Assembly (NCBI RefSeq): GCF_023897015.1
Contig: NZ_JAMHFY010000003.1
Location: 62,001 to 126,000, forward strand
Direction: 5' to 3'
Origin: Desulfosporosinus nitroreducens
Lineage (GTDB): Bacteria > Bacillota > Desulfitobacteriia > Desulfitobacteriales > Desulfitobacteriaceae
DNA length: 64,000 nucleotides
Position 1 is the stretch's first letter. The number at the start of each line of letters is the position of its first letter. Below the pieces are notes generated by a model that saw only the letters and a list, made by a program, of their open reading frames with translations, was not told the origin of the DNA and made no database searches. The position numbers were made by a program, and so were the translations under genes. This document shows positions 1 through 64,000 of this stretch, one piece after another.

Positions 1-772
1 TGCCACAGTTATTTCTCAATTTGTTACTGCGGTTTGGGTACTATACTACTTCCTCGGAAATCGGGCTTTGCTTAAACTTCACTTTCAAAACCTTAGACTC
101 AAATGGATTTTTGTTAAAGATATTCTGGCGATTGGAGTTTCTCCCTTTTCCATGCAGTTAGTTGGCAGCATCGTGACTATCCTCTTAAATAAAACGCTAG
201 TCAACTACGGCGGAGATTTGTCGATTGCAGCTATGGGTGTCATAAACAGTATTGCAATGCTCATATTTATGCCGATTTTTGGAATTGGGCAAGGGGCGCA
301 ACCGATTCTAGGATATAATTACGGAGCTAGAAGATATGATCGAGTTAAGCAGACGCTGAAATTATCTGTAATCGGTGCTACTGGTGTAATGACTTTAGGG
401 TTTTTGGTTGTGGAGTTATTTCCGGTTGCTTTAATGACCCTTTTCAGCAAGGATCCGGAACTTATTGCTATAGGATCAAACGGATTGCGAATTTTTTTGG
501 TGATGCTCCCGATTATTGGATTCCAAGTGACTGCGGTAAATTACTTTCAAGCTACGGGTAAGCCAAGAAAGTCGTTGTTTCTGAGTTTATCCCGCCAACT
601 CATTTTCTTAGTGCCAATGCTTTTGATTTTACCTAAATTTTGGGGCCTGACGGGAGTTTGGTTAGCCGGTCCGGTGGCGGATTTTGCCTCTGCCGGTGTT
701 ACGGTTCTATGGTTAAGAAATGATCTTAAGCAGTTAGAACTGACAATTAAAGAAGGCTCGACAAAGGGTTGA
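1..772 (+). CDS. MATE family multidrug/cation antiporter, 5'-truncated
   Basis: C-terminal part of a polytopic transporter of the MATE (NorM/MepA) superfamily, expected to export drugs or organic cations using an Na+ or H+ gradient. The frame is open from base 2 without a stop, so the gene starts outside the window and the TTG at 68 is an internal codon. About 256 residues are visible, with several hydrophobic spans. The stretch containing GIGQGAQPILGYNYGARR is the typical MATE loop after a transmembrane helix, and a second hallmark, the NYFQATGKPRKSL region, follows. A full MATE protein has about 450 residues, so roughly half is missing. The gene ends just before a strong terminator, so it is the last gene of its transcript. 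The substrate cannot be read from the sequence. Confidence 0.9.
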   Translation, partial: ATVISQFVTAVWVLYYFLGNRALLKLHFQNLRLKWIFVKDILAIGVSPFSMQLVGSIVTILLNKTLVNYGGDLSIAAMGVINSIAMLIFMPIFGIGQGAQPILGYNYGARRYDRVKQTLKLSVIGATGVMTLGFLVVELFPVALMTLFSKDPELIAIGSNGLRIFLVMLPIIGFQVTAVNYFQATGKPRKSLFLSLSRQLIFLVPMLLILPKFWGLTGVWLAGPVADFASAGVTVLWLRNDLKQLELTIKEGSTKG

Positions 773-789
773 TTATAAGAATCCTTTTG

Positions 790-822
790 GCGACATGACA
801 ATTTGTCAGTCGCTATTTTTTA
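790..822 (+). terminator. Rho-independent terminator after the MATE gene
   Basis: Stem GCGAC-(A)-TGACA pairs with TGTCA-GTCGC around an ATT loop, with one bulged A, and is followed directly by a T-rich run. It lies 18 bases after the MATE stop codon. Confidence 0.8.
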
Positions 823-924
823 ATGCTTTAGTTATAGGGGGTATAAGAATTGAAAAACCATATATAAAAGGGAAATGAATTTTTTTGTGGAATTACCTAA
901 AAATCCAAATAGTTCATAACGTTC

Positions 925-1018
925 ACAACTTAAAATTCTTAGCCTATCGAAAAGTAGGGATGCTTGCAACGGATCTAAGGGTAGTTATTTCTATAAACGA
1001 TAACTGGGTTGTAGAAGC
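925..1018 (+). promoter_or_regulatory. Cyclic di-GMP-I (GEMM) riboswitch
   Basis: The segment has the hallmarks of the GEMM-I aptamer: a first hairpin capped by a GAAA tetraloop (CCTATCGAAAAGTAGGG), a GATGCTTGCAAC joining segment, and the tetraloop-receptor strand GGATCTAAGG leading into a second hairpin (GTAGTTATTTC...GATAACTGGG). A terminator-like hairpin follows and then the chemoreceptor gene, so the RNA probably sets receptor expression according to c-di-GMP level. Chemotaxis and motility genes are classic GEMM targets. It is slightly less canonical than the second copy at 3587. Whether ligand binding turns expression on or off cannot be read with certainty. Confidence 0.8.
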
Positions 1019-1027
1019 GTACTTTCT

Positions 1028-1067
1028 AAATGTCTATCTGCTGAAAGTTCGGTAGGTAGGCATTTTT
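1028..1067 (+). terminator. Riboswitch expression platform hairpin
   Basis: ATGTCTATCTGC and GGTAGGTAGGCAT can pair (with G-U wobbles and one mismatch) over a short loop, and the right arm runs into TTTTTG. It sits just after the c-di-GMP aptamer and upstream of the chemoreceptor start, so it is the likely regulated terminator. The same hairpin design recurs after the second aptamer at 3690-3735. Confidence 0.65.
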
Positions 1068-1176
1068 GTTTTAATATGATTGGAGGGATATTTATCATAA
1101 ATTATTGTCGGTCTTTATGCTGTGAGTCGGTGTAAGACAATATTTAATCATTACATGTGAATGGGAGATGAAGGGT

Positions 1177-3240
1177 ATGTTTAAGAGATTGTTTAATATT
1201 TCTAGCGTTAATGGGAAGACAATGATGACTATATTACCCTTGGTATTATTAACCCTAGTGGTCATGTCCGTGATTAGCTACAAATATTCAGAAACTCTAC
1301 TCAAAGACGAGATTCAAAATAAAATGACTGCTCAGTTAAATGGAACGATCAACGATATTGAGAAACAATTAACCGCTCACGATACGTTACTTCAAGGCTT
1401 AGCACGCACTGTAGAATCCGTTGGAAATGGGATAACTGCAGACGAGTATGCTAGTTTGCTAAAGAAAATAATAACAGCTAATAATGTAACGTTTGGAGCG
1501 GGTGTGTGGTATGAACCTTATGCCTATAATAATGACACTCAATACTTCGGTCCCTATGTGTTTAAGGATAAAGATGGAAAAGTCGTGTTTACGAATGAAT
1601 TTGCTGACCCTAAATATGACTTTCCAACTAAACCTTGGTACACGATTAGTAAAGGTATATCAGAGAAATCGATTTGGACTGATCCATATTATGATGAAGG
1701 TACCAATGCTACTATACTAACGGATAACGTCCCATTTTATGATGATAATGGGAACTTTAAGGGTACCATAACAGGTGGGATTGATTTCATCACTCTACAA
1801 AAATTAATTACGGATATTCACTTAGATATTGAATCAGATATTTATCTTATAAATAAAGAAGGTATGTATCTAGCGAATCCCAATCCGGAAAAGATCATGA
1901 ATATTAAGATTACGGAAGAAGAGAACCTCAGCTTGCAGGAAGCAGCAAAGAACATGATGGTTGAGAAAACCGGGACGTTTAGTTATAATGGCAACGGGGC
2001 TAGGCAGGTTTACTATGAAGAAGTTCCGGAGTTTGGTTGGATTCTTGCAATTGATGTTTCGGAGACTGATTTATTGGCTCCGTTAAAGGCTTTATTAAAT
2101 CGGATGTTGATTCTCATTGGACTGGCAATTATCGTAACTGGAACAGTACTTTTCCTATATAGTCGATATATCGTTAATAATATAAAAACGGTTAACCAGT
2201 TCGCAGCGGCTATTGTTCAAGGGGATCTCAGCCAAAATATAGTCGTTCGTTCGAACGATGAATTCGGACAAATGACAGAGAATCTCAACAAAATGATGGA
2301 CAATTTCAAGGGAATTATTGAAGAAATTGTTAATAGCTCTCAACAATTAGCGGCCTCGGCGGAAGAGCTGACAGCAAGTGCGGATGAGGGCAGCAGAACA
2401 ACTGAACAAATAGTATACTCCATTCAGGAGGTATCTGATGGTGTAAAGCAAAAACTGACAGGTGTTGATGCTACAGCAGATTCAGCTCAACAAGTTTCTG
2501 TGCATATGCAAATGATAACACAGGATATCCAAAAGGTTACGGAAGGGTCTCGGCAAACATCAGAAAAGGCTGCTATAGGTAATAGCGTAGTTAGAAAAGC
2601 GGTCAATGAGATGCAATCAATCGGAGATAAAGTCACTGAAGCCGCCGATGTTGTAAATATCCTTGGGGGGAAATCTGGAGAAATTGGTCAAATAGTAGCG
2701 CTAATTACCAATATTGCCGCCCAAACAAATCTACTGGCCTTGAATGCGGCAATTGAAGCAGCGCGGGCAGGGGAGCAGGGAAGAGGGTTTGCTGTTGTTG
2801 CAGAGGAGGTCCGAAAGCTTGCCGAACAATCAAGTGATGCGGCTGGAAAGATTAGTGCTTTGATTGATGAAATTCAAAAGGAAACAACGAAAGCAGTCAT
2901 GACAATGAATGATGGAACTGTTGCAGTACATGAAGGGATTACAATGGTTAATTCGGCTGGCGAAGCATTCCGAGATATCTTGCAAGGAGTCAACGACTTT
3001 TCGAAACAGGCACAAGCTGTAGCCGATGTGGTTCAGAAAGTTGGGGCAAATACGGAGACTATTGTTGCATCTATCTTCGATGTTGCAAATATTCCTAAAG
3101 AAATATCAGGTAGCCTAGAAAATGTGGTCGCAGGTACTGAAGAACAGAGTGCTTCCATGGAGGAAATTCGTAGGTCAGCAACATCCCTTGCCCAAATGGC
3201 AACAGATTTTCAGGGCAGTGTAACGATGTTTAAATTATAA
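1177..3240 (+). CDS. Methyl-accepting chemotaxis protein, dCACHE-HAMP-MA type
   Basis: Transmembrane chemoreceptor that signals to CheA/CheW. The start at ATG 1177 is preferred over ATG 1168 because GGGAG at 1163-1167 is then 9 bases away rather than overlapping. Order of parts: an N-terminal membrane helix (about residues 15-38), a periplasmic-side double CACHE sensor (about 40-300) with the usual WY and DxxTPWYT-like segments, a second helix (about 308-330), a HAMP linker, then a long coiled-coil signalling domain. The conserved hairpin tip ([30 protein letters not shown]) is intact; only its key pieces are quoted here. Length, about 687 residues, is normal. Expression is probably controlled by the upstream c-di-GMP riboswitch. 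The ligand is unknown. Confidence 0.93.
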
Positions 3241-3318
3241 GTTTAGTGCCGCTTAGTAAATCATGTTATCCTAATGGGGAACTGTTTCCTAAAAAGTTTA
3301 CTCAAAATATATCGTCCG

Positions 3319-3358
3319 AAAGTATGAGTCAAGACGCCGTCCTGACTCATACTTTTTT
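3319..3358 (+). terminator. Rho-independent terminator after the chemoreceptor
   Basis: Perfect 13-bp stem AAAGTATGAGTCA / TGACTCATACTTT with an 11-base loop, continued by a run of T. It lies about 80 bases after the chemoreceptor stop. Confidence 0.9.
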
Positions 3359-3431
3359 GTTAGAGCAGATATAAATAAATACAATTCATAATGTCAAGAA
3401 TACTGAATTCAAAGTGGATAGGTGGAGGATA

Positions 3432-3503
3432 ATGTTGAAAATTGTAGAATATTACTCTATAAGCAGGGAAGGTTTCTTGAGCGTTGAGGAACAAGATACA
3501 TAA
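3432..3503 (+). CDS. Possible 23-residue peptide or leader ORF
   Basis: ATG at 3432 is preceded by a good ribosome-binding sequence (GGTGGAGG, 4 bases away) and opens 23 codons (MLKIVEYYSISREGFLSVEEQDT) before TAA. No family is recognised. It lies between the chemoreceptor terminator and the second c-di-GMP riboswitch, in a stretch that seems to have lost a gene, so it could be a fragment. Only the ribosome-binding site supports it. Confidence 0.25.
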   Translation: MLKIVEYYSISREGFLSVEEQDT

Positions 3504-3586
3504 GGGAAATTTAGGAATCCTAAAGGAATACCGCTTTTACTGTCGAATGCTATAAAATATTGGATTTATATTAATAAAATCAATTA

Positions 3587-3678
3587 CGAACATCATAGGC
3601 AAACCTATCGAAAGGTAGAGACGCAAAGCTACGGGTCTAAGGATGTACTTTGTACTTTCACGATAGCCGGGTTGCAGA
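3587..3678 (+). promoter_or_regulatory. Second cyclic di-GMP-I (GEMM) riboswitch
   Basis: A near-consensus GEMM-I aptamer: GGCAAACCTATCGAAAGGTAG (first helix with GAAA tetraloop), GACGCAAAGC, then CGGGTCTAAGG as tetraloop receptor, and a second helix ending in GCCGGGTTGCAG. It is closer to consensus than the copy at 925. It is followed by a terminator-like hairpin and then by only the last codons of a chemoreceptor, so its original target seems to be gone. It may now act on the DUF2225 gene at 3894 or on nothing. Confidence 0.88.
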
Positions 3679-3689
3679 AATGTGCATTT

Positions 3690-3735
3690 TAGATCTCTAT
3701 CTGCCGGAGGTTTTGGTAGGTAGGCATGTTTTTGC
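3690..3735 (+). terminator. Expression-platform hairpin of the second riboswitch
   Basis: CTCTATCTGCC pairs with GGTAGGTAGG across a GGAGGTTTT loop, followed by CATGTTTTTG. The design and right arm match the hairpin after the first riboswitch, which points to duplication of the whole riboswitch-terminator unit. Confidence 0.65.
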
Positions 3736-3746
3736 TAAGAGGGGTT

Positions 3747-3782
3747 GAGGTTACAGACAGTGTAACAATGTTTAAACGATAA
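3747..3782 (+). pseudogene. 3' remnant of a second chemoreceptor gene
   Basis: Codons immediately before TAA at 3780-3782 read ...EVTDSVTMFKR, matching the end of the upstream chemoreceptor (...[10 protein letters not shown]). DNA identity is visible over AGTGTAACAATGTTTAAA compared with AGTGTAACGATGTTTAAA at 3216-3233. No chemoreceptor coding sequence exists between the second c-di-GMP riboswitch and this tail. The simplest reading is a tandem duplicate receptor whose body was deleted, leaving its riboswitch and last 11 or so codons. Confidence 0.7.
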
Positions 3783-3893
3783 ATCTTTTCTACGATGGAA
3801 GAATATAATCTGATTATTTTCTTATAAAGAGGACCGTCTCAAGTCATTCTCTAATTTTTCCAAAATATATCCTAGATACAAGGGGGCCTGTTA

Positions 3894-4595
3894 ATGAATT
3901 CAGTCAAAGCGTTTTATGAGAAGAAACTAACTTGTATTTTCTGCGGTTCGCCGTTTATTTCCCAGAGAGTTCGTTCGCGTTTTGCAGTTCCATATCGAAC
4001 CGACAGTGATTTTTGCCCTCATTTTCGAGAAGGAAATTACAATCCGCACTATTATTTCGTTAATGTTTGCCCTGAGTGTGGTTTCGCTTTTTCCGAAGAA
4101 TTTTCAGAGCAATTTCCATTAGGTTCTAAAGAACTTATAAATTCTCGAATCACCAAGCATTGGAAAAAAAGGGACTTTGGTGAGGAAAGGGATCTTCAAC
4201 AAGCCCTAGAATCCTATAAACTTGCTATTTTAGCGGGCACTCTCAAAAAAGAAAAAAATGCTGTGCTAGCAGGTCTTTGCTTGCGGTTAGCTTGGCTTTA
4301 TCGGACTGAAGATAATACTGAGCAAGAAATGCGTTTCTTAGTCTTAGCACTTAAGGCTTATGAAGAATCCTTTGTTCACTCAGATTTTGCGGATACTTCA
4401 ATGTCTGAAATAAGAGTTTTATTCATGATCGGTGAACTCAGCCGGCGTTTAGAACAGTACAAAAAGGCTGTTTCTTATTTTTCTAAAATCATTCAACATA
4501 AAAATGCTGATGGAGAACCGAAGATTGTTAATTTGGCGAGAGAACAGTGGAGAGAGGCCGCGGAAGAGCTTCGCAAGGAAAATCCAAAGTCATAG
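3894..4595 (+). CDS. DUF2225 family protein with Cys-rich N-terminus
   Basis: Protein of 233 residues matching the DUF2225 family of Firmicutes, whose function is not established. The N-terminus has two CxxC pairs (CIFCGSPF at residues 15-18 and CPECGF around 59-62), likely one zinc-binding site. The remaining two thirds is helical and TPR-like, with repeated pairs of amphipathic helices (YKLAILAGTLKKEKNAVLAGLCLRLAWLYR region). There is no signal peptide, so it is cytoplasmic. ATG 3894 follows a weak GGGGG ribosome-binding sequence (AAGGGGGCCTGTTA). It stands alone between a lost chemoreceptor locus and the tex gene. Confidence 0.85.
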   Translation: MNSVKAFYEKKLTCIFCGSPFISQRVRSRFAVPYRTDSDFCPHFREGNYNPHYYFVNVCPECGFAFSEEFSEQFPLGSKELINSRITKHWKKRDFGEERDLQQALESYKLAILAGTLKKEKNAVLAGLCLRLAWLYRTEDNTEQEMRFLVLALKAYEESFVHSDFADTSMSEIRVLFMIGELSRRLEQYKKAVSYFSKIIQHKNADGEPKIVNLAREQWREAAEELRKENPKS

Positions 4596-4599
4596 TGAA

Positions 4600-4700
4600 C
4601 TCGTTCAGCAAAAGCTAAACATCGAGACTTCGGTGACGTAAGTCTCAAGACTATCGTCACCGAAGTAGAATAAGGAACACCCACTTACAAGCAGTGGGAG
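4600..4700 (+). mobile_element. Putative IS200/IS605-type right-end / omega-RNA-like relic
   Basis: Two hairpins stand in a row: a perfect 12-bp inverted repeat ACTTCGGTGACG (4627-4638) / CGTCACCGAAGT (4655-4666), then GAAGTAGAATAAGGAAC and a second hairpin CCCACT-TACAAGC-AGTGGG (4680-4698). Right ends of TnpB-carrying IS605-like elements commonly show this arrangement (a long hairpin, a GTAGAATAAGGAA-like linker, then a short CCCAC/GTGGG hairpin), and the same RNA serves as the TnpB guide scaffold. No tnpA or tnpB is present, so this would be a solo end. The match is from memory of the pattern, not an alignment. Confidence 0.45.
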
Positions 4701-4728
4701 TATAGGAATTGATTAAACGAAATTGTTT

Positions 4729-4772
4729 AAAGCTGTGGCAGGGTATTAAGACTCTTCCACAGCTTTCTTTTT
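4729..4772 (+). terminator. Rho-independent terminator upstream of tex
   Basis: AAAGCTGTGG (4729-4738) pairs with CCACAGCTTT (4757-4766), followed by CTTTTTAG. Confidence 0.8.
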
Positions 4773-4892
4773 AGTAAACGCATCCCAAAAATTTGAATAG
4801 AAGTGTTTGAGATTTCTTCGGTTGGAGAACAATGGTATAATAGACAAGAATGTTTGTTAAGCTTGTAATTAGGTTTAGGGAGGAAGTTATCA

Positions 4893-7061
4893 TTGGAGTT
4901 CAATCTTGTCATTGCTAAGGAACTAGGTCTGAAGATAAATCAAGTCAAAGAGGCTGTCAGCTTATTGGATGGGGGAAATACGATTCCTTTTATTGCCCGT
5001 TACCGTAAAGAGGCAACAGGTGAGCTTGATGAAAATGTGTTGCGTGATATCGTTGATCGTTTAGACTATTTACGACGCTTGGAACAGCGTAAAACGGAAG
5101 TGCTGCGCCTTATTGACGAGCAGGGGAAGCTTACAGAAGAACTGTCGACTCAAATTACTGGTGCGACGGTGCTTCAAGATGTCGAAGATCTCTATCGACC
5201 TTATAAGCAGAAGCGCCGCACACGGGCTACAATTGCCAAAGAGAAGGGCCTTGAACCTTTGGCGGAGTGGCTGTTAGTTCAATATACCAGAGGAGATCCT
5301 CAAGCAGAAGCGGAAAAGTACTTGAATGAGGAGTTAGAGGTTAATTCTACTGAGGAAGCTTTAGCTGGAGCGATGGATATTATAGCAGAAACCATTGCAG
5401 ATGATGCTGCCTTGCGTAAAAGGATAAGGGAAGAAACCTTCAGAGTTGGGGATGTGGTAGCTGTTGCTGTAGCGAAGAAAGCCGAAGAGCGCTCTCCTTT
5501 TGAAATGTATTATGATTATCGGGAGCCTGTTCGAAAGATCCCTCCTCATCGGATTTTAGCTTTGAACCGTGGAGAGAAAGAAGAGTTTTTATCTGTCAAG
5601 ATTGAAGTTCCGCTTGAAACTATACATAGAATTATTGAAATGCGATATGTCAAAACAGGACCATGTGCTTCTCTGGTCCAAAAAGCTGCCCTTGATTCAT
5701 ATAAGCGATTGATTGACTCTTCAATTGAGCGGGAAATGAGAGCTGAACTTTCTGCTCAAGCAGAAGAACAAGCCATAAAAGTCTTTGCTGCCAATCTGCG
5801 TCAGCTTTTACTTCAACCTCCCGTGCGCGGAAAAATGGTTTTAGGACTTGATCCTGGGTTTCGGACAGGGTGTAAGTGGGCGGTTGTGGATGAGACGGGA
5901 AAGTTACATCAAGTGGGTGTAATATATCCGCATACGGGAAAGGGCAAGCGTGAAGAGGCAAAAGCAATTTTGCGGAAGGCTATTCAAGAGCATGATGCCA
6001 ATATAATTGCGATTGGGAATGGTACAGCTTCAAGGGAAACAGAAGAGGTTGTGGCAGAAATGATTCAGGAGGATGGGATTTCCGTTGAATTCACCTTGGT
6101 GAGTGAAGCAGGAGCATCTGTGTATTCTGCTTCGAAGTTGGCTGGAGAAGAGTTTCCAGACTTTGATCTTTCCTTACGGAGTGCAGTATCCATTGCCAGA
6201 CGGCTGCAAGATCCCTTAGCAGAATTAGTAAAGATTGAACCGAAAGCGGTTGGAGTAGGGCAATATCAGCATGATGTCCAACCTAAACGTTTGGAGGAAT
6301 CCCTGCACGGGGTCGTAGAATCCTGTGTTAATGTTGTAGGTGTTGATTTAAATACCGCCTCAGCGTCTCTGCTGCAATACGTGGCCGGGTTAAAGCCAGC
6401 GGTTGCTAAAAATATAGTTGCTTGGCGAGATGAAAATGGGAAATTCAGCCGGCGCGATCAACTCAAGAAAATTCCTCGACTCGGAGCTCAAACGTATATT
6501 CAGTGTGCTGGATTTATTCGTCTGCCGGATGGGGTTAATCCTTTGGAAAATACACCTGTTCATCCGGAATCTTATCAGTTGGCTGAAGACATCTTAAAAA
6601 GTATCGGGCATACCCCAGGGGATTTGAGAGATCGCCTCACTGAAGTCCGAAAGAAACTTTCTGTTTTAGATCCTCAAGAGCTTGCTGAAGAGTTCGGAGC
6701 GGGAGTTCCGACTGTTCGTGATATCTTAGATGCCTTACAAAGACCCGGCAGAGATCCCCGAGAGGATTTACCGCGACCGTTACTGCGGAGAGATGTCACT
6801 CATATGGAAGATCTTAATGAAGGGATGATTTTAGAGGGGACCGTTCGAAATGTCGTAGATTTTGGAGCGTTCGTAGATATCGGTGTTAAGCATGATGGTC
6901 TCGTTCATATTTCCCAGTTGAGTGATAAATTCATTAAACACCCCATGGAAGCTGTTGCGGTAGGTGATATTGTCAAGGTGCGTGTGATCGGACTTGATAA
7001 GGTGAGAGACCGAGTGAGTCTATCCATGCGGGATATTTTGGCGAACGTAACGTCCGTTTAA
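4893..7061 (+). CDS. tex: Tex family RNA-binding transcription accessory protein
   Basis: Bacterial homologue of eukaryotic Spt6 that binds nucleic acid and is thought to act on transcription complexes. Length, 722 residues, is typical. Order of parts: N-terminal helical Tex domain (1-190), YqgF/RNase H-like domain (about 320-450, starting at KMVLGLDPGFRTGCK), helix-hairpin-helix pair (about 490-560), and a C-terminal S1 RNA-binding domain (about 645-715, containing GMILEGTVRNVVDFGAFVDIGV). The start is TTG 4893, with GGGAGGAAG 10 bases upstream. Single-gene transcript between two terminators. Confidence 0.96.
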   Translation: MEFNLVIAKELGLKINQVKEAVSLLDGGNTIPFIARYRKEATGELDENVLRDIVDRLDYLRRLEQRKTEVLRLIDEQGKLTEELSTQITGATVLQDVEDLYRPYKQKRRTRATIAKEKGLEPLAEWLLVQYTRGDPQAEAEKYLNEELEVNSTEEALAGAMDIIAETIADDAALRKRIREETFRVGDVVAVAVAKKAEERSPFEMYYDYREPVRKIPPHRILALNRGEKEEFLSVKIEVPLETIHRIIEMRYVKTGPCASLVQKAALDSYKRLIDSSIEREMRAELSAQAEEQAIKVFAANLRQLLLQPPVRGKMVLGLDPGFRTGCKWAVVDETGKLHQVGVIYPHTGKGKREEAKAILRKAIQEHDANIIAIGNGTASRETEEVVAEMIQEDGISVEFTLVSEAGASVYSASKLAGEEFPDFDLSLRSAVSIARRLQDPLAELVKIEPKAVGVGQYQHDVQPKRLEESLHGVVESCVNVVGVDLNTASASLLQYVAGLKPAVAKNIVAWRDENGKFSRRDQLKKIPRLGAQTYIQCAGFIRLPDGVNPLENTPVHPESYQLAEDILKSIGHTPGDLRDRLTEVRKKLSVLDPQELAEEFGAGVPTVRDILDALQRPGRDPREDLPRPLLRRDVTHMEDLNEGMILEGTVRNVVDFGAFVDIGVKHDGLVHISQLSDKFIKHPMEAVAVGDIVKVRVIGLDKVRDRVSLSMRDILANVTSV

Positions 7062-7072
7062 TAGTTTGCAAT

Positions 7073-7103
7073 AAGACGCTCGGTGAAAGCCAAGCGTCTT
7101 TAT
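7073..7103 (+). terminator. Probable terminator after tex
   Basis: AAGACGCT-(c)GG / GCC-(a)-AGCGTCTT stem with a TGAAA loop starts 11 bases after the tex stop. The T tract is weak (TATG), so efficiency is uncertain. Confidence 0.55.
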
Positions 7104-7312
7104 GATATCGCAAAAATGTTGCTCACAATCCCGTGTGTGATATGGACTTGAGTCTGTTATAATGATCAAATAAACGTTTTAGTTTTAGTATTATCTAGGC
7201 AAGTGTAGAATTTCACCCTGTAAGTCCAAAAGAGGGATGAAGGTCTACTAAGAGGTGAGATGGTTAAAAAGACGTTTTACTGAACACTTGCAAGTGGAAA
7301 GGTGACAATAAA

Positions 7313-8482
7313 ATGAAGAGGCTTTTAATCAAAAACGGTCTGATTAAAACTATGGCCGGGCGGGAGTTTATGGGGTATATCCTAATCGAGGGAGCGAAAA
7401 TAGCTGCACTCGGAGAAACTGCGGATATGGATGTTCCTGAAGATGCAACAGTGATCGATGCCAAAGGCTGCCTAGTGTTGCCAGGGATGATTGATGCACA
7501 TTGTCATGTGGGAATTGGCGAAGAAATCTTCCGTTGGGAAGGGGAAGATTTTAATGAAATGACCGATCCGGTGACTCCGGACATGCGGGCGATTGATGGA
7601 ATTAACCCAGAAGATGAAGGTTTTCGCGATGCACGTTTAGGTGGAGTGACGGCAGTATTTACTGTGCCTGGGAGTGCCAATGTGATCGGAGGAACAGGGG
7701 TAGTCATGAAGACAGCTGGGAAGATCGTGGATAAAATGATTATTCGTGATCCTGCCGGTATGAAAATAGCCTTTGGAGAAAATCCCAAAATGGTTTACGG
7801 TGAACAGAAGAAAATGCCCATGACTCGGATGGGAACTGCAGCATTACTTCGTCAGTCCTTAGTGGATGCTCAGACGTATAAGGATAAATTAGACCAAGGT
7901 AAATCAGATCCGGATAAACTTCCGGAGCGAGATTTGGGTTTAGAAGGACTTGTAAGGGTGATTAATCGTGAAATTCCTCTTCGGGCTCATGCTCATCGTG
8001 CAGATGATATTATGACTGCAATTCGTATTGCCCGTGAATTTGACGTGGACTTAGTTATTGAACATTGCACCGAAGGGCACAAAATTGCGGAGGAGCTTGC
8101 TGAACTGGGGTATCCGGCTGTGGTAGGGCCTTTGCTGACCAACCGTGCAAAAGTTGAGCTTAAGGATAAATCTTTCAAAACTCCTGGCATTTTAGCCGAA
8201 GCGGGAGTAAAGGTTGCGATTATGACCGATCATTCTGTCACACCAATTGAACAACTTCCCCTCTGTGCGGCCTTAGCGTGTAAGGCAGGGATGGATATAG
8301 AGGATGCATTACGAGCCATTACCATCAATTCGGCAGAAATCTTAGGTGTTTCCGACCGCATTGGGTCTCTTGAGGTTGGAAAAGATGCAGATATTGTTAT
8401 TTGGTCAGAACATCCGTTTATAATCACGGCTAGCCCGCTCTACGTGATCGTAGACGGGAAGATTGTAAAACCTGAAGCTTAA
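7313..8482 (+). CDS. Metal-dependent amidohydrolase (imidazolonepropionase-like)
   Basis: Protein of 389 residues of the amidohydrolase superfamily. Visible signature parts: N-terminal beta-sandwich piece, then the metal motif in GMIDAHCHVG (HxH near residue 64), later candidate ligands in LRAHAHRADD and IEHCTEGH, and a catalytic Asp in IMTDHSV. The C-terminus returns to the sandwich with VGKDADIVIW and VIVDGKIVKP. Such proteins hydrolyse cyclic or linear amide bonds. Close relatives in Clostridia are simply called amidohydrolases, and the substrate is not known. ATG 7313 follows AAAGGTGACAATAA. No partner gene lies in the same short-spaced operon. Confidence 0.88.
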   Translation: MKRLLIKNGLIKTMAGREFMGYILIEGAKIAALGETADMDVPEDATVIDAKGCLVLPGMIDAHCHVGIGEEIFRWEGEDFNEMTDPVTPDMRAIDGINPEDEGFRDARLGGVTAVFTVPGSANVIGGTGVVMKTAGKIVDKMIIRDPAGMKIAFGENPKMVYGEQKKMPMTRMGTAALLRQSLVDAQTYKDKLDQGKSDPDKLPERDLGLEGLVRVINREIPLRAHAHRADDIMTAIRIAREFDVDLVIEHCTEGHKIAEELAELGYPAVVGPLLTNRAKVELKDKSFKTPGILAEAGVKVAIMTDHSVTPIEQLPLCAALACKAGMDIEDALRAITINSAEILGVSDRIGSLEVGKDADIVIWSEHPFIITASPLYVIVDGKIVKPEA

Positions 8483-8641
8483 ACTGATAAGGTCGTGTAG
8501 TTTTTTTGGAACGGATTTATTCTGTGGAAAGCAGTTCGCTTGGTTTTAAGATGCGGCCATAGCTCCGTTTATTTTAGGAGTTTGGGGGACGAATGTCTTT
8601 GGATACAATAAATAGTGTTATTGTATCAGGAGGAATAGAAA

Positions 8642-9115
8642 ATGGAATATAGAGTTACGAGTTTAACGGTTGAGCAAACCCACGAGTTGGGGAAACAACT
8701 AAGTGAGTGTTTGCTTGGTGGAGATGTGGTTGCGCTGACGGGGGATTTAGGTGCCGGGAAAACGGCCTTTGCCCAAGGAATTGGCAAGGGGTTAGGTGTC
8801 GTCGGCCCTATGACCAGCCCGACCTTCACTTTGATACATGAATATGAGTGTCTTATAAAAGGTACTAAGATCCGTTTAATTCACATGGATCTTTATCGAT
8901 TGCGACACCCGGAAGAGGCAGAAGTCATTGGGATTGAAGATGCGTTCGTGGAAGATGCGATTTGTTTAATTGAATGGCCAGAAATTGCAGAGGATTATTT
9001 GCCGGATGACTGTTTAAATGTTGAGATTCATGGAAGTGGAGAAATGCCCCGTGAGATTATCTTTCATGCTAAAGACTCCAGTTGGGAGCAACGTTTAGAG
9101 TTTCTCTTCAAATAA
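8642..9115 (+). CDS. tsaE: tRNA t6A biosynthesis ATPase TsaE
   Basis: ATPase that cycles the TsaB-TsaD complex during threonylcarbamoylation of A37 in ANN-decoding tRNAs. The Walker A motif [15 protein letters not shown] sits at about residues 35-49, and the C-terminal [12 protein letters not shown] block is conserved in the family. Length, 157 residues, is normal. ATG 8642 has AGGAGGA 9 bases upstream. First gene of tsaE-tsaB-rimI-tsaD, with 13 bases to the next start. Confidence 0.96.
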
Positions 9116-9128
9116 TAGGAGGATGCAG

Positions 9129-9854
9129 ATGAAATACTTAACGATAGATACAACCACAAAAGTTACGGCTGTGGCTTTAGGTGAAGATAGAAGACTAGTT
9201 GGCGAGGGTTTTTTAAATACTACAAAGACGCATTCAGAGCGTATTATTCCTATGCTGGATCAACTGCTCACAGCTGCAGACTGGACACTTCAGGAATTAG
9301 ATATGATCGGCGTAGTGCGTGGGCCCGGTTCGTTCACCGGTATTCGGATTGGAATCGCTACAGCACAGGGATTGGCACAGGTTCTGAAGCTCCCGCTGAT
9401 TTCCGTAGTGTCTTTGGATGCCTTGGCTTGGGCTGGTAAGGGAAGAATGGAAGATGTTGTTCCCATTTTGGATGCACGCAAGAATGAATGGTATACTGCG
9501 CGTTATAACTGGACGCGAGGAGCAGAAAAGGCGGATTGTTTAACTCCGCCACAGGCCATGCCTATAGATAAATGGTTGGAATATCTAAAGGGATTAGACC
9601 GTTCCATTTGTTTCGTTGGAGATGCAGCGGAGAAAGCTAAGGGGCGTATAGAGGAAGTACTGGGCGAGCGAGCGGTGATTTTACCGGAGTACATAAGTTT
9701 ACCTCGTGGTGCTTATGCTGTAAGTGCAGTATGGCAACGATGGCAAGAAACGGGCGAAGGAGAACAGGTTGAGCCTTATTACATCCGCTTTTCTGAGGCG
9801 GAGGTTAATTGGGCGAAGAAAGAGGAAGCGCGGAGGAGCGAGGGACATGAGTAA
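9129..9854 (+). CDS. tsaB: tRNA t6A biosynthesis protein TsaB
   Basis: Inactive ASKHA-fold partner of TsaD, required for tRNA t6A37 formation. The N-terminus (YLTIDTTTKVTAVALG) and the GPGSFTGIRIGIATAQGLA segment (about residues 67-84) are diagnostic. The start is ATG 9129: GGAGG at 9118-9122 is 6 bases away, whereas ATG 9123 would directly abut it. 241 residues. The end overlaps the rimI start by 8 bases, indicating translational coupling. Confidence 0.95.
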   Translation: MKYLTIDTTTKVTAVALGEDRRLVGEGFLNTTKTHSERIIPMLDQLLTAADWTLQELDMIGVVRGPGSFTGIRIGIATAQGLAQVLKLPLISVVSLDALAWAGKGRMEDVVPILDARKNEWYTARYNWTRGAEKADCLTPPQAMPIDKWLEYLKGLDRSICFVGDAAEKAKGRIEEVLGERAVILPEYISLPRGAYAVSAVWQRWQETGEGEQVEPYYIRFSEAEVNWAKKEEARRSEGHE

Positions 9855-10314
9855 CGGTATTATACGTCCCATGCTTATGGATGATCTCGAGGCAATTATG
9901 GAGATTGAGATTGCCTCTTTTTCTACGCCCTGGTCCTTGCAGGCCTTTAAAGCAGAACTAAAAGATAATGAGTATGCACGTTATGTTTGCTTGGAGTTGG
10001 ATGATAAGGTAATTGGTTACATGGGATTATGGTTTATTTTGGATGAGGGTCATATTACAAACGTGGCTATTGCTCCAACCTATCGAGGAAAACATTGGGG
10101 AGAATTTCTAATGCGTTCCGTTATGGAGAAAATGATGCAGGAAGGTATGGAACGGATGACACTTGAAGTTCGGGAATCGAATAGCCCTGCACAGTCTTTA
10201 TATAGTCGATTAGGTTTTGCCACAGCGGGAATTCGCAAAGGTTATTACGCCGATACTGGAGAAGATGCGCTGATAATGTGGGCTGATTTAGGAATGGAAG
10301 TGAATAAGATATGA
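9847..10314 (+). CDS. rimI: Ribosomal-protein-alanine N-acetyltransferase RimI
   Basis: GNAT-fold enzyme that acetylates the N-terminal alanine of ribosomal protein S18. A longer upstream open frame exists from 9724, but the real start is ATG 9847, which gives the expected MSNGIIRPMLMDDLEAIMEIE N-terminal beginning and has GGAGG about 12 bases upstream. The acetyl-CoA loop appears as VAIAPTYRGKHWGEFLM (an R-G-x-x-x-G type P-loop, here RGKHWG). The C-terminal GFATAGIRKGYYADTGEDALIM is typical. 155 residues. Overlaps tsaB by 8 and tsaD by 4 bases. Confidence 0.95.
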   Translation: MSNGIIRPMLMDDLEAIMEIEIASFSTPWSLQAFKAELKDNEYARYVCLELDDKVIGYMGLWFILDEGHITNVAIAPTYRGKHWGEFLMRSVMEKMMQEGMERMTLEVRESNSPAQSLYSRLGFATAGIRKGYYADTGEDALIMWADLGMEVNKI

Positions 10315-11339
10315 CGGAGAGTCAAAAGAGCAATGTTGTAATTTTGGGGATAGAAACGAGCTGTGATGAGACTTCAGCGGCCGTTTTGTTGAACGGAAGG
10401 GATTTGCGAAGTCATGTCATATCTTCGCAAATAACAACACATCAGAAGTATGGAGGGGTTGTGCCGGAAATTGCCTCGCGTGAACATAGCTTGCATTTTC
10501 AGCCAGTTGTGCAACAAGCTTTGGATGAAGCAAAGCTGACTTTTAGAGATTTATCGGCGATTGCGGTAACTTATGGCCCAGGGCTGGTCGGATCCCTATT
10601 GGTCGGGGTTTCAGGAGCTAAAGCAATGGCATATGCGGCTGGAGTTCCGCTGATTGGTATTAATCACCTGGAAGCGCACATCTATGCAAACTTTTTAGAG
10701 CATCAGGATTTAAAATTTCCGCTTCTAGCATTGTTAGTATCAGGAGGACATACTCATCTCATTTTATTTGAAGCCCACGGGCAATATAAGGTTTTAGGGC
10801 ATACGCGGGATGATGCGGCTGGAGAAGCGCTGGATAAAGTGGCTAGAACCTTAGGATTGGGCTATCCTGGAGGTCCTCAGATTCAAAGAATCGCTCAAGA
10901 GGGGAATGCGGAAGCATTTAATTTCCCTCGCGCAATGTTAGAGCCAGGCAGTTTGGATTTCAGTTTCAGCGGTATGAAATCTGCTGTTTTAAATACCTTA
11001 AATTCTGCCCACATGCGGGGAGAGACGCTCAGTGTTCCGGATATTGCAGCTTCTTTCCAGCAAGCAGTGGTGGATGTTCTGGTTCGAAAGGCTTTGCTGG
11101 CTATCAAGGAAACTAGAGTCAAGACGTTGCTTTTAGCAGGGGGAGTTGCGGCCAATAGGTTGTTGCGTGAAACTCTGGACCAGAAGTTGGCTGAGAAAGG
11201 TGTTTGTTTGGTTTATCCTTCACCCATTTTCTGTACGGACAATGGGGCCATGATTGCAACAGCAGGGTATTATCATTATTTGAAAGGGGATTTTGCCCCT
11301 TGGACCCTTAACGCGGTTCCGGGGCTGGGACTTGTGTGA
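10311..11339 (+). CDS. tsaD: tRNA N6-threonylcarbamoyladenosine transferase TsaD
   Basis: Catalytic subunit that moves the threonylcarbamoyl group from TC-AMP to A37 of tRNA. ILGIETSCDETSAAV (residues 11-25) and the metal site HLEAHIYAN (His pair around residues 116-120) are diagnostic, with later GGVAANRLLRE and CTDNGAMIA blocks. Length 342 is typical. ATG 10311 overlaps the rimI stop (ATGA). The gene closes the t6A operon, and a long terminator follows at 11367. Confidence 0.97.
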   Translation: MTESQKSNVVILGIETSCDETSAAVLLNGRDLRSHVISSQITTHQKYGGVVPEIASREHSLHFQPVVQQALDEAKLTFRDLSAIAVTYGPGLVGSLLVGVSGAKAMAYAAGVPLIGINHLEAHIYANFLEHQDLKFPLLALLVSGGHTHLILFEAHGQYKVLGHTRDDAAGEALDKVARTLGLGYPGGPQIQRIAQEGNAEAFNFPRAMLEPGSLDFSFSGMKSAVLNTLNSAHMRGETLSVPDIAASFQQAVVDVLVRKALLAIKETRVKTLLLAGGVAANRLLRETLDQKLAEKGVCLVYPSPIFCTDNGAMIATAGYYHYLKGDFAPWTLNAVPGLGLV

Positions 11340-11366
11340 GACAATGCGCGATCTTCACGACGCAAA

Positions 11367-11422
11367 CAAACTATCGTTCAAGCTCCTACATCAGGAGTTT
11401 GAACGATAGTTTGCTATTTTTC
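11367..11422 (+). terminator. Strong terminator after tsaD
   Basis: A long near-perfect stem, CAAACTATCGTTCAA-GCTCCT / AGGAG-TTTGAACGATAGTTTG, with a short ACATC loop, followed by CTATTTTTCTT. Confidence 0.9.
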
Positions 11423-11497
11423 TTACGTAAAGACGTCGCGCTTATGTCACGTTGCGTCTTAGGCTGGGTCGAGGAGCAGGTAATGAATCATATGTTC

Positions 11498-11671
11498 TGT
11501 GGATAAGGTGGGCCTGTGGACAATGTGGATAAGTCTGTAGATAAGTCATAATAGCGGTTTTAGAGCTTTACCCAAAAAATGATAGTTTGGGATAGCATTA
11601 TCCACAGGTCCTGTGGATAATGTGGATAACCTATGGACAAGCCGAAATAGTCAAATTCCATAAGTGGATAA
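11498..11671. other. DnaA-box cluster (nine sites) in a non-coding gap
   Basis: Between tsaD and the 5-formyl-THF cyclo-ligase gene lie nine copies of the DnaA 9-mer or one- to two-base variants. Consensus TGTGGATAA: 11498, 11524, 11612 and 11621. Inverted consensus TTATCCACA: 11598. Variants: TGTGGACAA 11515, TGTAGATAA 11536, TATGGACAA 11632, AGTGGATAA 11663. Several are directly abutting (11515/11524; 11612/11621). Eight read in one orientation and one is inverted. There is no dnaA, dnaN or gidA next to it, so it resembles the B. subtilis DnaA-box clusters that titrate or modulate DnaA more than a chromosomal origin, although an origin function is not excluded. Confidence 0.8.
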
Positions 11672-11841
11672 CTTTGTGGGTTGAAATGCTGTTTCATTTA
11701 TGTAAATAATATGAATATGGGAGACGATATGTTTGCGTATTGAGAATATTATCAAAATTTTTCATTAAAGTGGGAGGATTTCGATAATATTAATCGAACT
11801 AATTTAAAGGCACGAGATTTTACCGAAAGGGAAGCTCTACG

Positions 11842-12441
11842 ATGAATGAGGAAAAAATGAACTTGAAGGCCGAAGTACGCAAATCGTGTTTGACTCAGCG
11901 AGCTGTTTTGAGCGGGAAAGAGAGAAGGACCAAAAGTTTAATTATTCAGCAAAAACTTCGGGATTTACCGGACTTCCAAAAGGCTCATACAGTGATGTTA
12001 TTTCTTAACTTTCGCGATGAAGTGGAAACGACGGACTTGGCGGAGGCGACAATAGCGTGTAACAAAAAGCTGATATTACCTCGTTGTGCACCTAAAGGCA
12101 TACTTCTTCCACTTGAAGTCAGCAATCTGGCATTAGATCTTGAGCCAGGAGCTTGGGGAATCCGTGAACCCAAACTGACGAAAGATGAGGTAAATCCTTT
12201 AGAGATTGATTTAATTGTTGTGCCTGGGGCAGGTTTTGATCTGCAAGGAAATCGTTTAGGGTATGGGGGAGGCTTCTATGATCGCTTTTTTATGCGGCTA
12301 AAACCCTCAACGCCTAGAGTTGCGATTGCTTTCGAATGCCAAATTATTGGACAAGTACCAGTTGATGAACACGATGCCAAAATGACTAAATTAATCACGG
12401 AGAAAACGGTCTACGATTTTGAAACGATAGGAATTCAATAG
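11842..12441 (+). CDS. 5-formyltetrahydrofolate cyclo-ligase
   Basis: ATP-dependent enzyme (MTHFS/YgfA family) that converts 5-formyl-THF to 5,10-methenyl-THF, recycling an inhibitory folate. The C-terminal signature VVPGAGFDLQGNRLGYGGGFYDRF (about residues 132-155; quoted here in part as GNRLGYGGGFYDR) is intact, and the N-terminal KAEVRKSCLTQRAVLS contains the substrate-binding Lys/Arg. Length 199 is typical. ATG 11842 follows AAAGGGAAGC. It starts 12 bases upstream of the formate dehydrogenase operon; a folate C1 enzyme beside formate metabolism makes functional sense. Confidence 0.94.
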   Translation: MNEEKMNLKAEVRKSCLTQRAVLSGKERRTKSLIIQQKLRDLPDFQKAHTVMLFLNFRDEVETTDLAEATIACNKKLILPRCAPKGILLPLEVSNLALDLEPGAWGIREPKLTKDEVNPLEIDLIVVPGAGFDLQGNRLGYGGGFYDRFFMRLKPSTPRVAIAFECQIIGQVPVDEHDAKMTKLITEKTVYDFETIGIQ

Positions 12442-12452
12442 GGGGGATTTTT

Positions 12453-12935
12453 TTGAGCACTGCGTGTGAGGAGTTAGTAGATCCTAAGCAAATAAAATTG
12501 GATGAAATTATTGACAAGCATAAACATAGCAATGGACCTCTTATCCCGATTTTACAAGGAGCCCAAGAAGTGTATGGGTATTTACCAGCCCATGTAATTA
12601 AACACATTAGTAAAGCAACTCGTATTCCAGTAGCAAGAATTTATGGCGTGGTTACGTTTTACGCTCAGTTCCGTCTAACACCAGTGGGACGGAATTTAAT
12701 CAATATCTGTTTGGGAACAGCCTGCCATGTTCGCGGTGGCGCCAAAGTCGTTGAAGCGATCGAGAAGGAATTAAAGATTACAGATGGAGCTACGACCGAA
12801 GATGGTCGCTTTACCTTGGAAGTTGTAGCGTGTATTGGGGCGTGTGGTCTGGCACCGGTGATATCTATCAATAATGAGGTTCATGGACGATTATCACCGG
12901 ACAAAATCGCCGGGATATTGGCCAAATACGAGTAG
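12453..12935 (+). CDS. NuoE-like [2Fe-2S] subunit of NADH-linked formate dehydrogenase
   Basis: Thioredoxin-fold [2Fe-2S] protein of the NuoE/HydC family, 160 residues. The cluster ligands are visible as CLGTACHVRG (C-x4-C, about residues 88-93) and CIGACGLAP (C-x3-C, about 129-133). TTG 12453 is used as start, with GGGGGGA just upstream. It is the first of three genes (12453-17477) that together make a soluble NADH- and possibly ferredoxin-coupled formate dehydrogenase. Part of a multi-subunit flavin/iron-sulfur module in the cytoplasm. Confidence 0.92.
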   Translation: MSTACEELVDPKQIKLDEIIDKHKHSNGPLIPILQGAQEVYGYLPAHVIKHISKATRIPVARIYGVVTFYAQFRLTPVGRNLINICLGTACHVRGGAKVVEAIEKELKITDGATTEDGRFTLEVVACIGACGLAPVISINNEVHGRLSPDKIAGILAKYE

Positions 12936-12947
12936 GAGGATAAAGGG

Positions 12948-14744
12948 ATGGCTGAGAACCAACGGATTTTAGTTTGTGCAGGGACGGGATGTGCCTCTTC
13001 GGGAGCACTTCCGATCATTGATGTTTTAAATGATGAGATCAAACGGCAAGGACTTGAAAAGACTGTAAGCGTCGTTGGGACAGGATGTCAAGGGTTTTGT
13101 GAAAAAGGACCGACGCTGGTTATAGAACCGCAGCAGATCTTATATACACGGGTTACAGAGGAAGATGTTGCGGAAATTATTGAGAAAGAGCTTATCAAAG
13201 GAGAACGTGTTGAACGACTTCTTCTTGTCGATCAAGCAACCCAAAAACCAGTTAGTTCAATGGAAGATATAAGGTTTTTTGCAAAGCAACATCGAATTGT
13301 TCTTCATAATTGTGGGGTCATTGATCCTAAGAAGATTGAGGAATACACGGCACGAGATGGATATAAAGGAATTGTAAAGGCCCTTAAAGGGATGTCACCA
13401 GAAGAGGTCATGGAAGAAGTTAAGAAATCGGGACTTCGCGGGCGCGGCGGCGCTGGCTTCCCAACGGGGTTAAAGTGGGGTTTCTGCCGTCAAACACCTA
13501 GTGACAAAAAGTATATTATATGTAACGCTGACGAAGGAGATCCAGGGGCATTCATGGATCGCAGTGTGTTGGAGGGAGATCCGCATTCTGTCATTGAGGG
13601 AATGCTCATCGGAGCTTATGCCATTGGGGCAGACGAAGGATACGTCTACTGTCGTGCAGAATATCCTCTAGCTATTAAGCACTTGGGAATTGCGATCAAG
13701 CAAGCAGAGGAAGCAGGTTACCTAGGAAATAATATTCTAGGCTCAGGCTTTGATTTTCATCTGAAGATATTTGAAGGTGCTGGGGCCTTTGTGTGCGGCG
13801 AGGAAACCGCTTTAATGGCATCTATCGAAGGGAAACGTGGAATGCCAAGAGTACGCCCACCCTTTCCTGCCGTTAGTGGACTATGGGGAAAACCAACCAA
13901 TATCAATAACGTAGAAACTTGGTCCAATATACCGCATATTTTGCGCAATGGAGCAGAATGGTATGGCCAATTTGGGACGGAAAAAAGTAAAGGCACGAAG
14001 ATTTTTGCTTTAACCGGTAAAGTCAACAATACAGGTTTAGTAGAAGTCCCTATGGGCACAACACTTAGAGAGATCATCTTTGATATCGGAGATGGCATTC
14101 AGGGCGGCAAGAAATTTAAAGCTGTACAAATTGGAGGGCCCTCTGGTGGTTGTTTGCCTGAGGACATGCTCGATCTTGCTGTTGATTATGATACTTTAAC
14201 ACAAGCTGGGGCAATGGTTGGCTCTGGTGGACTTGTTATTATGGATGAGACCACTTGTATGGTGGATATTGCCCGTTATTTCTTAAACTTTTCCAAGAAA
14301 GAATCCTGTGGAAAATGTACCCCTTGTCGAGAAGGAACCACGCGGATGTACGAGATCCTAGATAGAATTACTAAGGGAGAAGGAAAAGAGGAAGATCTCG
14401 ATACCTTAGAAAATCTGGCGATAACAATTAAAGAAACCTCCCTTTGTGGCCTAGGGCAATTTGCACCAAGTCCTATTCTTGCAACGCTTAAATACTTTAG
14501 GCATGAGTATGAGGCTCATATTCATGACCATAAGTGTCCTGCGCATAACTGTACAGCTTTGCTGAGTTATTCCATTGATGTGGAGAAATGCAAAATGTGC
14601 AGTCTCTGTGCTAAGAACTGTCCGACGAATTGTATTTCAGGGGATAAGAAGACCAATACTCCGTATGTTATAGATGAAGAAAAATGCATTAAATGCGGAA
14701 CCTGTATAGAGAAATGTAAGTTTGGTGCGGTTACTCGTGCCTAG
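12948..14744 (+). CDS. NuoF-like NADH-binding flavoprotein subunit (HydB type)
   Basis: Protein of 598 residues with an N-terminal thioredoxin-like [2Fe-2S] domain (CAGTGCASSGA, C-QGFCEKGP, residues 1-110), the NADH/FMN domain (GRGGAGFPTGLKWGF around 165-180; CNADEGDPGAF), a 4Fe-4S site CGKCTPCREGT (about 460-470), and a C-terminal two-cluster ferredoxin (CKMCSLCAKNCP and CIKCGTCIEKCKFG). The extra N- and C-terminal parts mark the HydB/NfnB-like long form found in bifurcating hydrogenases and formate dehydrogenases rather than respiratory NuoF. The gap to the upstream gene is 12 bases. Confidence 0.94.
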   Translation: MAENQRILVCAGTGCASSGALPIIDVLNDEIKRQGLEKTVSVVGTGCQGFCEKGPTLVIEPQQILYTRVTEEDVAEIIEKELIKGERVERLLLVDQATQKPVSSMEDIRFFAKQHRIVLHNCGVIDPKKIEEYTARDGYKGIVKALKGMSPEEVMEEVKKSGLRGRGGAGFPTGLKWGFCRQTPSDKKYIICNADEGDPGAFMDRSVLEGDPHSVIEGMLIGAYAIGADEGYVYCRAEYPLAIKHLGIAIKQAEEAGYLGNNILGSGFDFHLKIFEGAGAFVCGEETALMASIEGKRGMPRVRPPFPAVSGLWGKPTNINNVETWSNIPHILRNGAEWYGQFGTEKSKGTKIFALTGKVNNTGLVEVPMGTTLREIIFDIGDGIQGGKKFKAVQIGGPSGGCLPEDMLDLAVDYDTLTQAGAMVGSGGLVIMDETTCMVDIARYFLNFSKKESCGKCTPCREGTTRMYEILDRITKGEGKEEDLDTLENLAITIKETSLCGLGQFAPSPILATLKYFRHEYEAHIHDHKCPAHNCTALLSYSIDVEKCKMCSLCAKNCPTNCISGDKKTNTPYVIDEEKCIKCGTCIEKCKFGAVTRA

Positions 14745-14798
14745 TTAGGTCAATGAAACTACCCATATGGATGGACAAACTGAGAGGAGTGAAACACT

Positions 14799-17477
14799 TT
14801 GGAGTGGCTTACATTAACAATTGATGGACGTGAAGTCAGCGTTCCTAAGGGAACGACCGTACTTGATGCCTGTCGCATGAATAATATTCCAATTCCTACC
14901 TTGTGTCATGCACCGGAGCTCACCTCTGCTGGTGCCTGCCGTTTGTGTGTCGTTCAAATCGAAGGAATGCGCAATCTGCCACCTTCTTGCGTAACACAAG
15001 CAACCCAGGGCATGAAAGTAGAGACTCAAAATCCTAAAGTCCGCAATGCACGCAAAGTAATCTTGGAACTGTTAGTAGCCAATCATCCCTTAGACTGCAT
15101 GACTTGCCAGAAGATGGGGGATTGTTCTTTAGCAGAGTATGCTTATGACTATGGTGTAACCGGTGAAGTTTATCAAGGGGAGAAACGCAATCTTCCGATC
15201 GACAGTGGAAACCCTTTCATTTTAAGGGATCAGAATAAATGTATCCTGTGTGGAAAATGTATCAAAGCGTGTTCTGAAATTCAGGGAAAAAGCATTCTCG
15301 ATTTCTCGCATCGTGGATTTGATACCCAAGTGGGTCCGGCCTTCAATTTACCCTATAATGAGTCCGACTGTGATTTCTGCGGTTCATGTGTCTCGGTCTG
15401 TCCGGTAGGGGCCTTGGTAGAGAAGCAAATGGTCGGTAAAGGACGTCCTTGGGAAGTATCGAAAGTCCAAACTACATGCCCATTCTGTGGCGTTGGATGT
15501 AACTTTGACCTGAATGTTAAAGATGGAAAAGTGATTGGGGTGACCTCCAATCCGGATGCCCCTGTTAATGGCAAAGCTCTTTGTGTCAAAGGTCGCTTTG
15601 GAATGGACATGATTTACAGTGATAATCGTGTCACAACTCCTCTGATCAGGAAAGATGGAGTACTAGTTCCAGCAGAATGGGATGAGGCCTTAGATTTAAT
15701 CGCCACGAAGTTAGGCGAGATCAAGAAGACCTATGGTCCTAACTCTATTGCTGCTTTAAGTTCTGCCCATTGCACTAACGAGGAAAATTATCTTATGCAA
15801 AAATTCATGCGCGCGGTAATCGGTACGAACAATATCGATCACTGCGCCAGGACTTGACACGCTCCCACTGTGGCCGGTCTGGCCACCTCATTTGGATCCG
15901 GAGCGATGACCAACTCCATTAATGAAATTCCAAACACCAAAGTAATGTTTGTAATTGGTTCAAACGCAACTGAGGCTCATCCAGTCATTGGAACGAAAAT
16001 GAAGCAAGCACTGGCTAAGGGTGCAAAATTAATTGTGGCAGATCCTCGGCGCATCGATCTTGCTGACCATTCAGATGTTTGGTTAAGACTTCGTCCGGGC
16101 ACTGATATTGCTCTGATCAACGGGATTATGAACATTATTCTTGCTAACGGATGGGAAGATCGAGAGTTCATTGAAGAACGAACAGAAGGCTTTGAAAAAG
16201 TACGTGAAGCCGTGCAAAAATATACACCCGAAGTAGTAAGTAAAGTAACGGGAGTTCCAGAGGAGAATCTCGTAGAGGCCGCTAAAATCTATGCTACTGC
16301 AGAACGAGCTCAAATATTCTATACTTTAGGAATTACTGAGCACACCTGTGGTACGGATAACGTCATGAGCTTGGCGAACCTGGCGATGTTAACCGGTAAT
16401 ATCGGTAAAGAAAGTTCGGGAGTTAACCCAATGCGTGGACAAAACAATGTTCAGGGTGCCTGCGACATGGGTGCACTGCCTGACGTTTATCCCGGCTACC
16501 AAAAGGTCGCAAATCCAGAAGTACAGGCGAAATTCGAAGCCGCTTGGGGAGTTCCCTTAGACCCTAATCCGGGCTTTATGATTCCAGACATGTTTGAAGC
16601 AGCGGTTAGTAAAGATTTACGGGCGTTGTATGTCTTAGGAGAAGATCCAGTCATTACCGATGCTGATGCGAACCATGTGCGCAAAGGTCTGCAGGCCCTT
16701 GATTTCCTTGTAGTCCAAGAAATCTTCTTGTCCGAAACAGCTAAGTTGGCAGATGTTGTTTTACCTGGAGCTAGTTATGCTGAGAAGACAGGCACATTCT
16801 CGAACACTGAGCGGCGAGTGCAAATGGTTAATCAAGCAATTAAACCAATCGGCAATTCAAAGACAGATGGGGAGATCATTTGTGAATTAGCAACTCGTAT
16901 GGGTTATCCCTTCGAATATCAATCCTCGGAAGAAGTTATGCAAGAGATTGCGAAGCTTACCCCTCAATTTGCTGGGATCACCCATGAGCGCTTGGGAACA
17001 CAAGGTCTGCAATGGCCGGTGCCGCATGCTGAACATCCCGGGACGAAGTTCTTACATGAGGGGAAATTCACCCGAGGCAAAGGACAGTTCGTGGCGATTG
17101 AGAATCAGTTGCCTGCTGAATTACCGGATGAGGAGTATCCATTCTTACTCAGTACCGGACGAAAACTTTCCCATTACAATGTTTTCACACAACACTCTCC
17201 ATCTCTGGAGATCCATTCTCCGGAAGAGTTGGCTGAGATTAACCCTTCTGATGCCAAACAACTTGGACTAGAAGACGGTGAACAAGTCAAAGTGGCTTCC
17301 CGTCGTGGCGAGCTCAATACTAAAATTATGATTACGGAACGGGTGCCCGTGGGTATGGTCTTTATGACCCTTCACTATTTTGATTCACCGACTAACGTCT
17401 TGACCAATGGAGCCTATGACAAAGTCACCAAAACGTACGAGTATAAAGTGTGTGGTGTAAAGATTTCTAAAGTTTAA
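14799..17477 (+). CDS. fdhA: Selenocysteine formate dehydrogenase catalytic subunit with NuoG-like N-terminus
   Basis: A single 892-residue gene read through an in-frame TGA (15855-15857, residue 353). Without recoding it looks like two open frames, but both halves are in the same frame and the context DHCART-U-HAPTVAGLA is the FdhA active-site signature, where U ligates Mo/W and oxidises formate to CO2. N-terminus: [2Fe-2S] ferredoxin (CHAPELTSAGACRLC), His-Cys 4Fe-4S (HPLDCMTCQKMGDC), two 4Fe-4S (CILCGKCIKAC, CDFCGSCVSVC), then the molybdopterin domain with CPFCGVGC. A SECIS hairpin follows the TGA. Start TTG 14799 after GAGAGGAGTG. Electrons pass to the NuoF/NuoE-like subunits; FdhD, MobA and Moa genes are encoded at 43-48 kb. 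Confidence 0.95.
15855..15890 (+). promoter_or_regulatory. Bacterial SECIS element of fdhA
   Basis: After the recoded TGA (15855-15857) there are 18 bases to a GGTCT apical loop (15876-15880), enclosed by a perfect 6-bp stem GTGGCC (15870-15875) / GGCCAC (15881-15886). Both the GGUCU loop and the 18-base spacing equal those of the E. coli fdhF SECIS bound by SelB. This decides that the TGA is selenocysteine. Confidence 0.95.
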
Positions 17478-17482
17478 TTAGT

Positions 17483-17517
17483 AAAAAAGGCCTTCCAACC
17501 AGGAAGGCCTTTTTTTA
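17483..17517. terminator. Bidirectional terminator between fdhA and thiC
   Basis: AAAAAAGGCCTTCC / GGAAGGCCTTTTTT stem with an AACCA loop and A/T tracts on both sides, between convergent genes. It can stop transcription from either direction. Confidence 0.95.
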
Positions 17518-17529
17518 ACGCTAGTTTAT

Positions 17530-18807
17530 CTATTTGTCCATAATTTGGTTCATGAGACGCATTGAACACATTTCCCCACACATAGTGCAGCTATCCTGAT
17601 GCTCGGGGGAGGACTCTTTACGATAGCGTTCGGGTTTTTCGCGATCCAGGGCTAGACCAAACATTGCTTCCCAATTTAAATCTTGTCTGGCTTGACTCAT
17701 CTTCCTGTCCCATTCAGCGGCTCCGGGTATCCCTTTGGCGATATCCCCTGCATGAGCTGCGAGCTTGACTGCAACGATCCCTTCGCGCACGTCGTCCAGA
17801 GTAGGTAAACGAAGGTGTTCAGCCGGCGTCACATAGCAGAGGAAATCTGCTCCTGCTGAGGCGGCTAAAGCTCCACCGATGGCACTGGTGATGTGATCGT
17901 AACCAGGAGCAATGTCGGTGACCAATGGCCCTAAAATATAGAAGGGTGCTCCGTGGCAAAGTTTTTTCGCCAACTGAACGTTAGTCACAACCTCGTGCAA
18001 GGGAACATGGCCAGGTCCTTCGATCATGACTTGAACATTGCGTTTCCAGGCCCTTTGAGTCAATTCACCCATTACAATTAATTCGGAAATTTGAGCTCCG
18101 TCTGTGGCGTCGGCGATGCTTCCGGGTCGGCAAGCATCTCCCAAACTTATTGTTACATCATATTTTGTACAGATATCCAGAAGATCATCAAAGTACTCAT
18201 AAAAAGGGTTTTCCTGCCCGGTCAATTCCATCCAGGCATATAATAAAGACCCTCCCCGGGAAACAATGTTGGTAACTCGAGAGGTCTGACGAAAATGTTG
18301 GGCAGTCTCCTTATTGATGCCAGCGTGGATGGTAACAAAATCAACACCGTCTCGAGCGTGCTGTTCCACCACGGCTAGAAATTCCTGGGGTGTGATGTCT
18401 TCCAATTTCTTATCTAAATAACCCAATGCATCATACATAGGAACGGAGCCGATCATAGCTGAAGACATTTCGATGAGCCGGTGGCGAAATTCGATAGTTT
18501 TACCGTAGTTGCTGAGGTCCATTATCGCTTCCGCTTTCATATCCAAAGCCATGCGAACCTTTGTCAGCTCACTGTCAAGGTTGGCACACTCCGGAGAGAT
18601 ACCTAAATTAACATTAATTTTCGTCTTTAGCCCAAGACCAACGCCCTCCGGACTCAAAGATGTGTGATTATGGTTAGCGGGGATGACAATGCTGCCCGCC
18701 GCCATCCGGAGCCTAATTTCTTCAGCAGAAAGCCCCTCTTTATCTGCGACAGTGCGCATTTCCGTAGTGATTACTCCATTTTTAGCTTGTTCCATTTGTG
18801 TACTCAT
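17530..18807 (-). CDS. thiC: Phosphomethylpyrimidine synthase ThiC
   Basis: Radical SAM-type enzyme that converts aminoimidazole ribotide to HMP phosphate for thiamine. 425 residues, the short form without the N-terminal extension of proteobacterial ThiC. Visible blocks: [15 protein letters not shown] (25-42 region), [33 protein letters not shown], and the C-terminal cluster site [10 protein letters not shown], which is C-x2-C-x3-C as written rather than the classical C-x2-C-x4-C. The upstream TPP riboswitch and terminator (19016-19157) regulate it. Its product feeds TPP to AcoAB encoded at 30 kb. Confidence 0.96.
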
Positions 18808-19015
18808 CTAATCACACTCTTTCTCAAACTTTTCTTATGTTTATGTTTTAAGGATATGTCTTCGAGGAACTGGAATACGGTACATGCGGGGGTAATCTCC
18901 TAAGCTTCACAGTTTTACAATAATCTGCAACGGACTGTCCTCCTGTCGTCTGTCTTAATATGTTTTGCCAAGGATTCCCGTCTTACTAACATGGCACTAG
19001 GGAGGGTATAGAACA

Positions 19016-19050
19016 TAAAAAAATGAGAACTGCGGTAAGCAGTTCTCATT
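19016..19050 (-). terminator. TPP-riboswitch-controlled terminator
   Basis: Read on the minus strand, ATGAGAACTGC / GCAGTTCTCAT forms a perfect 11-bp stem with a TTACC loop, followed by a T run. It lies between the TPP aptamer and thiC, as expected for transcription termination when thiamine pyrophosphate is bound. Confidence 0.92.
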
Positions 19051-19073
19051 TATACTTCTATAAGCATAACGAT

Positions 19074-19157
19074 TAGCTTCCCTCCGCTGGTATTAACCAG
19101 ATCAGGTTCAAAGGGATCGAGTTTCCTCATCTCAGCCCCGAAGGGCACCCCTAGCAA
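19074..19157 (-). promoter_or_regulatory. TPP riboswitch (THI element)
   Basis: On the minus strand the conserved aptamer segments appear in order: GGGGTGCCCTTCGGGGCTGAGA, then GAACCTGATCTGGTTAATACC, then CAGCGGAGGGA. These are the hallmark TPP-binding sequences. The leader runs about 270 bases to thiC and contains a terminator, so TPP should repress thiC. Confidence 0.97.
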
Positions 19158-19372
19158 AAAGACGTATTTAGTTGTGAGCGGGCATTACTTGCCTTGGTAG
19201 TATTACACCTGTACCCATTATATAACTAAAAGGGTATAGGTGTAAATATTAAAACACAGTATATTGAAATATTTGGGTTTTCTCTTGGGGAATCTGATTC
19301 GCTATGATGTAAGGATTTCTAACATGACAATAAACGTTTGATAATTTATTCTTACAGCCCTTGGTTGTGTGC

Positions 19373-19681
19373 TTAAGTTAAGAATAGATCATCCCCGCTT
19401 TTTCCGCTCAAACCAGGATGGCTATCAAATCGTACTGTACCAACTGGAATTTTCTGTTCTACAGCTTCAACAATTTGTGCCGTTCCGATGTTGCCAAATC
19501 CTCCGCATAATTCCAACGCCTGAACTCCTTCAGTAACCAGTTGTTGTGCAAGACTAACAGCTTCCTGATAATTTTGGACTCCCCGAATGAGTAGGGTAAC
19601 CTGTGGGGTTTGAATATCCGCCTGATGTAGTAAAGGGTCGGATTGGGGTGCAAGGAAAATAAAGGCGGCTTTTAATGACAC
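19373..19681 (-). CDS. DUF6506 family protein
   Basis: About 102-residue protein resembling the DUF6506 family, of unknown function. Recognisable segments are LKAAFIFLAPQSDP at the N-terminus, a middle EGVQALELCGGFGNIGTAQIVEAV block, and the end VGTVRFDSHPGLSGKSGD. GTG 19681 is chosen because a longer frame upstream runs back through a sigma-54 promoter; GAGGATG lies 10 bases before the GTG. No membrane segment is seen. It is read from a minus-strand sigma-54 promoter at 19771-19790, divergent from the lipoate ligase gene, so it is probably part of the AcoR regulon. Confidence 0.8.
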   Translation of the reverse strand: MSLKAAFIFLAPQSDPLLHQADIQTPQVTLLIRGVQNYQEAVSLAQQLVTEGVQALELCGGFGNIGTAQIVEAVEQKIPVGTVRFDSHPGLSGKSGDDLFLT

Positions 19682-19770
19682 TAAATCACATCCTCTCCAT
19701 ACATTATTTTGTTGGGATTCACAGAGTAGAACAGTAGAACAAGCAGCATACCTGTGATGACAATAATCTA

Positions 19771-19790
19771 TATGCAAGTCATATGCCAAG
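19771..19790 (-). promoter_or_regulatory. Sigma-54 promoter for the DUF6506 gene
   Basis: On the minus strand: cTTGGCATATGACTTGCATa, with the invariant GG and GC separated by exactly 10 bases, close to the TGGCAC-N5-TTGCA consensus. It is about 90 bases upstream of the GTG start. Confidence 0.85.
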
Positions 19791-19809
19791 AAATTTCATC
19801 CAATCGTGA

Positions 19810-19972
19810 GGGGGCCGTAACGAAACTTGAGATTTTTTCAAGCTGGTGGTGCGTTATCCCAAAATAGAGGACTGTACACCTTTGAAGTGGTGAACAGTCC
19901 TCTAATATATAAGGGGATTACAAATAGAGCGGGGATGTAATAAACTGGAAAACAAGTTTCGTTACATCCCCC
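19810..19972. repeat. 163-bp inverted-repeat segment between divergent sigma-54 promoters
   Basis: Left arm GGGGGCCGTAACGAAACTTG (19810-19829) is the inverse of right arm CAAGTTTCGTTACATCCCCC (19953-19972), 18 of 20 matching. Inside is a second hairpin, AGAGGACTGT-a-CACC / GGTG-a-ACAGTCCTCT (19866-19903). The two arms sit roughly symmetrically upstream of the divergent sigma-54 promoters (about 20-40 bases on one side and 45-65 on the other). It could be a pair of regulator sites or a small MITE-like insertion; no coding sequence is seen in it. Confidence 0.55.
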
Positions 19973-20015
19973 GGTACCCGTACTCTTCAACCTTAGTTGA
20001 ACGAGTTCACTGGGC

Positions 20016-20033
20016 TTGGCATATGACTTGCAT
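20016..20033 (+). promoter_or_regulatory. Sigma-54 promoter for the first lipoate ligase gene
   Basis: TTGGCATATGACTTGCAT with GG (20018-20019) and GC (20030-20031) exactly 10 bases apart. It is identical in its core to the divergent promoter at 19771-19790. The start codon is about 175 bases further, giving a long leader that contains the palindrome at 20138-20162. Confidence 0.87.
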
Positions 20034-20119
20034 AATAGATATAAGGATGAAAAATAAAAAAAGACCGAAGGCTAAAATTGGCTTAATTTCTAACATGCGT
20101 TAATAAAAGGAGGCACTAT

Positions 20120-20162
20120 CCACTGTTCGATTTTCGTCCACTGTTCGAAACCCGAACAGTGG
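20120..20162. promoter_or_regulatory. AcoR-type activator site (candidate UAS)
   Basis: Perfect 10-bp inverted repeat CCACTGTTCG-AAACC-CGAACAGTGG at 20138-20162, preceded by a direct extra half-site CCACTGTTCG at 20120-20129. The core TGTTCG-N5-CGAACA recurs before acoA at 30171-30187. It probably binds the sigma-54 activator encoded at 23558. It lies downstream of the 20016 promoter, which is unusual but possible for an enhancer. Confidence 0.65.
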
Positions 20163-20206
20163 ATATGATCAACAAACATTTAAATTAATTAAAGGAGGCT
20201 TTAGTG

Positions 20207-21265
20207 GTGATGAATTGGCGACTACTTGACAATAATCCATTAAATTCGGCTGACCACATGGCTTTAGACGAGGTCCTGCTTGCTTCACGAAGCGCAGGAA
20301 AATGCCCGAATACATTGCGTTTTCTCCAATTTTCTCCCCGTTGTGCTCTATTGGGTTTACATCAAGCGGTAGAGTTAGAGATTAATGAAGATTATTGTCG
20401 GAGAGAAGGTATTGAAATCAACCGTCGTATCACAGGAGGGGGAGCAATTTTTTGGGGACCATCCGAACTAGGATGGGAAATTTATGCGGGTAAAGATTGG
20501 CTGGCGGGAAGAAATCTCGATGAGGTTTATAAGCTGCTGTGTGACGTTATGGTCAAGGCTTTGGCCGATCTTGGAGTAAAGGCAACCTTCCGGCCCCGTA
20601 ACGATATTCAAGTGGGTAATCGTAAGATTTGCGGTACAGGGGGGGCCGAATTAGGTAATGCCTTTGTTTTCCAATGTTCTTTACTCGTTGATTTTGACGT
20701 TGAGAGCATGGTCAAGGCACTAAGAATTCCAATGGAAAAGATAAGTGATAAAAATATTATCTCGGTAGAGGACCGGGTAACGTGGCTTAAAAGAGAGCTT
20801 GGTCAGGTTCCGGATATGTCAAAGCTTAAAGCAGCAATTTGTGCGGCATTTGCATCTGTTATGGATATTCAATTAATTAAAGGCGAACTTAATGCGTGGG
20901 AAGAGACATTATTTCGAGATAAGAGAATGTATTTTCGTTCTCCTGAATGGATTTATAAAGTCCGTTTACCAACCGAGGCGGGAAAAATAAAGGAAGCTTG
21001 CCTTAAAACACCAGGCGGATTAATCCGGGTGGTTGCCAAGACGGAGTTAGAGGCACGAGTTTTGAAAAGCATATTAATAAGCGGGGATTTCTTTACACAT
21101 AATCCGTCGGTTATCTTTGAGCTTGAGGCCCGTTTAAAAGATTGTCCCCTGGAAGGGGACAAAATTGAGGAGATAATCAGGTCATTTTTCAAGGCTTACC
21201 CAGATCAAATTCCTGGTGTGAGTGCTCAGGATGTGGAGTCATGTGTGCGCAGAGCCTTAAGATGA
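20207..21265 (+). CDS. Lipoate-protein ligase with C-terminal LplB-like domain
   Basis: Biotin/lipoate ligase-fold protein of about 352 residues. The lipoyl-AMP site shows RRITGGGAIFWGPSELGWEI (residues about 73-92) and a lysine-containing NRKICGTGGAEL block (about 142-153). Residues beyond 250 match the accessory (LplB-like) domain fused at the C-terminus, so it resembles the sLpl(AB) ligases that work with the LipS1/LipS2 lipoyl synthases. GTG 20204 and ATG 20210 are also possible starts; GTG 20207 is 8 bases from GGAGG. Read from the sigma-54 promoter at 20016; its stop overlaps the next gene. Expected role: attach octanoate or lipoate to carrier proteins of the cluster. Confidence 0.85.
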   Translation: MMNWRLLDNNPLNSADHMALDEVLLASRSAGKCPNTLRFLQFSPRCALLGLHQAVELEINEDYCRREGIEINRRITGGGAIFWGPSELGWEIYAGKDWLAGRNLDEVYKLLCDVMVKALADLGVKATFRPRNDIQVGNRKICGTGGAELGNAFVFQCSLLVDFDVESMVKALRIPMEKISDKNIISVEDRVTWLKRELGQVPDMSKLKAAICAAFASVMDIQLIKGELNAWEETLFRDKRMYFRSPEWIYKVRLPTEAGKIKEACLKTPGGLIRVVAKTELEARVLKSILISGDFFTHNPSVIFELEARLKDCPLEGDKIEEIIRSFFKAYPDQIPGVSAQDVESCVRRALR

Positions 21266-22350
21266 ACGCTGAGTTTGGAATTGATGAGCTTCCTATTTTA
21301 GCGAAATCTGATGTTGTAGTAATCGGAGCTGGCCCAGCGGGTAGCTCCGCAGCCGTTGCAGCGGCTGCTGGTGGGGTTACGGTATTGATGTTGGACAAAA
21401 AAGAGCAAATAGGTTTACCAGTTCAATGTGCAGAGTATGTACCGTTAAGTTTAGCTGCAGAAGTACCTGTTCCAGCGGAGTGTATAGCTCAAAGAGTGGA
21501 AGGCTTTATTACCTATATTCATCGAGAACAAGTGGCTCAAACACGGGCACCTGGTTACATACTTAACCGGGATGTCTTTGATCTTTATTTAGCTGAGAGA
21601 GCGGTTAGAGCTGGGGTTAAGTTATTTACTAAAGCAAAGGCAGTAGCGGTTACGGATCAGGGTGTTTTAATCAATCAGCAGGGAAAATTATCCATGGTTA
21701 AGGCAGGGGTTGTTATAGGTTCGGAAGGACCTAAATCCGTGGTAGCCCAGGCAATACACTGCCCGCCTCAGGTTTTGGCCTATGCTAAGCAAATCACGGT
21801 CAAATTAAGGAAAAAGTCGCAATGGGCTCAAATTTACTTTAGTCCATCCATTCCCGGCGGATATGCTTGGCTCTTTCCTAAAAATGATCTGGCAAATGTC
21901 GGGGTTAGCATTGATTTGAGTTTAGGTGGAAAAGTAGCAACCGCTTTAGCGGAATTTCAACAATATTTAATTAAAGAAGGGGTGATTAGTGAAGAAGTGA
22001 TACGAACGACTGGTGGAGCGATTCCTATCGGAGGACCCCGGATGATGCAACAGAAAAACCTAATGCTAGTTGGGGATGCGGCAGGACATACTCATGCTAT
22101 TAGTGGAGAGGGGATTTTTCCGGCAATAGTGGCAGGTAAAATCGCGGGTTCTTTAGCTGTTGATAGTATTCGAACGGGTGACGTTAACGTGTTAAAACAG
22201 TATCCTCTGCAGTGTTTCACAAGATTTGGGGAATTTGTAAAAAGGGGTTTTGAAAGGAAAGTTGAATATAATAGCAATTGGGGAAAGATGGAGTTTTCCG
22301 TCTTAGTACGAAAAACTTGGTTTGCGTTCCCAGAGTACTTTGAATCTTAG
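21262..22350 (+). CDS. FAD-dependent oxidoreductase, geranylgeranyl reductase family
   Basis: Flavoprotein of about 362 residues. The FAD Rossmann motif GAGPAGSSAAV is near the N-terminus after VVVIG, a CAEYV segment follows, and the second FAD motif is LMLVGDAAGHTHAISGEGI near residue 275. The family includes geranylgeranyl reductases and other flavin reductases; similar proteins accompany lipS1/lipS2 genes in lipoate clusters (called LipT there), which fits its position directly after the lipoate ligase. I prefer ATG 21262, whose ATGA overlaps the ligase stop, over ATG 21241. It ends convergently 36 bases from the second ligase gene. Confidence 0.85.
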   Translation: MNAEFGIDELPILAKSDVVVIGAGPAGSSAAVAAAAGGVTVLMLDKKEQIGLPVQCAEYVPLSLAAEVPVPAECIAQRVEGFITYIHREQVAQTRAPGYILNRDVFDLYLAERAVRAGVKLFTKAKAVAVTDQGVLINQQGKLSMVKAGVVIGSEGPKSVVAQAIHCPPQVLAYAKQITVKLRKKSQWAQIYFSPSIPGGYAWLFPKNDLANVGVSIDLSLGGKVATALAEFQQYLIKEGVISEEVIRTTGGAIPIGGPRMMQQKNLMLVGDAAGHTHAISGEGIFPAIVAGKIAGSLAVDSIRTGDVNVLKQYPLQCFTRFGEFVKRGFERKVEYNSNWGKMEFSVLVRKTWFAFPEYFES

Positions 22351-22386
22351 CCAATTGGTAGTTTCACTGTCATACGGGAGGGATGA

Positions 22387-23433
22387 TTACACAGTTGTAG
22401 CAACCTTTTTTCCGCTAAGGGCAAGGGCTAGATTTTTTGCATTAAAGGGGTTTAAGGCATGTGCTTCCATACAAGCCTCATTTAATGTATTAAAATCCAT
22501 CTTTTTTTCGAGGAGGGAGTATTCCAACTGGCGCAAAAGTAGGGGAGGGATTAAGCGATTGGAATCGATCAAGGTTATTTTGGTAATTCGTTGGCCAGCG
22601 AGTACTAAACGGCAGGTCAGGTCAGTGCCATCAAGAGAGACTTGGTATTCTCTGATATAACAGTTTTCTGCTACTTTAATCTCCCGATAGAGGAGGCGAC
22701 GCCCGGCTTCCATAAGCCATTTATTGGATTTAAACATAGGGGTGAGTTTGCGGATTTGTTCAAGAACCTGATTATCTAGTTGGGTTGAAGTAAGTGAGAA
22801 GGCGCCTGTGAAGTTAGTTTTGAGCCTTTCGATAACTTCCTCTTTACTTACGGCTCTCCCCATTTCCGACTGCAATGTCGTGAGGTTTTCTTGCATTTGA
22901 TGTAAATACTCCTGGCGGAAACCCTCTGATGGGACACGGATAAGAGAAGACATAACCTCATAATTGAAATCCAGTAGAATGTTTCCGACTAAGACATAAC
23001 ACTCTCCGATTTGACCTGCACCGTTGCCAGAAATCTTTTTGGAGTTAATAATTAAGTCGCAAGGCGAACGTAACTCCGCCGCTAAGTTGAAATCTCTAAG
23101 CGTTTGTATTACCGGTTCGAGGAGCTTCCTGTAAAACCGCTCTCGGTTGATAGGGACATCTGGATTTTTTCGGTGAAGAACAATTTGGAAGAAAACCTGC
23201 CGGGCATCTAAAAATACTAATCCGCCTCCAACTTCGCGACGAAATAGGGGGATCCCTAATTCTTTACAAGCTTTTAAATCGACTTCACTGGGTATATCCT
23301 GATGGAAACCTGCACAGACATAAGGTGTTGCAGGGCTACAGAGTATTAACGCCTCCCGGTTTAGGTGGGCAAGTGCGTGATATATAACCTGTGATTCAAA
23401 CCAAGGAACCAAGCCAAGATTGTAAAATTCCAT
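22387..23433 (-). CDS. Second, divergent lipoate-protein ligase
   Basis: Protein of 348 residues with the lipoate ligase fold: PYVCAGFHQDI and GIPLFRREVGGGLVF near residues 42-73, and the lysine segment INSKKISGNGAGQ at about 129-141. An LplB-like C-terminal region is also present (about 250-340). It is clearly different from the ligase at 20207 (RREVGGG against RRITGGG), suggesting a different carrier. It is transcribed alone on the minus strand from its own sigma-54 promoter at 23484-23502, divergent from the activator gene. ATG 23433 is 1 base downstream of a weak AGTTTCTGG leader, so the ribosome-binding site is not obvious. Confidence 0.84.
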   Translation of the reverse strand: MEFYNLGLVPWFESQVIYHALAHLNREALILCSPATPYVCAGFHQDIPSEVDLKACKELGIPLFRREVGGGLVFLDARQVFFQIVLHRKNPDVPINRERFYRKLLEPVIQTLRDFNLAAELRSPCDLIINSKKISGNGAGQIGECYVLVGNILLDFNYEVMSSLIRVPSEGFRQEYLHQMQENLTTLQSEMGRAVSKEEVIERLKTNFTGAFSLTSTQLDNQVLEQIRKLTPMFKSNKWLMEAGRRLLYREIKVAENCYIREYQVSLDGTDLTCRLVLAGQRITKITLIDSNRLIPPLLLRQLEYSLLEKKMDFNTLNEACMEAHALNPFNAKNLALALSGKKVATTV

Positions 23434-23483
23434 AACCAGAAACTCCTAACTTTAAAGAACTAAACTTATATATAATTATTTCG

Positions 23484-23502
23484 ATGCAAATCCTATGCCA
23501 AA
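23484..23502 (-). promoter_or_regulatory. Sigma-54 promoter for the second lipoate ligase
   Basis: On the minus strand: TTGGCATAGGATTTGCAT, GG and GC separated by 10 bases, about 50 bases upstream of the ATG. Confidence 0.87.
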
Positions 23503-23557
23503 AATGAGTGCAAAAATAATTTCGTGATTAAACGTTTAAGTTATGGAGGTGCTTATG

Positions 23558-25528
23558 ATGTACACCCAATCCGTGAAATATGTAAAAGATCCGCTTTGGG
23601 CGTGGAAAAATTTTGTCGAGAGGGGTATCGCTGATGCAGTGCTTACACGTCCAGAGATCCTAGAATCTTGGCAGCGCTGTCGGAAACTTGGCGTAAATGC
23701 TTATGATGGCATAGGTAAAGATAGATTGGATCAAAAGGAATTACAACAACTTATCCTTTTTAACTCTCAATTAGTAGAGGTAGCCAAACCCTTCATGCAT
23801 ACCGTCTACCAAAGTGTTCAAGGTTCGGGATTCATGGTTGTGATTACAGACAAGGAAGGGAGGATTTTGCACACTTGCGGAGATTCAGGGATTCTGGATA
23901 AAGCTGCAAGTACAATTCGATTTATAAAGGGTACAAACTGGTCGGAACAGGCTGTGGGGACCAACGCGATCGGGACAGCATTGGCCATGAATAAAGCCAT
24001 TCAAATTTCTGGGTCCGAACACTTTTGCCAATCACATCATTACTGGACGTGTTCTGGAGCCCCGATTCACAACTCTCTCGGGGAAATTATCGGATGTTTT
24101 GATATCTCCGGCCCTGCCGAATATGTGTATTTACATACATATGGGATGGTTGTGGCGGCGGTAGAAGCCATAGAAAATCAATTGCGGAAGGAAGAAATTC
24201 AGGAGGAAAAGAACAGAGCATATGAATTATTGAGTGCTGCAACGGAGAGTGTGACTGAAGGCTTGCTGGCCGTGGACAAGGAAGGTCGGATTATTCATAT
24301 CAATCCTGTTGCTCAAAAAATACTCGGCTTGAGCAAAAAAATAGAGACAGGCCAACTTCTAAAATCGATCCTCGGCCCTAACGAGAAGTTCAGTGAAATG
24401 GCTAAGCAACTTCTCTGGAAAACGGATGTGGAAATTGTGCAAGATCAAGGACGGGACCGAATTCATTGTACTTGTTCAGCCCGTCCATTTTCTAAGAAGG
24501 ATGGCTCAATTGCCGGTGTGGTGTTTACCTTACGGGAAATTAATAAGGTTCGCCGTTTGGTAAACATGATGGTAGGAGCTACTGCTCGTTTTTATTGCAA
24601 GGATATTATCGGGGAATCTGGAGTGATGAAAAACGCCTTGAAATTAATTTCAGTCGCTGCAAATTCCAAATCCAATGTTCTTTTGACTGGAGAAAGCGGT
24701 ACGGGGAAGGAATTGTTTGCCCAAGCGATTCACAATCACAGCAGTCGCACGGAAGGTCCTTTTGTTGCAGTAAATTGTGCAGCCCTGCCACGAGAACTTA
24801 TTCAGAGTGAACTCTTTGGATATAATGAAGGGGCCTTTACTGGAGCAAAGCGAGGGGGAAATCCAGGAAAGTTTGAACTGGCCAATGAGGGGACCATCTT
24901 TCTGGATGAAATCGGTGATATGCCCATGGAATTGCAGGTAAACCTTTTGCGGGTTTTGCAGGAGCGGAAAGTAACGAGGGTTGGTGGAGAAAAGGTAATT
25001 CCTGTTAACGTGCGAATTATTGCAGCGACCAATAAGGATCTAAAGAGGGCCGTCGAAGAAGGGCGTTTCCGAGAAGATTTGTATTACCGCTTAAATGTAT
25101 TAAGCATACAAATCCCACCCTTAAGGGAGAGAGGGAAAGATATTGAACTCTTAACCATTCATTTAATAAACATTTTCTCGGAAAACTTGGGTAAAGAGAT
25201 CGATGGAGCTGAGCAGGAGTTTTTCGAGGCCATTCGTAATTATTCCTGGCCTGGGAATGTAAGAGAATTACAAAATGCGGTGGAATATGCCATGAATGTG
25301 GCTGAGGGGGAATATCTCAGCGTTACGGATTTACCCCGCAGCATACATCGGCAGCCGAACTATTTGCAAGAAATGGGGGAGGTCATCTCATTAACAGAAA
25401 TAGAGCGGATTACTGTTGAGTCAACATTAACCCGGTTTAATGGCAATATTACCAAAACGGCAAAAGCTTTAGGAATTGGACGCAATACGTTATATGATAA
25501 GTTGAGAAAGTTGGGGGTTAGAGCATAG
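23558..25528 (+). CDS. acoR: Sigma-54-dependent activator, AcoR type
   Basis: Enhancer-binding protein of about 656 residues. N-terminal GAF domain (about 55-185, with TNAIGTALAMNKAIQISG), a PAS domain (about 220-320), an AAA+ domain (about 350-580) with Walker A GESGTGKELFAQ, the GAFTGA sigma-54 contact loop (EGAFTGAKRG), Walker B GTIFLDEIGDMP, and a Fis-type HTH at the end (TKTAKALGIGRNTLYDKLRKLG). The start ATG 23558 is 6 bases after GGAGGTG; ATG 23543 overlaps that sequence. AcoR of Bacillus has the same layout and activates acetoin dehydrogenase genes with SigL. Its presence amid six sigma-54 promoters makes it the local regulator. Confidence 0.93.
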   Translation: MYTQSVKYVKDPLWAWKNFVERGIADAVLTRPEILESWQRCRKLGVNAYDGIGKDRLDQKELQQLILFNSQLVEVAKPFMHTVYQSVQGSGFMVVITDKEGRILHTCGDSGILDKAASTIRFIKGTNWSEQAVGTNAIGTALAMNKAIQISGSEHFCQSHHYWTCSGAPIHNSLGEIIGCFDISGPAEYVYLHTYGMVVAAVEAIENQLRKEEIQEEKNRAYELLSAATESVTEGLLAVDKEGRIIHINPVAQKILGLSKKIETGQLLKSILGPNEKFSEMAKQLLWKTDVEIVQDQGRDRIHCTCSARPFSKKDGSIAGVVFTLREINKVRRLVNMMVGATARFYCKDIIGESGVMKNALKLISVAANSKSNVLLTGESGTGKELFAQAIHNHSSRTEGPFVAVNCAALPRELIQSELFGYNEGAFTGAKRGGNPGKFELANEGTIFLDEIGDMPMELQVNLLRVLQERKVTRVGGEKVIPVNVRIIAATNKDLKRAVEEGRFREDLYYRLNVLSIQIPPLRERGKDIELLTIHLINIFSENLGKEIDGAEQEFFEAIRNYSWPGNVRELQNAVEYAMNVAEGEYLSVTDLPRSIHRQPNYLQEMGEVISLTEIERITVESTLTRFNGNITKTAKALGIGRNTLYDKLRKLGVRA

Positions 25529-25558
25529 ACTGGAATTGACATTACGATTGACGTGAAA

Positions 25559-25578
25559 GAAGTGCCTGGAAAGCGAAC
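25559..25578 (+). repeat. 20-bp direct repeat, copy 1
   Basis: GAAGTGCCTGGAAAGCGAAC occurs here and again at 26640-26659, each time as the left arm of a terminator-like hairpin, while the loops and right arms differ. Confidence 0.85.
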
Positions 25579-25604
25579 ACTGATCGCTTTTCGAGCACTT
25601 TTTA
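25560..25604 (+). terminator. Terminator after acoR
   Basis: AAGTGC-ctgg-AAAGCGA stem pairs with TCGCTTT-tcga-GCACTT, then TTTTAG. Bases 25559-25578 are repeated exactly at 26640-26659. Confidence 0.75.
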
Positions 25605-25684
25605 GCGTTCTAAAAAAATGAACTAAGTCGCTCAAGTGCGAGTTTTTCAGAGAGTCTATAAGCAAATATAGGGTAGAGAAGTAA

Positions 25685-25702
25685 CTGGTATAATATTTGC
25701 AA
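25685..25702 (+). promoter_or_regulatory. Sigma-54 promoter for the acetoin/diacetyl reductase gene
   Basis: CTGGTATAATATTTGCAA, with GG (25687-25688) and GC (25699-25700) separated by 10 bases. The start codon is 42 bases downstream of it. Confidence 0.8.
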
Positions 25703-25743
25703 TATTTTGGATAGAGAGAATATCAAAAAAGGAGGAAATGAAC

Positions 25744-26520
25744 ATGAAGCTGAAGGGTAAAGTGGCCATTATTACCGGGGCCGGAAGGGGTATAGGGAGA
25801 GGAATTGCTTTACGATTAGCGCAAGACGGGGCTGACGTGGTGGTTAACGATATCAATAGTGAGACGGTGAACAAGGTAGTAAAAGAAATTGAAGCATTGG
25901 GGAGAAAAGCAATAGCCATCGTAGCCGATGTCAGCAACGGGACGGCGGTTTACGCAATGGTAGAACAGGCAGTAGCGGAATTCGGTAAACTGGACATAAT
26001 GGTAGCTAACGCAGGCATTGCTCAAGTTAAACAGGCTATCGAGATCACAGAAGAGGACTGGGATCGGATTTTCTCCGTAAATGCTAAAGGAATATTTTTA
26101 TGCGATCAGGCTGCTGCCAAACAGATGATTAAACAAAAGAGTGGAAAAATAATTAATTGTGCCAGCATAGCCGGGCATTCTGGGTTTAGCTTACTGTCTT
26201 CCTACAGCGCTACCAAATTTGCGGTAGTAGGATTTACACAGGCTTTAGCCAAAGAGCTAGGGCCTTTCGGAATTAATGTCAATGCCTATTGCCCGGGGAT
26301 CGTCGGTACCGATATGTGGGATCTTATCGATGAGAAGATGGGTATTTATCTAGATTTGCCTAAAGGGGAAACGTTGAAAAAATACACAGAGCTCATAACT
26401 CTTGGCCGGGTAGAGACGCCGGAGGATGTCGCTTGCTTGGTTTCCTATTTGGCGTCGGATGATGCTAACTATATGACTGGTCAATCCATTAATATTTGTG
26501 GCGGCATTATAATGAGTTAA
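25744..26520 (+). CDS. Short-chain dehydrogenase, acetoin/diacetyl reductase or meso-butanediol dehydrogenase type
   Basis: SDR enzyme of 258 residues: NAD-binding TGAGRGIGRG (11-20), NAG motif in VANAGIAQ, catalytic Ser in CASIAGHSG and Tyr-x3-Lys in SYSATKFA (about 154-158). It resembles BudC, which interconverts acetoin with meso-2,3-butanediol or reduces diacetyl. Start ATG 25744 has AGGAGG 8 bases upstream; ATG 25738 would be too close. It follows a sigma-54 promoter. Specificity inside the SDR family is inferred from the aco/bdh context. Confidence 0.85.
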   Translation: MKLKGKVAIITGAGRGIGRGIALRLAQDGADVVVNDINSETVNKVVKEIEALGRKAIAIVADVSNGTAVYAMVEQAVAEFGKLDIMVANAGIAQVKQAIEITEEDWDRIFSVNAKGIFLCDQAAAKQMIKQKSGKIINCASIAGHSGFSLLSSYSATKFAVVGFTQALAKELGPFGINVNAYCPGIVGTDMWDLIDEKMGIYLDLPKGETLKKYTELITLGRVETPEDVACLVSYLASDDANYMTGQSINICGGIIMS

Positions 26521-26635
26521 CATATAGGTTTGGTTAGCTACTATGTTAATTTCTCAGGATAAGAGGTTAAGTTTTGGATAGTTCAGGTTTTTGAGCACAC
26601 TTAAAATGGATAGATTTAAGATTAGGACAGAAGGA

Positions 26636-26690
26636 AACAGAAGTGCCTGGAAAGCGAACTGCGTTCGTCTTTTAGGTACTTTCTGTTTTC
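26636..26690 (+). terminator. Terminator after the reductase gene
   Basis: Long hairpin starting AACAGAAGTGCCT and ending AGGTACTTTCTGTT, with an inner CGAAC/GTTCG pairing, then TTC. Its left arm holds the 20-bp repeat also found at 25559. Confidence 0.7.
26640..26659 (+). repeat. 20-bp direct repeat, copy 2
   Basis: Exact second copy of the repeat at 25559-25578, again forming the left arm of a terminator-like hairpin. Confidence 0.85.
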
Positions 26691-26744
26691 ATGGCAATGA
26701 TGAGAAACAAGCTAGTCTATGCTAGTGGCGTAAACAGTCAATTC

Positions 26745-26762
26745 TTGGCACAAAATTTGCAA
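26745..26762 (+). promoter_or_regulatory. Sigma-54 promoter for the membrane protein-bdhA transcript
   Basis: TTGGCACAAAATTTGCAA matches the -24/-12 consensus almost perfectly (GGCAC-N5-TTGCA), with GG at 26747 and GC at 26759. It is about 130 bases before the membrane protein start. Confidence 0.92.
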
Positions 26763-26894
26763 TATATTGAAAATTGGCTGGCCAAATTAATAATAAGGAG
26801 GTATTTCGAGAGAAGTAAACCATTGGAGATTTTGTTTTAGAACAATTGTAAATGGAGAATTTTTGGAAAGAAAGGCGATTTAATTGGGAGGTGT

Positions 26895-28046
26895 ATGAGT
26901 TTGGATGTTCCAACCAATACGGCGGGGAAGGGCGGTAAGATTATTAGCGCTAAAAAACAATTCGGTTTATCCGTTAATCCGATCACGTATGCAATGGCAC
27001 ACTTAACAATAATTCTGGTAGTTAGTCTAGTGGTTTGGAATGTGTTTGCGGATCCAAAGCAAGGCATATGGAAACTCTACCCACAGCCCTTTGGTGCTGT
27101 CATGTTCTGGTTCATTTTAGAGGTCGTATTCCTGGCATTTAATGGTGAGCTATGGCTCTTTCATCGGCTAAAGCAACCCTTAGCAGGATTAGTTACATTT
27201 TTTACCGGCGCAGTTTTAGCTTTTCTAACAGTGGGAATACTCGTTTTCGGCATCGGAAGTTTTGAACCGGCTTTTAATCCAAGCGGAGCAGGTTGGACCG
27301 CAACCGGCATGATTGTCCTAGTGGGTTTTTACTTTTTCGGTATCTTACCAACAAATATGGGGCATTGGCCATGGGTGGATTTAGGGCTAAAGCAACCCTG
27401 GGTAGGGATTATAGAGTTCTTTGTAGGGTTTTTCTTGGCGTTTTTGGGTTATCTGGTATTAATTTATCCGAGCGTAGCTAGTTGGTCCCAGAGTGGAAAA
27501 GTAATTCTTCCCTTGGTCACAGCGGTCGGTTGGTTCTATTCAGTTATTGTCTCTTGGCTTACGACAGCTAATGCCTTAGATAACTGGCCGTGGAGCCGAT
27601 TGGGTTCCAGAGCCAAAACGGCTCTGGGATCACTCTTTGGCAACTTTGTCATCGGGACAGGAATATATTTCTTGTTTTTGGCTTTGCTTAGAAATTTTCT
27701 GATCCCCGTTGAGGCACAGAAATCTCTGGGAGTTGCGATTACAATGTGGCCAGCTCAATTAGGGGTGTGTATCTTGTTTTGGGTCTTAACCTGGGCGACA
27801 GTCTTTGACAATCAACCTTTAAATACAGTCTCAAAAAAGGTTGTAAGAGTAGTAATTACTTACGGTCTCGGGCTGATAACGTTTTGGGTTTATACCCGGT
27901 GGTTTGCGATTTCGGTACTGCATGAAGCTGAGATCAGCAAAGGATTCGGTGGAGATCCTTTAACGTGGATCGATTTAATGATTTTAGTCATGTTGACTTA
28001 TGCCGTATATTTTGGTTCTTATGGCTTAATCAAAAAGAACAAATAA
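26895..28046 (+). CDS. Multipass membrane protein of unknown function, candidate diol/acetoin permease
   Basis: Protein of 383 residues with about ten hydrophobic spans and no family I can name. It shows internal repetition: segments with W-P-W (GHWPWVDLGL, DNWPWSRLGS) each followed by a long hydrophobic helix pair of FFVGFFLAFLGY or SLFGNFVIGTGIY type, and a related WPAQLG and TVFDNQPLN stretch. Charges lie mainly in the loops. It is the first gene after the strong sigma-54 promoter at 26745 and precedes butanediol dehydrogenase by 48 bases, so uptake or export of acetoin or 2,3-butanediol is a reasonable inference. ATG 26895 follows GGGAGGTG closely. Confidence 0.8.
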   Translation: MSLDVPTNTAGKGGKIISAKKQFGLSVNPITYAMAHLTIILVVSLVVWNVFADPKQGIWKLYPQPFGAVMFWFILEVVFLAFNGELWLFHRLKQPLAGLVTFFTGAVLAFLTVGILVFGIGSFEPAFNPSGAGWTATGMIVLVGFYFFGILPTNMGHWPWVDLGLKQPWVGIIEFFVGFFLAFLGYLVLIYPSVASWSQSGKVILPLVTAVGWFYSVIVSWLTTANALDNWPWSRLGSRAKTALGSLFGNFVIGTGIYFLFLALLRNFLIPVEAQKSLGVAITMWPAQLGVCILFWVLTWATVFDNQPLNTVSKKVVRVVITYGLGLITFWVYTRWFAISVLHEAEISKGFGGDPLTWIDLMILVMLTYAVYFGSYGLIKKNK

Positions 28047-28094
28047 GGTTTGGAATTCCCAAAGTAACTATATATTTTTAAGGAGAGATGATCT

Positions 28095-29153
28095 ATGAAA
28101 GCAGCAGTCTGGTATGGAAGAAAAGATGTTCGCGTTGTGGATGTACCGGAGCCACCTACACCGGGTGAAGGGTGGGTAAAAGTAAAGGTTAAATGGTGTG
28201 GAATTTGTGGTTCCGATCTCCATGAATACTTAGCTGGGCCAATTTTTATTCCCGTTTCAGTGCCCGATGCGCTCACAGGCAGTAAAGCACCCATTATTCT
28301 TGGACATGAATTCTCCGGAGAAGTGGTAGAAATCGGACCAGGAGTAAAAAACGTTCAGGTTGGAGATCGGGTTGCCCCTGATGCTTGCCAAGTGTGTTGG
28401 GAATGTTATCATTGTAAACGCATGAATTACAGTATGTGCGAAAAATTAGCGTTTACTGGGTTGATGACAGATGGCGCCTTTGCAGAATATGTCAATGTAC
28501 CAGCCTATACGTTGTATAAAATTCCGGATGATATGTCCTACGAAGTAGCGGCTGTCATCGAGCCAATAGCAGTTGGGATTCATGCCGTCCGAAAGGCACC
28601 TGTCATCGAAGGAGATATAGTCGTTGTCCTAGGCGGGGGGACAATCGGGCTCGCGACATTACAAGCTGCTAAGGCTGCTGGAGCCAGTAAAGTTTATGTG
28701 ATTGAAATGGCTAAGGCTAGAAAAGAATATGCTTTAAATATGGGGGCAACGGCAGTCTTCGACCCGAGAGAAGTAGACGTTGTTGCCAAAATCAAGGAGC
28801 TTACCGACGGATTAGGAGCGGATATTTCTTTCGAATGTATTGGGAATGAGAAGACGGCACCACTGGCCATACAATTGGTGCGAAAAATGGGTAAAGTTGT
28901 CATGGTAGGTATCTTTGAACGTGAGAGTACGTTTAACTTTTTCGAGATTACGGCTAATGAAAAAGAGATTATAGGATCTTTGGCCTATAATGGAGAGTTC
29001 AGTACGGCGATTGCATTAATGAATGATGGCCGGATCCAGGGAGAACCCATGATTACAGGAAAAATTAAACTCGAGGATATTATTGAAAAGGGATTTGATG
29101 AGCTGGTAAACCATAAAGAAGAAAATATTAAAATTTTGGTTTCGCCGTTCTAA
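28095..29153 (+). CDS. bdhA: Zinc-containing 2,3-butanediol dehydrogenase
   Basis: Medium-chain alcohol dehydrogenase of 352 residues. Catalytic zinc ligands in WCGICGSDLHEY (Cys near 37) and GHEFSGEV (His-Glu near 71), structural zinc Cys in CQVCWECYHCKRMNYSMC, and the NAD motif VVLGGGTIGLATLQAA (about 177-192). It matches (R,R)-butanediol dehydrogenase (BdhA/YdjL), interconverting 2,3-butanediol and acetoin. ATG 28095 follows AAGGAGAGATGATCT. It shares the upstream sigma-54 promoter with the membrane protein and is ended by a strong terminator. Confidence 0.9.
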   Translation: MKAAVWYGRKDVRVVDVPEPPTPGEGWVKVKVKWCGICGSDLHEYLAGPIFIPVSVPDALTGSKAPIILGHEFSGEVVEIGPGVKNVQVGDRVAPDACQVCWECYHCKRMNYSMCEKLAFTGLMTDGAFAEYVNVPAYTLYKIPDDMSYEVAAVIEPIAVGIHAVRKAPVIEGDIVVVLGGGTIGLATLQAAKAAGASKVYVIEMAKARKEYALNMGATAVFDPREVDVVAKIKELTDGLGADISFECIGNEKTAPLAIQLVRKMGKVVMVGIFERESTFNFFEITANEKEIIGSLAYNGEFSTAIALMNDGRIQGEPMITGKIKLEDIIEKGFDELVNHKEENIKILVSPF

Positions 29154-29169
29154 AGTTTTTAACTCGTTA

Positions 29170-29212
29170 AAAAAACGCCTAGGAGTATTTTACTTTCGAC
29201 CTAGGCGTTTTA
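29170..29212 (+). terminator. Terminator after bdhA
   Basis: Perfect 12-bp stem AAAACGCCTAGG (29172-29183) / CCTAGGCGTTTT (29200-29211). Confidence 0.85.
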
Positions 29213-29336
29213 AAATCCGATTTAAACAAGGCTATATGAATATGCTGTTGAATCCGTCAAGGAAGATGACCTTATTTTCGTCCAACGTTGTTCATTCAAG
29301 GTTCCGGAAAACTGCAAGGAATTGGGTAGGTAATAT

Positions 29337-29918
29337 ATGATGAAACTGAAGGGTAAATTAGACATTGAAACATTAGGAAAGAACTGGCTAATTGAAGTAG
29401 AAGCCCATCCAGAAGAAATGAATTCGATATTCTTTGTAGGGAAGAGTGTAAATCCCAGAGACATTAGGGTAACTAAAAATTTTAACGCATTGCCTTTGTT
29501 GCTTCCTTACTGCGCAAAAAGTCCAACTTGTAAGTTTCGATATACGGAAGGGTGTGAACGTTGTGGACGTTGCGATATGGGGGAAGCTTATCAATTAGCA
29601 GAGGAGTTTGGGATGGAGCCGGTTACGATACAGAACTATGAAATGCTTGAGCAGGTTTTACAGAGTTTGAAGGAACAAGGGTGCAGTGCTTTTATTGGAA
29701 CGTGTTGTCAGACCTTTTTAACTAAACACCGGCACGATTTTGAACGTATTGGCTTACAAGGTGTACTCATTGACATTGATAATTCGACCTGTTATCATCT
29801 GGGCAAAAATAGGGAAGCCCATCAGGGGACTTTTCAAAACCAGACTCGATTAAAACTTGATCTCCTTCGCAAAGTGTTAGATAAAGTAATAGTTTCAGAT
29901 GAAGTTGGTAGAAAATAA
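29337..29918 (+). CDS. DUF116 family protein, Cys-rich
   Basis: Protein of 193 residues that matches DUF116 in its core: a Cys cluster PYCAKSPTCKFR and GCERCGRCDMG (residues about 60-83), then LAEEFGMEPVTIQN and a third Cys stretch FIGTCCQTF. The Cys spacing suggests an Fe-S or zinc site, but the biochemical function of DUF116 is unknown. DUF116 genes often sit near lipoate and radical SAM genes, consistent with this locus. Either ATG 29337 or 29340 could be the start, with TAGGTAAT upstream. It ends before a terminator and the acoA control region. Confidence 0.75.
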   Translation: MMKLKGKLDIETLGKNWLIEVEAHPEEMNSIFFVGKSVNPRDIRVTKNFNALPLLLPYCAKSPTCKFRYTEGCERCGRCDMGEAYQLAEEFGMEPVTIQNYEMLEQVLQSLKEQGCSAFIGTCCQTFLTKHRHDFERIGLQGVLIDIDNSTCYHLGKNREAHQGTFQNQTRLKLDLLRKVLDKVIVSDEVGRK

Positions 29919-29967
29919 TTGGGATAAACGATAAAAAATTTATAGTTTTAAGTAAGGGGCATAAATG

Positions 29968-30018
29968 AAAAGTTGCTTAGGAAACGAATTGACTTTGTTT
30001 CCTAAGCAACTTTTTTTA
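29968..30018 (+). terminator. Terminator after the DUF116 gene
   Basis: AAAAGTTGCTTAGGAAAC / GTTTCCTAAGCAACTTTT stem with a GAATTGACTTT loop and a following T run. Confidence 0.92.
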
Positions 30019-30170
30019 TACTAGTCAGAAAGTAAAAATTTTTGTTCAGCTTGAATTTTAAAACACCTTCAATGAAGTAAATACAACTCGTGTTGCAGGG
30101 TATTTCGGCAATATTATAGCTAAGTTTTTTCGTGTTAAGCTAACTTAAATTTCGCAATAAACTGACAAAT

Positions 30171-30194
30171 TGTTCGAAAACCGAACAGTGTTCG
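30171..30194. promoter_or_regulatory. AcoR-type activator site (UAS) upstream of acoA
   Basis: TGTTCG-AAAAC-CGAACA (30171-30187) followed by an additional GTGTTCG half-site (30188-30194). It lies about 140 bases upstream of the sigma-54 promoter at 30324, a normal enhancer distance. The core matches the palindrome at 20138-20162. Confidence 0.75.
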
Positions 30195-30323
30195 TTATTA
30201 GAACCGGTCGTTCGTAGCAACTTCTGTTGCATAGAGAGAATTAATAGTTCTAAACAATATTAGCTAACCCTTGCTAGCAAGGAGCTGTCAGTTATTAATG
30301 CTAATTTCTGAAAATTTTTAAGT

Positions 30324-30341
30324 TTGGCATACATTTTGCAT
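30324..30341 (+). promoter_or_regulatory. Sigma-54 promoter of the aco operon
   Basis: TTTGGCATACATTTTGCA, with GG (30326-30327) and GC (30338-30339) separated by 10 bases. The acoA start is about 250 bases downstream; the leader between them is AT-rich and no aptamer was recognised in it. Confidence 0.88.
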
Positions 30342-30593
30342 ATTTAATGATATTGTGGAGATTTTGCAATATCTGAATGAAATAGGCGTATAAGTTAATT
30401 TTTCGTCTTTTATCCTTAATTGGTTATTTATGTAGGAAATGTAAAATCGAATCACATTTAGCAGCAAAGACATGGTGGTTAGCAAAGGGGGGATAGAAGT
30501 AGAGGGGACAATCTATAGCGACTTGGACTTCTATGTTAATTGAACTAGGTTAGATATAAGCAAAAAACTTATTCGGATGAGGAGTGATTTTTA

Positions 30594-31556
30594 GTGGCGC
30601 TTAGTAAAGAACAAATGCTTGATTTATATCGTCAAATGCGTATGATCCGTGAATTTGAAGAGACCGTGGCCAAATTTTTTTCACAAGGTCAAATTCCTGG
30701 TTTTGTTCACCTGTACATTGGTGAAGAGGCTGTGGCTACCGGAGTCTGTGCGAACTTAGAAAAACAGGACTATATCGCCAGTACTCATCGGGGGCATGGG
30801 CATGGGATTGCCCGTGGAGCATCGCTTAACAAAATGATGGCTGAGATTTTCGGTAGGGCCGACGGAGAATGTAAAGGAAAAGGCGGTTCCATGCATATTG
30901 CCGATGTAGAACTAGGTTTTCTTGGCGCGAATGGAATTGTGGGTGCAGGTTTACCTTTAGCAACCGGGGCAGGTTTTGCCGCTAAATATATGAAGACTAA
31001 TGGAGTTGCGATCTGCTTTTTTGGGGACGCATCATCGAACCGCGGTACATTCCATGAGTCATTGAACATGGCGAGTATTCAAAAATTGCCGGTAGTTTTC
31101 GTCAACGAGAATAATATGTACGGAATTTCGATGAGTCAGGAAAGGCATCAAAACATTACGGACATTGCAGACCGTGCAGGGTCCTACGGAATGCCTGGTA
31201 TGGTCGTTGACGGCAATGACGTTATGGCTGTCTACGAGGCAGCAGAAGAAGCTGTGAAACGTGCTCGTGCTGGCGGAGGACCCGTCTTAATTGAATGTAA
31301 AACTTATCGGCATCACGGCCATTTTGAAGGGGATCCCTGCGTATATCGGTGTGATGAAGAAGTGAACACCTGGAAAGCGAAAGATCCTTTGCCGCGGTTC
31401 GTGAACCGTTTGCAAGAAATGAAAATGGCTACAGAGGCAGAAATTAATCAAATCGATATTGAAGTTAAAAAGATAATTGCTGATGCGGTTGAGTTTGCTC
31501 AGAATAGTCCTGTACCATCTCTTGATGAACTCACGAGCGATGTTTACTGCGACTAA
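30594..31556 (+). CDS. acoA: Acetoin dehydrogenase E1 alpha subunit
   Basis: TPP-dependent E1 alpha of the acetoin dehydrogenase complex, 320 residues. The N-terminus MALSKEQMLDLYRQMRMIREF, quoted here to position 20 only, is the family start, followed by YIASTHRGHGHGIARGA, and the TPP/Mg motif is GDASSNRGTFHESLNMAS with ENN at about 145-175. GTG 30594 is preceded by GAGGAGTG. Together with AcoB it cleaves acetoin to acetaldehyde and an acetyl unit loaded onto lipoyl E2. First gene of the sigma-54-driven operon. Confidence 0.93.
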   Translation: MALSKEQMLDLYRQMRMIREFEETVAKFFSQGQIPGFVHLYIGEEAVATGVCANLEKQDYIASTHRGHGHGIARGASLNKMMAEIFGRADGECKGKGGSMHIADVELGFLGANGIVGAGLPLATGAGFAAKYMKTNGVAICFFGDASSNRGTFHESLNMASIQKLPVVFVNENNMYGISMSQERHQNITDIADRAGSYGMPGMVVDGNDVMAVYEAAEEAVKRARAGGGPVLIECKTYRHHGHFEGDPCVYRCDEEVNTWKAKDPLPRFVNRLQEMKMATEAEINQIDIEVKKIIADAVEFAQNSPVPSLDELTSDVYCD

Positions 31557-31580
31557 GGAATTTGAAGGGGTGAGATTATT

Positions 31581-32552
31581 ATGGCAGAAAAGACGTATTC
31601 CCAAGCGATTAATGAGGCCCTCGAAGAAGAAATGCGTAGGGATGAGAAAGTTTATATATTAGGAGAAGATGTTGGAGCCTTCGGTGGGTGTTTTGGAGTA
31701 ACAACAGGGCTTCTTGAAAAATTCGGTGCTGAAAGAGTGTTGGATGCTCCGATCTCTGAGACTGCGATCATGGGTTCAGCTGTAGGGGCTGCAGTCGCTG
31801 GTTTACGCCCAGTTCCAGAAATTATGTTTGTAGACTTCGTAGGTGTCTGTCTAGATGAGTTGCTTAACCAAGCGGCAAAGATGCACTATATGTTTGGTGG
31901 AAAGGCAAAGGTACCGCTGACGTTAAGGATGGCCGGCGGGGCCGGAGTGGGTGCAGCGGCCCAACACTCACAAAGCCTGGAAGCATTTATGTGCCATATT
32001 CCAGGGATTAAAGTAGTTATGCCTGCGACTGCAGCAGATGCCAAAGGTTTGTTGAAATCGGCCATCCGTGATGATAATCCGGTCGTATTCTTAGAGCATA
32101 AAGCCCTTTATGGGGCAAGTGGGGAAGTCCCGGAAGGGGAGTATACTATTCCACTTGGCAAGGCGGATATCAAACGGGAAGGAAAAGATGTCACGATCTT
32201 AGCCTATTCTATGATGCTTCATAAAGCGTTAGCGGCTGCGGAAACCTTAGCTCTAGAGGGAATCGAAGCAGAAGTGATAGATCCTCGTACGCTTGTGCCG
32301 TTTGATAAGGAAACGTTGTATAAATCAATAGAAAAAACCGGACGACTGGTTATCGTGCATGAAGCTGTCAAACAGGGAGGATTTGGAGGGGAAATCGCAG
32401 CAATGGTTGCTGAAGAATGTTTTGATTCTCTCGATGCATCAATTAAAAGGGTAGCGGCACCCTTTACCCCTATTCCTTTTGCATCGAACCTGGAAGCGGC
32501 CTATATACCGGATGAGGCTAAAATTATAGAAGCGGTGAAATCCTTTTTCTAG
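31581..32552 (+). CDS. acoB: Acetoin dehydrogenase E1 beta subunit
   Basis: Transketolase-like E1 beta, 323 residues: YSQAINEALEEEMRRDEKV start, GEDVGAFGGCFGVTTGL, DAPISETAIMGSAVGAA, and the C-terminal domain with EAVKQGGFGGEIAA. Length and block order are standard for AcoB/PdhB. ATG 31581 follows AAGGGGTGAG. It completes the TPP active site with AcoA, which starts 24 bases upstream of it. Confidence 0.94.
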   Translation: MAEKTYSQAINEALEEEMRRDEKVYILGEDVGAFGGCFGVTTGLLEKFGAERVLDAPISETAIMGSAVGAAVAGLRPVPEIMFVDFVGVCLDELLNQAAKMHYMFGGKAKVPLTLRMAGGAGVGAAAQHSQSLEAFMCHIPGIKVVMPATAADAKGLLKSAIRDDNPVVFLEHKALYGASGEVPEGEYTIPLGKADIKREGKDVTILAYSMMLHKALAAAETLALEGIEAEVIDPRTLVPFDKETLYKSIEKTGRLVIVHEAVKQGGFGGEIAAMVAEECFDSLDASIKRVAAPFTPIPFASNLEAAYIPDEAKIIEAVKSFF

Positions 32553-32632
32553 CACCAGTGTACTAAAATCATTCTCCGAGAAGGGCGGCCGATCTTCGGT
32601 TGCCCTTAGCTCTTGGGTAGGAGGAGAAGACT

Positions 32633-33658
32633 ATGATTGCAGGAATTATTGCCAATCCCGCTTCAGGAAAAGATATCCGCCGTTTGGTGGCTCACGCCAC
32701 GGTCTTTGATAATCAGGAGAAAGTGAATTTGATCCGGAGAATCTTGCTCGGGCTTCAAGCGGCAGGGGTTCAAAGGGTCTGGTTTATGCCAGATTATTTT
32801 GGCTTCTACGAGCGGGCTTTAGATGTTTTCAGCGGTGAGAATCAATTAACCATGGAGACAAAGCTCTTACCCATGCAGTGGAAGGCGAATCAAGAGGATT
32901 CGCAGTTGGCAGCAGCCAAAATGGTAGAAATGGGTGTTAGTTGCTTGGTAACCCTAGGTGGTGACGGAACGAACCGAGTTGTATCTAAAGGAGCCGGGGA
33001 GGTTCCTATTATGCCTGTTTCTACAGGAACTAATAATGTTTTCTCAGTTATGGTGGAAGGAACCATAGCGGGATTGGCAGCTGGTTTAGTTGCGACAGGT
33101 GCGGTAGAACAAGAGTATTCTCTTATTCAGACCAAAAAGCTGATTATCTATATGAACGGTAAAGCGGTGGATATAGCCTTAATAGATGCTGTTGTGCTAG
33201 CTGAGCAGTTCGTCGGTTCCCGGGCCATTTGGGACATTGGTAAGATCCGGCAGATTGTGGCTACGTGCGGCGAGTCCTTTCATATTGGTATCGCGGCAAT
33301 TGTCGGTGCCCTGCATCCCATCAATAAGAGAGAAGCCAAGGGGATCAACTTAATAGTCTCAGAAAGTGGCGAGCAAACGCGGGATTCTACTCAAGGCTCC
33401 TCAATCCAGGTAAAAGCAGCAGTAGGACCTGGTCTGATTCGATCGGTTCCTGTCCGCTCATACGAGTTAATAAGCCCCGGTCAGAAAGTAGTTGTACGTC
33501 ATGTCCCTTGTGTTATAGCGGTTGATGGAGAAAGGGAGATTTTTGTCGGTCCAGAAGACTGTGCCGAAGTAGAACTAGTGCAGACAGGGCCGTTTGTGGT
33601 CGATGTCAAAAGCACCTTAAACCGTGCTGCGAAAAAAGGTTTATTCATAAATCGTTAA
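32633..33658 (+). CDS. acoX: AcoX-like ATP-NAD kinase family protein
   Basis: Protein of 341 residues with the NAD kinase/diacylglycerol kinase-like signature CLVTLGGDGTNRVVSKG (about residues 100-118) and an N-terminal IANPASGKDIR. AcoX genes recur in acetoin operons of Gram-negatives and some Firmicutes, but the role of AcoX in the complex is not established. ATG 32633 follows GGAGGAGA. It lies between the E1 and E2 genes in the same orientation. Confidence 0.88.
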   Translation: MIAGIIANPASGKDIRRLVAHATVFDNQEKVNLIRRILLGLQAAGVQRVWFMPDYFGFYERALDVFSGENQLTMETKLLPMQWKANQEDSQLAAAKMVEMGVSCLVTLGGDGTNRVVSKGAGEVPIMPVSTGTNNVFSVMVEGTIAGLAAGLVATGAVEQEYSLIQTKKLIIYMNGKAVDIALIDAVVLAEQFVGSRAIWDIGKIRQIVATCGESFHIGIAAIVGALHPINKREAKGINLIVSESGEQTRDSTQGSSIQVKAAVGPGLIRSVPVRSYELISPGQKVVVRHVPCVIAVDGEREIFVGPEDCAEVELVQTGPFVVDVKSTLNRAAKKGLFINR

Positions 33659-33709
33659 ATCTGCTAAAAAGCAGAGCAAACAAGTTTGAAATTAGGAGGT
33701 AAAAGAAAA

Positions 33710-35302
33710 ATGGCACAAATTATGCTTATGCCCAAATTAGGTTTAACAATGAAAAAAGGAAAAATAGTAAGCTGGCTAAAAAACGAAGGGGAGGCGGTTG
33801 CCCTAGGAGAAGCTCTCTTAGAGGTGATGACGGAAAAAGTAAATATTAAAGTTGAATCACCTTATAATGGAGTACTTTATAAGATTATCGGTGCTCCAGG
33901 CTCGAACTATCCGATCTCAGTTCCGCTTGCTGTTTTGGCGGAAGAAGGGGATGGTGCCGCTGCATTAGAAGCCGCTCTCGATGAGGCGAAAAGTGTTTTA
34001 CAGGCGGCACTAGCAGGTGGGAGTGACGACGCAGAGAAGAAGAAAGAAGCAAAACCTGTTAAGCCGTTTGGGGTTTTTGCTGGTACTGGTAAGGTATCCC
34101 CTCGTGCGGCTAAACTCGCCGATAAAGAAGGCGTTGCGCTTGGATTAATTAATGGCAGTGGTCCAAATGGCAAGGTTGTTGAAGAAGATGTTTTAAATTA
34201 CATCGCTCAGGTCAAGGGAGAGACAACTTCCGAACTGCGTCCCATTGATCCTCAGAGCATGCGGGGCGTCATAGCGGATCGAATGATTAAGAGTCGGAGA
34301 GAGGCTGCCCATGTCACCCTCATGAAAGAAGTGGATATGACCTCATTGAAAGATGTTCGGGAGCAATTAAATGCGTTGGGTGCTGACAAACGAGTAAAAT
34401 TCTCCTTTACAGATTTCCTTGTTAAGTTTACGGGACAGGCTTTAGCGGAATTCCCGCTTGTGAACTCGCGGAGCACTGATAAGGAAATTGAATTAGCCAA
34501 ATCGATCAATGTTGGGGTAGCTGTCGCCTTGGAAGAGGGGCTCGTCGTTCCCAATGTGAAAAATGTTCCGATTCTTACGCTTGAACAAATTTCGGCTAAA
34601 ATTAAAGACTTGGCAGCGCGAGCTCGCAATTCTGAACTTGACCCGTCAGAGATAGAACAAGGGACGTTTACGATTACTAATTTGGGGGCTTACGGAGTGG
34701 AGGGCTTTACACCCATTATTAATCGGCCGGAAACCGCCATTCTCGGTGTTGGAACGATAAGACAGAAACCAATCATGGTTGATAGTCGCTTAGAAAATCG
34801 TTCTTTTATGACGCTCAGCCTTTCTCTGGATCATCGGATCATCGACGGTTCACTCGCTGCAGACTTTTTAGGCCGTCTTATAGAGATGTTGGAAAATCCC
34901 TATCCTTGGTTCCAGTTACAGCCACAAGGCAATGACGATCTTCTCATCAAGACCGGAGGCATAGAAACACCTCACGATCTATTGGAGGCGTTTTCCGGTG
35001 GGTTGGCAGAGCTGAAAGAAGATGCCCCAGAATTGGCAATTGGTTTTGAAAGCCTCATGGCACCGGTTTTTTGCGAAGGTGAATTGGGGATCATGGAAAA
35101 AGAATTAATGGCGGTGGCCGTCGCCATTTATGGCAAATGTGAGTACTGTATTGCTGCTCATGTTTATAATGCCATGAATGCTGGAGCATCTGGTGATCAA
35201 GTAATGGAGGCTGCTGGAGTCGCTGTTGCTTTTGGAGGCGGTCCAGCAATGGCTTATACCGTAACAAAAGTTCGTGAATGCGTCAAAGCTTTTGGCGGTT
35301 AA
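33710..35302 (+). CDS. acoC: Acetoin dehydrogenase E2 fused to an AhpD-like CxxC domain
   Basis: Protein of about 530 residues, longer than typical E2. Parts in order: lipoyl domain (1-78, lipoyl lysine K43 in VMTEKVNIKVESP), Ala/Lys linker, E1-binding domain (about 127-164, KVSPRAAKLADKEGV), acyltransferase domain (about 185-400 with catalytic DHRIIDG at 374-380), and an extra C-terminal domain (about 415-530). The extra domain carries E465-x11-C477-x2-C480-x3-H484 (KCEYCIAAH), the AhpD active-site pattern. In mycobacteria AhpD is a separate protein that takes electrons from the lipoyl arm of an E2. The start ATG 33710 is 10 bases after AGGAGG; an upstream frame from 33686 has none. No E3 gene follows. 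Confidence 0.93.
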   Translation: MAQIMLMPKLGLTMKKGKIVSWLKNEGEAVALGEALLEVMTEKVNIKVESPYNGVLYKIIGAPGSNYPISVPLAVLAEEGDGAAALEAALDEAKSVLQAALAGGSDDAEKKKEAKPVKPFGVFAGTGKVSPRAAKLADKEGVALGLINGSGPNGKVVEEDVLNYIAQVKGETTSELRPIDPQSMRGVIADRMIKSRREAAHVTLMKEVDMTSLKDVREQLNALGADKRVKFSFTDFLVKFTGQALAEFPLVNSRSTDKEIELAKSINVGVAVALEEGLVVPNVKNVPILTLEQISAKIKDLAARARNSELDPSEIEQGTFTITNLGAYGVEGFTPIINRPETAILGVGTIRQKPIMVDSRLENRSFMTLSLSLDHRIIDGSLAADFLGRLIEMLENPYPWFQLQPQGNDDLLIKTGGIETPHDLLEAFSGGLAELKEDAPELAIGFESLMAPVFCEGELGIMEKELMAVAVAIYGKCEYCIAAHVYNAMNAGASGDQVMEAAGVAVAFGGGPAMAYTVTKVRECVKAFGG

Positions 35303-35320
35303 AGAAAGCGGGGATAACCG

Positions 35321-36862
35321 ATGGTTGGATCTTTTCACCCCACGTATCTTCTTGACCTCGGGAAAGCGGACTATAAACCGGTTTGGGAACTTCAGAAGAA
35401 TTTACAAAATCTCAGGATTAGAGGTCAGGTCGCGGATAGCTTTATCTTGGTCGAACACCCTCCCACAATCACGTTGGGAAAACTCAGCAGCAGTGAGCAT
35501 ATCTTGGTTGGTGAAGAATGGCTCGCTGCTCATGAATTCCAGGTTTTTCAGATTGAAAGGGGAGGAGATGTTACTTACCACGGTCCGGGCCAACTTGTAG
35601 GCTATCCCATCCTAGATCTCCGCGAATACAATAAGGACGTCCATTTGTTGGTTTATAAATTAGAAGAAATGCTAATACGAACGCTTTCTGCCTTTGGAAT
35701 TAAAGCGGAGCGACGTGTTGGATTTCCCGGAGTCTGGGTTGGTGAGAAGAAAATTGCCAGCATTGGTTTAGGGGTAAATCATTGGGTGACAATTCACGGT
35801 TTTGCTCTTAACGTTAACCCGGATTTGTCTCAGTTTAATACCATTGTCCCTTGCGGCTTGTCTAGTGTGCAAATGACTTCGCTTGCAGAAGAACTGAAAC
35901 GCTCGATTAGTATTTCCGAGGTCAAAAATAGGGTCATTGAAGAAATGTGTGCACTTTTTCAATGGGAAATTCGCTCTCTATCCCAGGATGTGGAGAGCTT
36001 GTTGCTTGCTGACGGTCTGAAAGCACAAGTTTTTCGACCAAGTTGGTTAACGGTTCAGGCTCCTACAGCGGGTGTGATGGAAGTAATGGAAGGAGTTTTG
36101 GCGAAGGGTCGCTTGCATACGGTCTGTGAGGGAGCATGTTGTCCCAACGCGGGTGAATGCTTTGCTTTAGGCACCGCCTCGTTTATGATTCTTGGCGACG
36201 TCTGCACCAGGAGATGCCGTTTCTGCGCAGTAAGCAAAGGGATCCCCTGTCCTCCCGATCCGGCAGAAGCGGAAGCGGTGGCGGAAACCGTCAAAACCCT
36301 TAACCTTAAACATGCTGTCATCACATCAGTGACACGGGATGATTTACCAGACGGCGGAGCAGGGGAATTTGCGCGAGTTGTGAGAGCCTTGCGACAAAAG
36401 ACTCCCCTAACAAGTATTGAATTATTGATTCCGGATTTAGCTGGATCAGAACAAGCGCTGGAAACTGTTCTTGCCGTTAAGCCAGAGGTCCTCGGTCACA
36501 ATATCGAGACGGTACCCGAGCTTTATCCTCGCGTGCAGCCGGGGGCAAATTATGAGCGTTCGTTGAAGGTTCTGGCCGATGTTAAGAGACTTGATCCTAC
36601 GATCAAAACTAAAAGTGGTTTGATGGTTGGTCTTGGAGAGAAAACACAGGAAGTTTGTCGTGTTATGGAGGACTTGCGCGCGGTAGGGTGTGATTACCTT
36701 ACTATCGGTCAATACCTGCAACCCACGCCTAAACATTTACCGGTAGAAGGGTTCATACCTCCAAGTATGTTTGCCTGGTATCGGGAGCAGGCCCTCAAAC
36801 GTGGCTTTGAAAAAGTGGAATGTGGCCCCTTAGTCCGCAGTTCCTATCATGCGCAACCATAA
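35321..36862 (+). CDS. LipB-LipA fusion: octanoyltransferase plus lipoyl synthase
   Basis: One 513-residue open frame joining two enzymes normally encoded separately. Residues 1-225 are LipB: ERGGDVTYHGPGQLVGYP (79-96), EKKIASIGLGV with K144, and catalytic C178 in VPCGLSSVQ. Residues 235-513 are LipA: C269/C274/C280 (C-x4-C-x5-C), the radical SAM C295/C299/C302 (CTRRCRFC), and the C-terminal RSSYHA. LipB moves octanoate from ACP to a carrier and LipA inserts two sulfurs. Fusion would make a single lipoylation enzyme for AcoC and the GcvH-like carriers. ATG 35321 follows AAGCGGGGATAACCG. It starts 18 bases after acoC. Confidence 0.93.
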   Translation: MVGSFHPTYLLDLGKADYKPVWELQKNLQNLRIRGQVADSFILVEHPPTITLGKLSSSEHILVGEEWLAAHEFQVFQIERGGDVTYHGPGQLVGYPILDLREYNKDVHLLVYKLEEMLIRTLSAFGIKAERRVGFPGVWVGEKKIASIGLGVNHWVTIHGFALNVNPDLSQFNTIVPCGLSSVQMTSLAEELKRSISISEVKNRVIEEMCALFQWEIRSLSQDVESLLLADGLKAQVFRPSWLTVQAPTAGVMEVMEGVLAKGRLHTVCEGACCPNAGECFALGTASFMILGDVCTRRCRFCAVSKGIPCPPDPAEAEAVAETVKTLNLKHAVITSVTRDDLPDGGAGEFARVVRALRQKTPLTSIELLIPDLAGSEQALETVLAVKPEVLGHNIETVPELYPRVQPGANYERSLKVLADVKRLDPTIKTKSGLMVGLGEKTQEVCRVMEDLRAVGCDYLTIGQYLQPTPKHLPVEGFIPPSMFAWYREQALKRGFEKVECGPLVRSSYHAQP

Positions 36863-36876
36863 CGGAGGTGGAAAGT

Positions 36877-37311
36877 ATGGCAATTATTGAAGGATACAAT
36901 TTACCCGATGACCTCTACTATACTGAAGACCATGCCTGGGTGAAAGTAGAAGGAAATTTAGTCAGAGTAGGAATGAATGATTTTGCCCAGAAATTGGCGG
37001 GAGATATCTCGTTTGTTAAACTACCCAAAGTCGGTAAAGATGTACCAATAGGTAAACTTCTCAGCTCTATGCAATCAGGAAAGTGGGCGGGACGTATCGA
37101 GGTACCAGTAACAGGTAAGATCGTGGAGGTCAATAAAGAGTTATTGCATGAACCACAAAAGATGAATCAGGACTGTTACGGAAATGGTTGGATCGCGCTG
37201 ATTGAGCCTAGCAATTTCCAGGAGGATTTAGTTAAACTCATGGATGGGGCGAAGGCCGCAGAGTGGCTTAAGGGAGAAATTGCCCGGAATGTTCCGGGTA
37301 AGGAGGGGTAG
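36877..37311 (+). CDS. GcvH-like lipoyl carrier protein 1
   Basis: Protein of 144 residues with the H-protein fold: YYTEDHAWVKVEGNLVRVG start and a hairpin presenting K69 in MQSGKWAGRIEVP, the expected lipoylation site. The surrounding GKW(A/V)GR motif differs from the ESVKAA site of canonical glycine-cleavage GcvH and resembles the lipoate-binding protein (LbpA) type. No gcvT or gcvP genes are present. ATG 36877 is chosen because CGGAGGTGG lies just upstream; a longer frame from 36820 overlaps lipBA. It sits 2 bases before the GlcD-like flavoprotein gene. Confidence 0.88.
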   Translation: MAIIEGYNLPDDLYYTEDHAWVKVEGNLVRVGMNDFAQKLAGDISFVKLPKVGKDVPIGKLLSSMQSGKWAGRIEVPVTGKIVEVNKELLHEPQKMNQDCYGNGWIALIEPSNFQEDLVKLMDGAKAAEWLKGEIARNVPGKEG

Positions 37312-37313
37312 TT

Positions 37314-38822
37314 ATGGAGCAAGCTTTGCGCGAAATATGTGGGTCAAGGGTCACAACCGACCCGTTTGAACTTGCCCCATATGCTAAAGATGTCGCCTAT
37401 GTCCCCGCTATTCTGGTCCATTTACTCACAAATCCCCTCCCTAAAGCCGTGGTTCAGCCCATCTCGGCAGAAGAAATCTCTAGTTTGATTAAGTGGGCCA
37501 AGCAAGGCAAAATACCAGTCACAGTCCGGGGCGGAGGCTCTACCGCCTATTTCAATTGCATTCCGATGAAGAGTGGTTTAGTGATTGATACGAATCGCCT
37601 CCAAGGATTTTCGGAAATCGAGCTAGACCAGGGGAACCAGAAAAAAATGGTCTGGGTCAAAGCAGGGATGACTTGGAAAGACCTCGATGACGGATTGCGA
37701 CAGCAGGGCTGTGCTGTGTGCTCTAGCCCAAGCAGTGCACCCTCCGCTACGATCGGAGGATGGGTTTCCATGGGAGGCTTAGGTATCGGCTCTGTTCCCT
37801 ATGGCTCAGTTCACGATCAAATTATGGCCATACGGGGTGTGACGGCCACAGGAGAAATCGTGGAATTATCACGACCTGACAAAAGCCCTGCAAGGAACCA
37901 GGGATCTGAGCAATCAGACTTACAATTTAATGACTTGATGGGTACTGAAGGAACCCGGGGAATTATTACGGAGATTAAGTTGTTGGTTCGTGACGTTCCA
38001 GAAAAAGAGGAACATCTACTAGCCATCTTTAATAATGCAACGGATACTGGTGTGATGATGTCTTGGCTGGGTGGAGAACATTTTATGTCTCTGTACAATG
38101 TTCATTTTAGTAGTCCAGAATTCATGATGTCGCTCCAGAAAGCTGGCTACGCTCATGAAATCCCTCCAGGAAAGTATAGCCTGGAAATTGATCTAGAGGG
38201 CAAGCGTGACGAAGTGGATCAAGCGGTTGCTCACATCAGAAAACAAGTGAAAGTTCTAGGCGGGACTTTATTGCCTGATGGAGTAGGAGCTGAGGAATGG
38301 GCCGATCGGTTTAAATCTCTCCGGCTTGAACAAACACTTCCTTCCCTCCTAGCGGCAGAAATGACACTCCCGGTCCGTAATTTTGCGGCCTTTTATGAGA
38401 GGTTAAGTAAATTGGGCCAAAAGACCAATACCCTGTGCGTTACGTATGCCCATCTCGTGTCTCCTGACATGGCCTTGGTGATGGTTCTTTATCCTTCAGA
38501 TGAACTGAACCTGATCCGTTACATCGTCGATCTGAGTTTTACCAGCAACCTTTACAAGTTGGGACACCGCTTAGGTGGTAAACCTTATGTCATTGGCTTT
38601 TGGAATACTCCCTATTTAGGAAAAATATATGACAAGGGAGAAAGAGAACGCCGCCGCCAGCGCAAACAAGCGGCAGATCCATACGCTATGCTCAATCCCG
38701 GAAAGGGCTACAATCCCCCGAATATTATTTTGAACAGCTATGTCTTTGGTTTTGCGATGATTATGATTGGTCTCTTTCGACCTATGGTCCTTAAAATCCT
38801 CAAAGGAGGCAAAGGACAATGA
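37314..38822 (+). CDS. FAD-linked oxidase, GlcD-like, with C-terminal hydrophobic tail
   Basis: Protein of 502 residues of the FAD_binding_4 (GlcD/VAO) family: VTVRGGGSTAYFN (about 72-84) and the pyrophosphate-loop block SSPSSAPSATIGGWVSMGG (142-160) are visible. Its C-terminus has about 26 hydrophobic residues (LNSYVFGFAMIMIGLFRPMV region) that may anchor it to the membrane, preceded by a positively charged segment. GlcD-like flavoproteins oxidise 2-hydroxyacids and pass electrons to GlcF-like Fe-S partners; the next gene is exactly such a partner and overlaps by 4 bases. Substrate not determined; the context favours dihydrolipoyl carriers. Confidence 0.86.
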   Translation: MEQALREICGSRVTTDPFELAPYAKDVAYVPAILVHLLTNPLPKAVVQPISAEEISSLIKWAKQGKIPVTVRGGGSTAYFNCIPMKSGLVIDTNRLQGFSEIELDQGNQKKMVWVKAGMTWKDLDDGLRQQGCAVCSSPSSAPSATIGGWVSMGGLGIGSVPYGSVHDQIMAIRGVTATGEIVELSRPDKSPARNQGSEQSDLQFNDLMGTEGTRGIITEIKLLVRDVPEKEEHLLAIFNNATDTGVMMSWLGGEHFMSLYNVHFSSPEFMMSLQKAGYAHEIPPGKYSLEIDLEGKRDEVDQAVAHIRKQVKVLGGTLLPDGVGAEEWADRFKSLRLEQTLPSLLAAEMTLPVRNFAAFYERLSKLGQKTNTLCVTYAHLVSPDMALVMVLYPSDELNLIRYIVDLSFTSNLYKLGHRLGGKPYVIGFWNTPYLGKIYDKGERERRRQRKQAADPYAMLNPGKGYNPPNIILNSYVFGFAMIMIGLFRPMVLKILKGGKGQ

Positions 38823-39988
38823 AAACGATTGAAGAACTTCGGGAGCAAATAGCCAAAACCAGTTATATTTGTGGCAGCTGCGGCAGTTGTCGTAGCGTCT
38901 GTCCCGTTTACCGAGAAATTGGTTGGGAATCCTCGGCACCTCGCAGGAAAATTGCTTTGGCCAAAGAGGTATTCCTGAAGAAAAAGGAGAAACAAGCCAC
39001 GGGTCAATACGCTCAGCGTTTGCAGGAGTGTACGTTGTGTGGTAAATGTGCGGAAATATGTGCAGCTGGGATTAAAACACGTGAGCTTTGGTTGAATCTG
39101 CGAGAAGATTTAAGGGCTCGGGGGATGGAACATCAGAACTTAACACAAATGGCTCTGCAAGTTAAAACGACCCACAATATCAGTACGTTCCCAAATGAAA
39201 ATCGCCTTGACTGGGTGGACGATTTAGATGAGGTTGAAGTAGAGGTATCCAAAGCCGGAAGTGAGGTCGCCTACTTTGTAGGATGTGTGTCTTCCTTCTA
39301 TCCGATGTCGGCCGGAATCTCTCAAAGTATTGTCAGCTTATTGGACCGAGCAAATGTTAATTATACCGTTCTAGGAAGTGAGGAATGGTGTTGTGGCTTC
39401 CCCCTCCTCGCTTCGGGAAACTCCCAACAAGTCCTTGAATTAGCCAAACACAATGTGGAAAAGGTACGCGCTCTGGGTGTCAAAACCTTAATAACGGGCT
39501 GTGCCTCCTGTTATCATACCTGGACACATGAATATCCGACGATTCTCGGGGAAGATCTTGGCTTTGAGGTGCTCCATGCTACACAGTATCTGGCTGGATT
39601 AATCCGTACAAAACAATTAGAGGCTGGCAATATAGATGAGACCGTCACTTATCATGACCCCTGCGATTTGGGTCGTAACAGTGGAATCTATGACGAGCCC
39701 CGAGAACTTTTACAGGCCATGGAGGGGGTAAACTTTGTAGAAATGCCTCATCGCCGAGAGATGGCCGACTGTTGCGGTGGGGGAGGGAATCTAGCCGCCG
39801 TAGATAAGGAGTTAAGCCAAGCGATTGCTGTGAAACGGGTACGTGAGGCTGTGGCAACTGGGGCAACTATTTTAACCTCTGCGTGCCAGCAATGTGTACA
39901 GACTTTGCAAATGGCGGCAAGACAGGAAAAATTACCACTTGAGGTCTTAGATGTTACAGAGTTATTATGGCGATCCTTGGAAGAATAG
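38819..39988 (+). CDS. Fe-S oxidoreductase with two CCG domains, GlcF/HdrD-like
   Basis: Protein of 389 residues: two 4Fe-4S ferredoxin sites (CGSCGSCRSVCP at 18-29, CTLCGKCAEICAAG around 71-84), then two CCG domains (SEEWCCGFPL with CASC, and ADCCGGGGN with CQQC). The paired CCG domains are those of GlcF and HdrD/HdrB; in heterodisulfide reductases the CCG cluster does disulfide/dithiol chemistry. Here it is flanked on both sides by lipoyl-carrier genes, so a dihydrolipoyl-oxidising role is plausible. ATG 38819 overlaps the flavoprotein stop (ATGA). Confidence 0.88.
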   Translation: MKTIEELREQIAKTSYICGSCGSCRSVCPVYREIGWESSAPRRKIALAKEVFLKKKEKQATGQYAQRLQECTLCGKCAEICAAGIKTRELWLNLREDLRARGMEHQNLTQMALQVKTTHNISTFPNENRLDWVDDLDEVEVEVSKAGSEVAYFVGCVSSFYPMSAGISQSIVSLLDRANVNYTVLGSEEWCCGFPLLASGNSQQVLELAKHNVEKVRALGVKTLITGCASCYHTWTHEYPTILGEDLGFEVLHATQYLAGLIRTKQLEAGNIDETVTYHDPCDLGRNSGIYDEPRELLQAMEGVNFVEMPHRREMADCCGGGGNLAAVDKELSQAIAVKRVREAVATGATILTSACQQCVQTLQMAARQEKLPLEVLDVTELLWRSLEE

Positions 39989-40058
39989 TGTATTCACCTT
40001 CCTGAAATAGAATAGGATCTTAAGTTTTTTGCACGATTATGATAAAGAGGGTGAGAAT

Positions 40059-40484
40059 GTGAAGGTCGGAGAGTGGCATTTCCCAGAGGAATTACTCTAT
40101 GATGAACACCATCAGTGGCTCAAAAGGGAAGGGAAAACTATCATCATTGGCTTAACCGATTACGGGCAATACACCAGGGGGGATATATTATACTTGAGTT
40201 TGCCAGAAGCCGGTACTCGGGTGAAGGCAGGAGAGGCCGTAGGTTCTCTGGAAACGGGAAAATGGGTCGGGCGTTTTTATGCTCCCCAGACAGGGGAAAT
40301 CTGTGCCGTGAACACGGAGGTTTTGAAAAACACACGCTTGATTAATCAAGATCCCTATGTCCACGGATGGCTCTTTAAAATAAAAATTCATTCCGCTGAA
40401 GGGCAAATGCTTATGACTGTAGAGGAACTCAAGGTGTGGTTAGAGCTGGAGTTAGAAAGGGAGAAGGCCTGTTGTGATGTCTAA
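40059..40484 (+). CDS. GcvH-like lipoyl carrier protein 2
   Basis: About 141-residue H-protein-fold carrier with lysine K68 in SLETGKWVGRFYAP. It keeps the GKWVG motif of carrier 1 but is otherwise divergent, with a C-terminal helical extension ending in ...EREKACCDV. GTG 40059 is preferred over the TTG at 40029 because GAGGGTGAG lies just ahead of it. It follows the CCG protein gene and overlaps the first radical SAM gene by 8 bases, so carrier and maturation proteins are translationally coupled. Confidence 0.82.
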   Translation: MKVGEWHFPEELLYDEHHQWLKREGKTIIIGLTDYGQYTRGDILYLSLPEAGTRVKAGEAVGSLETGKWVGRFYAPQTGEICAVNTEVLKNTRLINQDPYVHGWLFKIKIHSAEGQMLMTVEELKVWLELELEREKACCDV

Positions 40485-41583
40485 CACTCACGTTGATTGT
40501 TCCCAAGGTGAACTTAACCACGAGATCGAGGATATGGGCTTAGAAAGTCCGGAGGTTATCCAAACCAGTCTTGCGGCCGCGATGACACTCGGTTTAAAGG
40601 GCGGTATTTTCTATCGCAATGCCAAGCTCACCTGCTTAAACTTGCTCTTGACTTATCAAGAGGGCTGCCAGGGGCGCTGCGGTTATTGTGGTTTGGAACA
40701 AAAACGTTCAGAAAAAACCAAAGGGACAACGTTCATCCGAGTTGCTTGGCCTACCTACTCTTTTGATCTCATTCTCGAACGGACGAAACAATATCAAAAC
40801 TCTTTAAAACGAATTTGCCTATCTATGATTACCCATAAGAGAGCCTTTGAGGATTCGTTAAATCTTGTATCCCGTTTACACAGTGAAGTCAATTTGCCGA
40901 TTAGTATTCTCTGTGCCCCGACGCTGATTCACAAGATGGAAGACTTGCAAAAATTAAAAGAGGCTGGTGCCGATCAACTTGGGGTATCGATTGATACAGC
41001 TACCTCAGAAATCTTTCAAAAATACCGAGGAAAAGGTGTACGGGGACCTCATCAATGGGATCATTACTGGGAGATTTTAAGAAAGGGTATTGATGTTTTT
41101 GGAAAAGGTAAGGTCAGTGTTCATCTTATTGTCGGCCTTGGAGAAAGCGAACAAGAGATGGCCATGGCTTTTCAGCAAGTCCACGATTTAGGCGCGGTGG
41201 TTCATCTGTTTTCGTTCTATCCCGAACCGGGGAGTGCTCTGGCTGAGAAAAAGGCACCTTCCATTGGTCAATACCGCCGTATGCAAATAGCTCGTTATGT
41301 AATTATGAATGATTTAGCGAATGCTAAAACAATGCGTTTTAATAGTTCTGAACAAGTTTGTGATTTTGGGCTGGACGTAGAACCTTTTGTCGCTTCCGGC
41401 CAACCTTTTCGTACGTCCGGCTGTCCAGGGCATGATGGAGAAACTGCCTGTAATCGGCCCTATGGCAATGAACGTCCAGGTACTACCCTGGCCAATTATC
41501 CTTTTATTCCTAATATACGAGATGTGGAGCAAATAAGGGATGAACTCTACGCTGGGCTCATGGAGGGTGTTGAACAATCGTGA
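40477..41583 (+). CDS. Radical SAM protein, LipS1/LipS2-type lipoyl synthase component
   Basis: Protein of about 368 residues, biotin-synthase-related radical SAM (COG2516-like). The cluster motif is C65-x3-C69-x2-C72 (numbered from GTG 40474; GCQGRCGYC), followed by a TIM-barrel and C-terminal region with RTSGCPGHDGETACNRPYG, which could hold further clusters. Two such proteins together are lipoyl synthase in Thermococcus and in sulfur-oxidiser lipoate clusters. Start ATG 40477 (GTG 40474 possible) with GGGAGAAGG upstream. The partner is the next gene. Which of LipS1 and LipS2 this is, I cannot say. Confidence 0.75.
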   Translation: MSNTHVDCSQGELNHEIEDMGLESPEVIQTSLAAAMTLGLKGGIFYRNAKLTCLNLLLTYQEGCQGRCGYCGLEQKRSEKTKGTTFIRVAWPTYSFDLILERTKQYQNSLKRICLSMITHKRAFEDSLNLVSRLHSEVNLPISILCAPTLIHKMEDLQKLKEAGADQLGVSIDTATSEIFQKYRGKGVRGPHQWDHYWEILRKGIDVFGKGKVSVHLIVGLGESEQEMAMAFQQVHDLGAVVHLFSFYPEPGSALAEKKAPSIGQYRRMQIARYVIMNDLANAKTMRFNSSEQVCDFGLDVEPFVASGQPFRTSGCPGHDGETACNRPYGNERPGTTLANYPFIPNIRDVEQIRDELYAGLMEGVEQS

Positions 41584-41679
41584 ATTCTAGGGATGACCTG
41601 TCGAAACTGGCAATCTCTACTAGGGATCTAATAAAGTTAAAATGCTCCGAACTTCGCGAAAAGAAAGAATGAAGAAAAG

Positions 41680-42657
41680 ATGATAGAGAAGACTATTAAC
41701 GAAGGTTGGACGGAATTTGATCAGAGCTCAAACTTACCTAATCTACTAAAAGAAGCTTGGAATCTGCGCCGAAAAGCCTTCCCTGATTTTATCCGCTTTG
41801 CAGTTCCCGGCGGGAGGCACTATGATGGTAAGAATTTTTGCAATTCAGGTCAATTCCTCAATGTGAGTATCACGGGAATGTCTTGTGCTCTTCTATGTGA
41901 CCATTGTCAGGGGAAAATGCTGAAGGGAATGATTCCAGCCCCAACACCAGAAATACTACAGGAATTGGGAACTAAACTGCGGGAAAAAGGTGTTACAGGG
42001 CTTCTTATAACCGGAGGATGTAATCATGAGGGGCAGGTCCCCCTTAAGCCCTTTTTATCGGTTATTACTTATCTAAAATCCCTGAACTTTACAATTCATG
42101 TTCATACGGGCTTAGCAGATAAGGAAACAGCAGTGGGGTTGAAACGGGCGGGAGTTGACAAGGTTTTTTTGGATATGATGGGTGATGCAGCTACAATTCG
42201 CAGGGTTTATCATCTTGACCGCAACCCTAGTGCCTATATAAATGCTTTAGAAATTCTGCTGGCCGAGAATTTAGATGTCGTCCCGCATGTGGTTCTCGGC
42301 TTAAACTACGGGAAAATCATGGGAGAAGAAAATCTCATTCAAACGTTAAGTGACTATCCTTTGGAAACGTTGGTGTTAGTTGCTTTACGAGCCGTGCCGG
42401 GTACTCCGATGGGCGGAGCCAGTGGACCAGATCCGGCTGAGATCGTCAGGATCACCGCTCAAACTCGTCTCTTGAATCCTTCGCTAAAACTAAGTTTTGG
42501 TTGTGCTCGACCCTATACTCAAAAGGCTTGGTTGGAGAGGGGGCTCATAGCGGCGGGTATCAATACCTTGGCTTTTCCACTGGATGAGACTATAGACTTC
42601 GCTTTAGCGTGTGGGCTGGAACCGATTATGAATGAGATGTGCTGTGGTGGACTATAG
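41680..42657 (+). CDS. Radical SAM protein, second LipS1/LipS2-type component
   Basis: Protein of 325 residues, COG1856-like homologue of biotin synthase. The cluster motif is C69-x3-C73-x2-C76 (SCALLCDHCQGKM). HxHTGL, PHVVLGL and the C-terminal CGLEPIMNEMCCGGL with three further Cys point to additional Fe-S binding. It pairs with the preceding gene, as in two-protein lipoyl synthases. Transcribed with it, 96 bases apart. ATG 41680 follows AAAGAAAGAATGAAGAAAAG, a weak site. Confidence 0.75.
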   Translation: MIEKTINEGWTEFDQSSNLPNLLKEAWNLRRKAFPDFIRFAVPGGRHYDGKNFCNSGQFLNVSITGMSCALLCDHCQGKMLKGMIPAPTPEILQELGTKLREKGVTGLLITGGCNHEGQVPLKPFLSVITYLKSLNFTIHVHTGLADKETAVGLKRAGVDKVFLDMMGDAATIRRVYHLDRNPSAYINALEILLAENLDVVPHVVLGLNYGKIMGEENLIQTLSDYPLETLVLVALRAVPGTPMGGASGPDPAEIVRITAQTRLLNPSLKLSFGCARPYTQKAWLERGLIAAGINTLAFPLDETIDFALACGLEPIMNEMCCGGL

Positions 42658-42696
42658 ATAAACGTAGTAAAGAACTAAAGTTAGGAGCTAATTATA

Positions 42697-43371
42697 ATGC
42701 CAATTGAACTTTTTGATCCGATAGCTGATGATTATGACAACTGGTACGAAACAGACATAGGACGAGTAATCGATCAAGTAGAGCGGGACTTAGCTGGTCA
42801 GCTCTTTCAGCCATCCGGTTCTAAGATGTTAGAAATTGGGTGTGGGACCGGACAATATACCACTAAGCTGGCGGAACAGGGGTATCATATCACGGCTGTC
42901 GATATCTCTGAAAAAATGATGGCCCAAGCTCGAGAAAAGATTGCGAACTCAGGATATCAGGTTAAGTGGCTCAATGCGGATATTACTCAAATTATGGATC
43001 AACTTGAACAATATCATGGTATTCTTTCGATGAGTGCTTTTGAGTTTATTCCAAATCCGGAGGAAATTTTAGCTAGGTTATTTGAGCATCTAGAGCCCAA
43101 AGGATGTCTGGTGATTGGAGTTATTGCGGGAGAATCTCCTTGGAGCGAGTTCTATAGTAGGAAAGCTAATACAAAACCTAAATCCGTTTTTGCCCACGCA
43201 CGGTTTTACACGGAATTCGAAATTTGTCAATGGAAGATAGGTGGAAGGCTTGAACTTGGTAAAGCACTTTATTTTCCGCATGAGGTGTCTTCGGTAGAAC
43301 AAGCTTTAAGAATGGAAAAACAAAAAAATACGAATCCTAGTTTTATGGTTGCTAAGTGGGTAAAAGAATGA
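42697..43371 (+). CDS. Class I SAM-dependent methyltransferase
   Basis: Protein of 224 residues with Rossmann-fold motif I MLEIGCGTGQYTTKLA (about 45-60) and ITAVDISEKMMAQAREK. It resembles UbiE/small-molecule methyltransferases; the substrate is unknown. ATG 42697 follows TTAGGAGCTAA. It is the last gene before a terminator, 39 bases after the second radical SAM gene, so it may be part of the same transcript. Confidence 0.85.
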   Translation: MPIELFDPIADDYDNWYETDIGRVIDQVERDLAGQLFQPSGSKMLEIGCGTGQYTTKLAEQGYHITAVDISEKMMAQAREKIANSGYQVKWLNADITQIMDQLEQYHGILSMSAFEFIPNPEEILARLFEHLEPKGCLVIGVIAGESPWSEFYSRKANTKPKSVFAHARFYTEFEICQWKIGGRLELGKALYFPHEVSSVEQALRMEKQKNTNPSFMVAKWVKE

Positions 43372-43438
43372 TCATTGGATCAAATCCATCCTATGAAAAT
43401 AGTCACCGGAAAGTTCGAACTTCTATCGACATAGAGTC

Positions 43439-43492
43439 AAAAAAAGGAGCAAGTAGCTGAGGTCCTCATCCGATCAGCTATTTGCTCCTTTT
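43439..43492 (+). terminator. Terminator closing the aco-lip-carrier operon
   Basis: AAAAAGGAGCAAGTAGCTGA (43441-43460) pairs with TCAGCTATTTGCTCCTTTT (43474-43492), with a GGTCCTCATCCGA loop. Confidence 0.9.
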
Positions 43493-43530
43493 CTGTGGTG
43501 TAAGCACAGGGGTTGTTCTTGTGGATGCCA

Positions 43531-43696
43531 GGAACGGTTCTCCTGCTTCCATCGAATCCACTTAGCGAAAGGTTCCACTAATGCGGATTATGAAAAATGT
43601 TATTTGATGTCAAAGGTAATAAGCAATTAAGCATATGTAATATACGTTGGCCTTTTTAAATTGCCATCAAGGAAAAGGAAGCATGAGAACCGTCCC
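43531..43696. repeat. REP-like inverted repeat pair
   Basis: GGAACGGTTCTCCTGCTTCC (43531-43550) is the near-inverse of GGAAGCATGAGAACCGTCCC (43677-43696), 18 of 20. Sequences of the form GGGACGGTTCTC...GCTTCC are common dispersed repeats in Clostridia, often linked to IS200-like transposases. No transposase is present. The rest of 43493-43770 appears non-coding. Confidence 0.5.
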
Positions 43697-43770
43697 TTTT
43701 GCTCCTGCGTGACAGGAAAAGTTAGTTGTGGTACATTGAAGGAGAACCGATGATTTGAGGAGTGATATTA

Positions 43771-44007
43771 ATGAATCAAGAAGTGATTATGTATACTGTA
43801 CCCCTTTGACCTTATTGTTTTCGCGCTAAGCGATTCCTTTCGGGTAAAGGGATTTTGTTTACAGAGAAAAATATTGTATTTCCTAAGCATTTAAAAGAAA
43901 TGAGAAAGATGACCGATGCGATCGGAGTTCCCGTGACTATTGTGGGAAAACGGATTCTGACTCGTTTCTCGTCCTCTGAATATGAGGAGGTCTTTAGAAA
44001 TTACTAA
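43771..44007 (+). CDS. Selenocysteine glutaredoxin-like protein (UPYC)
   Basis: A 78-residue gene interrupted by an in-frame TGA at 43807-43809 (residue 13). With Sec it reads MNQEVIMYTVPL-U-PYCFRAKRFL, placing U exactly at the first Cys of the CPYC active site of glutaredoxins; the cis-Pro region GVPVTIVG and C-terminal SSSEYEEVF also match the NrdH/Grx family. A GAGGAGTG ribosome-binding site precedes ATG 43771. A hairpin beyond the TGA fits a SECIS. A thiol-disulfide redox protein in the cytoplasm. The frame would be broken without selenocysteine, and conservation after the TGA argues against a pseudogene. Overlaps mobA. Confidence 0.85.
43807..43840 (+). promoter_or_regulatory. Candidate SECIS of the Sec-glutaredoxin gene
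   Basis: Fifteen bases after TGA begins stem TCGC (43821-43824) / GCGA (43830-43833) with loop GCTAA. The loop begins with G, as bacterial SECIS elements require, and lies 16-20 bases after TGA. The stem is short. Confidence 0.6.
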
Positions 44008-44620
44008 GCCGCTGCAGGACTTGAGAAAACAACTTCCAAAATTGAACGCCACCGGAATTTTATTAGCAGGCGGAAAAAGCTCGCGAATGAAAAAGGATAA
44101 GGCCTTTCTTGAGATGGATGGACAGCCTCTGGTGGAACGGAGTTTAGAGGTTTTGCAAACCATATTTTCTCAGGTGATCATTAGTAGCAACAAGCCTGAA
44201 CTTTTTGCGCGCTATGATGTACCAATAATTAAGGATGAGCTGCTTGATCGAGGTCCGATAGAAGGACTTTATCAAGGATTAAAAGCAGCGGCCAATGATA
44301 ATGTTTTCTTTGTTGCCTGTGATATGCCGTTTTTAAAGACAGACCTTATTCGTTATTTGGCAAGGTGGATTCCGGAGTATGATATCGTCGTTCCAAAAAC
44401 TCAGGCCGGCCTACATCCTTTACATGCCTTTTATCATCGTCGCTGCCTTCCCACAATTAAAAAAAGTCTTGAGGCAGGTCGCCTCAAGATTATTGATCTC
44501 TTTTTGCTTTGTTCAGTAAAGTATGTGGAGGAAACGGAACTGGAGAGTTTTTCGGATCTAACGAATGTCTTCTATAACGTGAACACACCAGAAGATTGGG
44601 CTGCTATACATAAACGATAA
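43982..44620 (+). CDS. mobA: Molybdenum cofactor guanylyltransferase MobA
   Basis: Nucleotidyltransferase that converts Mo-molybdopterin to the guanine dinucleotide form used by formate dehydrogenase. The signature LLAGGKSSRMKKDKAFLEMDGQPLVER (about 28-54, quoted in pieces) with CDMPFLK is clear. 212 residues from ATG 43982; that ATG overlaps the last codons of the Sec-glutaredoxin and has no good ribosome-binding site. GAGGAGG at 43984-43990 is 9 bases before an in-frame ATT at 44000, so an unusual ATT start or a later start is possible. Confidence 0.93.
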   Translation: MRRSLEITKPLQDLRKQLPKLNATGILLAGGKSSRMKKDKAFLEMDGQPLVERSLEVLQTIFSQVIISSNKPELFARYDVPIIKDELLDRGPIEGLYQGLKAAANDNVFFVACDMPFLKTDLIRYLARWIPEYDIVVPKTQAGLHPLHAFYHRRCLPTIKKSLEAGRLKIIDLFLLCSVKYVEETELESFSDLTNVFYNVNTPEDWAAIHKR

Positions 44621-44639
44621 TCAGGAACTTCAAACTGCC

Positions 44640-45431
44640 TCAATTGTTAGCGATAATTCGTTCGGGACAGGTATAAATATTTAAGCGTTGTTCTCTTGCA
44701 AATCCAACTACAGTAATGTTTAAAGCAGTCGCTTGAGAAAGGGCCATATCTGTTGGTGCCCCACGGGCGATGAGTATGGGTACTTTCATTTTGGCAACCT
44801 TAAGCAGGATTTCTGAGGAAACTCGACCACTAAAAAAAATCACATGGTTTTCAAGATTTAACTTAGTGCGAAAGGCTTCACCGCCGAGCTTATCAAAAAC
44901 ATTGTGCCTGCCAATATCATAACTTGTCAGGATTACATTCCCTTTATAACCAACTCCCCCACTGTGTACCCCACCGGTCTCCTGAAAGAGTGGGAGATAA
45001 GATTGCAAAAACTTAGCATAATCATAGGCTTCTTGAAGTAAAATGCTATAGGTTGATGTAAGGGGTTTGACCATTAGAGCGTCATTGGCAAAACAAAAAG
45101 AAGCTCGGCTTTTACCGCAACAAGCGGAAACAAATCGTTTGCTCATGAGTTCTTTTTGTAAGACGCAGGGTTTACCTTCGACCCAAATCATATGGTCCGA
45201 GGGATCTTGGCGAATTTCGTATACGTCCTCTGGAACTCGAATGAACCCTTCATTGAATAAAAATCCAAGTGTAAGTTCCTCAGTTTGAGAAGGCGAGCAC
45301 AATAGCGTAGCAATCTCCTCGCGGTTGTAGTGTACTGTTAGAGGAACCTCTCGGACTACTGTGTCTTCCACCCATTCTAGTGATGTCCCCTTAGCTTTAA
45401 GAATGGAATGGGCAATAGTTTGGTTTGGCAT
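44640..45431 (-). CDS. fdhD: Formate dehydrogenase accessory sulfurtransferase FdhD
   Basis: Delivers sulfur to the Mo/W cofactor of formate dehydrogenase. About 263 residues from ATG 45431, which has AGGAGGTAAC just upstream; a longer frame to 45470 lacks one. Blocks visible: EVPLTVHYNREEIATLLCSP, the cysteine loop VSACCGKSR, GGVHSGGV, and YDIGRHNVFDKLGGEA. The Cys pair in the loop is CC rather than the common CxxC. Convergent with mobA and divergent from the Moco-controlled moa operon. Confidence 0.95.
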   Translation of the reverse strand: MPNQTIAHSILKAKGTSLEWVEDTVVREVPLTVHYNREEIATLLCSPSQTEELTLGFLFNEGFIRVPEDVYEIRQDPSDHMIWVEGKPCVLQKELMSKRFVSACCGKSRASFCFANDALMVKPLTSTYSILLQEAYDYAKFLQSYLPLFQETGGVHSGGVGYKGNVILTSYDIGRHNVFDKLGGEAFRTKLNLENHVIFFSGRVSSEILLKVAKMKVPILIARGAPTDMALSQATALNITVVGFAREQRLNIYTCPERIIANN

Positions 45432-45587
45432 TGTTACCTCCTTGGACCTTACCTTTCTTATAGTGTACAATATTTTTGGAAAAACCTGAATCTTTTTTTT
45501 ATAAAAAGGTAAATGTATATGTATTAATAAAAGGAATTCTCAAACTTATCGCGAATTATCTTCTAATAAGGTTAAAATTGAATAGTA

Positions 45588-45716
45588 CGTGCTCCGAAGC
45601 TGGATTACCTAAAGCAGAGGCTATGGTGACCAGACTAGTGTCTTAAGACACTCGGGTATTACGGGAAACTGTGATATCTCCTGCTGGAAAGGAGTCTGTC
45701 GACAGGTGGAATATAT
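45588..45716 (+). promoter_or_regulatory. Moco (molybdenum cofactor) RNA motif / riboswitch
   Basis: Located between fdhD and moaA. Recognisable conserved parts of the Moco RNA motif are GCTCCGAAGC near the 5' end, ACTCGGGTATTACGGGAAACTG in the centre, and CTCCTGCTGGAAAGGAG near the 3' end. It is followed at once by a terminator and moaA. The same motif class can sense tungsten cofactor. It probably lowers moaA-moaC transcription when cofactor is ample. Confidence 0.8.
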
Positions 45717-45717
45717 T

Positions 45718-45748
45718 CCCCGGTTGTTTACAGACCGCGGGTTTTTTT
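45718..45748 (+). terminator. Moco riboswitch terminator
   Basis: CCCCGGT / GACCGCGGG stem with a TTGTTTACA loop, followed by seven T. Lies 36 bases upstream of moaA. Confidence 0.85.
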
Positions 45749-45784
45749 GTGTTTCCAAATTTAATCTAAGAAAGAGGAGTCGCA

Positions 45785-46759
45785 ATGCAAGATCAATTTC
45801 TTAGGCGAATTGACTATCTCAGAATTTCAGTCACTGATCGTTGTAATCTACGCTGTAAATATTGTATGCCGGTTGACGGAATAGAGTGGATGCCCCATGA
45901 CTTCATTCTTTCTTTCGAAGAAATACTAAGGTTGATGAAGATAAGTACTCAATTAGGTTTTAGGCGCTTTCGCATCACGGGGGGAGAACCCTTAGTTCGC
46001 AAAGATATCTTAGATTTTCTTCGTGAGGCAGCTCAACTTCCGGGGGTCGAGGATCTTATGCTTACAACTAATGGAATGTTACTTCCGGAAATGGCCTTTG
46101 ATTTAAAAGCTGCGGGAGTACAGCGGGTTAATATCAGCTTGGATACTATGGATCGAACTCGTTTCTTCGAGAATACTCGGGGGGGTGATGTCTCGAAAGT
46201 GATTCAAGGGATCTTTCGTTCTCTTGAGGCCGGATTAAATCCGGTTAAAATTAATGTCGTAGTTGTACGCGGGTTTAATACGGAAGAGTTGCCCAGCTTT
46301 CTAAAGCTGGCTAAGCAATATCCGCTCCATGTCCGATTTATTGAGCTCATGCCAATTGGCGTTAGCTCAGAGCATCGTAATGAATTTGTCTCTATTAAGG
46401 ACATGAAAGAACTTTTAGGACTGAATGAAGATGACCTTCCAACCAAGGACATTCCCGGTGGAGGCCCGGCAGAGTATTTTCGGCCAAGCGGTTATAAGGG
46501 AAGTATCGGCTTTATTAGTGCCCTGAGTCGCCATTTTTGCGATACTTGTAATCGTGTGCGCTTAACAGCGGACGGTAAGCTAAGACCGTGTTTGCATAGC
46601 AAACATGAAGTTGATTTGCGTGAGGTCCTGCGGTCGGGCAGTTCAGACCAGGATATTCTGAATGTATTTGCTCAGGCAGTTTGGCATAAACCCGCAGAGC
46701 ATCATATGAATAACGAAGCGTGGCAAGATACACGTGTAATGTCTCAGATCGGAGGGTAA
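45785..46759 (+). CDS. moaA: GTP 3',8-cyclase MoaA
   Basis: Radical SAM enzyme starting molybdopterin synthesis from GTP. The first cluster is at C23-x3-C27-x2-C30 (DRCNLRCKYC), the second at FCDTCNRVRLTADGKLRPC near the C-terminus, both intact. Length 324 is typical. ATG 45785 follows AAGAGGAGTCGC. First gene of moaA-moaC-MOSC-mogA downstream of a Moco riboswitch. Confidence 0.97.
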   Translation: MQDQFLRRIDYLRISVTDRCNLRCKYCMPVDGIEWMPHDFILSFEEILRLMKISTQLGFRRFRITGGEPLVRKDILDFLREAAQLPGVEDLMLTTNGMLLPEMAFDLKAAGVQRVNISLDTMDRTRFFENTRGGDVSKVIQGIFRSLEAGLNPVKINVVVVRGFNTEELPSFLKLAKQYPLHVRFIELMPIGVSSEHRNEFVSIKDMKELLGLNEDDLPTKDIPGGGPAEYFRPSGYKGSIGFISALSRHFCDTCNRVRLTADGKLRPCLHSKHEVDLREVLRSGSSDQDILNVFAQAVWHKPAEHHMNNEAWQDTRVMSQIGG

Positions 46760-46762
46760 GCA

Positions 46763-47230
46763 GTGGATTTAACACATTTTGATGAAGAAGGACGCGCTCG
46801 AATGGTAGATGTCAGTGACAAGGCTGAAACGGCGCGAGTTGCCGTTGCCCAGGGGAAAATACTGATGATGCCAGAAACCTTGGAAAGAATTCGCTCAGGT
46901 CTTATTGCCAAAGGAGATGTTTTGGCAGTGGCCCAAGTCGCAGGAATCATGGCGGCAAAGCAGACTTCACAGTTGATCCCTATGTGCCATCCCTTGGCAA
47001 TAACCGGTGCCAAACTAAGCTTCAAATTGGTAGAACCCGGTGAGATAGACATCGAAGCTATCGTGAAAGTCCAGGGCAAAACTGGTGTGGAAATGGAAGC
47101 ACTGACAGCGGTTAGTGTCGCTGCCTTGACCATCTACGATATGTGCAAAGCAATTGATAAGACTATGACGATTCGGGATATTTATCTAGTTGAAAAGTTG
47201 GGCGGGAAAAGTGGACATTTCGTACGTTAA
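46763..47230 (+). CDS. moaC: Cyclic pyranopterin monophosphate synthase MoaC
   Basis: Acts directly after MoaA to form c[30 protein letters not shown] (catalytic His region) and the central [25 protein letters not shown] are diagnostic. 155 residues. GTG 46763 lies 4 bases after the moaA stop, with GGAGGG overlapping the end of moaA. Confidence 0.97.
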
Positions 47231-47260
47231 ATAATTTGGTATGAAAGAGAGGGCTTTATA

Positions 47261-47695
47261 ATGGGGAAAATTATAGCGGTTTGTACAAGTGAGCGGAAAG
47301 GAATGCGCAAAAAGAATGTGGGTGAAGGAGTCTTAAAAGTCAACTTTGGCCTTGAAGGAGATGCCCATGGTGGAGATTGGCATCGTATGGTTAGCTTGCT
47401 TGCGATGGAAAGTATTAAGACGATGCAGGATAAAGGGTTGAAGGTAGGCCCAGGAGATTTTGCAGAGAATTTAACAACAGAAGGAATAGAATTGTTTACT
47501 TTGCCGATCGGAACAAAGCTAAAAATTGGTGCAACTAGTTTAGGGGAAGTTACCCAAATTGGCAAGGAGTGCCATACGAAATGCGCGATTTTCTATCAGG
47601 CTGGGGATTGTGTCATGCCGAAAGAAGGGATCTTTATTCGATTACTGGAAGGCGGAGCAGTTCGAGTTGGGGATAGTATTGAGGTGATTAGTTAA
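47261..47695 (+). CDS. MOSC domain protein
   Basis: Protein of 144 residues with the MOSC fold: VCTSERKGMRKKNV start, GLEGDAHGGDWHRMVSLLA, GDFAENLTTEGI, and a Cys motif ECHTKCAIFYQAGDC near residue 107-121. MOSC proteins bind or carry sulfurated molybdenum cofactor. Its position between moaC and mogA is the usual one. Start ATG 47261 follows AGAGAGGGC. Overlaps mogA by 1 base. Confidence 0.93.
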   Translation: MGKIIAVCTSERKGMRKKNVGEGVLKVNFGLEGDAHGGDWHRMVSLLAMESIKTMQDKGLKVGPGDFAENLTTEGIELFTLPIGTKLKIGATSLGEVTQIGKECHTKCAIFYQAGDCVMPKEGIFIRLLEGGAVRVGDSIEVIS

Positions 47696-48189
47696 TGCTT
47701 CGTGTGGGAGTAATTACTGCAAGTGATAAAGGGTCGCGTGGAGAAAGAGAAGATCTGTCAGGGCCTGCCTTGGCCAAACTTGTTCAAGAGATTGGCGGGG
47801 AGGTAGTGGAGTACGTAGTGCTCCCAGACGACCAAGCGAAACTAGAAAAAACGATGTGTCTTTGGGCAGATGAGCTTAGCTTGGATTTGATCTTGACTAC
47901 GGGGGGGACCGGATTTTCAATGCGGGATGTGACCCCAGAAGCAACGTTAGCTGTAGCAGATCGTATGGTCCCGGGTATAGCTGAGGTGATGCGGATGGAG
48001 AGCCTTAAAGTAACGCCAAAGGCTATGTTAAGCAGAGCAATTGCAGTCCTTAGAAAGCGGACATTGATTATTAATATGCCGGGCAGTCCTAAAGCGGTAC
48101 GCGAGTGTTTCGCTGCAATTGCCCCTGCAATTCCTCATGGAATTCAAATTCTCAAAGGGGAAGCCAATGAATGTGCATCAACAGTTTAG
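47695..48189 (+). CDS. mogA: Molybdopterin adenylyltransferase MogA/MoaB
   Basis: Adenylylates molybdopterin before metal insertion. VGVITASDKGSRGEREDLSGP start, LILTTGGTGFSMRDVTPEAT (about 63-82), and the MPGSPKAVRECF end are the family blocks. 164 residues. ATG 47695 overlaps the MOSC stop. Last gene of the operon; a palindromic terminator follows. Confidence 0.95.
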   Translation: MLRVGVITASDKGSRGEREDLSGPALAKLVQEIGGEVVEYVVLPDDQAKLEKTMCLWADELSLDLILTTGGTGFSMRDVTPEATLAVADRMVPGIAEVMRMESLKVTPKAMLSRAIAVLRKRTLIINMPGSPKAVRECFAAIAPAIPHGIQILKGEANECASTV

Positions 48190-48261
48190 CAACTTTAATC
48201 AGTCGTTATTCGGAGTAATTTATAACATTAAACTACAATAATTGAAAAGTGATTTAGTTGT

Positions 48262-48303
48262 AGCTCAAAAAGGGATTGGCGATGTGCCAATCCCTTTTGA
48301 GCT
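48262..48303. terminator. Bidirectional terminator between mogA and the EamA gene
   Basis: AGCTCAAAAAGGGATTGGC / GCCAATCCCTTTTGAGCT hairpin with a short loop lies between convergent genes. Confidence 0.85.
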
Positions 48304-48317
48304 ATGGATACTAATTG

Positions 48318-49265
48318 CTATACTTTTGCAACTTCTGTCGTTGATTCTATCCCCTTTTGGTTTTCAGCAATCTGAATATAAATCACAACTCCAAGGATAA
48401 TACACATCCCTGCCATATTGTTGAAATTCAGGGTTTGATTAAATACGAAATACCCTAAAATGCTTGCCATAACTGGGTCAAGTGAATAGAAGATTTGCAT
48501 ATAGCTGGGCTCAATATATTTTAAGCCTTTTATATAGAAAGAATAACAGCCGATTTGAGGAATTAAACCAAAACCTAAGACGACTAATAAGGCGTATCCA
48601 TGGGTTTCACTGCTTATTTGAACGATAGAACTTACCACAGTCACAGGGGAAGTAGAAAATGATAAAATTATTACAGCGAATAAAGCAATATACATCAGAA
48701 CGGCATTTTCATCCACTCCCTCTTCTAATAAGTATTTCTCTAGAGTCATCATTATTGACCAACTCAAGATAGTCAATAAAATCCAGAATAATCCGTAGTA
48801 GTTGAGGTGAAATCCTTGACTAAAAACATCCAGAACTAAACAAACTCCAAAGACAGTGATGATTGCAGCTCCAATTTTCCTTGTAGTAATCCTATGTTTA
48901 AAGACAATTCTTGAAATAATCATAATAACAAATACGTTACAGAAAATTAGAGTAGAGACAATTCCTACCGGGAAATAGCTTACAGATTTAACGAACGAAG
49001 TATTTGAGATCGCGGAGGTCATTCCTCCCAATAATATAAATACGAACAGCTTCGGTCTAATTATGAAACCCGGTTTATTAGTAATAAGCAGCATGGTTGA
49101 AAAAAATATTAAGTTATAGGCCGGAGCTAAAATCGCAATGCTTTGTGCCCCCAGACCAAGGTCACTTAACCAAGTGCAGAAGGTACCATTAGTACCCCAG
49201 AAAATGCCCGAAAACATCGCATAGAAAAGTCCTAATCTTTTATTGCTTAAATAATTGGTTCTCAA
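48318..49265 (-). CDS. EamA/DMT family transporter
   Basis: Protein of 315 residues with ten predicted membrane spans in two EamA halves. GIFWGTNGTFCTWLSDLG near the start and the later SLDPVMASILGYFVFNQTLN are typical drug/metabolite transporter blocks. TTG 49265 is the start with AGGAGGAAACGG upstream. Function (amino acid or metabolite export) cannot be assigned. Divergent from the NYN-domain gene. Confidence 0.88.
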   Translation of the reverse strand: MRTNYLSNKRLGLFYAMFSGIFWGTNGTFCTWLSDLGLGAQSIAILAPAYNLIFFSTMLLITNKPGFIIRPKLFVFILLGGMTSAISNTSFVKSVSYFPVGIVSTLIFCNVFVIMIISRIVFKHRITTRKIGAAIITVFGVCLVLDVFSQGFHLNYYGLFWILLTILSWSIMMTLEKYLLEEGVDENAVLMYIALFAVIILSFSTSPVTVVSSIVQISSETHGYALLVVLGFGLIPQIGCYSFYIKGLKYIEPSYMQIFYSLDPVMASILGYFVFNQTLNFNNMAGMCIILGVVIYIQIAENQKGIESTTEVAKV

Positions 49266-49425
49266 ACCGTTTCCTCCTGAACTTCTTTGTAGTTCGTTAC
49301 AGTCAGTAAATAATCCTGTATCCCGAAATAATTATCTGCAATACCTGCATATAGAGCCTGTAACGGCGGCTTGTCACGTCTGTCCATCTTATCACGTAGA
49401 ATATATAAGATTAGGGGGCTGTGAG

Positions 49426-50259
49426 GTGATCAATTTGAAAGCCATAGCATTTGTCGATTATGAGAATATTTGGACCAGTTTATTAGACCGAGGGTATGAA
49501 TTATCGCCAGAACAGTTAGTTCGGTTTCTACAACTATATGCAGAGCGTAATAATATCTATTTATTGGCTGTCTATCTCTATGCTAACTTTGACCGCGAGG
49601 AATTTTGGAGAACCCAAACAACCTTTGAGAAAACAAATGTTTTTACCCGTCATGTCTATGGAAAGAATAACTATTCGAGCACAGAACTTCGGCGAAATGC
49701 GGCAGACCTAGAACTAATGCTCGAAGCTCAAGAAATATTGCTGACAAGAGCATCTACTTTTGATATGTATTTATTGCTAACAGGTGATGGAGACTTTCTT
49801 TCATTATTAAGAAAAGTACGAGCCTGGGGGAAAGACGTTAAGGTGATTGGGATAGCTGGAAGTGTTCATCATGCTTTGCAACCTTTTTGTGAGGAAGATG
49901 ATCTTTTGCAGTGGATTCTCCTGGAAAAACGTGATGCGGAGTATCATCCAGAGCAGGATTTGGAACAAGGAATTCAGGTCCTTGGAACACTCCAGGTACG
50001 CCTGCCCTATGTCGCATCCACTAAGGCTAGAGCGGCATTGACAGAACTTCTGGGACGTTCGATCTCACAAGTAAAAGAGTTTATTCGATATACTTTGAAA
50101 GAAGATTTTTTGACAGAGAAAGAGCATCCCGATCTAAACTTGAAGATTGGTAAGACAAAAATATACCTTCTTAATCTAAAAAATCCTAAGGTTCAGAAGG
50201 CATTGGGGAGCCTCTATGAGGAAGTATCCCAGCGGCAATTAAAATTAACTTTAGAGTAA
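49426..50259 (+). CDS. NYN domain protein, LabA-like, with C-terminal winged-helix region
   Basis: About 277-residue protein. The NYN nuclease-type domain is at residues 1-145: AIAFVDYENIW with acidic Asp/Glu, and LLTGDGDFLSLLRKVRAWGKDVKVIG with the second acidic pair. The last 90 residues (AALTELLGRSISQVKEFIRY...) resemble an OST-HTH/winged helix. The NYN fold suggests RNA cleavage or binding; the role is unknown. The start GTG 49426 follows AGGGGG (7 bases); TTG 49435 is also possible. A longer upstream frame from 49255 lacks family-like sequence. Confidence 0.85.
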   Translation: MINLKAIAFVDYENIWTSLLDRGYELSPEQLVRFLQLYAERNNIYLLAVYLYANFDREEFWRTQTTFEKTNVFTRHVYGKNNYSSTELRRNAADLELMLEAQEILLTRASTFDMYLLLTGDGDFLSLLRKVRAWGKDVKVIGIAGSVHHALQPFCEEDDLLQWILLEKRDAEYHPEQDLEQGIQVLGTLQVRLPYVASTKARAALTELLGRSISQVKEFIRYTLKEDFLTEKEHPDLNLKIGKTKIYLLNLKNPKVQKALGSLYEEVSQRQLKLTLE

Positions 50260-50475
50260 AATTATGCATAGAAGGGTCTAAATCTGGCAATTATAGTGGT
50301 TAGACGATATGGAGATGCGCAGGGGGAGAGGGGTTAAGCAAATTTAAAATATCTAGAGCGTGAAACAAGAAGCAATCGGATGATTTTCATAGTAAATAAC
50401 GTTTAAACCCAAATTTTTGGGGATTTAGGGGGGTTGCTTTCCCGCAGCCCCTTGCATATTATTATAGATATATTG

Positions 50476-50502
50476 TTAGCACTCAATAGAGTCGAGTGCT
50501 AA
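50476..50502. promoter_or_regulatory. CIRCE operator (HrcA site)
   Basis: Perfect TTAGCACTC-N9-GAGTGCTAA inverted repeat, 38 bases upstream of groES. HrcA represses groESL here under non-stress conditions. Confidence 0.98.
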
Positions 50503-50540
50503 CAAATATTAAATAAAAAACATAGGAGGGACTTTTCTTC

Positions 50541-50825
50541 ATGAACATTAAACCTCTCGCAGATCGGGTAATCATTAAAGCACTCCCGATGGAAGAAAAA
50601 ACAAAGAGCGGTATTATTATGCCAGATACTGCTAAGGAAAAACCACAAGAAGGCGAAGTGGTCGCTGTAGGACCTGGTAAAATGGAAAAAGGTCAACGCA
50701 TTGTTTTAGATGTTAAAGCCGGTGATCGCGTAATTTATTCAAAATATGCAGGAACCGAAGTTAAGTATGATGGTGAGGAATACTTAATTCTGAAAGAAAC
50801 CGATATTTTAGCCATTATTGGCTAG
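50541..50825 (+). CDS. groES: Co-chaperonin GroES
   Basis: Ten-kDa ring that caps Gro[21 protein letters not shown] start, the mobile loop [19 protein letters not shown], and the [16 protein letters not shown] end are canonical. 94 residues. ATG 50541 follows ATAGGAGGGAC. First gene of the CIRCE-controlled groESL operon. Confidence 0.98.
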
Positions 50826-50833
50826 TTCAATAA

Positions 50834-52507
<1,674 letters not shown>

Positions 52508-52599
52508 AAAGAGCCTGAAAGGCTTGTGTACAAGGGTTGCAGGTCTTAAAGGTTGGTAGTTATACCGTTTTTTGCCATAACTTATAAAATACTTTTACG

Positions 52600-52644
52600 G
52601 AGTCCTCTCATGAGTTAACTGAACTTGCGAGAGGACTCTTTCTT
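52600..52644 (+). terminator. Terminator after groEL
   Basis: GAGTCCTCTC (52600-52609) / GAGAGGACTC (52629-52638) stem followed by TTTCTT, about 90 bases after groEL. Confidence 0.8.
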
Positions 52645-52778
52645 CATGGACTTGGTAACCTTTTCATTTTTGGCGAGACAGGGTTCCCCTTATTTCGAAG
52701 CGGTCCGAATTAGCGTGGTGGGAGTTCAGCGAAGCACAGTTGTTGCGGAAATGGTACAAAGGAATATAATAGCGATTA

Positions 52779-52829
52779 CCATGTTATGTAAAAACCCGCT
52801 GCATTTGAGCGGGTTTTTACATAACATGG
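52779..52829. terminator. Long bidirectional terminator between groEL and the Sec-glutaredoxin gene
   Basis: A perfect 22-bp stem, CCATGTTATGTAAAAACCCGCT / AGCGGGTTTTTACATAACATGG (quoted in part), around a 7-base loop, with A and T tracts on each side. It directly abuts the stop codon of the minus-strand gene. Confidence 0.9.
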
Positions 52830-53177
52830 TTAAATTCTCTCCGGCGTAGTATTAAAGCAATACGAACATTTCGGACAAGTTACTTGGAGTGCTCCTTTAT
52901 TAATAGGAACCCGCATCTTGGCTTGGCATTTCTCGCATTCTATGACCCGATGATCGACTAACTGTAGAATCCGCGCCTGATCAAAGCCGACAACCAATTG
53001 ATCACCAATCAGAAAAGAAGGAACTCCGCTGACGTTTCTACGGATTAACTCTGAGCGGGCTTGTTCATCACGGTTGATATCCTTTTCTACAAAATGAATC
53101 TTATGCTGCGAAAGAAACTTCTTCGCTGTAAAACAATGCGGTCAGGTTTGTGTGGTGAATATGATGACGTTCTTCAT
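52830..53177 (-). CDS. Selenocysteine glutaredoxin with zinc-ribbon tail (UPHC)
   Basis: A 115-residue gene with in-frame TGA at 53144-53142 (residue 12): MKNVIIFTTQT-U-PHCFTAKKFL places U at the first Cys of a glutaredoxin CPHC/CPYC active site. The Grx/NrdH core continues (VEKDINRDEQAR, VSGVPSFLIGD with cis-Pro, VVGFDQARILQLV). A C-terminal zinc ribbon follows, CEKCQAKMRVP and CPKCSYC. AAGGAGT precedes the ATG. It has a SECIS-like hairpin and ends at a strong terminator. The frame after TGA is fully protein-like, so recoding is far more likely than a nonsense mutation. Role: cytoplasmic thiol/selenol redox. Confidence 0.85.
53108..53144 (-). promoter_or_regulatory. Candidate SECIS of the zinc-ribbon Sec-glutaredoxin gene
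   Basis: On the minus strand, 15 bases after the TGA, GCGAAGAAGTTTCTTTCGC (53126-53108) folds as GCGAA-GA / TC-(U)-UUCGC with an apical AGUU loop and a bulged U, as in known bacterial SECIS elements. Confidence 0.6.
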
Positions 53178-53259
53178 AGCAACTTACTCCTTCCCCATAT
53201 GCGTATGCTAAACTGAAATTCTTATTTGCTTACACGGTTTTCCCAGGCAAACCGCTTAA

Positions 53260-53428
53260 CTAAAACCCGAAGGCCGTGTAGATCCATAGTGCTGTAGTGC
53301 ATGCAGTAAACCGTTGGCTCATCTTAGACTTTGGTAGCGTGAACGCGTCTGCTTTTCCTTTTGGATGATAATGCATAAAGAGAGAATTTCTCTCCACATT
53401 CCTGACAAAGCAGATCAAAACTTGGCAT
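53260..53428 (-). pseudogene. Degraded FmdB-like zinc-ribbon gene
   Basis: From ATG 53428 (minus) the frame reads MPSFDLLCQECGEKFSLYAL, the N-terminus of an FmdB/rhodanese-type zinc ribbon, but hits TAA after 34 codons. A frameshifted continuation, KSKMSQRFTACTTALW, resembles the usual C-terminal half. One indel seems to have broken the gene. It sits upstream of the Sec-glutaredoxin gene, behind a CsoR-like operator. The assignment rests on short segments. Confidence 0.5.
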
Positions 53429-53454
53429 GATGGTTCCCACTACTAAAAAATGTC

Positions 53455-53473
53455 TATACCCCTTATGGGTATA
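53455..53473. promoter_or_regulatory. CsoR/CstR-like operator
   Basis: TATACCCC-TT-ATGGGTATA is a near-palindrome of the GC-flanked ATACCC...GGGTAT form bound by CsoR-family repressors (copper or persulfide sensing). It lies 27 bases upstream of the FmdB-like remnant and could control that remnant and the downstream Sec-glutaredoxin gene. Confidence 0.55.
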
Positions 53474-53642
53474 TTAAAATTATAAATTGAGTTATCTTGT
53501 TTGTCAATCGGCAGTTGGCGCTAACTTGCATCATCAATCCTAATGAGACGATTGATACTTCCAATTAAAAAGTACCTATTTAAGGAGAGGTACTATTTTT
53601 ATAGGAGAACAAATCATGACTACGTCAGTGAAGATAAGATTA

Positions 53643-54471
53643 TTATGATGATGTGTTGCTATATAGTTCTTGATATGTAATTTTAGCAGCCTTAATCCGT
53701 CGGTCAGCTTTACCACATTGAGGACTCAACAAAGAACAATTTTTGTGACAGGCTGTACAATGCATATCTCCAAGATAGTCTGAAAGACTCATGGTGTCTC
53801 CAACATCAGTAGTAGTTTCTGCATAGACCTGAATATTTGTACTATTTTCTCTTCCTGTTAAAGTTGGGGTCGTTTGAGATGAACTAGCTATCTGTGTAGC
53901 ATATTGGGTAGACTGGCTGTTCACATTGGTTCGTCGCGATGGAAATAACTCTGGAATATAAAACAATGACAATCGCGGCAATTGTCCCAAGACGGACGAA
54001 TGTTTCTCTGGCATTGCTCTTTCTAAGATTCGCGAATATTCTACGCACTGATTCCATAAGATAGTGCCCGTGCAAGACAATGTGAAGTCCGAAGAGTCCT
54101 AAACCGAGATAGGTCGTCCATGTATGGACCAACACCAATAGTTTACTGCCCAGTGAGGATCCCAGTGATGGAAAAACTACTTGTGAAACGAGTATACCAG
54201 TAATGGTTATTGTAGCTATGGTCAGGAACATCGTCACATTTAAAGCATATCTCAGCTTGGCCGATGTCTTTAATTTTCCATTGAATAGGTTCTTTGTGAC
54301 GTTTTTAACCCATGACCAGTTCAATCGAACATGGCTTGCAAAGAGGGCGAAGATGGATAACCCTACAATTTCATGGAACACAAGTCCAGTTTCATGTGCA
54401 AAAATCAAGGTAACAAACAGGATCGCCATGACAATATCTAACATTATTTTGGTAAGTGTTTTGTCGTTCAT
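53643..54471 (-). pseudogene. DUF4405 membrane protein, frameshifted
   Basis: Starts at ATG 54471 (MNDKTLTKIMLDIVMAIL) with several membrane helices containing His residues (FAHETGLVFHEIVGL, HVRLNW, VLVHTWTTYLGLGLFGLHIVLHGHYL) that could bind b-type heme. The frame runs into ...TNQCEQ then stop at 53884. The neighbouring frame continues without a break from about 53940 (VNSQSTQYATQIASSS) to 53643 and carries the expected C-terminal Cys segment MHCTACHKNCSLLSPQCGKA, including CxxCH. A one-base indel near 53900-53960 fits. It may be a real inactivation or a sequence error. Confidence 0.7.
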
Positions 54472-54807
54472 ATGTTCTAGCGCCTTCTTTCCGCAAATCA
54501 TTAGTTATTTTGAAATGGTTATCATAATGCACGTATATCTTTACTAATGTTTTCTCCTTCAATCCTCAGTTTCTTTATGTGGTTTTGTACGACAACATCA
54601 TTATGCAATACAAGTCTGAAGTGAAGCTGATGTCCCGCTGAAAGTTTGCTTAATGACAGAACAAGCATGGAATGTATTGTAATTCTTTCCTCTCTGGAAT
54701 AGTATTTGGGAAATGTGATTATTAGTTTTTTCACGGGCGTTTCGATGGAATAGGTCAAGCTAAGTACACATATAAGTAGGGTAAGAACTCCGCCAGGGGG
54801 GCATGAA

Positions 54808-55470
54808 ATGAAGAAAAGAGGATTATGGTTACTCATCGGAATCAGCATCGTGCTGATGGGGGTATTTCTAGGTCGCTATTTTTGGCAGCCAGAGCCCATT
54901 AATTTAGTCACGCACGGCTTAGAACGACTGAACGCAGCGACCTCTTTTCGCTACAGTTTAACCCAGCATCAATGGGTTGAGGGAAAAGATCGCGTACTCA
55001 CTCAGATTCTAGGAGAAAAGGACGGTGGAAACACTCGAATCTTGGGTCAGCTGGTTGGGAGCGAAGTAGAGATGATCAAAATCGGAGATTCTACGTACAG
55101 CAAAGACCCTTTTAGTAAGAAGTGGATTCGGTTTGCGAACGCTCCAGCAGCCCAGGAAGTCTTTCTGGCGGAGCTCAATCCTTTATCTTCGCTTCAAATG
55201 AAAGAGCTAGGAGAGGTGATGCTTAGCGGTCAAGAGAAAGTTAATGGTGAAAAAGCATGGGTATGTCAATTAAAACCTAGTGTACAGAATCAAATGATGG
55301 AGGTATTTTGGACAGATTTCCAGTATACGCTTTATATTCGAAAGTCAGATAAGACCCTTGTTAAAGCGTCTATTGAAGCGAAAAATAAAGCTAAGTCCGA
55401 CCCTATGACGATGACACTCGAGTTTAAAGATATTGGTAAGAAAATAGATATTCAGGCACCTGACATCTAA
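54808..55470 (+). CDS. Hypothetical membrane-anchored protein
   Basis: Protein of 220 residues with one N-terminal membrane helix (about residues 6-25, LLIGISIVLMGVFLGRYF) and an outward globular domain of beta character, rich in segments such as FRYSLTQHQWVEG and TYSKDPFSKKWIRF. It resembles the LolA/LppX-like outer-surface domain of Gram-positive lipoproteins but has no lipobox Cys, so the anchor is a signal-anchor helix. No function can be named. ATG 54808 follows GGGGGGCATGAA. Confidence 0.7.
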   Translation: MKKRGLWLLIGISIVLMGVFLGRYFWQPEPINLVTHGLERLNAATSFRYSLTQHQWVEGKDRVLTQILGEKDGGNTRILGQLVGSEVEMIKIGDSTYSKDPFSKKWIRFANAPAAQEVFLAELNPLSSLQMKELGEVMLSGQEKVNGEKAWVCQLKPSVQNQMMEVFWTDFQYTLYIRKSDKTLVKASIEAKNKAKSDPMTMTLEFKDIGKKIDIQAPDI

Positions 55471-55747
55471 ATGGAAAGTTCGATGGTCGAAGAGCAAGCG
55501 GTTTACCCAGTTTGGGCACACTGCTTGCATATTTTTTGTACTATTCCAGAAAATAGAATAAGGGGGCTTATCGCCGTCCTTGGGTGAGGGGACACTTGGA
55601 CATCGCCTGCAAGCGTTGCATTGGCCACTTTTCTAAAATAAATTGCTATTAAGTCATAAAGTGTTTGCACAATGGACAAGCCTCTGGTATAGTTTTGGCA
55701 TGAGTTTTGTAGAAATGCAGTTTTATAGTATAGTGGAGGTGCCCTAA

Positions 55748-56290
55748 ATGGAAGAATATATTGCAAAGGTCTTAATATCACGAGAAGAATTGAGTAAACG
55801 CGTAGCTGAACTGGGCGCAGAAATTACTAGAGATTATGAAGGAAAGAATCTTTTGGTCCTCGGGATTTTAAAGGGTGCTGTACCTTTTATGTCAGACTTA
55901 ATTCGAGAGATCAAATTGCCGCTAGCTTATGATTTTATGGCATTATCGAGCTATGGTGCATCTACTCAATCGTCTGGGGTAGTGAGGATTCTCAAGGATT
56001 TAGAGCGCAGTGTCGATGATGTCCATATTTTGATTACTGAAGATATTGTTGATACGGGATTGACATTGAAGTATTTAAAAGCAAATCTGAAAGCGCGGAA
56101 TCCTCTAAGTGTAAAAGTAGTAACGCTTCTCGATAAAGCCGCACGTCGACAGGCAGATGTCTTTCCGGATTATAATGGATTTTCGATTCCAGATGAATTT
56201 GTTGTAGGGTATGGTTTGGATTTTAATGAGGAATATCGCAATTTGCCTTATATTGGTGTTTTGAAACAGGAAGCCTATAAATTTATTTAA
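55748..56290 (+). CDS. hpt: Hypoxanthine phosphoribosyltransferase
   Basis: Purine salvage enzyme, 180 residues. The PRPP loop is VLITEDIVDTGLTLKYL (about 94-110), with GILKGAVPFMSDLIR and FVVGYGLDFNEEYRNLPYIG at the end. ATG 55748 follows GTGGAGGTGCCCTAA. Directly upstream of guaA, so the two supply GMP and IMP. Confidence 0.97.
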   Translation: MEEYIAKVLISREELSKRVAELGAEITRDYEGKNLLVLGILKGAVPFMSDLIREIKLPLAYDFMALSSYGASTQSSGVVRILKDLERSVDDVHILITEDIVDTGLTLKYLKANLKARNPLSVKVVTLLDKAARRQADVFPDYNGFSIPDEFVVGYGLDFNEEYRNLPYIGVLKQEAYKFI

Positions 56291-56306
56291 TTAATATGGA
56301 ATGGTG

Positions 56307-57848
56307 ATGAATGAAGTGACACAGGAAGTCGTTTTGGTTTTAGATTTTGGAGGACAGTACAATCAACTTATTGCTCGCCGTGTACGTGAGGCGCATGTGT
56401 ATTCTGAAATGATTTCCTATAAAACATCGATTGAGGAAATTAAAGCTCGTCAGCCAAAGGGGATTATCCTCTCTGGCGGTCCTGCAAGTGTCAATCAACC
56501 GAACGCTCCTAAAGTAGATCCCGAAATCTATGCTTTGGGGATTCCCATACTTGGGATTTGCTATGGAATGCAGTTGATGACCGTACAATTAGGTGGAAGC
56601 GTCGTCCATCCTGTAGCCAGCGAGTATGGAAAAGCGATGCTTACTATTGATAAGGCAACTGATTTATGGCAAGGATTAGGTGGAGAACGTCCGTGTTGGA
56701 TGAGCCATGGTGATTCTGTTCAAACATTGCCTGAGGGCTTTATAGTTGCTGCCCATACCAGTCATACTCCAGTTGCAGCCATGATGAACGAAAAACGTCA
56801 CTTCTATGGCGTTCAGTTTCATCCTGAAGTTAGGCACACTCCAGATGGGCAAGCTATGCTAGAGAAGTTTCTCTTCGACATTTGTAAATGTGTTGGAGAC
56901 TGGACGATGGAGTCCTTCATTGAGTTACAAGTTGCTGAGATACGGGCCAAGGTTGGAAGTGGGCGTGTTCTCTGTGCTCTGAGCGGTGGAGTAGACTCCT
57001 CAGTTGCTGCGGCCTTAGTACATCGTGCAGTCGGGGATCAATTGACCTGTGTTTTTGTCGATCATGGCTTTATGCGTAAAAATGAGGCAGAACAGGTTAA
57101 AAAGGTTTTTACAGAGCAGTTTCAACTTAACTTGGTTTTTGTAGATGCCAGAGAGCGTTTTATGGAAAAGCTTGAAGGGGTTTCCGATCCTGAAACTAAG
57201 CGCAAAGCTATTGGCAATGAGTTTATTCGTGTTTTTGAAGTAGAGGCGTCGAAGTTAGGCCAAGTAGATTTCTTGGTTCAGGGAACGCTTTATCCGGATA
57301 TTGTGGAAAGCGGGACAGAAACCGCAGAAACTATTAAGAGTCATCATAATGTCGGTGGTTTGCCGGAGGACATGCAATTTGAACTTATTGAGCCTTTGCG
57401 TATGCTCTTTAAAGACGAAGTACGCGAATTAGGAACTGAACTGGGCATGAGTGAGGAGATTGTCTGGCGTCAACCTTTCCCTGGACCAGGTCTGGCAATC
57501 CGCATTCTTGGAGAACTGACCCGTGAGAAGTTAGATATTTTACGGGAAGCGGATGCAATCATTTTAGAAGAGATTCGCCGTTCTGGAATGTATCGTGAAT
57601 TGTGGCAAAGTTTTGCCGTACTCCCTTCTATCAAAAGCGTTGGTGTTATGGGAGATGGTCGAACCTATGAATATCCCATTATCCTGAGAGCTGTCACCAG
57701 CGAGGATGCTATGACAGCAGATTGGGCTAGACTCCCCTATGATCTTCTGCATAATATATCCTCTAGGATTGTGAACGAAGTGCAGGGCGTCAATCGTGTC
57801 GTTTATGACATTACCTCCAAGCCTCCTGGAACGATTGAGTGGGAGTAG
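56307..57848 (+). CDS. guaA: GMP synthase (glutamine-hydrolysing)
   Basis: Converts XMP to GMP. Class I glutamine amidotransferase domain ([17 protein letters not shown] with nucleophile Cys, FHPEVRHT with catalytic His), then the ATP-pyrophosphatase domain [12 protein letters not shown], and the C-terminal dimerisation domain ending GTIEWE. About 513 residues. ATG 56307 is favoured over 56301 because GGA at 56298 is then 6 bases away. Confidence 0.97.
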
Positions 57849-57903
57849 GGTAAAAGGGGCATAAATCAGGGTTTGTAAGGTCTTAAGAGGTGTTTGAGTA
57901 TTT

Positions 57904-57970
57904 GGCGGGCGTTTATGAAATCAACTTCTTTTTGGGGTAATCATAGACGCCTGTTTTGTTGTTCTTTTTT
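57904..57970 (+). terminator. Terminator after guaA
   Basis: GGCGTTTATGA (57908-57918) / TCATAGACGCC (57941-57951) stem with one G-U pair and a T-rich tail (TGTTTTGTTGTTC). Confidence 0.7.
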
Positions 57971-58113
57971 CGCTCATTATGATTTCTCTAAAAAGAGGAA
58001 TTCGATTGTAGCGGCAAGTTAAAGTATCAGTTTCAAACCAAGGGAGCAAAATTAAGTTAGACAAGAGAATAGATGTGACATAAATATTAACCTTCAATAA
58101 GGAGAGTGGGAGT

Positions 58114-58212
58114 TTGAAAGAGGGGGGGAACGCTATAGTGGATACGGGTCTGTTAGACAGCTTTCAACATGAAATTCCTCTACTTTGCATTTCGACAGCC
58201 AATAAAGTTTGA
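58114..58212 (+). CDS. Possible 32-residue small protein
   Basis: TTG 58114 follows GGAGAGTGGGAG. It encodes MKEGGNAIVDTGLLDSFQHE and so on up to TGA at 58210-58212, 32 residues in all. No known family. The ribosome-binding site is good, but that is the only support. It lies between guaA and the Spo0E-like gene. Confidence 0.3.
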   Translation: MKEGGNAIVDTGLLDSFQHEIPLLCISTANKV

Positions 58213-58364
58213 ATAATATCATAGCACATATAGACCTGGAATTTTTGAGGTAAAAATACCATATTACGACAAATGACTACCTATTAATGGGAAATTTATT
58301 CTTGCCATTTCATCAGAAAAGCAATAAAATCTTCTTGAGAGATCACATTTCAGGAGGAATCCAT

Positions 58365-58535
58365 GTGGAAAAGAAACTTTTGAAAAGAATTGAGGTATTA
58401 CGGAAGAGGCTCAATAAATTCGCACTTACTCGAAACCTTGTTGATAGCGAAGTGGTTGAAGTTAGTCAGCAATTAGACAATTTACTTAATCAATACCAAA
58501 AGGTTAGCGCTTACAAACAGTTAAGCTTTTGGTAA
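58365..58535 (+). CDS. Spo0E-like aspartyl-phosphate phosphatase
   Basis: Small helical protein of 56 residues from GTG 58365, with AGGAGG 7 bases upstream. The family signature SQQLDNLLNQYQK (SQxLD) is present. Spo0E-like proteins dephosphorylate Spo0A~P and delay sporulation. A longer frame begins at 58287 but lacks a ribosome-binding site and family sequence. Followed directly by a terminator. Confidence 0.88.
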   Translation: MEKKLLKRIEVLRKRLNKFALTRNLVDSEVVEVSQQLDNLLNQYQKVSAYKQLSFW

Positions 58536-58552
58536 AAGAGGAATATATTATA

Positions 58553-58597
58553 GAGACACCACAAGAAGGGCTTCTTGCAGGTGTCTCTATCTTTTTT
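58553..58597. terminator. Terminator between the Spo0E-like gene and the Ca-ATPase gene
   Basis: GAGACACC / GGTGTCTC stem over an ACAAGAAGGGCTTCTTGCA loop region, with TTTTTT to the right. Located between convergent genes. Confidence 0.85.
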
Positions 58598-61229
58598 AAA
58601 CTGTTTTACCACTAATATTGTTACGGCGTATTGCTTTTATAATTTCATTGATCACTAAAGGCATAACAGACAGTAGTAGAACAAAGGCCCAGTCCCTTAT
58701 AGTCAAAGGATAGACTTTAAATACTGAAGCTAATGCAGGTACTGTAATTACAATCACTTGGAGCAAAATCCCGAGTAATATTGAATAAACTAAGTTTTTA
58801 TTGGTAAAGACACCAAGCTGGAAAATCGATTTATCAGGATGCCGCATATTCAAAGAATGAAATAGTTGAGAGATGCTCAAGACTACAAAGGCCATTGTCT
58901 GAGCATGCATTAAGGAATCAGGATATAGATTGTTTCCTATTACAAAAGCGGTTAAAGTTAAAATCCCGATTAAAGCACCATTTAAAATCAGCCTTAGACC
59001 AGCGCCTTCGGCAAAAAGTGTGGCTTTTGGATCACGGGGTTTTTTATCCATGACTGTGGGATCTCCAGAATCGACACCTAAGGAAAGAGCAGGGAGAGTG
59101 TCAGTGACTAGATTGACCCATAAAATATGAATGGGTCTAAGAGGGGAAGCCCAGCCTAACAGAATCGCCAGGAAGAGGGCTACTACTTCTCCTAAATTAC
59201 AAGATAGTAAAAAGATAATTGATTTCTTTATATTGTTAAAGATATTCCTGCCTTCCTTAATCGCCGAGACGATAGTTGAGAAGTTGTCATCAGTTAGAAC
59301 AATATCTGCAGCGCCTTTGGCAACATCGGTTCCGGTGATTCCCATGGCCACTCCAATATCCGCAGCTTTCAACGAGGGTGCATCGTTTACTCCGTCCCCA
59401 GTCATAGAAACGATGTTTCCCCTGGACCTAATCGCTTTTACAATTGTAACTTTATGCTCTGGAGATACTCGAGCAAAAACAGATAAACCCTCAATTTTAT
59501 CATTTAACTGATCTTGGGTCAATTTATCTAGTTCCGAACCTGACATAACTTCCTCGATATTATTAGAAATACCTAGTTCATTGGCTATGGCGAAGGCCGT
59601 ATTTTTATGATCTCCTGTAATCATGACAGTTTTTATGCCAGCTTTTTTACAAAGCGCTATAGAGTCTTTGACTTCTAGTCTGGGAGGATCAATCATTCCG
59701 ACAAGGCCAATAAATGTTAGGTTCTCTTCTATTTTGTCACCTTCCTTCGAGGGATCAGCGGCAAGTGACTTATAAGCAGCGCCTAAGACTCTTAAAGCAT
59801 CATCAGACATTTGGTTTGAGGCTTCAATTATTTTATTCTTAAGTTCTTCGGTTAAAGTTACTGTTTCTCCATTTATGTAAGCGTCAGTTGAGATTTTCAG
59901 TAAACTGTCTAAGGCACCTTTGGTGAAGACTATGAATTGATTATTAGAGTTATGAACTGTCGTCATTAATTTACGATCTGAATCAAACGGAATTTCATGA
60001 ACTCTGGGATAGGTTTTCTGCAACAAGTCTTTAGAGAGGTCAAATCTGTTGCCGGCTTCTAAGAGGGCAATCTCCGTAGGATCTCCTGTTTTGGCGGTTT
60101 CTGAGTAAGTAGAATCATTGCACAAGACTAGATTTTCCAGAAGGAGTCTATGAGCCTCTTTATTTAAATCAATTGAAGTTATTTCTCCTTGTTCATCGTT
60201 AGCAAAGAAGTGGGTAACCGTCATTTTATTTTGCGTAAGAGTTCCGGTTTTGTCAGAGCAAATAACTGAAACTGATCCTAATGTTTCTACTGCAGGGAGT
60301 TTTCTAACAATCGCGTGTTCTTTGATCAGACGTTGTACACCCATGGCCAAGACTATAGTGACGATAGCAGGTAACCCTTCAGGAATTGCTGCGACAGCTA
60401 AACTAAGAGCAATTAAAAACATTTCATAAAGATCTCGGTCTTGAAGTACCCCTACTAAAAACATGAGGGCACAAATTCCTATGGCTGCAAAGCCCAAGAT
60501 TTTTCCTAACTCTTCAATCTTTTTTTGAAGAGGAGTTTGCTCATCTGTCGATTCTTCGAGCATGGTGGCAATTTTCCCAATTTGAGTATCCATACCAGTG
60601 GCAACAGCGATACCTGCTCCACGTCCATAGGTTGCTAAGGTAGACATAAATGCCATGTTTTTCTGATCCCCAAGAGGGGTATCCTCAGCTTCAATAATTA
60701 AATTTGCCTGTTTATCAGATGGAACCGATTCTCCGGTAAGGGCCGATTCTTCAATCTGCAGATTGGCTGTTTCTATAAGACGAAGGTCACAGGGAATGTA
60801 TCTTCCTGCATCGATTATCACTAAGTCTCCAGAGACTACTTCTTGAGAAGGGATTTCTCTTGATTCTCCGTCTCTTTTAACTAATGCCTTTGGCGTTGAA
60901 AGTTTTTTCAAGGCATCAAGGGCCTTTTCTGCCTTAGATTCTTGAATGACACCTACGATGGCATTTATAAGAATCACAATTCCGATAATAACAGCATCGC
61001 TGATTTCTCCGATAAACCCCGAAATGAGAGCAGCACCAATTAAAATGTAGATCATGATATTGTTCAATTGAGACAGGAAAATTCTAAGTAAGGTTTTTGG
61101 TTTTTTAGATGTTAACTCGTTTAAACCGTGCTTTTCACGTCGCTGGATCACTTCATTTTCTGATAAACCGGTGGTTAGATTTACTTTGAATTCCTCTACC
61201 ACGGCTTCGGTACTTTTATTGAACCACAT
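58596..61229 (-). CDS. P-type Ca2+-transporting ATPase
   Basis: Protein of 877 residues, P-type ATPase of the IIA (SERCA/PMR1-like) class. Phosphorylation site CSDKTGTLTQNKM (about 325-337), nucleotide domain FTKGALDSLL and KTVMITGDHKNTA, the hinge TGDGVNDAPSLKAADIGVAMG, and cation-site helix AAIPEGLPAIVTIVLAMG, indicating Ca2+ transport. It pumps calcium (or Mn2+) out of the cytoplasm. ATG 61229 follows GAGGTGATAAT. Single gene. Confidence 0.94.
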   Translation of the reverse strand: MWFNKSTEAVVEEFKVNLTTGLSENEVIQRREKHGLNELTSKKPKTLLRIFLSQLNNIMIYILIGAALISGFIGEISDAVIIGIVILINAIVGVIQESKAEKALDALKKLSTPKALVKRDGESREIPSQEVVSGDLVIIDAGRYIPCDLRLIETANLQIEESALTGESVPSDKQANLIIEAEDTPLGDQKNMAFMSTLATYGRGAGIAVATGMDTQIGKIATMLEESTDEQTPLQKKIEELGKILGFAAIGICALMFLVGVLQDRDLYEMFLIALSLAVAAIPEGLPAIVTIVLAMGVQRLIKEHAIVRKLPAVETLGSVSVICSDKTGTLTQNKMTVTHFFANDEQGEITSIDLNKEAHRLLLENLVLCNDSTYSETAKTGDPTEIALLEAGNRFDLSKDLLQKTYPRVHEIPFDSDRKLMTTVHNSNNQFIVFTKGALDSLLKISTDAYINGETVTLTEELKNKIIEASNQMSDDALRVLGAAYKSLAADPSKEGDKIEENLTFIGLVGMIDPPRLEVKDSIALCKKAGIKTVMITGDHKNTAFAIANELGISNNIEEVMSGSELDKLTQDQLNDKIEGLSVFARVSPEHKVTIVKAIRSRGNIVSMTGDGVNDAPSLKAADIGVAMGITGTDVAKGAADIVLTDDNFSTIVSAIKEGRNIFNNIKKSIIFLLSCNLGEVVALFLAILLGWASPLRPIHILWVNLVTDTLPALSLGVDSGDPTVMDKKPRDPKATLFAEGAGLRLILNGALIGILTLTAFVIGNNLYPDSLMHAQTMAFVVLSISQLFHSLNMRHPDKSIFQLGVFTNKNLVYSILLGILLQVIVITVPALASVFKVYPLTIRDWAFVLLLSVMPLVINEIIKAIRRNNISGKTV

Positions 61230-61500
61230 ATTATCACCTCATGATTAAGTATTCACAGAATGTAAAAAAAAAGACCTAGATTTTATATTATTCATTAACT
61301 TTCACTAATATTCGAAAAGAAGCTCGTCTCTTTTTAAAAGTTGGATGTATCGAGCCAAGCTTTGGCAGGTTTCTTGTTTAAAGCGACCATAATTCGCGCA
61401 ATATACTTTGAAATGCAGTTAGAAAAAAATGAGTTGAAACTTGTATGTGCGTTTATCTCTTGGAGGTATTATAATAAACAAGTGGTAGAGGAGGTGTAAG

Positions 61501-62328
61501 ATGAACTATATAGTATTTGATCTGGAATTTAATATGTTCTTTAAATTCAAAGAAGGGGATTATGCGAATCCCGCTTTAAAAAGTGAAATCATCCAGATTG
61601 GAGCGGTCAAACTAAACGAAAATTTAGAGACTATTAGTGAGTTTAATTCAATCATTAGGCCTGTTATTTATAAGAGAATCAATCCCTATGTTAAGAAAAA
61701 AACAAATATCAGTTCGGGTATGGTTGTTAGAGGGAAATCTTTTGGTGAAGCAATTAAAAGCTTTAGTTCTTGGCTTGGAAAGGATTCAGTTTTATGCTCT
61801 TGGGGGCAGGATGATATTTTGGGGCTGAGGGATAATTGTTTGTTTTTTGGTTTTGATTCACTGTCATTTGACAAATACATAAATATTCAACAAATCTATA
61901 TGAAACATGGGGGTCTTTCAAAGCAACCAAGTCTGGAAAGTGCTGTAGAAGGCCTAGAAATTGAAAAAACATCTCCTTTTCATGATGCATTAAGTGATGC
62001 ATTTTATACCGCGGAGATTTTCAAAGGAGTATTTAATTTATCTCGCAATCTAATCATTAATTGGGAAAAAGTACAGAGAGAAAACGAGGAAAAGATTAGG
62101 GAACTGAAATCCTTATTAGATAAAGTGAGTATATTTTGTCCACAATGTGACGAAGCTCTGAAAAAGACTAGAGAAGTGACTAAAGCAAAAAAATATTTTG
62201 CTCATGGTTACTGTGATAAGTGTAACCTCCCTATAAGACACATTTCAAGAATCACTCATAACGGTGATGGGGAGTATAGTATTCTTTCTAAGAATTCAAT
62301 TTATAAGACGGAAGAAGCATCAGAGTAG
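61501..62328 (+). CDS. 3'-5' exonuclease, DEDDh family, KapD-like, with zinc ribbon
   Basis: Exonuclease of about 275 residues. The DEDDh metal sites are visible: D7-x-E9 (IVFDLEFNMF), then later the HDALSDAFYTAEIF motif with catalytic His-Asp. It resembles KapD, known as an inhibitor of the KinA sporulation pathway in Bacillus. The C-terminus adds a zinc-ribbon-like CxxC pair (FCPQCDEAL and YCDKCNLP), unusual for the family. ATG 61501 follows AGAGGAGGTGTAAG. Confidence 0.87.
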   Translation: MNYIVFDLEFNMFFKFKEGDYANPALKSEIIQIGAVKLNENLETISEFNSIIRPVIYKRINPYVKKKTNISSGMVVRGKSFGEAIKSFSSWLGKDSVLCSWGQDDILGLRDNCLFFGFDSLSFDKYINIQQIYMKHGGLSKQPSLESAVEGLEIEKTSPFHDALSDAFYTAEIFKGVFNLSRNLIINWEKVQRENEEKIRELKSLLDKVSIFCPQCDEALKKTREVTKAKKYFAHGYCDKCNLPIRHISRITHNGDGEYSILSKNSIYKTEEASE

Positions 62329-62454
62329 GGCTATCTTTATAGTGATAAATTTTTTCTGGAATACTTTCAAGGTTACAATAAGAGAGAACAACAGGGAACT
62401 AAAAAGCCTTGCAAAATATCCATTTATTGTTTATAATGTGTTTAGAAAATTCAA

Positions 62455-62640
62455 TAACTACAGGTGCCTCATTGTGAGGAGAATAGGGAAGTCGGTGTAA
62501 GTCCGGCGCGGTCCCGCCACTGTAAACGGGAAGCAAGAAGCATATTACCACGGGTTAGTTCCCGGAAGGTGCTTCGAAGTGTTGATCCGTAAGCCAGGAG
62601 ACCTGCCTTGTAGTTAAGCTAAGCCTACCTTGTCGAAGAA
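62455..62640 (+). promoter_or_regulatory. Cobalamin riboswitch
   Basis: The conserved features appear in order: the 5' loop ACAGGTGCCTC, the core GGGAAGTCGGTGTAAGTCCGGCGCGGTCCCGCCACTG (quoted only in parts: GTGTAAGTCC, GGTCCCGCCACTG), and the B12 box AGCCAGGAGACCTGCC. It is followed by a perfect terminator (62668-62706), so cobalamin should switch off the ThiC-like gene downstream. Confidence 0.97.
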
Positions 62641-62667
62641 CCAAGAGTAGTGTGGATGAGATTATGG

Positions 62668-62706
62668 AAAAGTCTCTAGTCACGTTGTGATTAGAGACTT
62701 TTTTTA
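62668..62706 (+). terminator. Cobalamin-riboswitch terminator
   Basis: AAAGTCTCTAGTCAC / GTGATTAGAGACTTT hairpin with a GTT loop, followed by TTTTTT. Lies 65 bases upstream of the ThiC-like start. Confidence 0.92.
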
Positions 62707-62770
62707 TTTTCACTACAGCTTGTTCTTTTCAAGGAATGAGTCAAACATAGAAAGGAGAGATTGTGAAGTT

Positions 62771-64000
62771 TTGACGTTAATGGAAATGGCCCAAAGGGGT
62801 CAAGAAACCCCGTTGTTTACCTTAGTAGCCCGCAACGAACAAATCAATGTCCAACTCCTTATGGAACGGGTTGCTGCCGGACGAATTGTTATTCCCTATA
62901 ACGGTCATCACAAGCCCCAAAAGCCTCAAGGGTTTGGGCTGGGCCTAAGTACCAAGGTTAGTGCCAGTATTGGCCTGGCCGCAGACGAGGATAGTCTAAC
63001 GGATGAACTATTTAAAGTGGATGAGGCCATCAGGGCAGGAACCAATGCCATCATGGATTTGAGTACAGCGGGAAATATGGATGAAGCAAGGCGGACAATT
63101 ATAAAAAGAGTACCGTTACCTTTAGGTACACTACCTGTGTATCAGGCTTTTGCTGAGGCTGTATGTACTAAGGGTTCAGCTTTAGCACTTGAGCCAGAAG
63201 ACTTTTTTAAGATTATGGAACGCCAAGCTGCCGATGGAGTTGATTTTATGGCCTTACACAGCGCCCTGCACTCTGGTTTATTTAAAACGGCCAAGGCAGA
63301 TCAGCGAGTTCTGAATCTGGTTAGTCGAGGTGGGTCCTTGTTGATGGGCTGGATGCTCTATCATGGTAAGGACAACTTTTTGTATACCATGTTCGACCGC
63401 ATCCTTGAAATTGCCCAAAAATACGAAGTTACTTTAAGCTTAGCTGATGCAATGAGACCGGGTGCAGGAGCTGATTCATTATGTCGTTCTCAAGCTGAAG
63501 AGCTCGTCGTTCTAGGCGAGCTGGTAAAGCGCAGCAGACAAGCGGGGGTTCAAATCATGATTAAGGGACCTGGTCACACTCCACCTAATCAAATTGCGAC
63601 AACTGTTAAATTGGAAAAACAAGTATGTCAAGGTGCTCCGTATTTTGTCTTCGGACCGGTATCGACGGATGTAGCCCCAGGATATGACGAAATTACGGCT
63701 GCTATCGGAGGAGCGATGGCTGGTGCTGCTGGAGCGGATATTCTCTGCTATGTTACACCCGCCGAACATATAGGTTATCCCGATGCGCAGGATGTCTATC
63801 GGGGAGTGGTGGCTGCACGTATTGCTGCTCATGTGGCTGATCTGGCAAAAGGGTACCCCGGAGCAGTAAATTGGGACCTTAAAATGAGTCAAGCACGTCG
63901 GGAGCAGAATATAGAAGCCCAGAAAACGTTAGCCTTAGATCGAGAAAGGCTTACGGGGTTCCAATCGGGCGAAAAACCTTTCTGCAAAAAATGTAAAAAC
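62771..64000 (+). CDS. ThiC paralogue, 5-hydroxybenzimidazole synthase type (BzaA/BzaB/BzaF), truncated
   Basis: Open reading frame of 410 codons running off the end of the window, parallel to ThiC: RIVIPYNGHHKPQKPQG, SRGGSLLMGWM, SLADAMRPGAGADSL, KGPGHTPPNQIA and [13 protein letters not shown]. The C-terminal cluster motif begins at FCKKCKN, right at the edge. The start is TTG 62771 (ATG 62780 possible) with AAGGAGAG upstream. BzaA/B/F convert aminoimidazole ribotide to hydroxybenzimidazole for the cobamide lower ligand. The upstream cobalamin riboswitch, not a TPP switch, supports that role over thiamine synthesis. Which of the three paralogues it is cannot be told from this fragment. Confidence 0.85.
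   Translation, partial: MTLMEMAQRGQETPLFTLVARNEQINVQLLMERVAAGRIVIPYNGHHKPQKPQGFGLGLSTKVSASIGLAADEDSLTDELFKVDEAIRAGTNAIMDLSTAGNMDEARRTIIKRVPLPLGTLPVYQAFAEAVCTKGSALALEPEDFFKIMERQAADGVDFMALHSALHSGLFKTAKADQRVLNLVSRGGSLLMGWMLYHGKDNFLYTMFDRILEIAQKYEVTLSLADAMRPGAGADSLCRSQAEELVVLGELVKRSRQAGVQIMIKGPGHTPPNQIATTVKLEKQVCQGAPYFVFGPVSTDVAPGYDEITAAIGGAMAGAAGADILCYVTPAEHIGYPDAQDVYRGVVAARIAAHVADLAKGYPGAVNWDLKMSQARREQNIEAQKTLALDRERLTGFQSGEKPFCKKCKN

Follow-up and report, generated by a model that had tools for sequence, protein, structure and literature searches.

Lipoyl-linked electron transfer in described systems

E1/E2 complexes are normally taken to include an E3 subunit as a matter of course. In Mycobacterium tuberculosis, Lpd, DlaT (SucB), AhpD and AhpC form a peroxidase chain in which AhpD is reduced by lipoylated E2 (Bryk 2002, cited in PMC8945050). 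Acetoin dehydrogenase clusters typically contain acoX; that of Pelobacter carbinolicus, acoABCSL, is accompanied by acoX and includes acoL, and LarG has been proposed as a lipoyl carrier in Pelobacter electron transfer (PMC3543383). Lipoyl carriers of the LbpA type are essential for Hdr-like sulfur oxidation, CCG motifs are the binding sites of the non-cubane cluster in disulfide reductases (PMC6067878), and LipS1 and LipS2 mature LbpA-type carriers (PMC10332631).

Here we describe a gene of Desulfosporosinus nitroreducens in which an E2 subunit and an AhpD-like domain form a single protein, within an operon that has no gene for E3. It lies in a window of 64,000 nucleotides (contig NZ_JAMHFY010000003.1, positions 62,001 to 126,000), to which the coordinates below refer unless another contig or locus is named. 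The first-pass annotation of this DNA had noted that AhpD can accept electrons from the lipoyl domain of an E2, and this is documented for M. tuberculosis (PMC8945050, citing Bryk 2002). No published E2-AhpD fusion was found in the open-licence literature; an earlier account in a subscription journal is possible.

An E2 subunit that continues into an AhpD-like domain

The gene at 33710-35302 (plus strand, as are all window features below) starts at an ATG at 33710 preceded by an AGGAGGT-like site and encodes an E2-CMD fusion protein of 530 residues, as delimited by its open reading frame and by Pfam and NCBIfam matches. Residues 5-74 (33722-33931) form a lipoyl domain (PF00364, Biotin_lipoyl), whose lipoyl lysine, K43 (33836-33838), lies in the motif TEK and is invariant across aligned relatives. 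Residues 128-162 (34091-34195) form a peripheral-subunit (E3/E1) binding domain (PF02817, E3_binding, E 1.9e-9), and residues 181-398 (34250-34903) the acyltransferase core (PF00198, 2-oxoacid_dh, E 1.4e-77), which contains DHRIIDG at 374-380, the HxxxDG motif being HRIIDG at 375-380. With all three domains present, the protein is an E2.

The remainder, from about residue 421 to residue 530 (34970-35299), matches AhpD/CMD domains in Pfam, NCBIfam and solved structures. Pfam CMD (PF02627) covers residues 440-517 (35027-35260) with 55.9 bits (cut-off 23; E 4.4e-15), NCBIfam ahpD_dom (TIGR00778) scores 41.5 bits against a cut-off of 27.8, and the nearest solved structure is 5dik, an AhpD (E 1.9e-13). 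The NCBIfam search also revealed peroxidase-like similarity to TIGR04169. The first-pass description of a complete E2 followed by an AhpD-like tail is thus borne out by two profiles above cut-off, and DHRIIDG, E465, C477, C480 and H484 all stand where it had placed them; only the start of the domain shifts, from 34980 to about 34970. An AhpD fold is predicted for the tail from profile and sequence similarity. AlphaFold, working from an alignment of five near-identical rows (the window and four close relatives), gave a pLDDT of 33 for the full protein and, from the same rows, a low-confidence all-helical model with a pLDDT of 50 for the tail.

The tail carries the signature E-x11-C-x2-C-x3-H, formed by E465 (35102-35104), C477 (35138-35140), C480 (35147-35149) and H484 (35159-35161), with the cysteine pair reading C477-E-Y-C480. 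These four residues are invariant in 28 of 28 aligned CMDs, whether fused, E2-adjacent or standalone. Tyr479, replaced by Phe in one relative (L017), stands at the position that we take to correspond to His132, the second active-site histidine of M. tuberculosis AhpD; four of the five AhpD relay residues are therefore kept, and at the fifth the domain departs from a true AhpD. Between congeners, the tail has a dN/dS of 0.06-0.13, comparable in magnitude to that of the lipoyl and core domains, and purifying selection acts on the CMD domain.

Distribution of the fusion and of its unfused relatives

Within the host family, the full-length fusion is present in eight genomes besides that of the host, from congeners and one member of another genus; four named loci among the host-family fusions probably duplicate some of these genomes. 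Five more genomes, in four further families, also have the full-length protein (G168, G082, G124, G385 and G220), which brings the conserved fusion to 14 genomes from no fewer than five Bacillota families. Maximum-likelihood trees recover the fused proteins as a single clade, whether built from the E2 part (support 100/100) or from the CMD part (100/99). A frameshift, assembly or sequencing artefact as the origin of the fusion is ruled out by these independent full-length examples.

The same domain is also found as a gene of its own. A plain E2 followed by a gene for a CMD protein of 113-116 residues is present in G024, a member of the host genus, and in G430, G114, G337 and G231, and the encoded CMD proteins are 33-50% identical to the tail. 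The loci at which a CMD gene immediately follows an unfused E2 are L063, L076, L082, L087 and L121; in G152 (L171) the separate CMD frame is interrupted after 52 codons. Some CMD relatives contain one in-frame TGA (G114:C1:215073-215393, G337:C43:17218-17532, G265:C1:109223-109522 and others) and are possibly AhpD-like selenoproteins.

The nearest other CMD clade, sister to this one, is standalone and adjoins a gene for a lipoyl-E3 fusion, an E3 with an N-terminal lipoyl domain of its own, in 8 of 12 loci, being the very next gene in seven. Such pairs are found in many Bacillota, at L074, L075, L077, L078, L079, L081, L083 and L086, with a CBS/sigma-54 activator close by in L074 and L075, and may constitute an NADH-lipoyl-AhpD reductase unit. 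Three arrangements (fused E2, E2-adjacent gene and lipoyl-E3-adjacent gene) hence associate CMDs of this group with a lipoyl domain, and comparative genomics ties the clade to lipoyl proteins through genes that adjoin unfused E2s or lipoyl-E3 fusions.

An acetoin-dehydrogenase-like operon

The E2-CMD gene is preceded by genes for E1 alpha (AcoA/PdhA-like, 30594-31556; PF00676, and TIGR03182 at 393.7 bits for a cut-off of 393.85), E1 beta (31581-32552; PRK09212 above cut-off) and a protein of NAD-kinase fold (32633-33658; PF01513), which is named AcoX-like from its position and fold. It is followed by a LipB-LipA fusion (octanoyl transferase/lipoyl synthase, 35321-36862; Pfam and NCBIfam), a first GcvH-type lipoyl carrier (36868-37311), a GlcD-like FAD oxidoreductase with a hydrophobic C-terminal segment (37314-38822; Pfam and NCBIfam), an HdrD-like Fe-S protein (38819-39988) with two ferredoxin motifs and two complete CCG motifs (C-x34/35-CC-x35/36-C-x2-C), and a second GcvH-type carrier (40029-40484). 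Pfam and motifs identify the HdrD-like protein and both carriers, which keep the lipoyl lysine, in QSGKW and ETGKW, respectively. The last members are a LipS2-like lipoyl synthase component (40474-41583; NF053743, full length, 240.5 bits, cut-off 270) and then a LipS1-like one (41680-42657; NF053742, full length, 210.3 bits, cut-off 230). Gaps from E1 alpha through LipS2 are small, or the genes overlap. A possible regulator, an AcoR-like sigma-54 PAS activator, is encoded at 23543-25528.

The operon contains no gene for E3 (AcoL in the Pelobacter cluster), and no peroxiredoxin gene was seen in it. It is acetoin-dehydrogenase-like (E1 alpha, E1 beta, AcoX and E2-CMD) without E3, and the AcoX gene and AcoR-like activator indicate that acetoin is probably the substrate.

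Several features of the neighborhood deserve separate mention. Two lipoate assembly routes share this one operon, the LipB-LipA fusion (35321-36862) and the LipS2/LipS1 pair (40474-42657), and the loci of relatives additionally encode LplA and a GGR-like flavoprotein, possibly LipT. DUF116 is encoded here by a separate gene upstream of the operon (29337-29918); in relatives (L069, L070, L071 and L076) it is fused to lipoate ligase, as checked with Pfam in L070, or to LipA in L069, and these fusions suggest a role in lipoylation. A membrane anchor on the GlcD-like protein is not proposed: its C-terminus has a mean hydropathy of 1.8 in the window, but most relatives reach only 1.2-1.4 anywhere. 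At L076:4500-8589, an acetoin-type E1/AcoX/E2/CMD cluster is linked to HdrABC-like genes rather than HdrD/GlcD, and its HdrA has an FlpD domain.

E3 and Hdr-type genes across AcoX-linked loci

Among 398 Bacillota genomes surveyed, 33 have an AcoX relative, and these yielded 27 AcoX-linked E2 loci, the one in G152 being joined across two contigs by inference. A CMD is present in 11 of them (six fused, five separate, one of the latter broken), E3 in seven, and neither in nine. CMD and E3 never occur together in the 27 loci (hypergeometric P 0.013), and HdrD/GlcD or HdrABC genes accompany nine of the 11 CMD loci versus none of the 16 others (Fisher 1.2e-5); both tests ignore phylogeny and, as the CMD loci represent one or two clades, count few independent events. 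CMD loci, and no CMD-less ones, carry either HdrD/GlcD with GcvH-type lipoyl carriers or HdrABC. Four CMD-less genomes lack an HdrD relative at E 1e-15 anywhere. G385 and G220 have the CMD with no HdrD/GlcD/GcvH in the cluster; in G385 (L072, L172) the operon has a divergent HdrD-like gene (31%) about 6 kb away.

The view that CMD strictly replaces E3 at each AcoX locus is rejected by the nine loci with neither, which also mean that an absent E3 gene does not by itself require a substitute.

The host genome encodes a single E3, at C55:147417-148784, on a different contig from the operon, and a single E2, the one described here. The gcvP gene is also on C55, about 38 kb from E3, and this E3 may serve glycine cleavage. 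It could serve the E2-CMD complex as well, since the E2 retains its subunit-binding domain. The first-pass claim that the complex lacks E3 consequently stands for the operon and fails for the cell; a genome without E3 is rejected for this host, given the full-length gene on C55. The thiol-disulfide relay that the same annotation had placed on the complex is partly supported, by the redox signature, by the operon without E3, by the documented reduction of AhpD by a lipoylated E2 and by the link of the CMD clade to lipoyl proteins. The E3 gene on C55 and the retained E3-binding domain are the main weakness of the E3-replacement reading.

Elsewhere, E3 is present in 16 of the 17 CMD genomes searched. 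In G385, which is 99% complete, no E3 was found at E 1e-45, and the fused E2-CMD is the sole E2 match. G015 has two operons, one encoding E1, E2 and E3 with a plain E2, and the other an E2-CMD without E3.

Proposed mechanism and alternatives

The fused AhpD-like domain apparently stands in for the E3 subunit, which would normally pass the electrons to NAD. We give about an even chance to the reading that this protein is the E2 of a complex of acetoin-dehydrogenase type, and that its AhpD-like dithiol domain assumes, wholly or mainly, the re-oxidation of the lipoyl group for which E3 is normally responsible. We are more tentative about the wider reading, a little short of even, that the complex is E3-independent, with the E2 arm re-oxidized through the attached relay and electrons passing to lipoyl carriers and an Hdr-type oxidoreductase rather than to NAD.

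The cycle would begin with E1 loading an acyl group and two electrons onto the lipoyl arm at Lys43, after which the E2 core would hand the acyl group to CoA; both steps are established chemistry of these families. The next step could be reduction of the CMD disulfide, C477-C480, by the dihydrolipoyl arm, with protons putatively relayed by E465 and H484, as the conserved residues and the M. tuberculosis precedent suggest. Gene linkage points to GcvH1 or GcvH2 as the small mobile lipoyl carrier that would receive electrons from the reduced CMD cysteines, and this linkage, along with the complete CCG motifs, makes the GlcD/HdrD flavo-iron-sulfur pair the candidate for re-oxidizing that carrier. 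In some relatives, linked genes suggest that HdrABC may do so instead. Besides AhpD of M. tuberculosis, described counterparts for this putative route are the LbpA carriers of Hdr-like sulfur oxidation (PMC6067878), their maturation by LipS1/LipS2 (PMC10332631) and the LarG carrier proposed for Pelobacter (PMC3543383). The last acceptor might be menaquinone or another compound.

The alternative that survives best, although we consider it unlikely, is an antioxidant side branch, in which the complex is turned over by the C55 E3 and the CMD draws electrons off the lipoyl group toward peroxide, either directly or via a peroxiredoxin. M. tuberculosis AhpD, reduced by lipoylated E2, feeds AhpC (PMC8945050), and the host E3, the retained E3-binding domain and the TIGR04169 similarity are all consistent with it. 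Nevertheless, the operon showed no peroxiredoxin gene, CMD and E3 genes never meet in AcoX loci, where the CMD is instead found with HdrD/GlcD/GcvH, and G385 has the fusion with no E3 found. Desulfosporosinus is, moreover, an anaerobe.

Less probable again is that the CMD works in the oxidative cycle with thioredoxin or some other soluble disulfide protein as its electron acceptor, and that HdrD/GlcD and the GcvH proteins make up a lipoyl pathway of their own, encoded in this operon. The fusions of G385 and G220, with no HdrD/GlcD/GcvH in the cluster, would fit this arrangement, but the linkage of CMD to Hdr-type genes is strong elsewhere (9/11 versus 0/16). A structural role in trimerization or docking, with no redox function, is improbable: both E2 cores and known AhpDs form trimers, so that a fused trimer is geometrically plausible, but E465, C477, C480 and H484 do not vary among members, be they fused, adjacent or standalone, and in some genomes the domain has a gene to itself. 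The least probable reading, that the CMD aids the making or maturation of lipoyl groups rather than turnover of the complex, draws on the wealth of lipoate assembly genes in the operon (LipB-LipA, LipS1 and LipS2), but the standalone CMD clade adjoins lipoyl-E3 fusions in loci without matches to lipoate assembly genes.

Implications and comparison with known systems

If re-oxidation by the fused domain is correct, electrons would be left at dithiol potential on a carrier protein rather than on NADH, changing how much energy anaerobes obtain from oxidizing acetoin or 2-oxoacids, and AhpD proteins would be linked to central catabolism, beyond peroxide defense. It would further suggest that, beyond sulfur oxidation, GcvH-type proteins and Hdr modules belong to a broader network of lipoyl electron carriers.

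The arrangement resembles the M. tuberculosis chain in that AhpD cysteines there exchange with an E2-borne lipoyl group (Bryk 2002, cited in PMC8945050), and the same CxxC-His-Glu signature is present here. It differs in that AhpD is a separate protein there and is fused to E2 here, and in that E3 is part of the M. tuberculosis chain, which leads from NADH to peroxide, whereas this operon has neither E3 nor AhpC and electron flow is probably oxidative. In addition, His132 of that AhpD has Tyr479 as its counterpart.

With the acetoin dehydrogenase system of P. carbinolicus, the locus shares E1 alpha, E1 beta, AcoX, E2, a lipoyl synthase and an AcoR-like sigma-54 activator (PMC3543383). Unlike that system, its operon is without AcoL (E3), its E2 bears the CMD, and GcvH, GlcD and HdrD are added. 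The lipoyl-E3 fusions of Bacillota that have an AhpD-like gene beside them (L074, L077 and others) are similar in pairing a sister CMD clade with a lipoyl domain; in them, however, the lipoyl domain is on E3, the CMD is unfused, and no E1/E2 genes adjoin.

The sHdr-LbpA system of sulfur oxidizers likewise links GcvH-like lipoyl carriers to Hdr-type CCG proteins and to LipS1/LipS2 (PMC6067878, PMC10332631). Its input is protein-bound sulfur, E3 is proposed to re-oxidize LbpA, and it has a multi-gene sHdr core. Here, in contrast, the input is an E1/E2 complex, that core is absent, and the Hdr part is HdrD/GlcD, with one HdrD-like and one GlcD-like gene only in the cluster.

Follow-up and report, generated by a model that had tools for sequence, protein, structure and literature searches.

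The window, by which we mean the whole stretch of DNA analysed, comprises 64,000 nt of Desulfosporosinus nitroreducens (assembly GCF_023897015.1, contig NZ_JAMHFY010000003.1, positions 62,001-126,000, forward strand); all features below are given in its coordinates and lie on the + strand unless stated otherwise. Two adjacent open reading frames encode radical SAM proteins, a LipS2-like protein of 369 aa first (40474..41583, GTG start) and then a LipS1-like protein of 325 aa (41680..42657, ATG start). The run ends with a class I methyltransferase of unknown role (42697..43371, PF13649), which is retained downstream of the pair in Desulfosporosinus relatives. Upstream, E1 alpha, E1 beta and E2 of the acetoin dehydrogenase complex are all present: an AcoA-like E1 alpha (30594..31556, TIGR03182, 393.7 bits), an AcoB-like E1 beta (31581..32552, NF006667, 406.6 bits), a NAD-kinase-like protein (32633..33658, PF01513), which we take to be AcoX from its position, and an E2 (33686..35302) with lipoyl, E3-binding and catalytic domains (PF00364, PF02817, PF00198) fused to an AhpD/CMD domain (PF02627) bearing CxxCxxxH. 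Between E2 and the pair lie a LipB-LipA fusion, two GcvH-like lipoyl carriers, GcvHa and GcvHb, and the GlcD-like and GlcF-like proteins that the carrier genes flank; the GcvHb gene overlaps the LipS2 start.

Both radical SAM proteins match the NCBIfam models over their full length, the first NF053743 (LipS2; 240.5 bits, E 2.6e-71, cut-off 270) and the second NF053742 (LipS1; 210.3 bits, E 3.8e-62, cut-off 230), and are clear LipS2 and LipS1 relatives, though under the curated cut-offs. The two-protein lipoyl synthase of Thermococcus kodakarensis, LipS1/LipS2 (TK2109/TK2248), has the auxiliary ligands H159, C230, C276 and C277 in LipS1 and C85, H178, C276 and C279 in LipS2, each set beside an RS Cx3Cx2C motif (PMC9585515). 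All RS and auxiliary ligands mapped there, residues whose need was shown by mutation, are retained in the window pair at matching spacing. The window LipS2 has the RS motif C65-x3-C69-x2-C72 and the auxiliary-cluster ligands C115, H217, C317 and C326, all invariant in an alignment of 39 diverse relatives, while the window LipS1 combines RS C69/C73/C76 with H203, C275, C321 and C322; the RS cysteines, H203 and C275 are kept in 91/91 relatives and C321/C322 in 90/91. In LipS1, the RS-to-His, His-to-Cys and Cys-to-CC distances are 127, 72 and 46, compared with 125, 71 and 46 in T. kodakarensis. The pair departs from the T. kodakarensis proteins in its partners, in its scores under the NCBIfam cut-offs, and in the last auxiliary Cys pair of LipS2, which is C-x8-C (spaced 9) instead of C-x2-C (spaced 3). 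The sequence-only reading had claimed two adjacent radical SAM proteins resembling LipS1/LipS2; the adjacency is confirmed and the family assignment supported. Membership in another radical SAM family would have refuted it, and BioB, PylB and MSMEG_0568 were ruled out by score. In a plasmid tblastn, the listed matches were of the MSMEG_0568 radical SAM type and spanned 41% of the query, and a search of solved structures with the LipS2-like and the LipS1-like protein gave no match for either.

The window-type LipS2 clade scores 200-272 bits against NF053743, nearly all under the cut-off, whereas canonical LipS2 copies score 282-412 bits. Across 398 genomes of the phylum, full-length LipS2 matches lie at or below 244 or at or above 282 bits, and this gap indicates that the split between window-type and canonical proteins is real, within the phylum. 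In the tree, the clade is set against canonical LipS2 from its own bacterial family alone; LipS proteins of Thermococcus (TK2109/TK2248), Thioalkalivibrio and Hyphomicrobium are not included. Window LipS2 is placed in a sister clade of curated LipS2 and very likely works like it, an activity that is inferred from sequence. Both bacteria and archaea have members of the clade, encoded next to ligases of LplA type, LipT and GcvH-like/LbpA carriers, e.g., as LipS1-LplA2-GcvHb-LipS2 in Hydrothermarchaeota, and one clade pair sits within an sHdr sulfur-oxidation/LbpA cluster. Of 50 well-flanked loci, 30 have a GcvH-like gene within 6 kb of the pair; no carrier gene lies nearby in many members of the clade. 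It could be argued that the pair now performs a different sulfur insertion, yielding a lipoate variant or a thiolated carrier and not lipoate, as it belongs to a distinct clade with an auxiliary C-x7-10-C in place of the canonical CxxC and shares ~30% identity with the canonical pair. Yet every ligand is retained, and the partners (LplA, LipT and lipoyl-domain carriers) are those of characterised sulfur-oxidiser clusters, making this very unlikely. We regard the pair, which falls in the LipS1/S2 clade associated with LbpA, as very likely a two-protein lipoyl synthase, with enzyme activity inferred from sequence; to our knowledge, and in the literature searched, no member of exactly this clade has been assayed.

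The remaining genes expected of such a pathway are also present. LplA1 (20204..21265; NF053751, 161.9 bits; NF053749, 47.9 bits) is a lipoate-protein ligase with an LplB-like C-terminal part and an RKIxGTGG motif, followed by a GGR-family flavoprotein (21241..22350, TIGR02032, 202.7 bits), the LipT candidate, which adjoins LplA1/LipS in most relatives. A second LplA-family protein, LplA2 (22387..23433, - strand, PF21948, 111 bits), lacks the LplB part and adjoins GcvHb in several relatives, including Hydrothermarchaeota. A DUF116-like Cys-rich protein (29337..29918, PF01976, 52 bits) is also encoded; DUF116 is fused to LplA1 in 62 of 83 loci. DUF116 does not serve to mark the system in general, the Pfam family being common in the phylum (189/398 genomes), and only its LplA1-fused branch shows a link to the system. 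In the window, ligase, LipT and LipS genes are spread over separate transcription units; in many other loci they cluster. A single cluster unites the same ligases, the LipT-like protein, LipS2/LipS1 and the GcvH-like carriers with LipB and LipA in L059 (Desulfosporosinus sp. FKB) and in L079 and L087, which come from two Sporomusa species.

Sulfur oxidisers use an sLpl(AB)-LipS1/S2-LipT pathway for LbpA (PMC6067878, PMC10332631). Its coexistence with LipA, each with cognate substrates, and the linkage of lipS1/S2 to canonical lipoate genes in Sporomusa have been published (PMC10332631), as have LipS1/S2 themselves. The present clusters resemble that pathway in grouping ligase, LipT, LipS1, LipS2 and GcvH-like carriers and in having a clade member in an sHdr-LbpA locus, and the Sporomusa loci, which hold the window-type cluster with LipB and LipA, match the published linkage. 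However, the ligase is associated with DUF116, the carriers lack the two LbpA cysteines, and the apparent target complex is the GlcDF of an acetoin operon instead of sHdr. In the Sporomusa linkage paper, acetoin is absent from the main text and no carrier is assigned (PMC10332631).

The acetoin dehydrogenase system acoABCL is known to be under sigma-54/AcoR control (PMC6615313), and the window likewise has AcoA, AcoB, E2, an AcoR-like activator (23543..25528; sigma-54 activation domain, PAS, Fis HTH) and -24/-12 promoters. A motif search placed these before acoA (TGGCATACATTTTGCA, 30325..30340), LplA1-LipT (20017..20032) and LplA2 (23485..23500, - strand). With six exact sites observed in 64 kb against 0.38 expected, a chance origin is rejected. 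Upstream of the aco promoter lies a putative activator site, TGTTCGAAAACCGAACA (30171..30187), and the same palindrome, TGTTCGAAACCCGAACA (20142..20158), occurs near LplA1, downstream of its -24/-12 site; there are no other exact copies. As sequence motifs, sigma-54 promoters are therefore common to LplA1-LipT, LplA2 and the aco operon, and the palindrome to LplA1-LipT and aco. The sequence-only reading had named ligases at 20207 and 22387, a flavoprotein at 21262 and a fused LipB-LipA, which are all present; it had further proposed a complete alternative pathway in the same regulon as LipB-LipA, which the L059, L079 and L087 clusters and the shared motifs support. It was silent on the GlcDF redox module to which the apparent carriers of the pair belong.

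GcvHa (36820..37311, PF01597, 121.4 bits) and GcvHb (40029..40484, PF01597, 117.8 bits) have the GcvH fold with a lipoyl lysine in the motifs QSGKWAG and ETGKWVG, respectively, and share an LbpA-like (E/Q)(S/T)GKW motif. Between them are encoded a GlcD-like FAD oxidoreductase (37314..38822, FAD_binding_4 / FAD-oxidase_C) and a GlcF/HdrD-like iron-sulfur protein (38819..39988, PF02754 in two stretches, Fer4 matches) with two [4Fe-4S] ferredoxin motifs and two CCG (non-cubane cluster) motifs, whose cysteines are invariant in eight relatives. The LipS2/LipS1 pair is carried by 13 of 15 GlcF genomes, and the GlcDF loci without GcvHb, in G230 and G039 (a MAG of 83% completeness), also lack the pair. 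One could suppose that the carriers are true LbpA and the module, like the sHdr pathway, a system for sulfane-sulfur oxidation, the acetoin link being incidental. The shared LipS clade with an sHdr locus, the LbpA-like motif and the resemblance of the GlcF CCG sites to HdrB favour this. However, alignments showed neither the N-terminal nor the C-terminal Cys of LbpA in GcvHa, and no N-terminal Cys in GcvHb, whose C-terminal Cys is restricted to Desulfosporosinus and is not the conserved one of sHdr LbpA. The neighbours are acetoin genes, and the operon, as far as it is annotated, contains no sHdr set. This explanation is very unlikely.

The operon differs from acoABCL in that E2 is fused to the AhpD-type domain and no acoL (E3) lies beside it, nor within 7 kb; GcvHa-GlcD-GlcF-GcvHb is found instead. 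Lpd is encoded near E2 in none of 16 acetoin loci with GlcF versus 23 of 40 E2 loci without GlcF (Fisher 4e-5; about 0.002 when counted by genus), and since the loci are phylogenetically related these p-values overstate independence. In 17 E2 loci neither Lpd nor GlcF is nearby, some because of contig ends. One relative has AcoR-AcoA-AcoB-E2-Lpd-LipB-LipA (G038), another has both operon types, with Lpd and with GlcDF (G015), and in a third HdrABC takes the GlcDF slot, in the order E2-CMD-GcvH-HdrC-HdrB-HdrA-LplA1-LipT-LipS2-LipS1 (G429). E3 may still act in trans, as a standalone Lpd with a GGTCLNRGC motif is encoded on another contig of the genome (C55) and E2 keeps its E3-binding domain. A less likely alternative is that GlcDF acts as a plain 2-hydroxyacid dehydrogenase and reduces the lipoyl carriers instead of oxidising them, supplying dithiols for some reduction, with E3 in trans serving acetoin dehydrogenase. 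Glycolate/lactate oxidases resemble GlcD/GlcF, Lpd is encoded elsewhere in the genome, and a GlcD-GlcF-GcvH module without E2 exists in other genomes (L169, L170, L173, L174). Against this, none of the acetoin loci examined has both GlcDF and Lpd, and the same slot can hold HdrABC. Our reading, that lipoyl carriers and GlcDF replace E3, is an inference on which we find the evidence evenly balanced.

The LipB-LipA fusion (35321..36862) joins an octanoyltransferase to a classical lipoyl synthase, with both scores above cut-off (TIGR00214, 189.9 bits; TIGR00510, 352.3 bits). On contig C13 of the same genome, a canonical LipS2 (409 bits) adjoins LipS1 and a LipM-like transferase. What had been read as a second lipoyl route is therefore corrected: the genome encodes three lipoyl synthases, and the window pair counts as the third. 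LipA accompanies E2 in 9 of 45 family genomes, with one further genome having LipA alone, and in 17 of 24 genomes no more than about 5 kb separates canonical LipS2 from GcvH, with the gene inside a gcv operon in the loci inspected more closely. From gene neighbourhood and co-occurrence, the canonical set is assigned to GcvH, LipB-LipA to acetoin E2 and the window pair, likely as a dedicated synthase, to the GcvH-like carriers. Substrate choice is inferred in each case, and the earlier claim of different target carriers is supported by co-occurrence and operon membership only. Alternatively, the pair could be a redundant synthase for all carriers (E2, GcvH, GcvHa/b), its aco location only boosting capacity on acetoin. 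Three synthases in one genome, the pair in the G429 aco operon without LipA nearby, and a genome with GcvH yet without canonical LipS2 (G023) speak for this, and in G429 the pair might also serve E2. Yet every synthase is located beside its own carrier, and LipA/E2, canonical LipS2/GcvH and window-type LipS/GcvH-like carriers are found as separate combinations. The lipoyl-lysine surroundings differ among carriers (ETGKWVG/QSGKWAG versus ESVKAVSD versus TEKVN), and E. coli and B. subtilis lipoylation machinery leaves LbpA unmodified (PMC6067878). Redundancy is thus unlikely, and the dedicated assignment is kept below.

In the proposed mechanism, LplA1, possibly with LplA2 and DUF116, would load octanoate or lipoate onto the GcvH-like carriers, chiefly GcvHb, at their lipoyl lysine. 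Sulfur would then be inserted at C8 by LipS2 and at C6 by LipS1, perhaps with electrons from the LipT-like flavoprotein. Maturation of acetoin E2 would fall to LipB-LipA, and that of GcvH to the canonical LipS1/S2-LipM set. Acetyl transfer would leave dihydrolipoyl on E2, to be reoxidised through the AhpD-type dithiol by the lipoyl carriers; GlcF would in turn oxidise these at its HdrD-like CCG site, and the electrons would exit via FAD on GlcD. The module would therefore stand in for dihydrolipoamide dehydrogenase, and in the relative with HdrABC in that slot, HdrABC would serve to reoxidise E2. Membership, ligands, gene context, co-occurrence and shared promoter motifs are shown; enzyme activities, substrate choice, electron-flow direction and final acceptor are inferred, with no experimental data behind any. 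We lean towards this explanation as a whole, an LbpA-clade synthase and GcvH-like carriers with GlcDF in the place of E3. A bolder reading, in which the acetoin complex has no E3 of its own, E2 passes electrons through the AhpD-type dithiol and free lipoyl carriers to GlcDF or HdrABC, and the module has its own synthase, one cell thus running a separate lipoylation line in parallel for each of three carrier classes, falls short of probable and is offered tentatively. Carrier assignment and E3 replacement were not found described in the open-access literature searched, nor was the module, as a GlcD/HdrD-lipoate link or with acetoin in these genera (most subscription journals lay outside the search).

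LbpA-type carriers are known from sulfur oxidation, and here the same maturation line appears to serve GcvH-like carriers of an acetoin operon. If true, lipoate would be a protein-bound electron shuttle to heterodisulfide-reductase-type enzymes, which would explain how some anaerobes run E2 without a local E3, and the genome would offer a natural three-way test of carrier choice by lipoyl synthases. Finally, the HdrA coupling in relatives prompts one to ask whether energy is conserved there through electron bifurcation.

The two adjacent open reading frames described by the sequence-only reading were found where it had placed them, on the plus strand at 40474-41583 and 41680-42657. The first matches NCBIfam LipS2 (240.5 bits) and the second NCBIfam LipS1 (210.3 bits), both over their full length and slightly below the curated cut-off, and a Pfam search of both returned Radical_SAM alone. 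The residues named by mutagenesis in T. kodakarensis LipS1 (C27/C31/C34, H159, C230, C276 and C277) and LipS2 (C39/C43/C46, C85, H178, C276 and C279) (PMC9585515) have counterparts in the LipS1-like (C69/C73/C76, H203, C275, C321 and C322) and LipS2-like proteins (C65/C69/C72, C115, H217, C317 and C326), as mapped by spacing and family alignment and not by direct comparison with Thermococcus sequences. The ligand spacing is nearly that of the T. kodakarensis proteins except for the last LipS2 pair, which lies nine residues apart here but three in T. kodakarensis. None of the LipS2-like ligand positions varies across 39 relatives, and all 91 LipS1-like relatives keep the first five ligands, while 90 keep the CC pair.

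A fully supported branch of the tree divides this window-type LipS2 from canonical LipS2 of the same bacterial family. The window type shows C-x7-10-C in all rows with a readable motif except one scored x2, while canonical LipS2 shows C-x2-C, and full-length LipS2 matches in 398 Bacillota genomes form two score groups, at most 244 bits or at least 282 bits. Scanning GTDB genomes with the window-type LipS2 gave 102 relatives, the best 80 coming from Desulfosporosinus, Sporomusa, Syntrophaceae, Smithella, Desulfomonile, Alicyclobacillus, Sulfobacillus, Hydrothermarchaeota, Bathyarchaeota and others. Common neighbours of clade members are the ligase LplA1 (20204-21265, plus strand, in the window) and LipT (candidate at 21241-22350, plus strand), as in the sHdr locus L109 (HdrB, HdrA, HdrC, HdrB, two LbpA, LipS1, LplA1, LipS2). 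In 62 of 83 clade loci (e.g., L109, L169 and L246) LplA1 carries a fused DUF116 domain of divergent form, which the window encodes as a separate gene (29337-29918). No mention of this domain was found in the literature consulted on the pathway, of which it may be an unrecognised component, and its conserved cysteines suggest metal or Fe-S binding.

The claim that the pair belongs to the same regulon as LipB-LipA (35321-36862, plus strand) held well, as a prediction. It rests on exact -24/-12 sites (six in 64 kb against 0.38 expected, all within 19.7-30.4 kb), which precede the DUF6506 gene, LplA1-LipT, LplA2 (22387-23433, minus strand), the acetoin reductase gene, the membrane-protein gene at 26895 and acoA; on the palindrome TGTTCG-N5-CGAACA, with exact copies only at 20142 and 30171; on the run from acoA (30594) to 43371, where every listed gene is on the plus strand and closely packed (largest gaps ~100 bp); and on an AcoR-like activator gene at 23543. 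For an activator site the palindrome copy at 20142 is unusually placed, with the -24/-12 site at 20017 upstream of it. Positions 19771-19790 and 20015-20034 form a perfect 20-nt inverted repeat, corresponding to two identical divergent -24/-12 promoters, one toward the DUF6506 gene and the other toward LplA1-LipT. A class I methyltransferase gene (42697-43371) immediately follows LipS1 in Desulfosporosinus loci; in genome G039, without the LipS pair, it is found 3' of GlcF instead. At 14799-17477, an NAD-linked formate dehydrogenase alpha subunit is interrupted by an in-frame TGA (CARTUHAPT) and is thus likely a selenoprotein, as inferred from sequence.

Different target carriers had also been proposed. 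The source genome (95 contigs, 99.99% complete, 4.6% contamination) encodes a single E2, inside the window (33686-35302, plus strand), and three GcvH-family proteins, namely GcvH on another contig (C55), adjoining GcvT and GcvPA, and GcvHa (36820-37311) and GcvHb (40029-40484), both on the plus strand of the window. LipA occurs in 10 of 45 family genomes, nine of which have E2, and window-type LipS2 in seven, all with GcvHa and GcvHb; window-type LipS2 is absent from two genomes that have both E2 and LipA, G038 and G039. In 17 of 24 genomes the distance between canonical LipS2 and GcvH is ~5 kb or less, and at each of the three loci opened canonical LipS2 stands in a gcv operon together with LipM. 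From this co-occurrence and gene context, with nothing experimental, it is likely that LipM-LipS1/S2 serves GcvH, LipB-LipA serves E2, and the window pair serves the GcvH-like carriers. Exceptions are G023, with GcvH and no canonical LipS2, and G042 (76% complete), with LipA and no E2; for several family genomes with GcvH, the searches run here detected no synthase. The source genome also holds a complete canonical LipS1-LipS2-LipM cluster (contig C13:9064-11761), whose neighbours include a zinc alcohol dehydrogenase and a further sigma-54 activator; relatives have this cluster inside the gcv operon.

Among the GcvH-like carriers, gene context leans toward GcvHb as the main client of the pair, with GcvHa a possible one: the GcvHb gene overlaps lipS2, in distant relatives it adjoins LplA2/LplA1/LipS (the entire set in Hydrothermarchaeota being LipS1-LplA2-GcvHb-LipS2), and the GlcDF loci without GcvHb (G039, an incomplete MAG, and G230) also lack the pair. 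Both carriers share with LbpA an (E/Q)(S/T)GKW-like motif, yet in the alignment both lack the sHdr LbpA cysteines described by Cao et al. (PMC6067878), and they are therefore inferred to be likely involved in electron transfer rather than in carrying sulfane sulfur.

The module follows LipB-LipA in the order GcvHa-GlcD-GlcF-GcvHb (GlcD, 37314-38822; GlcF, 38819-39988; both plus strand) and precedes LipS2. GlcF combines a pair of ferredoxin-type motifs with a pair of CCG motifs, all complete and conserved, the same make-up as HdrD. The last domain of E2 is of the AhpD/CMD type, which elsewhere (Sporomusa and others) is a stand-alone gene and whose CxxCxxxH is retained in 18/18 CMD matches examined; in Mycobacterium, AhpD passes on electrons from lipoyl-E2. 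A CxxxxC-type Lpd (E3) lies within 7 kb of E2 at none of 16 loci with GlcF nearby versus 23 of 40 without (Fisher 4e-5; ~0.002 counted by genus). Two genomes of the same family show both layouts, G038 with AcoR-AcoA-AcoB-E2-Lpd-LipB-LipA and G015 with one acetoin operon of each type, and G429 has GcvH-HdrC-HdrB-HdrA in the module's slot, no Lpd, and then LplA1-LipT-LipS2-LipS1. Window-type LipS2 is present in 13/15 genomes with this GlcF and 10/383 of the remainder (398-genome sample). On these grounds, context and co-occurrence without experiment, the preferred reading is that a lipoyl carrier and a CCG enzyme would take over from E3, although it could as readily prove wrong as right. E3 may still be available to the complex, as Lpd is encoded elsewhere in the source genome and E2 retains its E3-binding domain; such a domain, however, can bind E1 as well.

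Published work (PMC10332631) already covers the sLpl(AB)-LipS1/S2 pathway and its presence alongside LipA, the cognate-substrate idea and the Sporomusa linkage to canonical lipoate genes. No description was found in the literature searched of three lipoyl synthases divided by carrier in one genome, of GcvH-like carriers without LbpA cysteines linked to GlcDF in acetoin operons, or of E3 exclusion by a GlcDF-lipoyl carrier module, and these three points appear to be new, without experimental support.

Diverged extra LipS2-like proteins (66-92 bits) occur at L252:9290-10336 and L168:6375-7394, each with a CMD protein and a GcvH-like carrier as neighbours; the L168 protein does not match Pfam Radical_SAM, and its locus also encodes a molybdopterin oxidoreductase along with a pyridine-nucleotide-disulfide oxidoreductase. 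HdrABC-type genes accompany a GcvH-like carrier and LplA1-LipT-LipS at three loci (L242, L247 and L248, in G429, G056 and G278), in G429 immediately behind acoABX-E2-CMD. In four loci (L169, L170, L173 and L174) a GcvH-like carrier and GlcDF occur with no 2-oxoacid dehydrogenase E2 in the vicinity, so the module would not be just an E3 substitute, and the gene context of the HdrABC-type loci hints at a possible lipoyl-linked electron bifurcation.

Follow-up and report, generated by a model that had tools for sequence, protein, structure and literature searches.

A very likely selenocysteine glutaredoxin gene overlapping mobA in Desulfosporosinus nitroreducens, and its probable return from cysteine to selenocysteine

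Introduction

Can a short reading frame that is interrupted by a TGA and overlaps a molybdenum cofactor gene encode a selenoprotein, and how did selenocysteine (Sec) come to stand where some close relatives have cysteine? These questions are raised by positions 43771 to 44007 of the stretch of the Desulfosporosinus nitroreducens genome analysed here (64,000 nucleotides, hereafter the window). The small Sec glutaredoxin family is already known, but its members are few and ordinary ORF calling conceals them. Some were described in the Sargasso Sea and in early bacterial selenoproteome surveys (PMC1088965, PMC1794560). They belong to the same Pfam family, carry Sec as the first residue of the active site and have a SECIS element further downstream; unlike in the present case, no association with mobA and no exchange of Sec and Cys alleles was found in the passages of these surveys that were consulted. 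For Desulfosporosinus, no report of a Sec glutaredoxin was found in a search of open-licence papers.

Results

The glutaredoxin gene and its product

43757-43762, plus strand: Shine-Dalgarno sequence GAGGAG of the glutaredoxin gene, 8 nt 5' of the ATG, with a similar motif in most relatives.
43771-44007, plus strand: Sec glutaredoxin gene, 78 amino acids, UPYC motif, stop codon TAA (translation with TGA as Sec, PF00462, orthologues, dN/dS, AlphaFold model).
43807-43809, plus strand: UGA, codon 13, very likely Sec, at the nucleophile position of the C/UPYC motif; orthologues have TGA or TGC/TGT.

When TGA is read as Sec, the frame gives the product MNQEVIMYTVPLUPYCFRAKRFLSGKGILFTEKNIVFPKHLKEMRKMTDAIGVPVTIVGKRILTRFSSSEYEEVFRNY, followed by the stop. 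The Pfam glutaredoxin model (PF00462) matches it with an E-value of 5e-10 and 39.8 bits, above the gathering cut-off of 22.9. The initial annotation had proposed a 78-residue glutaredoxin with U at the nucleophile position, preceded by a ribosome-binding site and missed by stop-to-stop reading. The translation, the Pfam match, the orthologues with Cys or TGA and the GAGGAG motif agree with this, and the gene is indeed absent from the ORF list.

The AlphaFold model has a pLDDT of 92.7 and a helix at residues 14-25 after the first strand. According to this model and to matches with glutaredoxin structures, the protein adopts a thioredoxin/glutaredoxin fold in which helix 1 starts at the C/UPxC motif. 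The best NCBIfam match is TIGR02196, the YruB family (E 3e-13). It shares with the NrdH redoxins (TIGR02194) the small CxxC glutaredoxin type, but our protein reaches neither curated cut-off (49.9 bits against 88.55 and 19.5 against 85.75, respectively). The same holds for the Uxx-star selenoproteins (NF041212 and kin), also a Sec glutaredoxin-like family, with 36.9 bits against a cut-off of 66. With scores under all three thresholds, these assignments were dropped.

Within Desulfosporosinus the orthologues are 69-86% identical and have TGA or TGC/TGT at codon 13 alone, i.e. the in-frame UGA aligns with Cys in homologues. Downstream of the UGA, third codon positions vary most between the window gene and its Sec orthologues, and dN/dS lies between 0.09 and 0.36 in 11 of 14 comparisons, while for the remaining three it could not be computed because of dS. 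Among its carriers are Desulfosporosinus species and Paradesulfitobacterium, with an Alicyclobacillaceae bacterium as a more distant case. When 299 genomes were drawn evenly from the phylum, matches with E < 1e-30 were confined to the class, with a few weaker matches outside; searches of plasmid and phage collections gave no match. Several orthologues (L042, L043, L075, L045) terminate in TGA.

The selenocysteine machinery of the genome

14799-17477, plus strand: Sec formate dehydrogenase with UGA at 15858-15860 (TIGR01591, 881 bits with one in-frame TGA; ORFs flank the UGA on both sides).

Two selA genes, two selB genes over the curated cut-off and two tRNA-Sec genes are present in the genome; a selD gene, assigned by reading the ORF, adjoins one selA. 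Thus selA, selB, tRNA-Sec and selD, as called for by a selenoprotein, were all found. The initial annotation would have given up its reading in a genome that lacked selA, selB and selC, or if homologues had neither Cys nor U at this position; the machinery is there and Cys homologues exist. The Sec formate dehydrogenase to which it referred lies in the same window.

One selA-selB-tRNA-Sec set is self-contained and lies in an apparent glycine reductase/thioredoxin cluster (L054, genome C95:86000-105000). A similar selA is also present in two other genomes (G003, one contig, and G026), and contamination was therefore rejected as the source of the doubled machinery.

The Pfam glutaredoxin model identifies three glutaredoxins in the genome that are each broken by one TGA and two without TGA. 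The second one in the window is a UPHC protein (52833-53186, minus strand, UGA at 53142-53144) with a C-terminal CxxC...CxxC tail that resembles a zinc ribbon. The third, again UPYC, is found elsewhere in the genome (L001 1492-1719, C33 about 215991). Its stop codon is apparently also TGA, so UGA would mean both Sec and stop within one gene. In another genus of the family two Sec glutaredoxins stand side by side (L046, 1501-1728 and 2472-2807), not beside mobA.

A SECIS hairpin within the coding sequence

43833-43853, plus strand: SECIS hairpin ATTCCTTT-CGGGT-AAAGGGAT, whose arms pair in an 8-bp stem around the apical loop CGGGT (43841-43845), spaced 31 nt from the UGA on its 3' side.

According to the bacterial SECIS model, the loop has 3-9 nt, the stem 4-16 bp, a G is found in the first two loop positions and the spacing is 16-37 nt (PMC13188914). 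The hairpin falls within these limits for all four compared properties (loop 5 nt, stem 8 bp, G position, spacing 31 nt). The SECIS-like hairpin of the initial annotation therefore stands, but not its position, 43807-43840, which covers the UGA and the 5' arm only, as the hairpin lies slightly downstream.

We compared synonymous identity at codons 21-29 between Sec and Cys genes. It is 80% in the 18 Sec genes and 45% in the 11 Cys genes, even though the Sec set covers more genera, and outside these codons there is no comparable Sec excess. Codons 22-24 and 26 are invariant among the Sec genes wherever the amino acid matches. RNAalifold recovers the same hairpin from the alignment, the stem is paired in 95.7% of the cells for the Sec genes, and none of 500 shuffles matches its covariation score. 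Two-sided changes are seen at two stem pairs, both within a single lineage (L048, L097), and no stem pair is altered on both sides in the Cys set. Against random synonymous recoding, every Sec-gene hairpin is among the most stable 7%. Among the ten Desulfosporosinus Cys genes, four keep hairpins that rank in the top 0.2% for stability, two with the same hairpin, while the others do not; we read the four as fossil SECIS elements. The chance estimates for covariation and stability are relative to shuffles and recodings made in this analysis.

These data also bear on the explanation of a broken Cys glutaredoxin whose UGA is a normal stop or results from a sequencing error, as the intact Cys form of several close relatives might suggest. 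However, the TGA is found in many independent genomes and in other genera, purifying selection acts on the frame 3' of it, and the hairpin is more conserved than the protein requires. Given the recurrence of the TGA, the dN/dS values and the SECIS, we reject a pseudogene or sequencing error, whose probability we consider very low. Recoding of UGA 43807 as Sec is very likely, and judging from the sequence we are highly confident that 43771-44007 is a genuine selenoprotein gene, coding for a small dithiol-type glutaredoxin in which Sec replaces the catalytic Cys.

Switching between selenium and sulfur forms

Among the sampled related genera there is one distant Cys form alone (L049), and it lacks the hairpin. 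For this reason Sec appears to be ancestral in the gene family and the Cys forms in the genus derived. The relatives show repeated switching between the selenium and the sulfur form. In a tree of five neighbouring proteins, the window genome falls within the clade of D. lacus and SRJS8, which both have Cys, as sister to D. lacus (support 95/88), and this tree implies four or more state changes. The neighbouring proteins reject a single Cys clade (p 2e-35), but the glutaredoxin tree does not (p 0.39 and 0.60). The gene is too short to resolve the number of switches, and its tree was set aside as a guide to it.

The surroundings of the gene differ as well. In D. lacus the formate dehydrogenase-thiC region directly adjoins the glutaredoxin, whereas in the window about 24.4 kb lie between them (19.27-43.75 kb). 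This insert (19270-43750) carries 2-oxoacid dehydrogenase-like genes and lipoate synthesis genes including LipS1/LipS2, and is missing from this location in D. lacus and SRJS8. No close copy of its LipS1 was found in the genomes taken as D. lacus (G019) and SRJS8 (G018). In 300-base steps from about 39 kb onward, the part of the insert covered by the comparison, identity to D. sp. I2 and D. metallidurans is about 83-95%. Further away from the insert the window is 97-100% identical to D. lacus; toward it, identity drops to 73% on the left and to 75-80% at the glutaredoxin on the right, and over mobA it is intermediate.

Independent point changes could have produced the Cys and Sec forms of the genus, with the divergent tract reflecting fast evolution rather than recombination. 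The state changes required by the neighbouring genes, at least four, are in line with this. On the other hand, identity to D. lacus drops exactly at the glutaredoxin and likewise on the far side of the 24-kb insert, and a single Cys clade is rejected for the neighbours and not for the glutaredoxin, so that we consider point changes rather unlikely. In the simplest reading, the insert and its flanks would instead have been brought in by homologous recombination, together with the Sec allele, and the closest relatives of the recipient lineage have Cys. Based on these sequence comparisons, the Sec allele was probably re-imported together with the 24-kb insert into a Cys lineage, a direction that we infer.

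The overlap with mobA

43985-43990, plus strand: AGGAGG, probable mobA Shine-Dalgarno sequence inside the last glutaredoxin codons (EEV), seen in the 18 mobA-linked orthologues checked.
44000-44620, plus strand: mobA, molybdenum cofactor guanylyltransferase (PF12804, E 5e-42; MobA models), with a probable AUU start at 44000-44002.
44640-45470, minus strand: fdhD, formate dehydrogenase accessory sulfurtransferase (TIGR00129, 180 bits over a cut-off of 141; synteny).
45580-45710, plus strand: molybdenum cofactor riboswitch 5' of moaA, between fdhD and moaA (RF01055, 46.9 bits over a gathering cut-off of 36).

In two relatives, D. sp. I2 (L035 = L068) and SbF1 (L032 = L066), ATG, GTG and TTG are all missing from the mobA frame from the last stop to the nucleotide-binding motif, and therefore mobA probably starts at AUU 44000. 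AUU initiation is known for infC. The codon 9 nt past the Shine-Dalgarno sequence is ATT in most relatives and ATC or ATA in others; in Paradesulfitobacterium an ATG is found two codons further on. A start at ATG 43982 was rejected, the codon being ACG in many relatives, as were the downstream TTG codons, which are TTA or absent in several of them; in addition, the residues QLPKL just before 44042 are maintained largely by synonymous changes. A frameshift fusion with the glutaredoxin is a conceivable alternative. The genes do overlap, as the initial annotation stated; the 26 nt overlap would need the unconserved ATG 43982, while the likely AUU start gives 8 nt. Initiated at AUU from a Shine-Dalgarno sequence inside the glutaredoxin gene, mobA would likely be translationally coupled to it. 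A hairpin that masks the mobA Shine-Dalgarno sequence is predicted in the window, but by eye relatives lack the complementary CCTC, and it was discarded as evidence of coupling.

The initial annotation had tentatively linked this overlap to selenium. Under such gating, without selenium the ribosomes would halt at codon 13 and never reach the mobA start, and bis-MGD and the Sec formate dehydrogenase would fall. The overlap, the position of the Shine-Dalgarno sequence within glutaredoxin codons, the probable AUU, which as a weak start should favour coupled initiation, the predicted folding of that Shine-Dalgarno sequence into a hairpin and the presence of a Sec formate dehydrogenase in the window are all compatible with it. 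However, Cys relatives have the same overlap and an AUU or AUC start, so the arrangement is not specific to the selenium form and cannot by itself be called a selenium switch. Further, the masking hairpin was computed for the window alone and by eye is missing in relatives, and MobA also serves other molybdoenzymes. We regard the gating as improbable. If true, MobA, bis-MGD and the Sec formate dehydrogenase would track selenium, and selenium status would control molybdenum cofactor maturation via translation.

Rfam riboswitches are also found elsewhere in the window: cobalamin (62445-62625, plus strand), TPP (19062-19162, minus strand) and c-di-GMP-I (3588-3679, plus strand).

Discussion

In the mechanism that we propose, SelB and tRNA-Sec, steered by the in-gene SECIS, would insert Sec at UGA 43807. 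By homology to cGrx1 of Clostridium (Alkaliphilus) oremlandii, Sec13 would attack a partner at a disulfide or selenenylsulfide bond, and the intermediate would be resolved by Cys16. cGrx1 (PDB 7c10, 7c12, 7c13) is the best PDB sequence match (E 3e-10), and the AlphaFold model superimposes on it with TM-scores of 0.83/0.86 at 38% identity in the structural alignment. Both proteins have a U-P-x-C active site with Sec, about 80 residues and the same fold; the window gene, however, stands on its own branch and next to mobA, and cGrx1 is matched more closely by its two paralogues in the genome (E about 1e-20; the UPHC protein 2e-20).

What would the partner be? Most Desulfosporosinus share the order glutaredoxin-mobA-fdhD with Paradesulfitobacterium and other genera of the family, with glutaredoxin identities of 51-61% across several genera, and moaA, moaC, a MOSC protein and mogA usually come after fdhD. 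As several genera keep the glutaredoxin upstream of mobA, fdhD and molybdenum cofactor biosynthesis genes, it may act on a thiol enzyme that takes part in the maturation of the cofactor or of formate dehydrogenase, a suggestion from gene order in which our confidence is moderate to low. It is quite possible that the protein is instead a general thiol reductant, for instance for methionine sulfoxide reductase, and the adjacency to mobA incidental. For cGrx1, the closest characterised relative and itself a native selenoprotein, reduction of MsrA has been proposed (PMC7642778), and Sec copies of the gene also occur away from mobA (L075, L076, L078, L080, L081). Against this, the adjacency is maintained over several genera at that level of divergence, and the two paralogues, being much closer to cGrx1 than the main gene, are better candidates for a cGrx1-like role.

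According to a 2026 review, bacterial Sec-to-Cys substitutions are rare and documented mainly for FdhA and SelD (PMC13188914). The glutaredoxin provides a natural series, in which close relatives have Sec or Cys at one codon and SECIS hairpins that are intact, decaying or absent. Several Cys forms that appear to derive from Sec and retain fossil hairpins are available within one genus, together with one apparent return to Sec through import of an allele. Since mobA probably starts at AUU behind a Sec gene, a regulatory link between selenium and molybdenum also becomes directly testable.

Follow-up and report, generated by a model that had tools for sequence, protein, structure and literature searches.

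The Sec-glutaredoxin gene and its surroundings

The window (the whole stretch of 64,000 nucleotides of Desulfosporosinus nitroreducens DNA that was analysed, from a genome of 5.46 Mb) carries on its minus strand a gene whose product, translated from 53177 to 52830 with TGA as selenocysteine (Sec), is MKNVIIFTTQT-U-PHC...VIECEKCQAKMRVPINKGALQVTCPKCSYCFNTTPERI, a protein of 115 residues. A single TGA interrupts the frame, at codon 12 (53144-53142), and the frame closes at TAA; a good GGAG ribosome-binding site lies 5′ of the start codon at 53190-53187. An earlier note on this DNA had proposed such a minus-strand gene with an in-frame TGA, and the frame, the translation and the conserved orthologues agree with it. 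The nearest named relative in the comparison is Desulfosporosinus lacus, with 97% identity for the Sec-glutaredoxin. The features of the locus are as follows.

52830..53177, minus strand: gene for a predicted Sec-glutaredoxin with a C-terminal CxxC...CxxC tail, 115 aa, UPHC active site, TAA stop included (from the translation with TGA as U, the orthologues and PF00462)
53142..53144, minus strand: in-frame UGA, predicted selenocysteine U12; of the distinct ribbon-bearing sequences, 30 (this one among them) have TGA here and four have TGT or TGC
53108..53126, minus strand: putative bacterial SECIS stem-loop, GCGAAGAAGUUUCUUUCGC, with its apical loop about 22 nt 3′ of the UGA (from covariation)
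52866..52937, minus strand: putative zinc ribbon, C81-x2-C84-x16-C101-x2-C104, all four cysteines invariant in alignment A1
52779..52829, minus strand: probable terminator, a perfect 22-bp inverted repeat directly 3′ of the Sec-glutaredoxin stop (from the sequence)
53324..53428, minus strand: decayed fmdB-like frame between the operator and the Sec-glutaredoxin gene (from tblastn with the intact FmdB of genome G003)
53455..53473, minus strand: predicted CsoR-type operator, TATACCCATAAGGGGTATA, directly 3′ of the -10 hexamer and in the same place before the orthologues in G401, G409, G405 and G423
53479..53507, minus strand: promoter TTGACA-17-TATAAT, 12 of 12 positions, kept in four other Desulfosporosinus species

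The inverted repeat separates the stop codon from a convergent groEL gene. On the other side, the leader around CGCATATGGGAAAGGAGT is conserved 5′ of the start codon in several species (L126, L127 and L128) and may contain a short leader frame or an RNA element. Elsewhere in the window, a DUF4405 cytochrome-b-like gene (53643-54501, minus strand) is apparently split into two overlapping frames, the D. lacus counterpart being one frame of 285 aa.

The gene had been counted as the second Sec-glutaredoxin of this DNA. The assignment as a Sec-glutaredoxin stands and the number is corrected, as it is one among three Sec-glutaredoxin-like genes in the genome. Another lies in the window at 43771-43983 on the plus strand (MNQEVIMYTVPL-U-PYC...) and is very divergent and without a ribbon; the third (L002, G000:C33:215982-216215) also lacks the ribbon and is placed within the ribbon clade.

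Evidence that UGA is read as selenocysteine

Several lines of evidence bear on the decoding of codon 12. First, orthologues as distant as those of Pelotomaculum and other Bacillota families, as well as that of D. lacus, keep both the TGA and the frame, and the dN/dS ratio 3′ of the TGA is 0.06-0.27 in ten pairs, ribbon included, which indicates purifying selection; chance is far from sufficient to account for this. Second, the UGA position is occupied by cysteine in four homologues (L010, L129, L130 and L133), as expected of a bacterial selenoprotein. Third, the hairpin at 53126-53108, which starts 15 nt past the UGA codon, shows covariation: four of its seven pairs have changed on both sides and 0 of 500 shuffles reach the score (among 20 distinct Sec sequences, whose kinship can inflate such counts). 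The sequence of the hairpin region has decayed in the three of the four Cys forms for which it was inspected (L010, L129 and L133), and in L010 the hairpin does not fold. Fourth, the genome encodes the selenocysteine machinery that a host would require, with two selA genes, two selB genes and at least two strong tRNA-Sec genes.

The stability of the hairpin in single-sequence folds is about that of shuffled sequence (z near 0), and RNAalifold on 20 sequences gave no consensus hairpin; single-sequence folding energy was set aside as uninformative evidence for a SECIS element. That a single genome holds more than one copy each of selA, selB and tRNA-Sec (contigs C95, C66 and C55 of the host genome) is an observation in its own right, and reflects either a true duplication or, in part, contamination, which is estimated at 4.6%.

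A thermodynamically ordinary hairpin would be compatible with the TGA being a true stop or a decayed codon, such that only a fragment is made, for example from the open frame that begins at 52997. This reading is extremely improbable, however, as about 30 relatives carry TGA at the same codon, the entire frame is under purifying selection and other relatives carry cysteine at that codon. A nonsense mutation or sequencing error is excluded by the conserved TGA with purifying selection after it, so that the refuting outcome named in the earlier note, a nonsense TGA in related strains, was not borne out. Collectively, the conservation of the codon across Bacillota families, the selection 3′ of it, the covarying hairpin and the presence of selA, selB and tRNA-Sec argue that the UGA is not nonsense; judged by its sequence, the gene is a real selenoprotein gene.

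The glutaredoxin core

Residues 4-62 match the Pfam glutaredoxin family PF00462 with 51.9 bits against a gathering cut-off of 22.9, and the AlphaFold model (mean pLDDT 86.6, pTM 0.63) shows four short strands after a glutaredoxin fold. Among solved structures, cGrx1 of Clostridium oremlandii is the best match both by sequence (profile E 3.7e-23) and in a fold search with the model (Z 15.2, rmsd 0.9 over 75 residues, 45% identity). All matches to the whole model in fold searches were glutaredoxin-like or thioredoxin-like; they cover approximately residues 1-76 and barely test the tail. The protein has both the UPxC motif and the cGrx1-like core of the cGrx1 type and, since the core is 45% identical to cGrx1, its catalytic kind is already known. 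It is probably a cytosolic thiol oxidoreductase of this type.

The core had also been described as NrdH-like, a label that lacks support in that form: NrdH redoxin (TIGR02194, 40.4 bits against a cut-off of 85.75) is one among several weak family matches, and cGrx1 and YruB are nearer. The best NCBIfam match over the core is the YruB family (TIGR02196), with 62.7 bits under a cut-off of 88.55. The scores for glutathione-dependent glutaredoxin 3 (TIGR02181, 51.1 bits against 90) and Uxx-star (NF041212, 42.2 bits against 66, and lower still for families 1-3) are likewise under their cut-offs. Membership in the Grx3, NrdH, YruB and Uxx-star families was ruled out on these scores.

Classical glutaredoxins bind glutathione through a signature of TVP and GG. 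The Sec-glutaredoxin has GVP and VVGFD where this signature is expected, and a search of the genome for one common family of glutamate-cysteine ligase, PF04262, found none. With neither the signature nor PF04262 found, the electrons more likely come from thioredoxin reductase or thioredoxin. For the cGrx1-type enzyme, glutathione has been named as the reductant (PMC7642778).

The four-cysteine tail and its distribution

C81, C84, C101 and C104 are found not only throughout the alignment but in every listed family member (members having been chosen partly on the CxxC pattern). The tail thus has two CxxC pairs with all cysteines conserved, the pattern of a zinc ribbon. Searched alone, it has its best Pfam match to the zinc ribbon PF13717, with 21.9 bits under a cut-off of 30.3. 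Of the C-terminal zinc ribbon that had been claimed, the two-CxxC tail therefore stands, and the binding of zinc is predicted from the four invariant cysteines, no family cut-off being passed. E. coli thioredoxin 2 (TrxC), a reductase of the thioredoxin fold, carries an additional zinc ribbon built from two CxxC pairs; unlike the ribbon-tailed Sec-glutaredoxin, it has its ribbon at the N-terminus, a thioredoxin rather than a glutaredoxin core, and no Sec.

A scan of all species with one genome per species, which reaches close relatives only, found six ribbon-bearing relatives, of which five share the TGA codon and one, in a metagenome-assembled genome (MAG) of Desulfosporosinus, has TGT in its place. 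Genome searches at the level of phylum (398), class (82) and genus (29) found the two-part, ribbon-tailed architecture in 34 genes, all from Bacillota. The search for Sec and Cys homologues with the same ribbon that the earlier note had proposed thus yielded 30 Sec forms, this gene included, and 4 Cys forms; the fusion that had seemed unusual is confirmed as a fusion but is not a one-off. In the open papers and family libraries searched there was no description of a ribbon-fused Sec-glutaredoxin, and neither the form with the tail nor its regulatory link seems to have been described within that literature. Outside Desulfosporosinus, no conserved gene neighbours were evident by eye in the five loci L006-L010.

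In a tree built on the glutaredoxin domain alone (76 columns, with many forks open), every ribbon form falls in one group with support of 100/99. One short, ribbon-less Sec-glutaredoxin of Desulfosporosinus is nested inside this group, a placement that points to secondary ribbon loss. As some relatives, including a paralogue in the same genome, lack the ribbon, it is not essential to catalysis. The four Cys forms make up one derived clade within the ribbon group (support 100/99), indicating that Sec was replaced by Cys once within the sample. One of them, from UBA4726 (L010:1778-2056), has in its vicinity a further CsoR-family gene, CstR-like in its C-Y-C residues and of the same type as that on contig C14 of the host genome. 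In an Anaerolineae MAG (L011:3001-3400), the frame of a UPYC glutaredoxin runs on into a stretch that, on inspection by eye, resembles a PDZ domain.

Promoter, operator and putative regulon

The promoter and operator lie together 5′ of the orthologue in five Desulfosporosinus species (D. nitroreducens and those of G401, G409, G405 and G423), without an intervening gene in three of the five. In the window, the intervening sequence holds the FmdB remnant: from 53428, it is 52% identical over 29 aa to the intact FmdB of G003 (tblastn, E 5e-8) before the frame shifts. In G003 and G155, an intact FmdB follows the same promoter-operator design in the place where the window carries the remnant. Both the remnant and a CsoR-like operator adjoining the gene had been proposed before; the first is borne out by the tblastn match, and the palindrome at 53473-53455 appears to be a genuine operator from its position at the promoter and from the comparative regulon.

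The pattern TACCCN5GGGTA occurs at six sites in the host genome, two of them inside coding sequences. The other four precede a csoR-type gene with trxA behind it, trxB, a ferredoxin gene and the Sec-glutaredoxin gene. A control pattern occurs five times and counts alone are uninformative, so that the operator signal rests on adjacency to promoters. In the eight Desulfosporosinus genomes sampled, a promoter matching at 11 or more of 12 positions stands directly upstream of 19 of the 46 sites; approximately 0.001 per site would be expected from the window's own promoter frequency, an estimate that is too low as promoters are denser between genes. The genes that follow such promoter-operators are csoR-trxA, ferredoxin, intact FmdB, a membrane-anchored rhodanese, the Sec-glutaredoxin and one small ORF in G398; in the host genome, csoR-trxA and the ferredoxin gene show this arrangement besides the Sec-glutaredoxin gene. 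The operator of trxB lies 39 bp before the ATG after a weaker promoter match, and at least seven of the eight genomes have it. The TrxB protein passes TIGR01292 (389 bits) as a true thioredoxin reductase.

The csoR-type gene upstream of trxA looks autoregulated. An operator at the promoter that is common to such a gene, as in a CsoR-family regulon, is thus present at the Sec-glutaredoxin gene, with binding of the repressor being predicted. In G003 and G155, the membrane-anchored rhodanese and the intact FmdB each lie behind a promoter-operator (L086, L089, L087 and L095), so the putative regulon is wider there.

No operator was found before ribbon relatives outside the UPHC clade or in other genera, which makes the regulon link local to part of Desulfosporosinus. 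This would fit a selenoprotein that has the general task of reducing disulfide enzymes, MsrA for example, and is constitutive in most hosts, with the operator as a local addition in Desulfosporosinus. The host encodes an MsrA-MsrB fusion, and cGrx1, the closest relative and a native selenoprotein of Clostridium (Alkaliphilus) oremlandii, has been proposed as the reductant of that organism's selenoprotein MsrA (PMC7642778). Such a role is nevertheless quite unlikely to be the main one here, given that the operator and promoter are kept together in five Desulfosporosinus species and that the host MsrA is a Cys form rather than the Sec MsrA paired with cGrx1.

Candidate repressor and inducer

The candidate repressor, a CsoR-family protein encoded at C11:349062, keeps a Cys-His-Cys set. 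These are the residues of the copper (Cu(I)) sensor CsoR; in CstR, the copper-binding His is absent (C-x-C) and persulfide is sensed. Copper is thus possible as the inducer, and the best NCBIfam match of the repressor is the copper-sensing RicR (78.6 bits, under a cut-off of 175). The same selenoprotein could accordingly belong to a copper regulon, in which the repressor senses Cu(I) and the Sec-glutaredoxin buffers copper or repairs copper-damaged thiols, and a metal-binding tail would suit such a protein. This alternative is nonetheless unlikely. In the host genome, neither the CopA-linked csoR genes (contigs C88 and C21) nor their CopA genes have a TACCCN5GGGTA operator, and no copper exporter is found among the operator targets, which comprise trxA, trxB, ferredoxin, FmdB and rhodanese.

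CsoR-family repressors that respond to sulfane sulfur provide a precedent, as ScCsoR of Streptomyces coelicolor binds ATACCn6GGTAT, regulates a rhodanese and is sulfane sulfur-responsive (PMC7533328). Given this precedent, the CopA-linked csoR genes without an operator and the lack of an exporter among the targets, a reactive-sulfur or general thiol signal is favoured as the predicted inducer, with copper as the main rival. The rhodanese target in relatives likewise favours a sulfur role for the putative regulon. Of the persulfide or metal stress that had been suggested at the outset, the link to thiol or sulfur stress is supported by the comparative regulon, and persulfide and metal are not separable from sequence.

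Proposed role of the Sec-glutaredoxin

The best reading, to which we assign a probability of about 0.6, is that the Sec-glutaredoxin is a CsoR-family-repressed thiol (disulfide or persulfide) reductase that acts alongside thioredoxin and thioredoxin reductase. The UGA at codon 12 would be decoded as Sec by SelA, SelB and tRNA-Sec with the aid of the hairpin just downstream. The selenolate of U12 would attack the disulfide of a target protein, or the persulfide of an oxidised cysteine, and C15 would resolve the mixed selenosulfide; the enzyme would then most likely be re-reduced by the TrxA/TrxB couple at the expense of NADPH. The tail may form a small zinc ribbon and thereby help to stabilise the protein or to select its targets, as has been suggested for the N-terminal ribbon of E. 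coli thioredoxin 2. At the operator beside the -10 box, a CsoR-family repressor would block transcription, and the Sec-glutaredoxin would rise with csoR-trxA, trxB and ferredoxin under reactive-sulfur or other thiol stress. The repressor site common to the thioredoxin genes suggests that the protein may repair sulfur- or oxidation-damaged proteins.

A more specific version can be offered tentatively, as a possibility that we hold to be weaker than an even chance: a protein depersulfidase or disulfide reductase that depends on both Sec and the zinc ribbon. In anaerobes such as Desulfosporosinus, a CsoR-family switch that responds to reactive sulfur would induce it along with TrxA/TrxB and ferredoxin, and in relatives also with rhodanese and FmdB. 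If true, selenium use would be an integral part of how a sulfate reducer responds to reactive sulfur. Sulfate reducers live in sulfide, and this link between selenium and sulfur stress is directly testable. Most of what is known about selenoprotein glutaredoxins comes from a single clostridial pair, cGrx1 and MsrA; the present family would add a second architecture, one that is widespread and has a four-cysteine tail built in. The occurrence of Sec and Cys forms provides a natural comparison within one genus. Furthermore, the operator common to trxA and trxB gives a protein of unknown role a testable reactive-sulfur hypothesis.

Comparison with known systems

Compared to other small selenoproteins and redoxins, the Desulfosporosinus protein shows several likenesses and differences. 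First, it resembles cGrx1 (PDB 7c10, 7c12 and 7c13) in having a UPxC/CPxC active site, with Sec at the first position, and the same glutaredoxin fold. The cGrx1 construct of 84 aa lacks the four-cysteine tail, and the CsoR-type operator with its link to a trx regulon is described here for Desulfosporosinus only. Second, the Uxx-star proteins (NF041212, NF041114, NF041211 and NF047338), listed as glutaredoxin-like (seleno)proteins in a 2026 review (PMC13188914), are also small selenoproteins of the glutaredoxin fold with U at the first active-site position; their models span approximately 70 residues and, like the 74-residue model of the YruB family (TIGR02196), have no ribbon. Third, TrxP and TrxQ of Staphylococcus aureus are thioredoxin-like proteins that reduce protein persulfides (PMC6196236), and the activity proposed for the Sec-glutaredoxin would be similar.

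The regulation has its own counterparts. CstR regulates rhodaneses and a CoA-persulfide reductase (PMC9405070), and the sulfane-sulfur regulons of CstR and CsoR-like repressors in S. aureus, Enterococcus faecalis and S. coelicolor likewise combine a CsoR-family repressor with rhodanese targets. The portions of PMC9405070, PMC7533328 and PMC6196236 used here make no mention of a selenoprotein glutaredoxin in connection with these regulons or with TrxP/TrxQ. Set against the CstR-type regulons, the Desulfosporosinus system has a candidate repressor with the C-H-C set. Its operator parallels that of S. coelicolor (PMC7533328), reading ATACCn7GGTAT in Desulfosporosinus and ATACCn6GGTAT in S. coelicolor.
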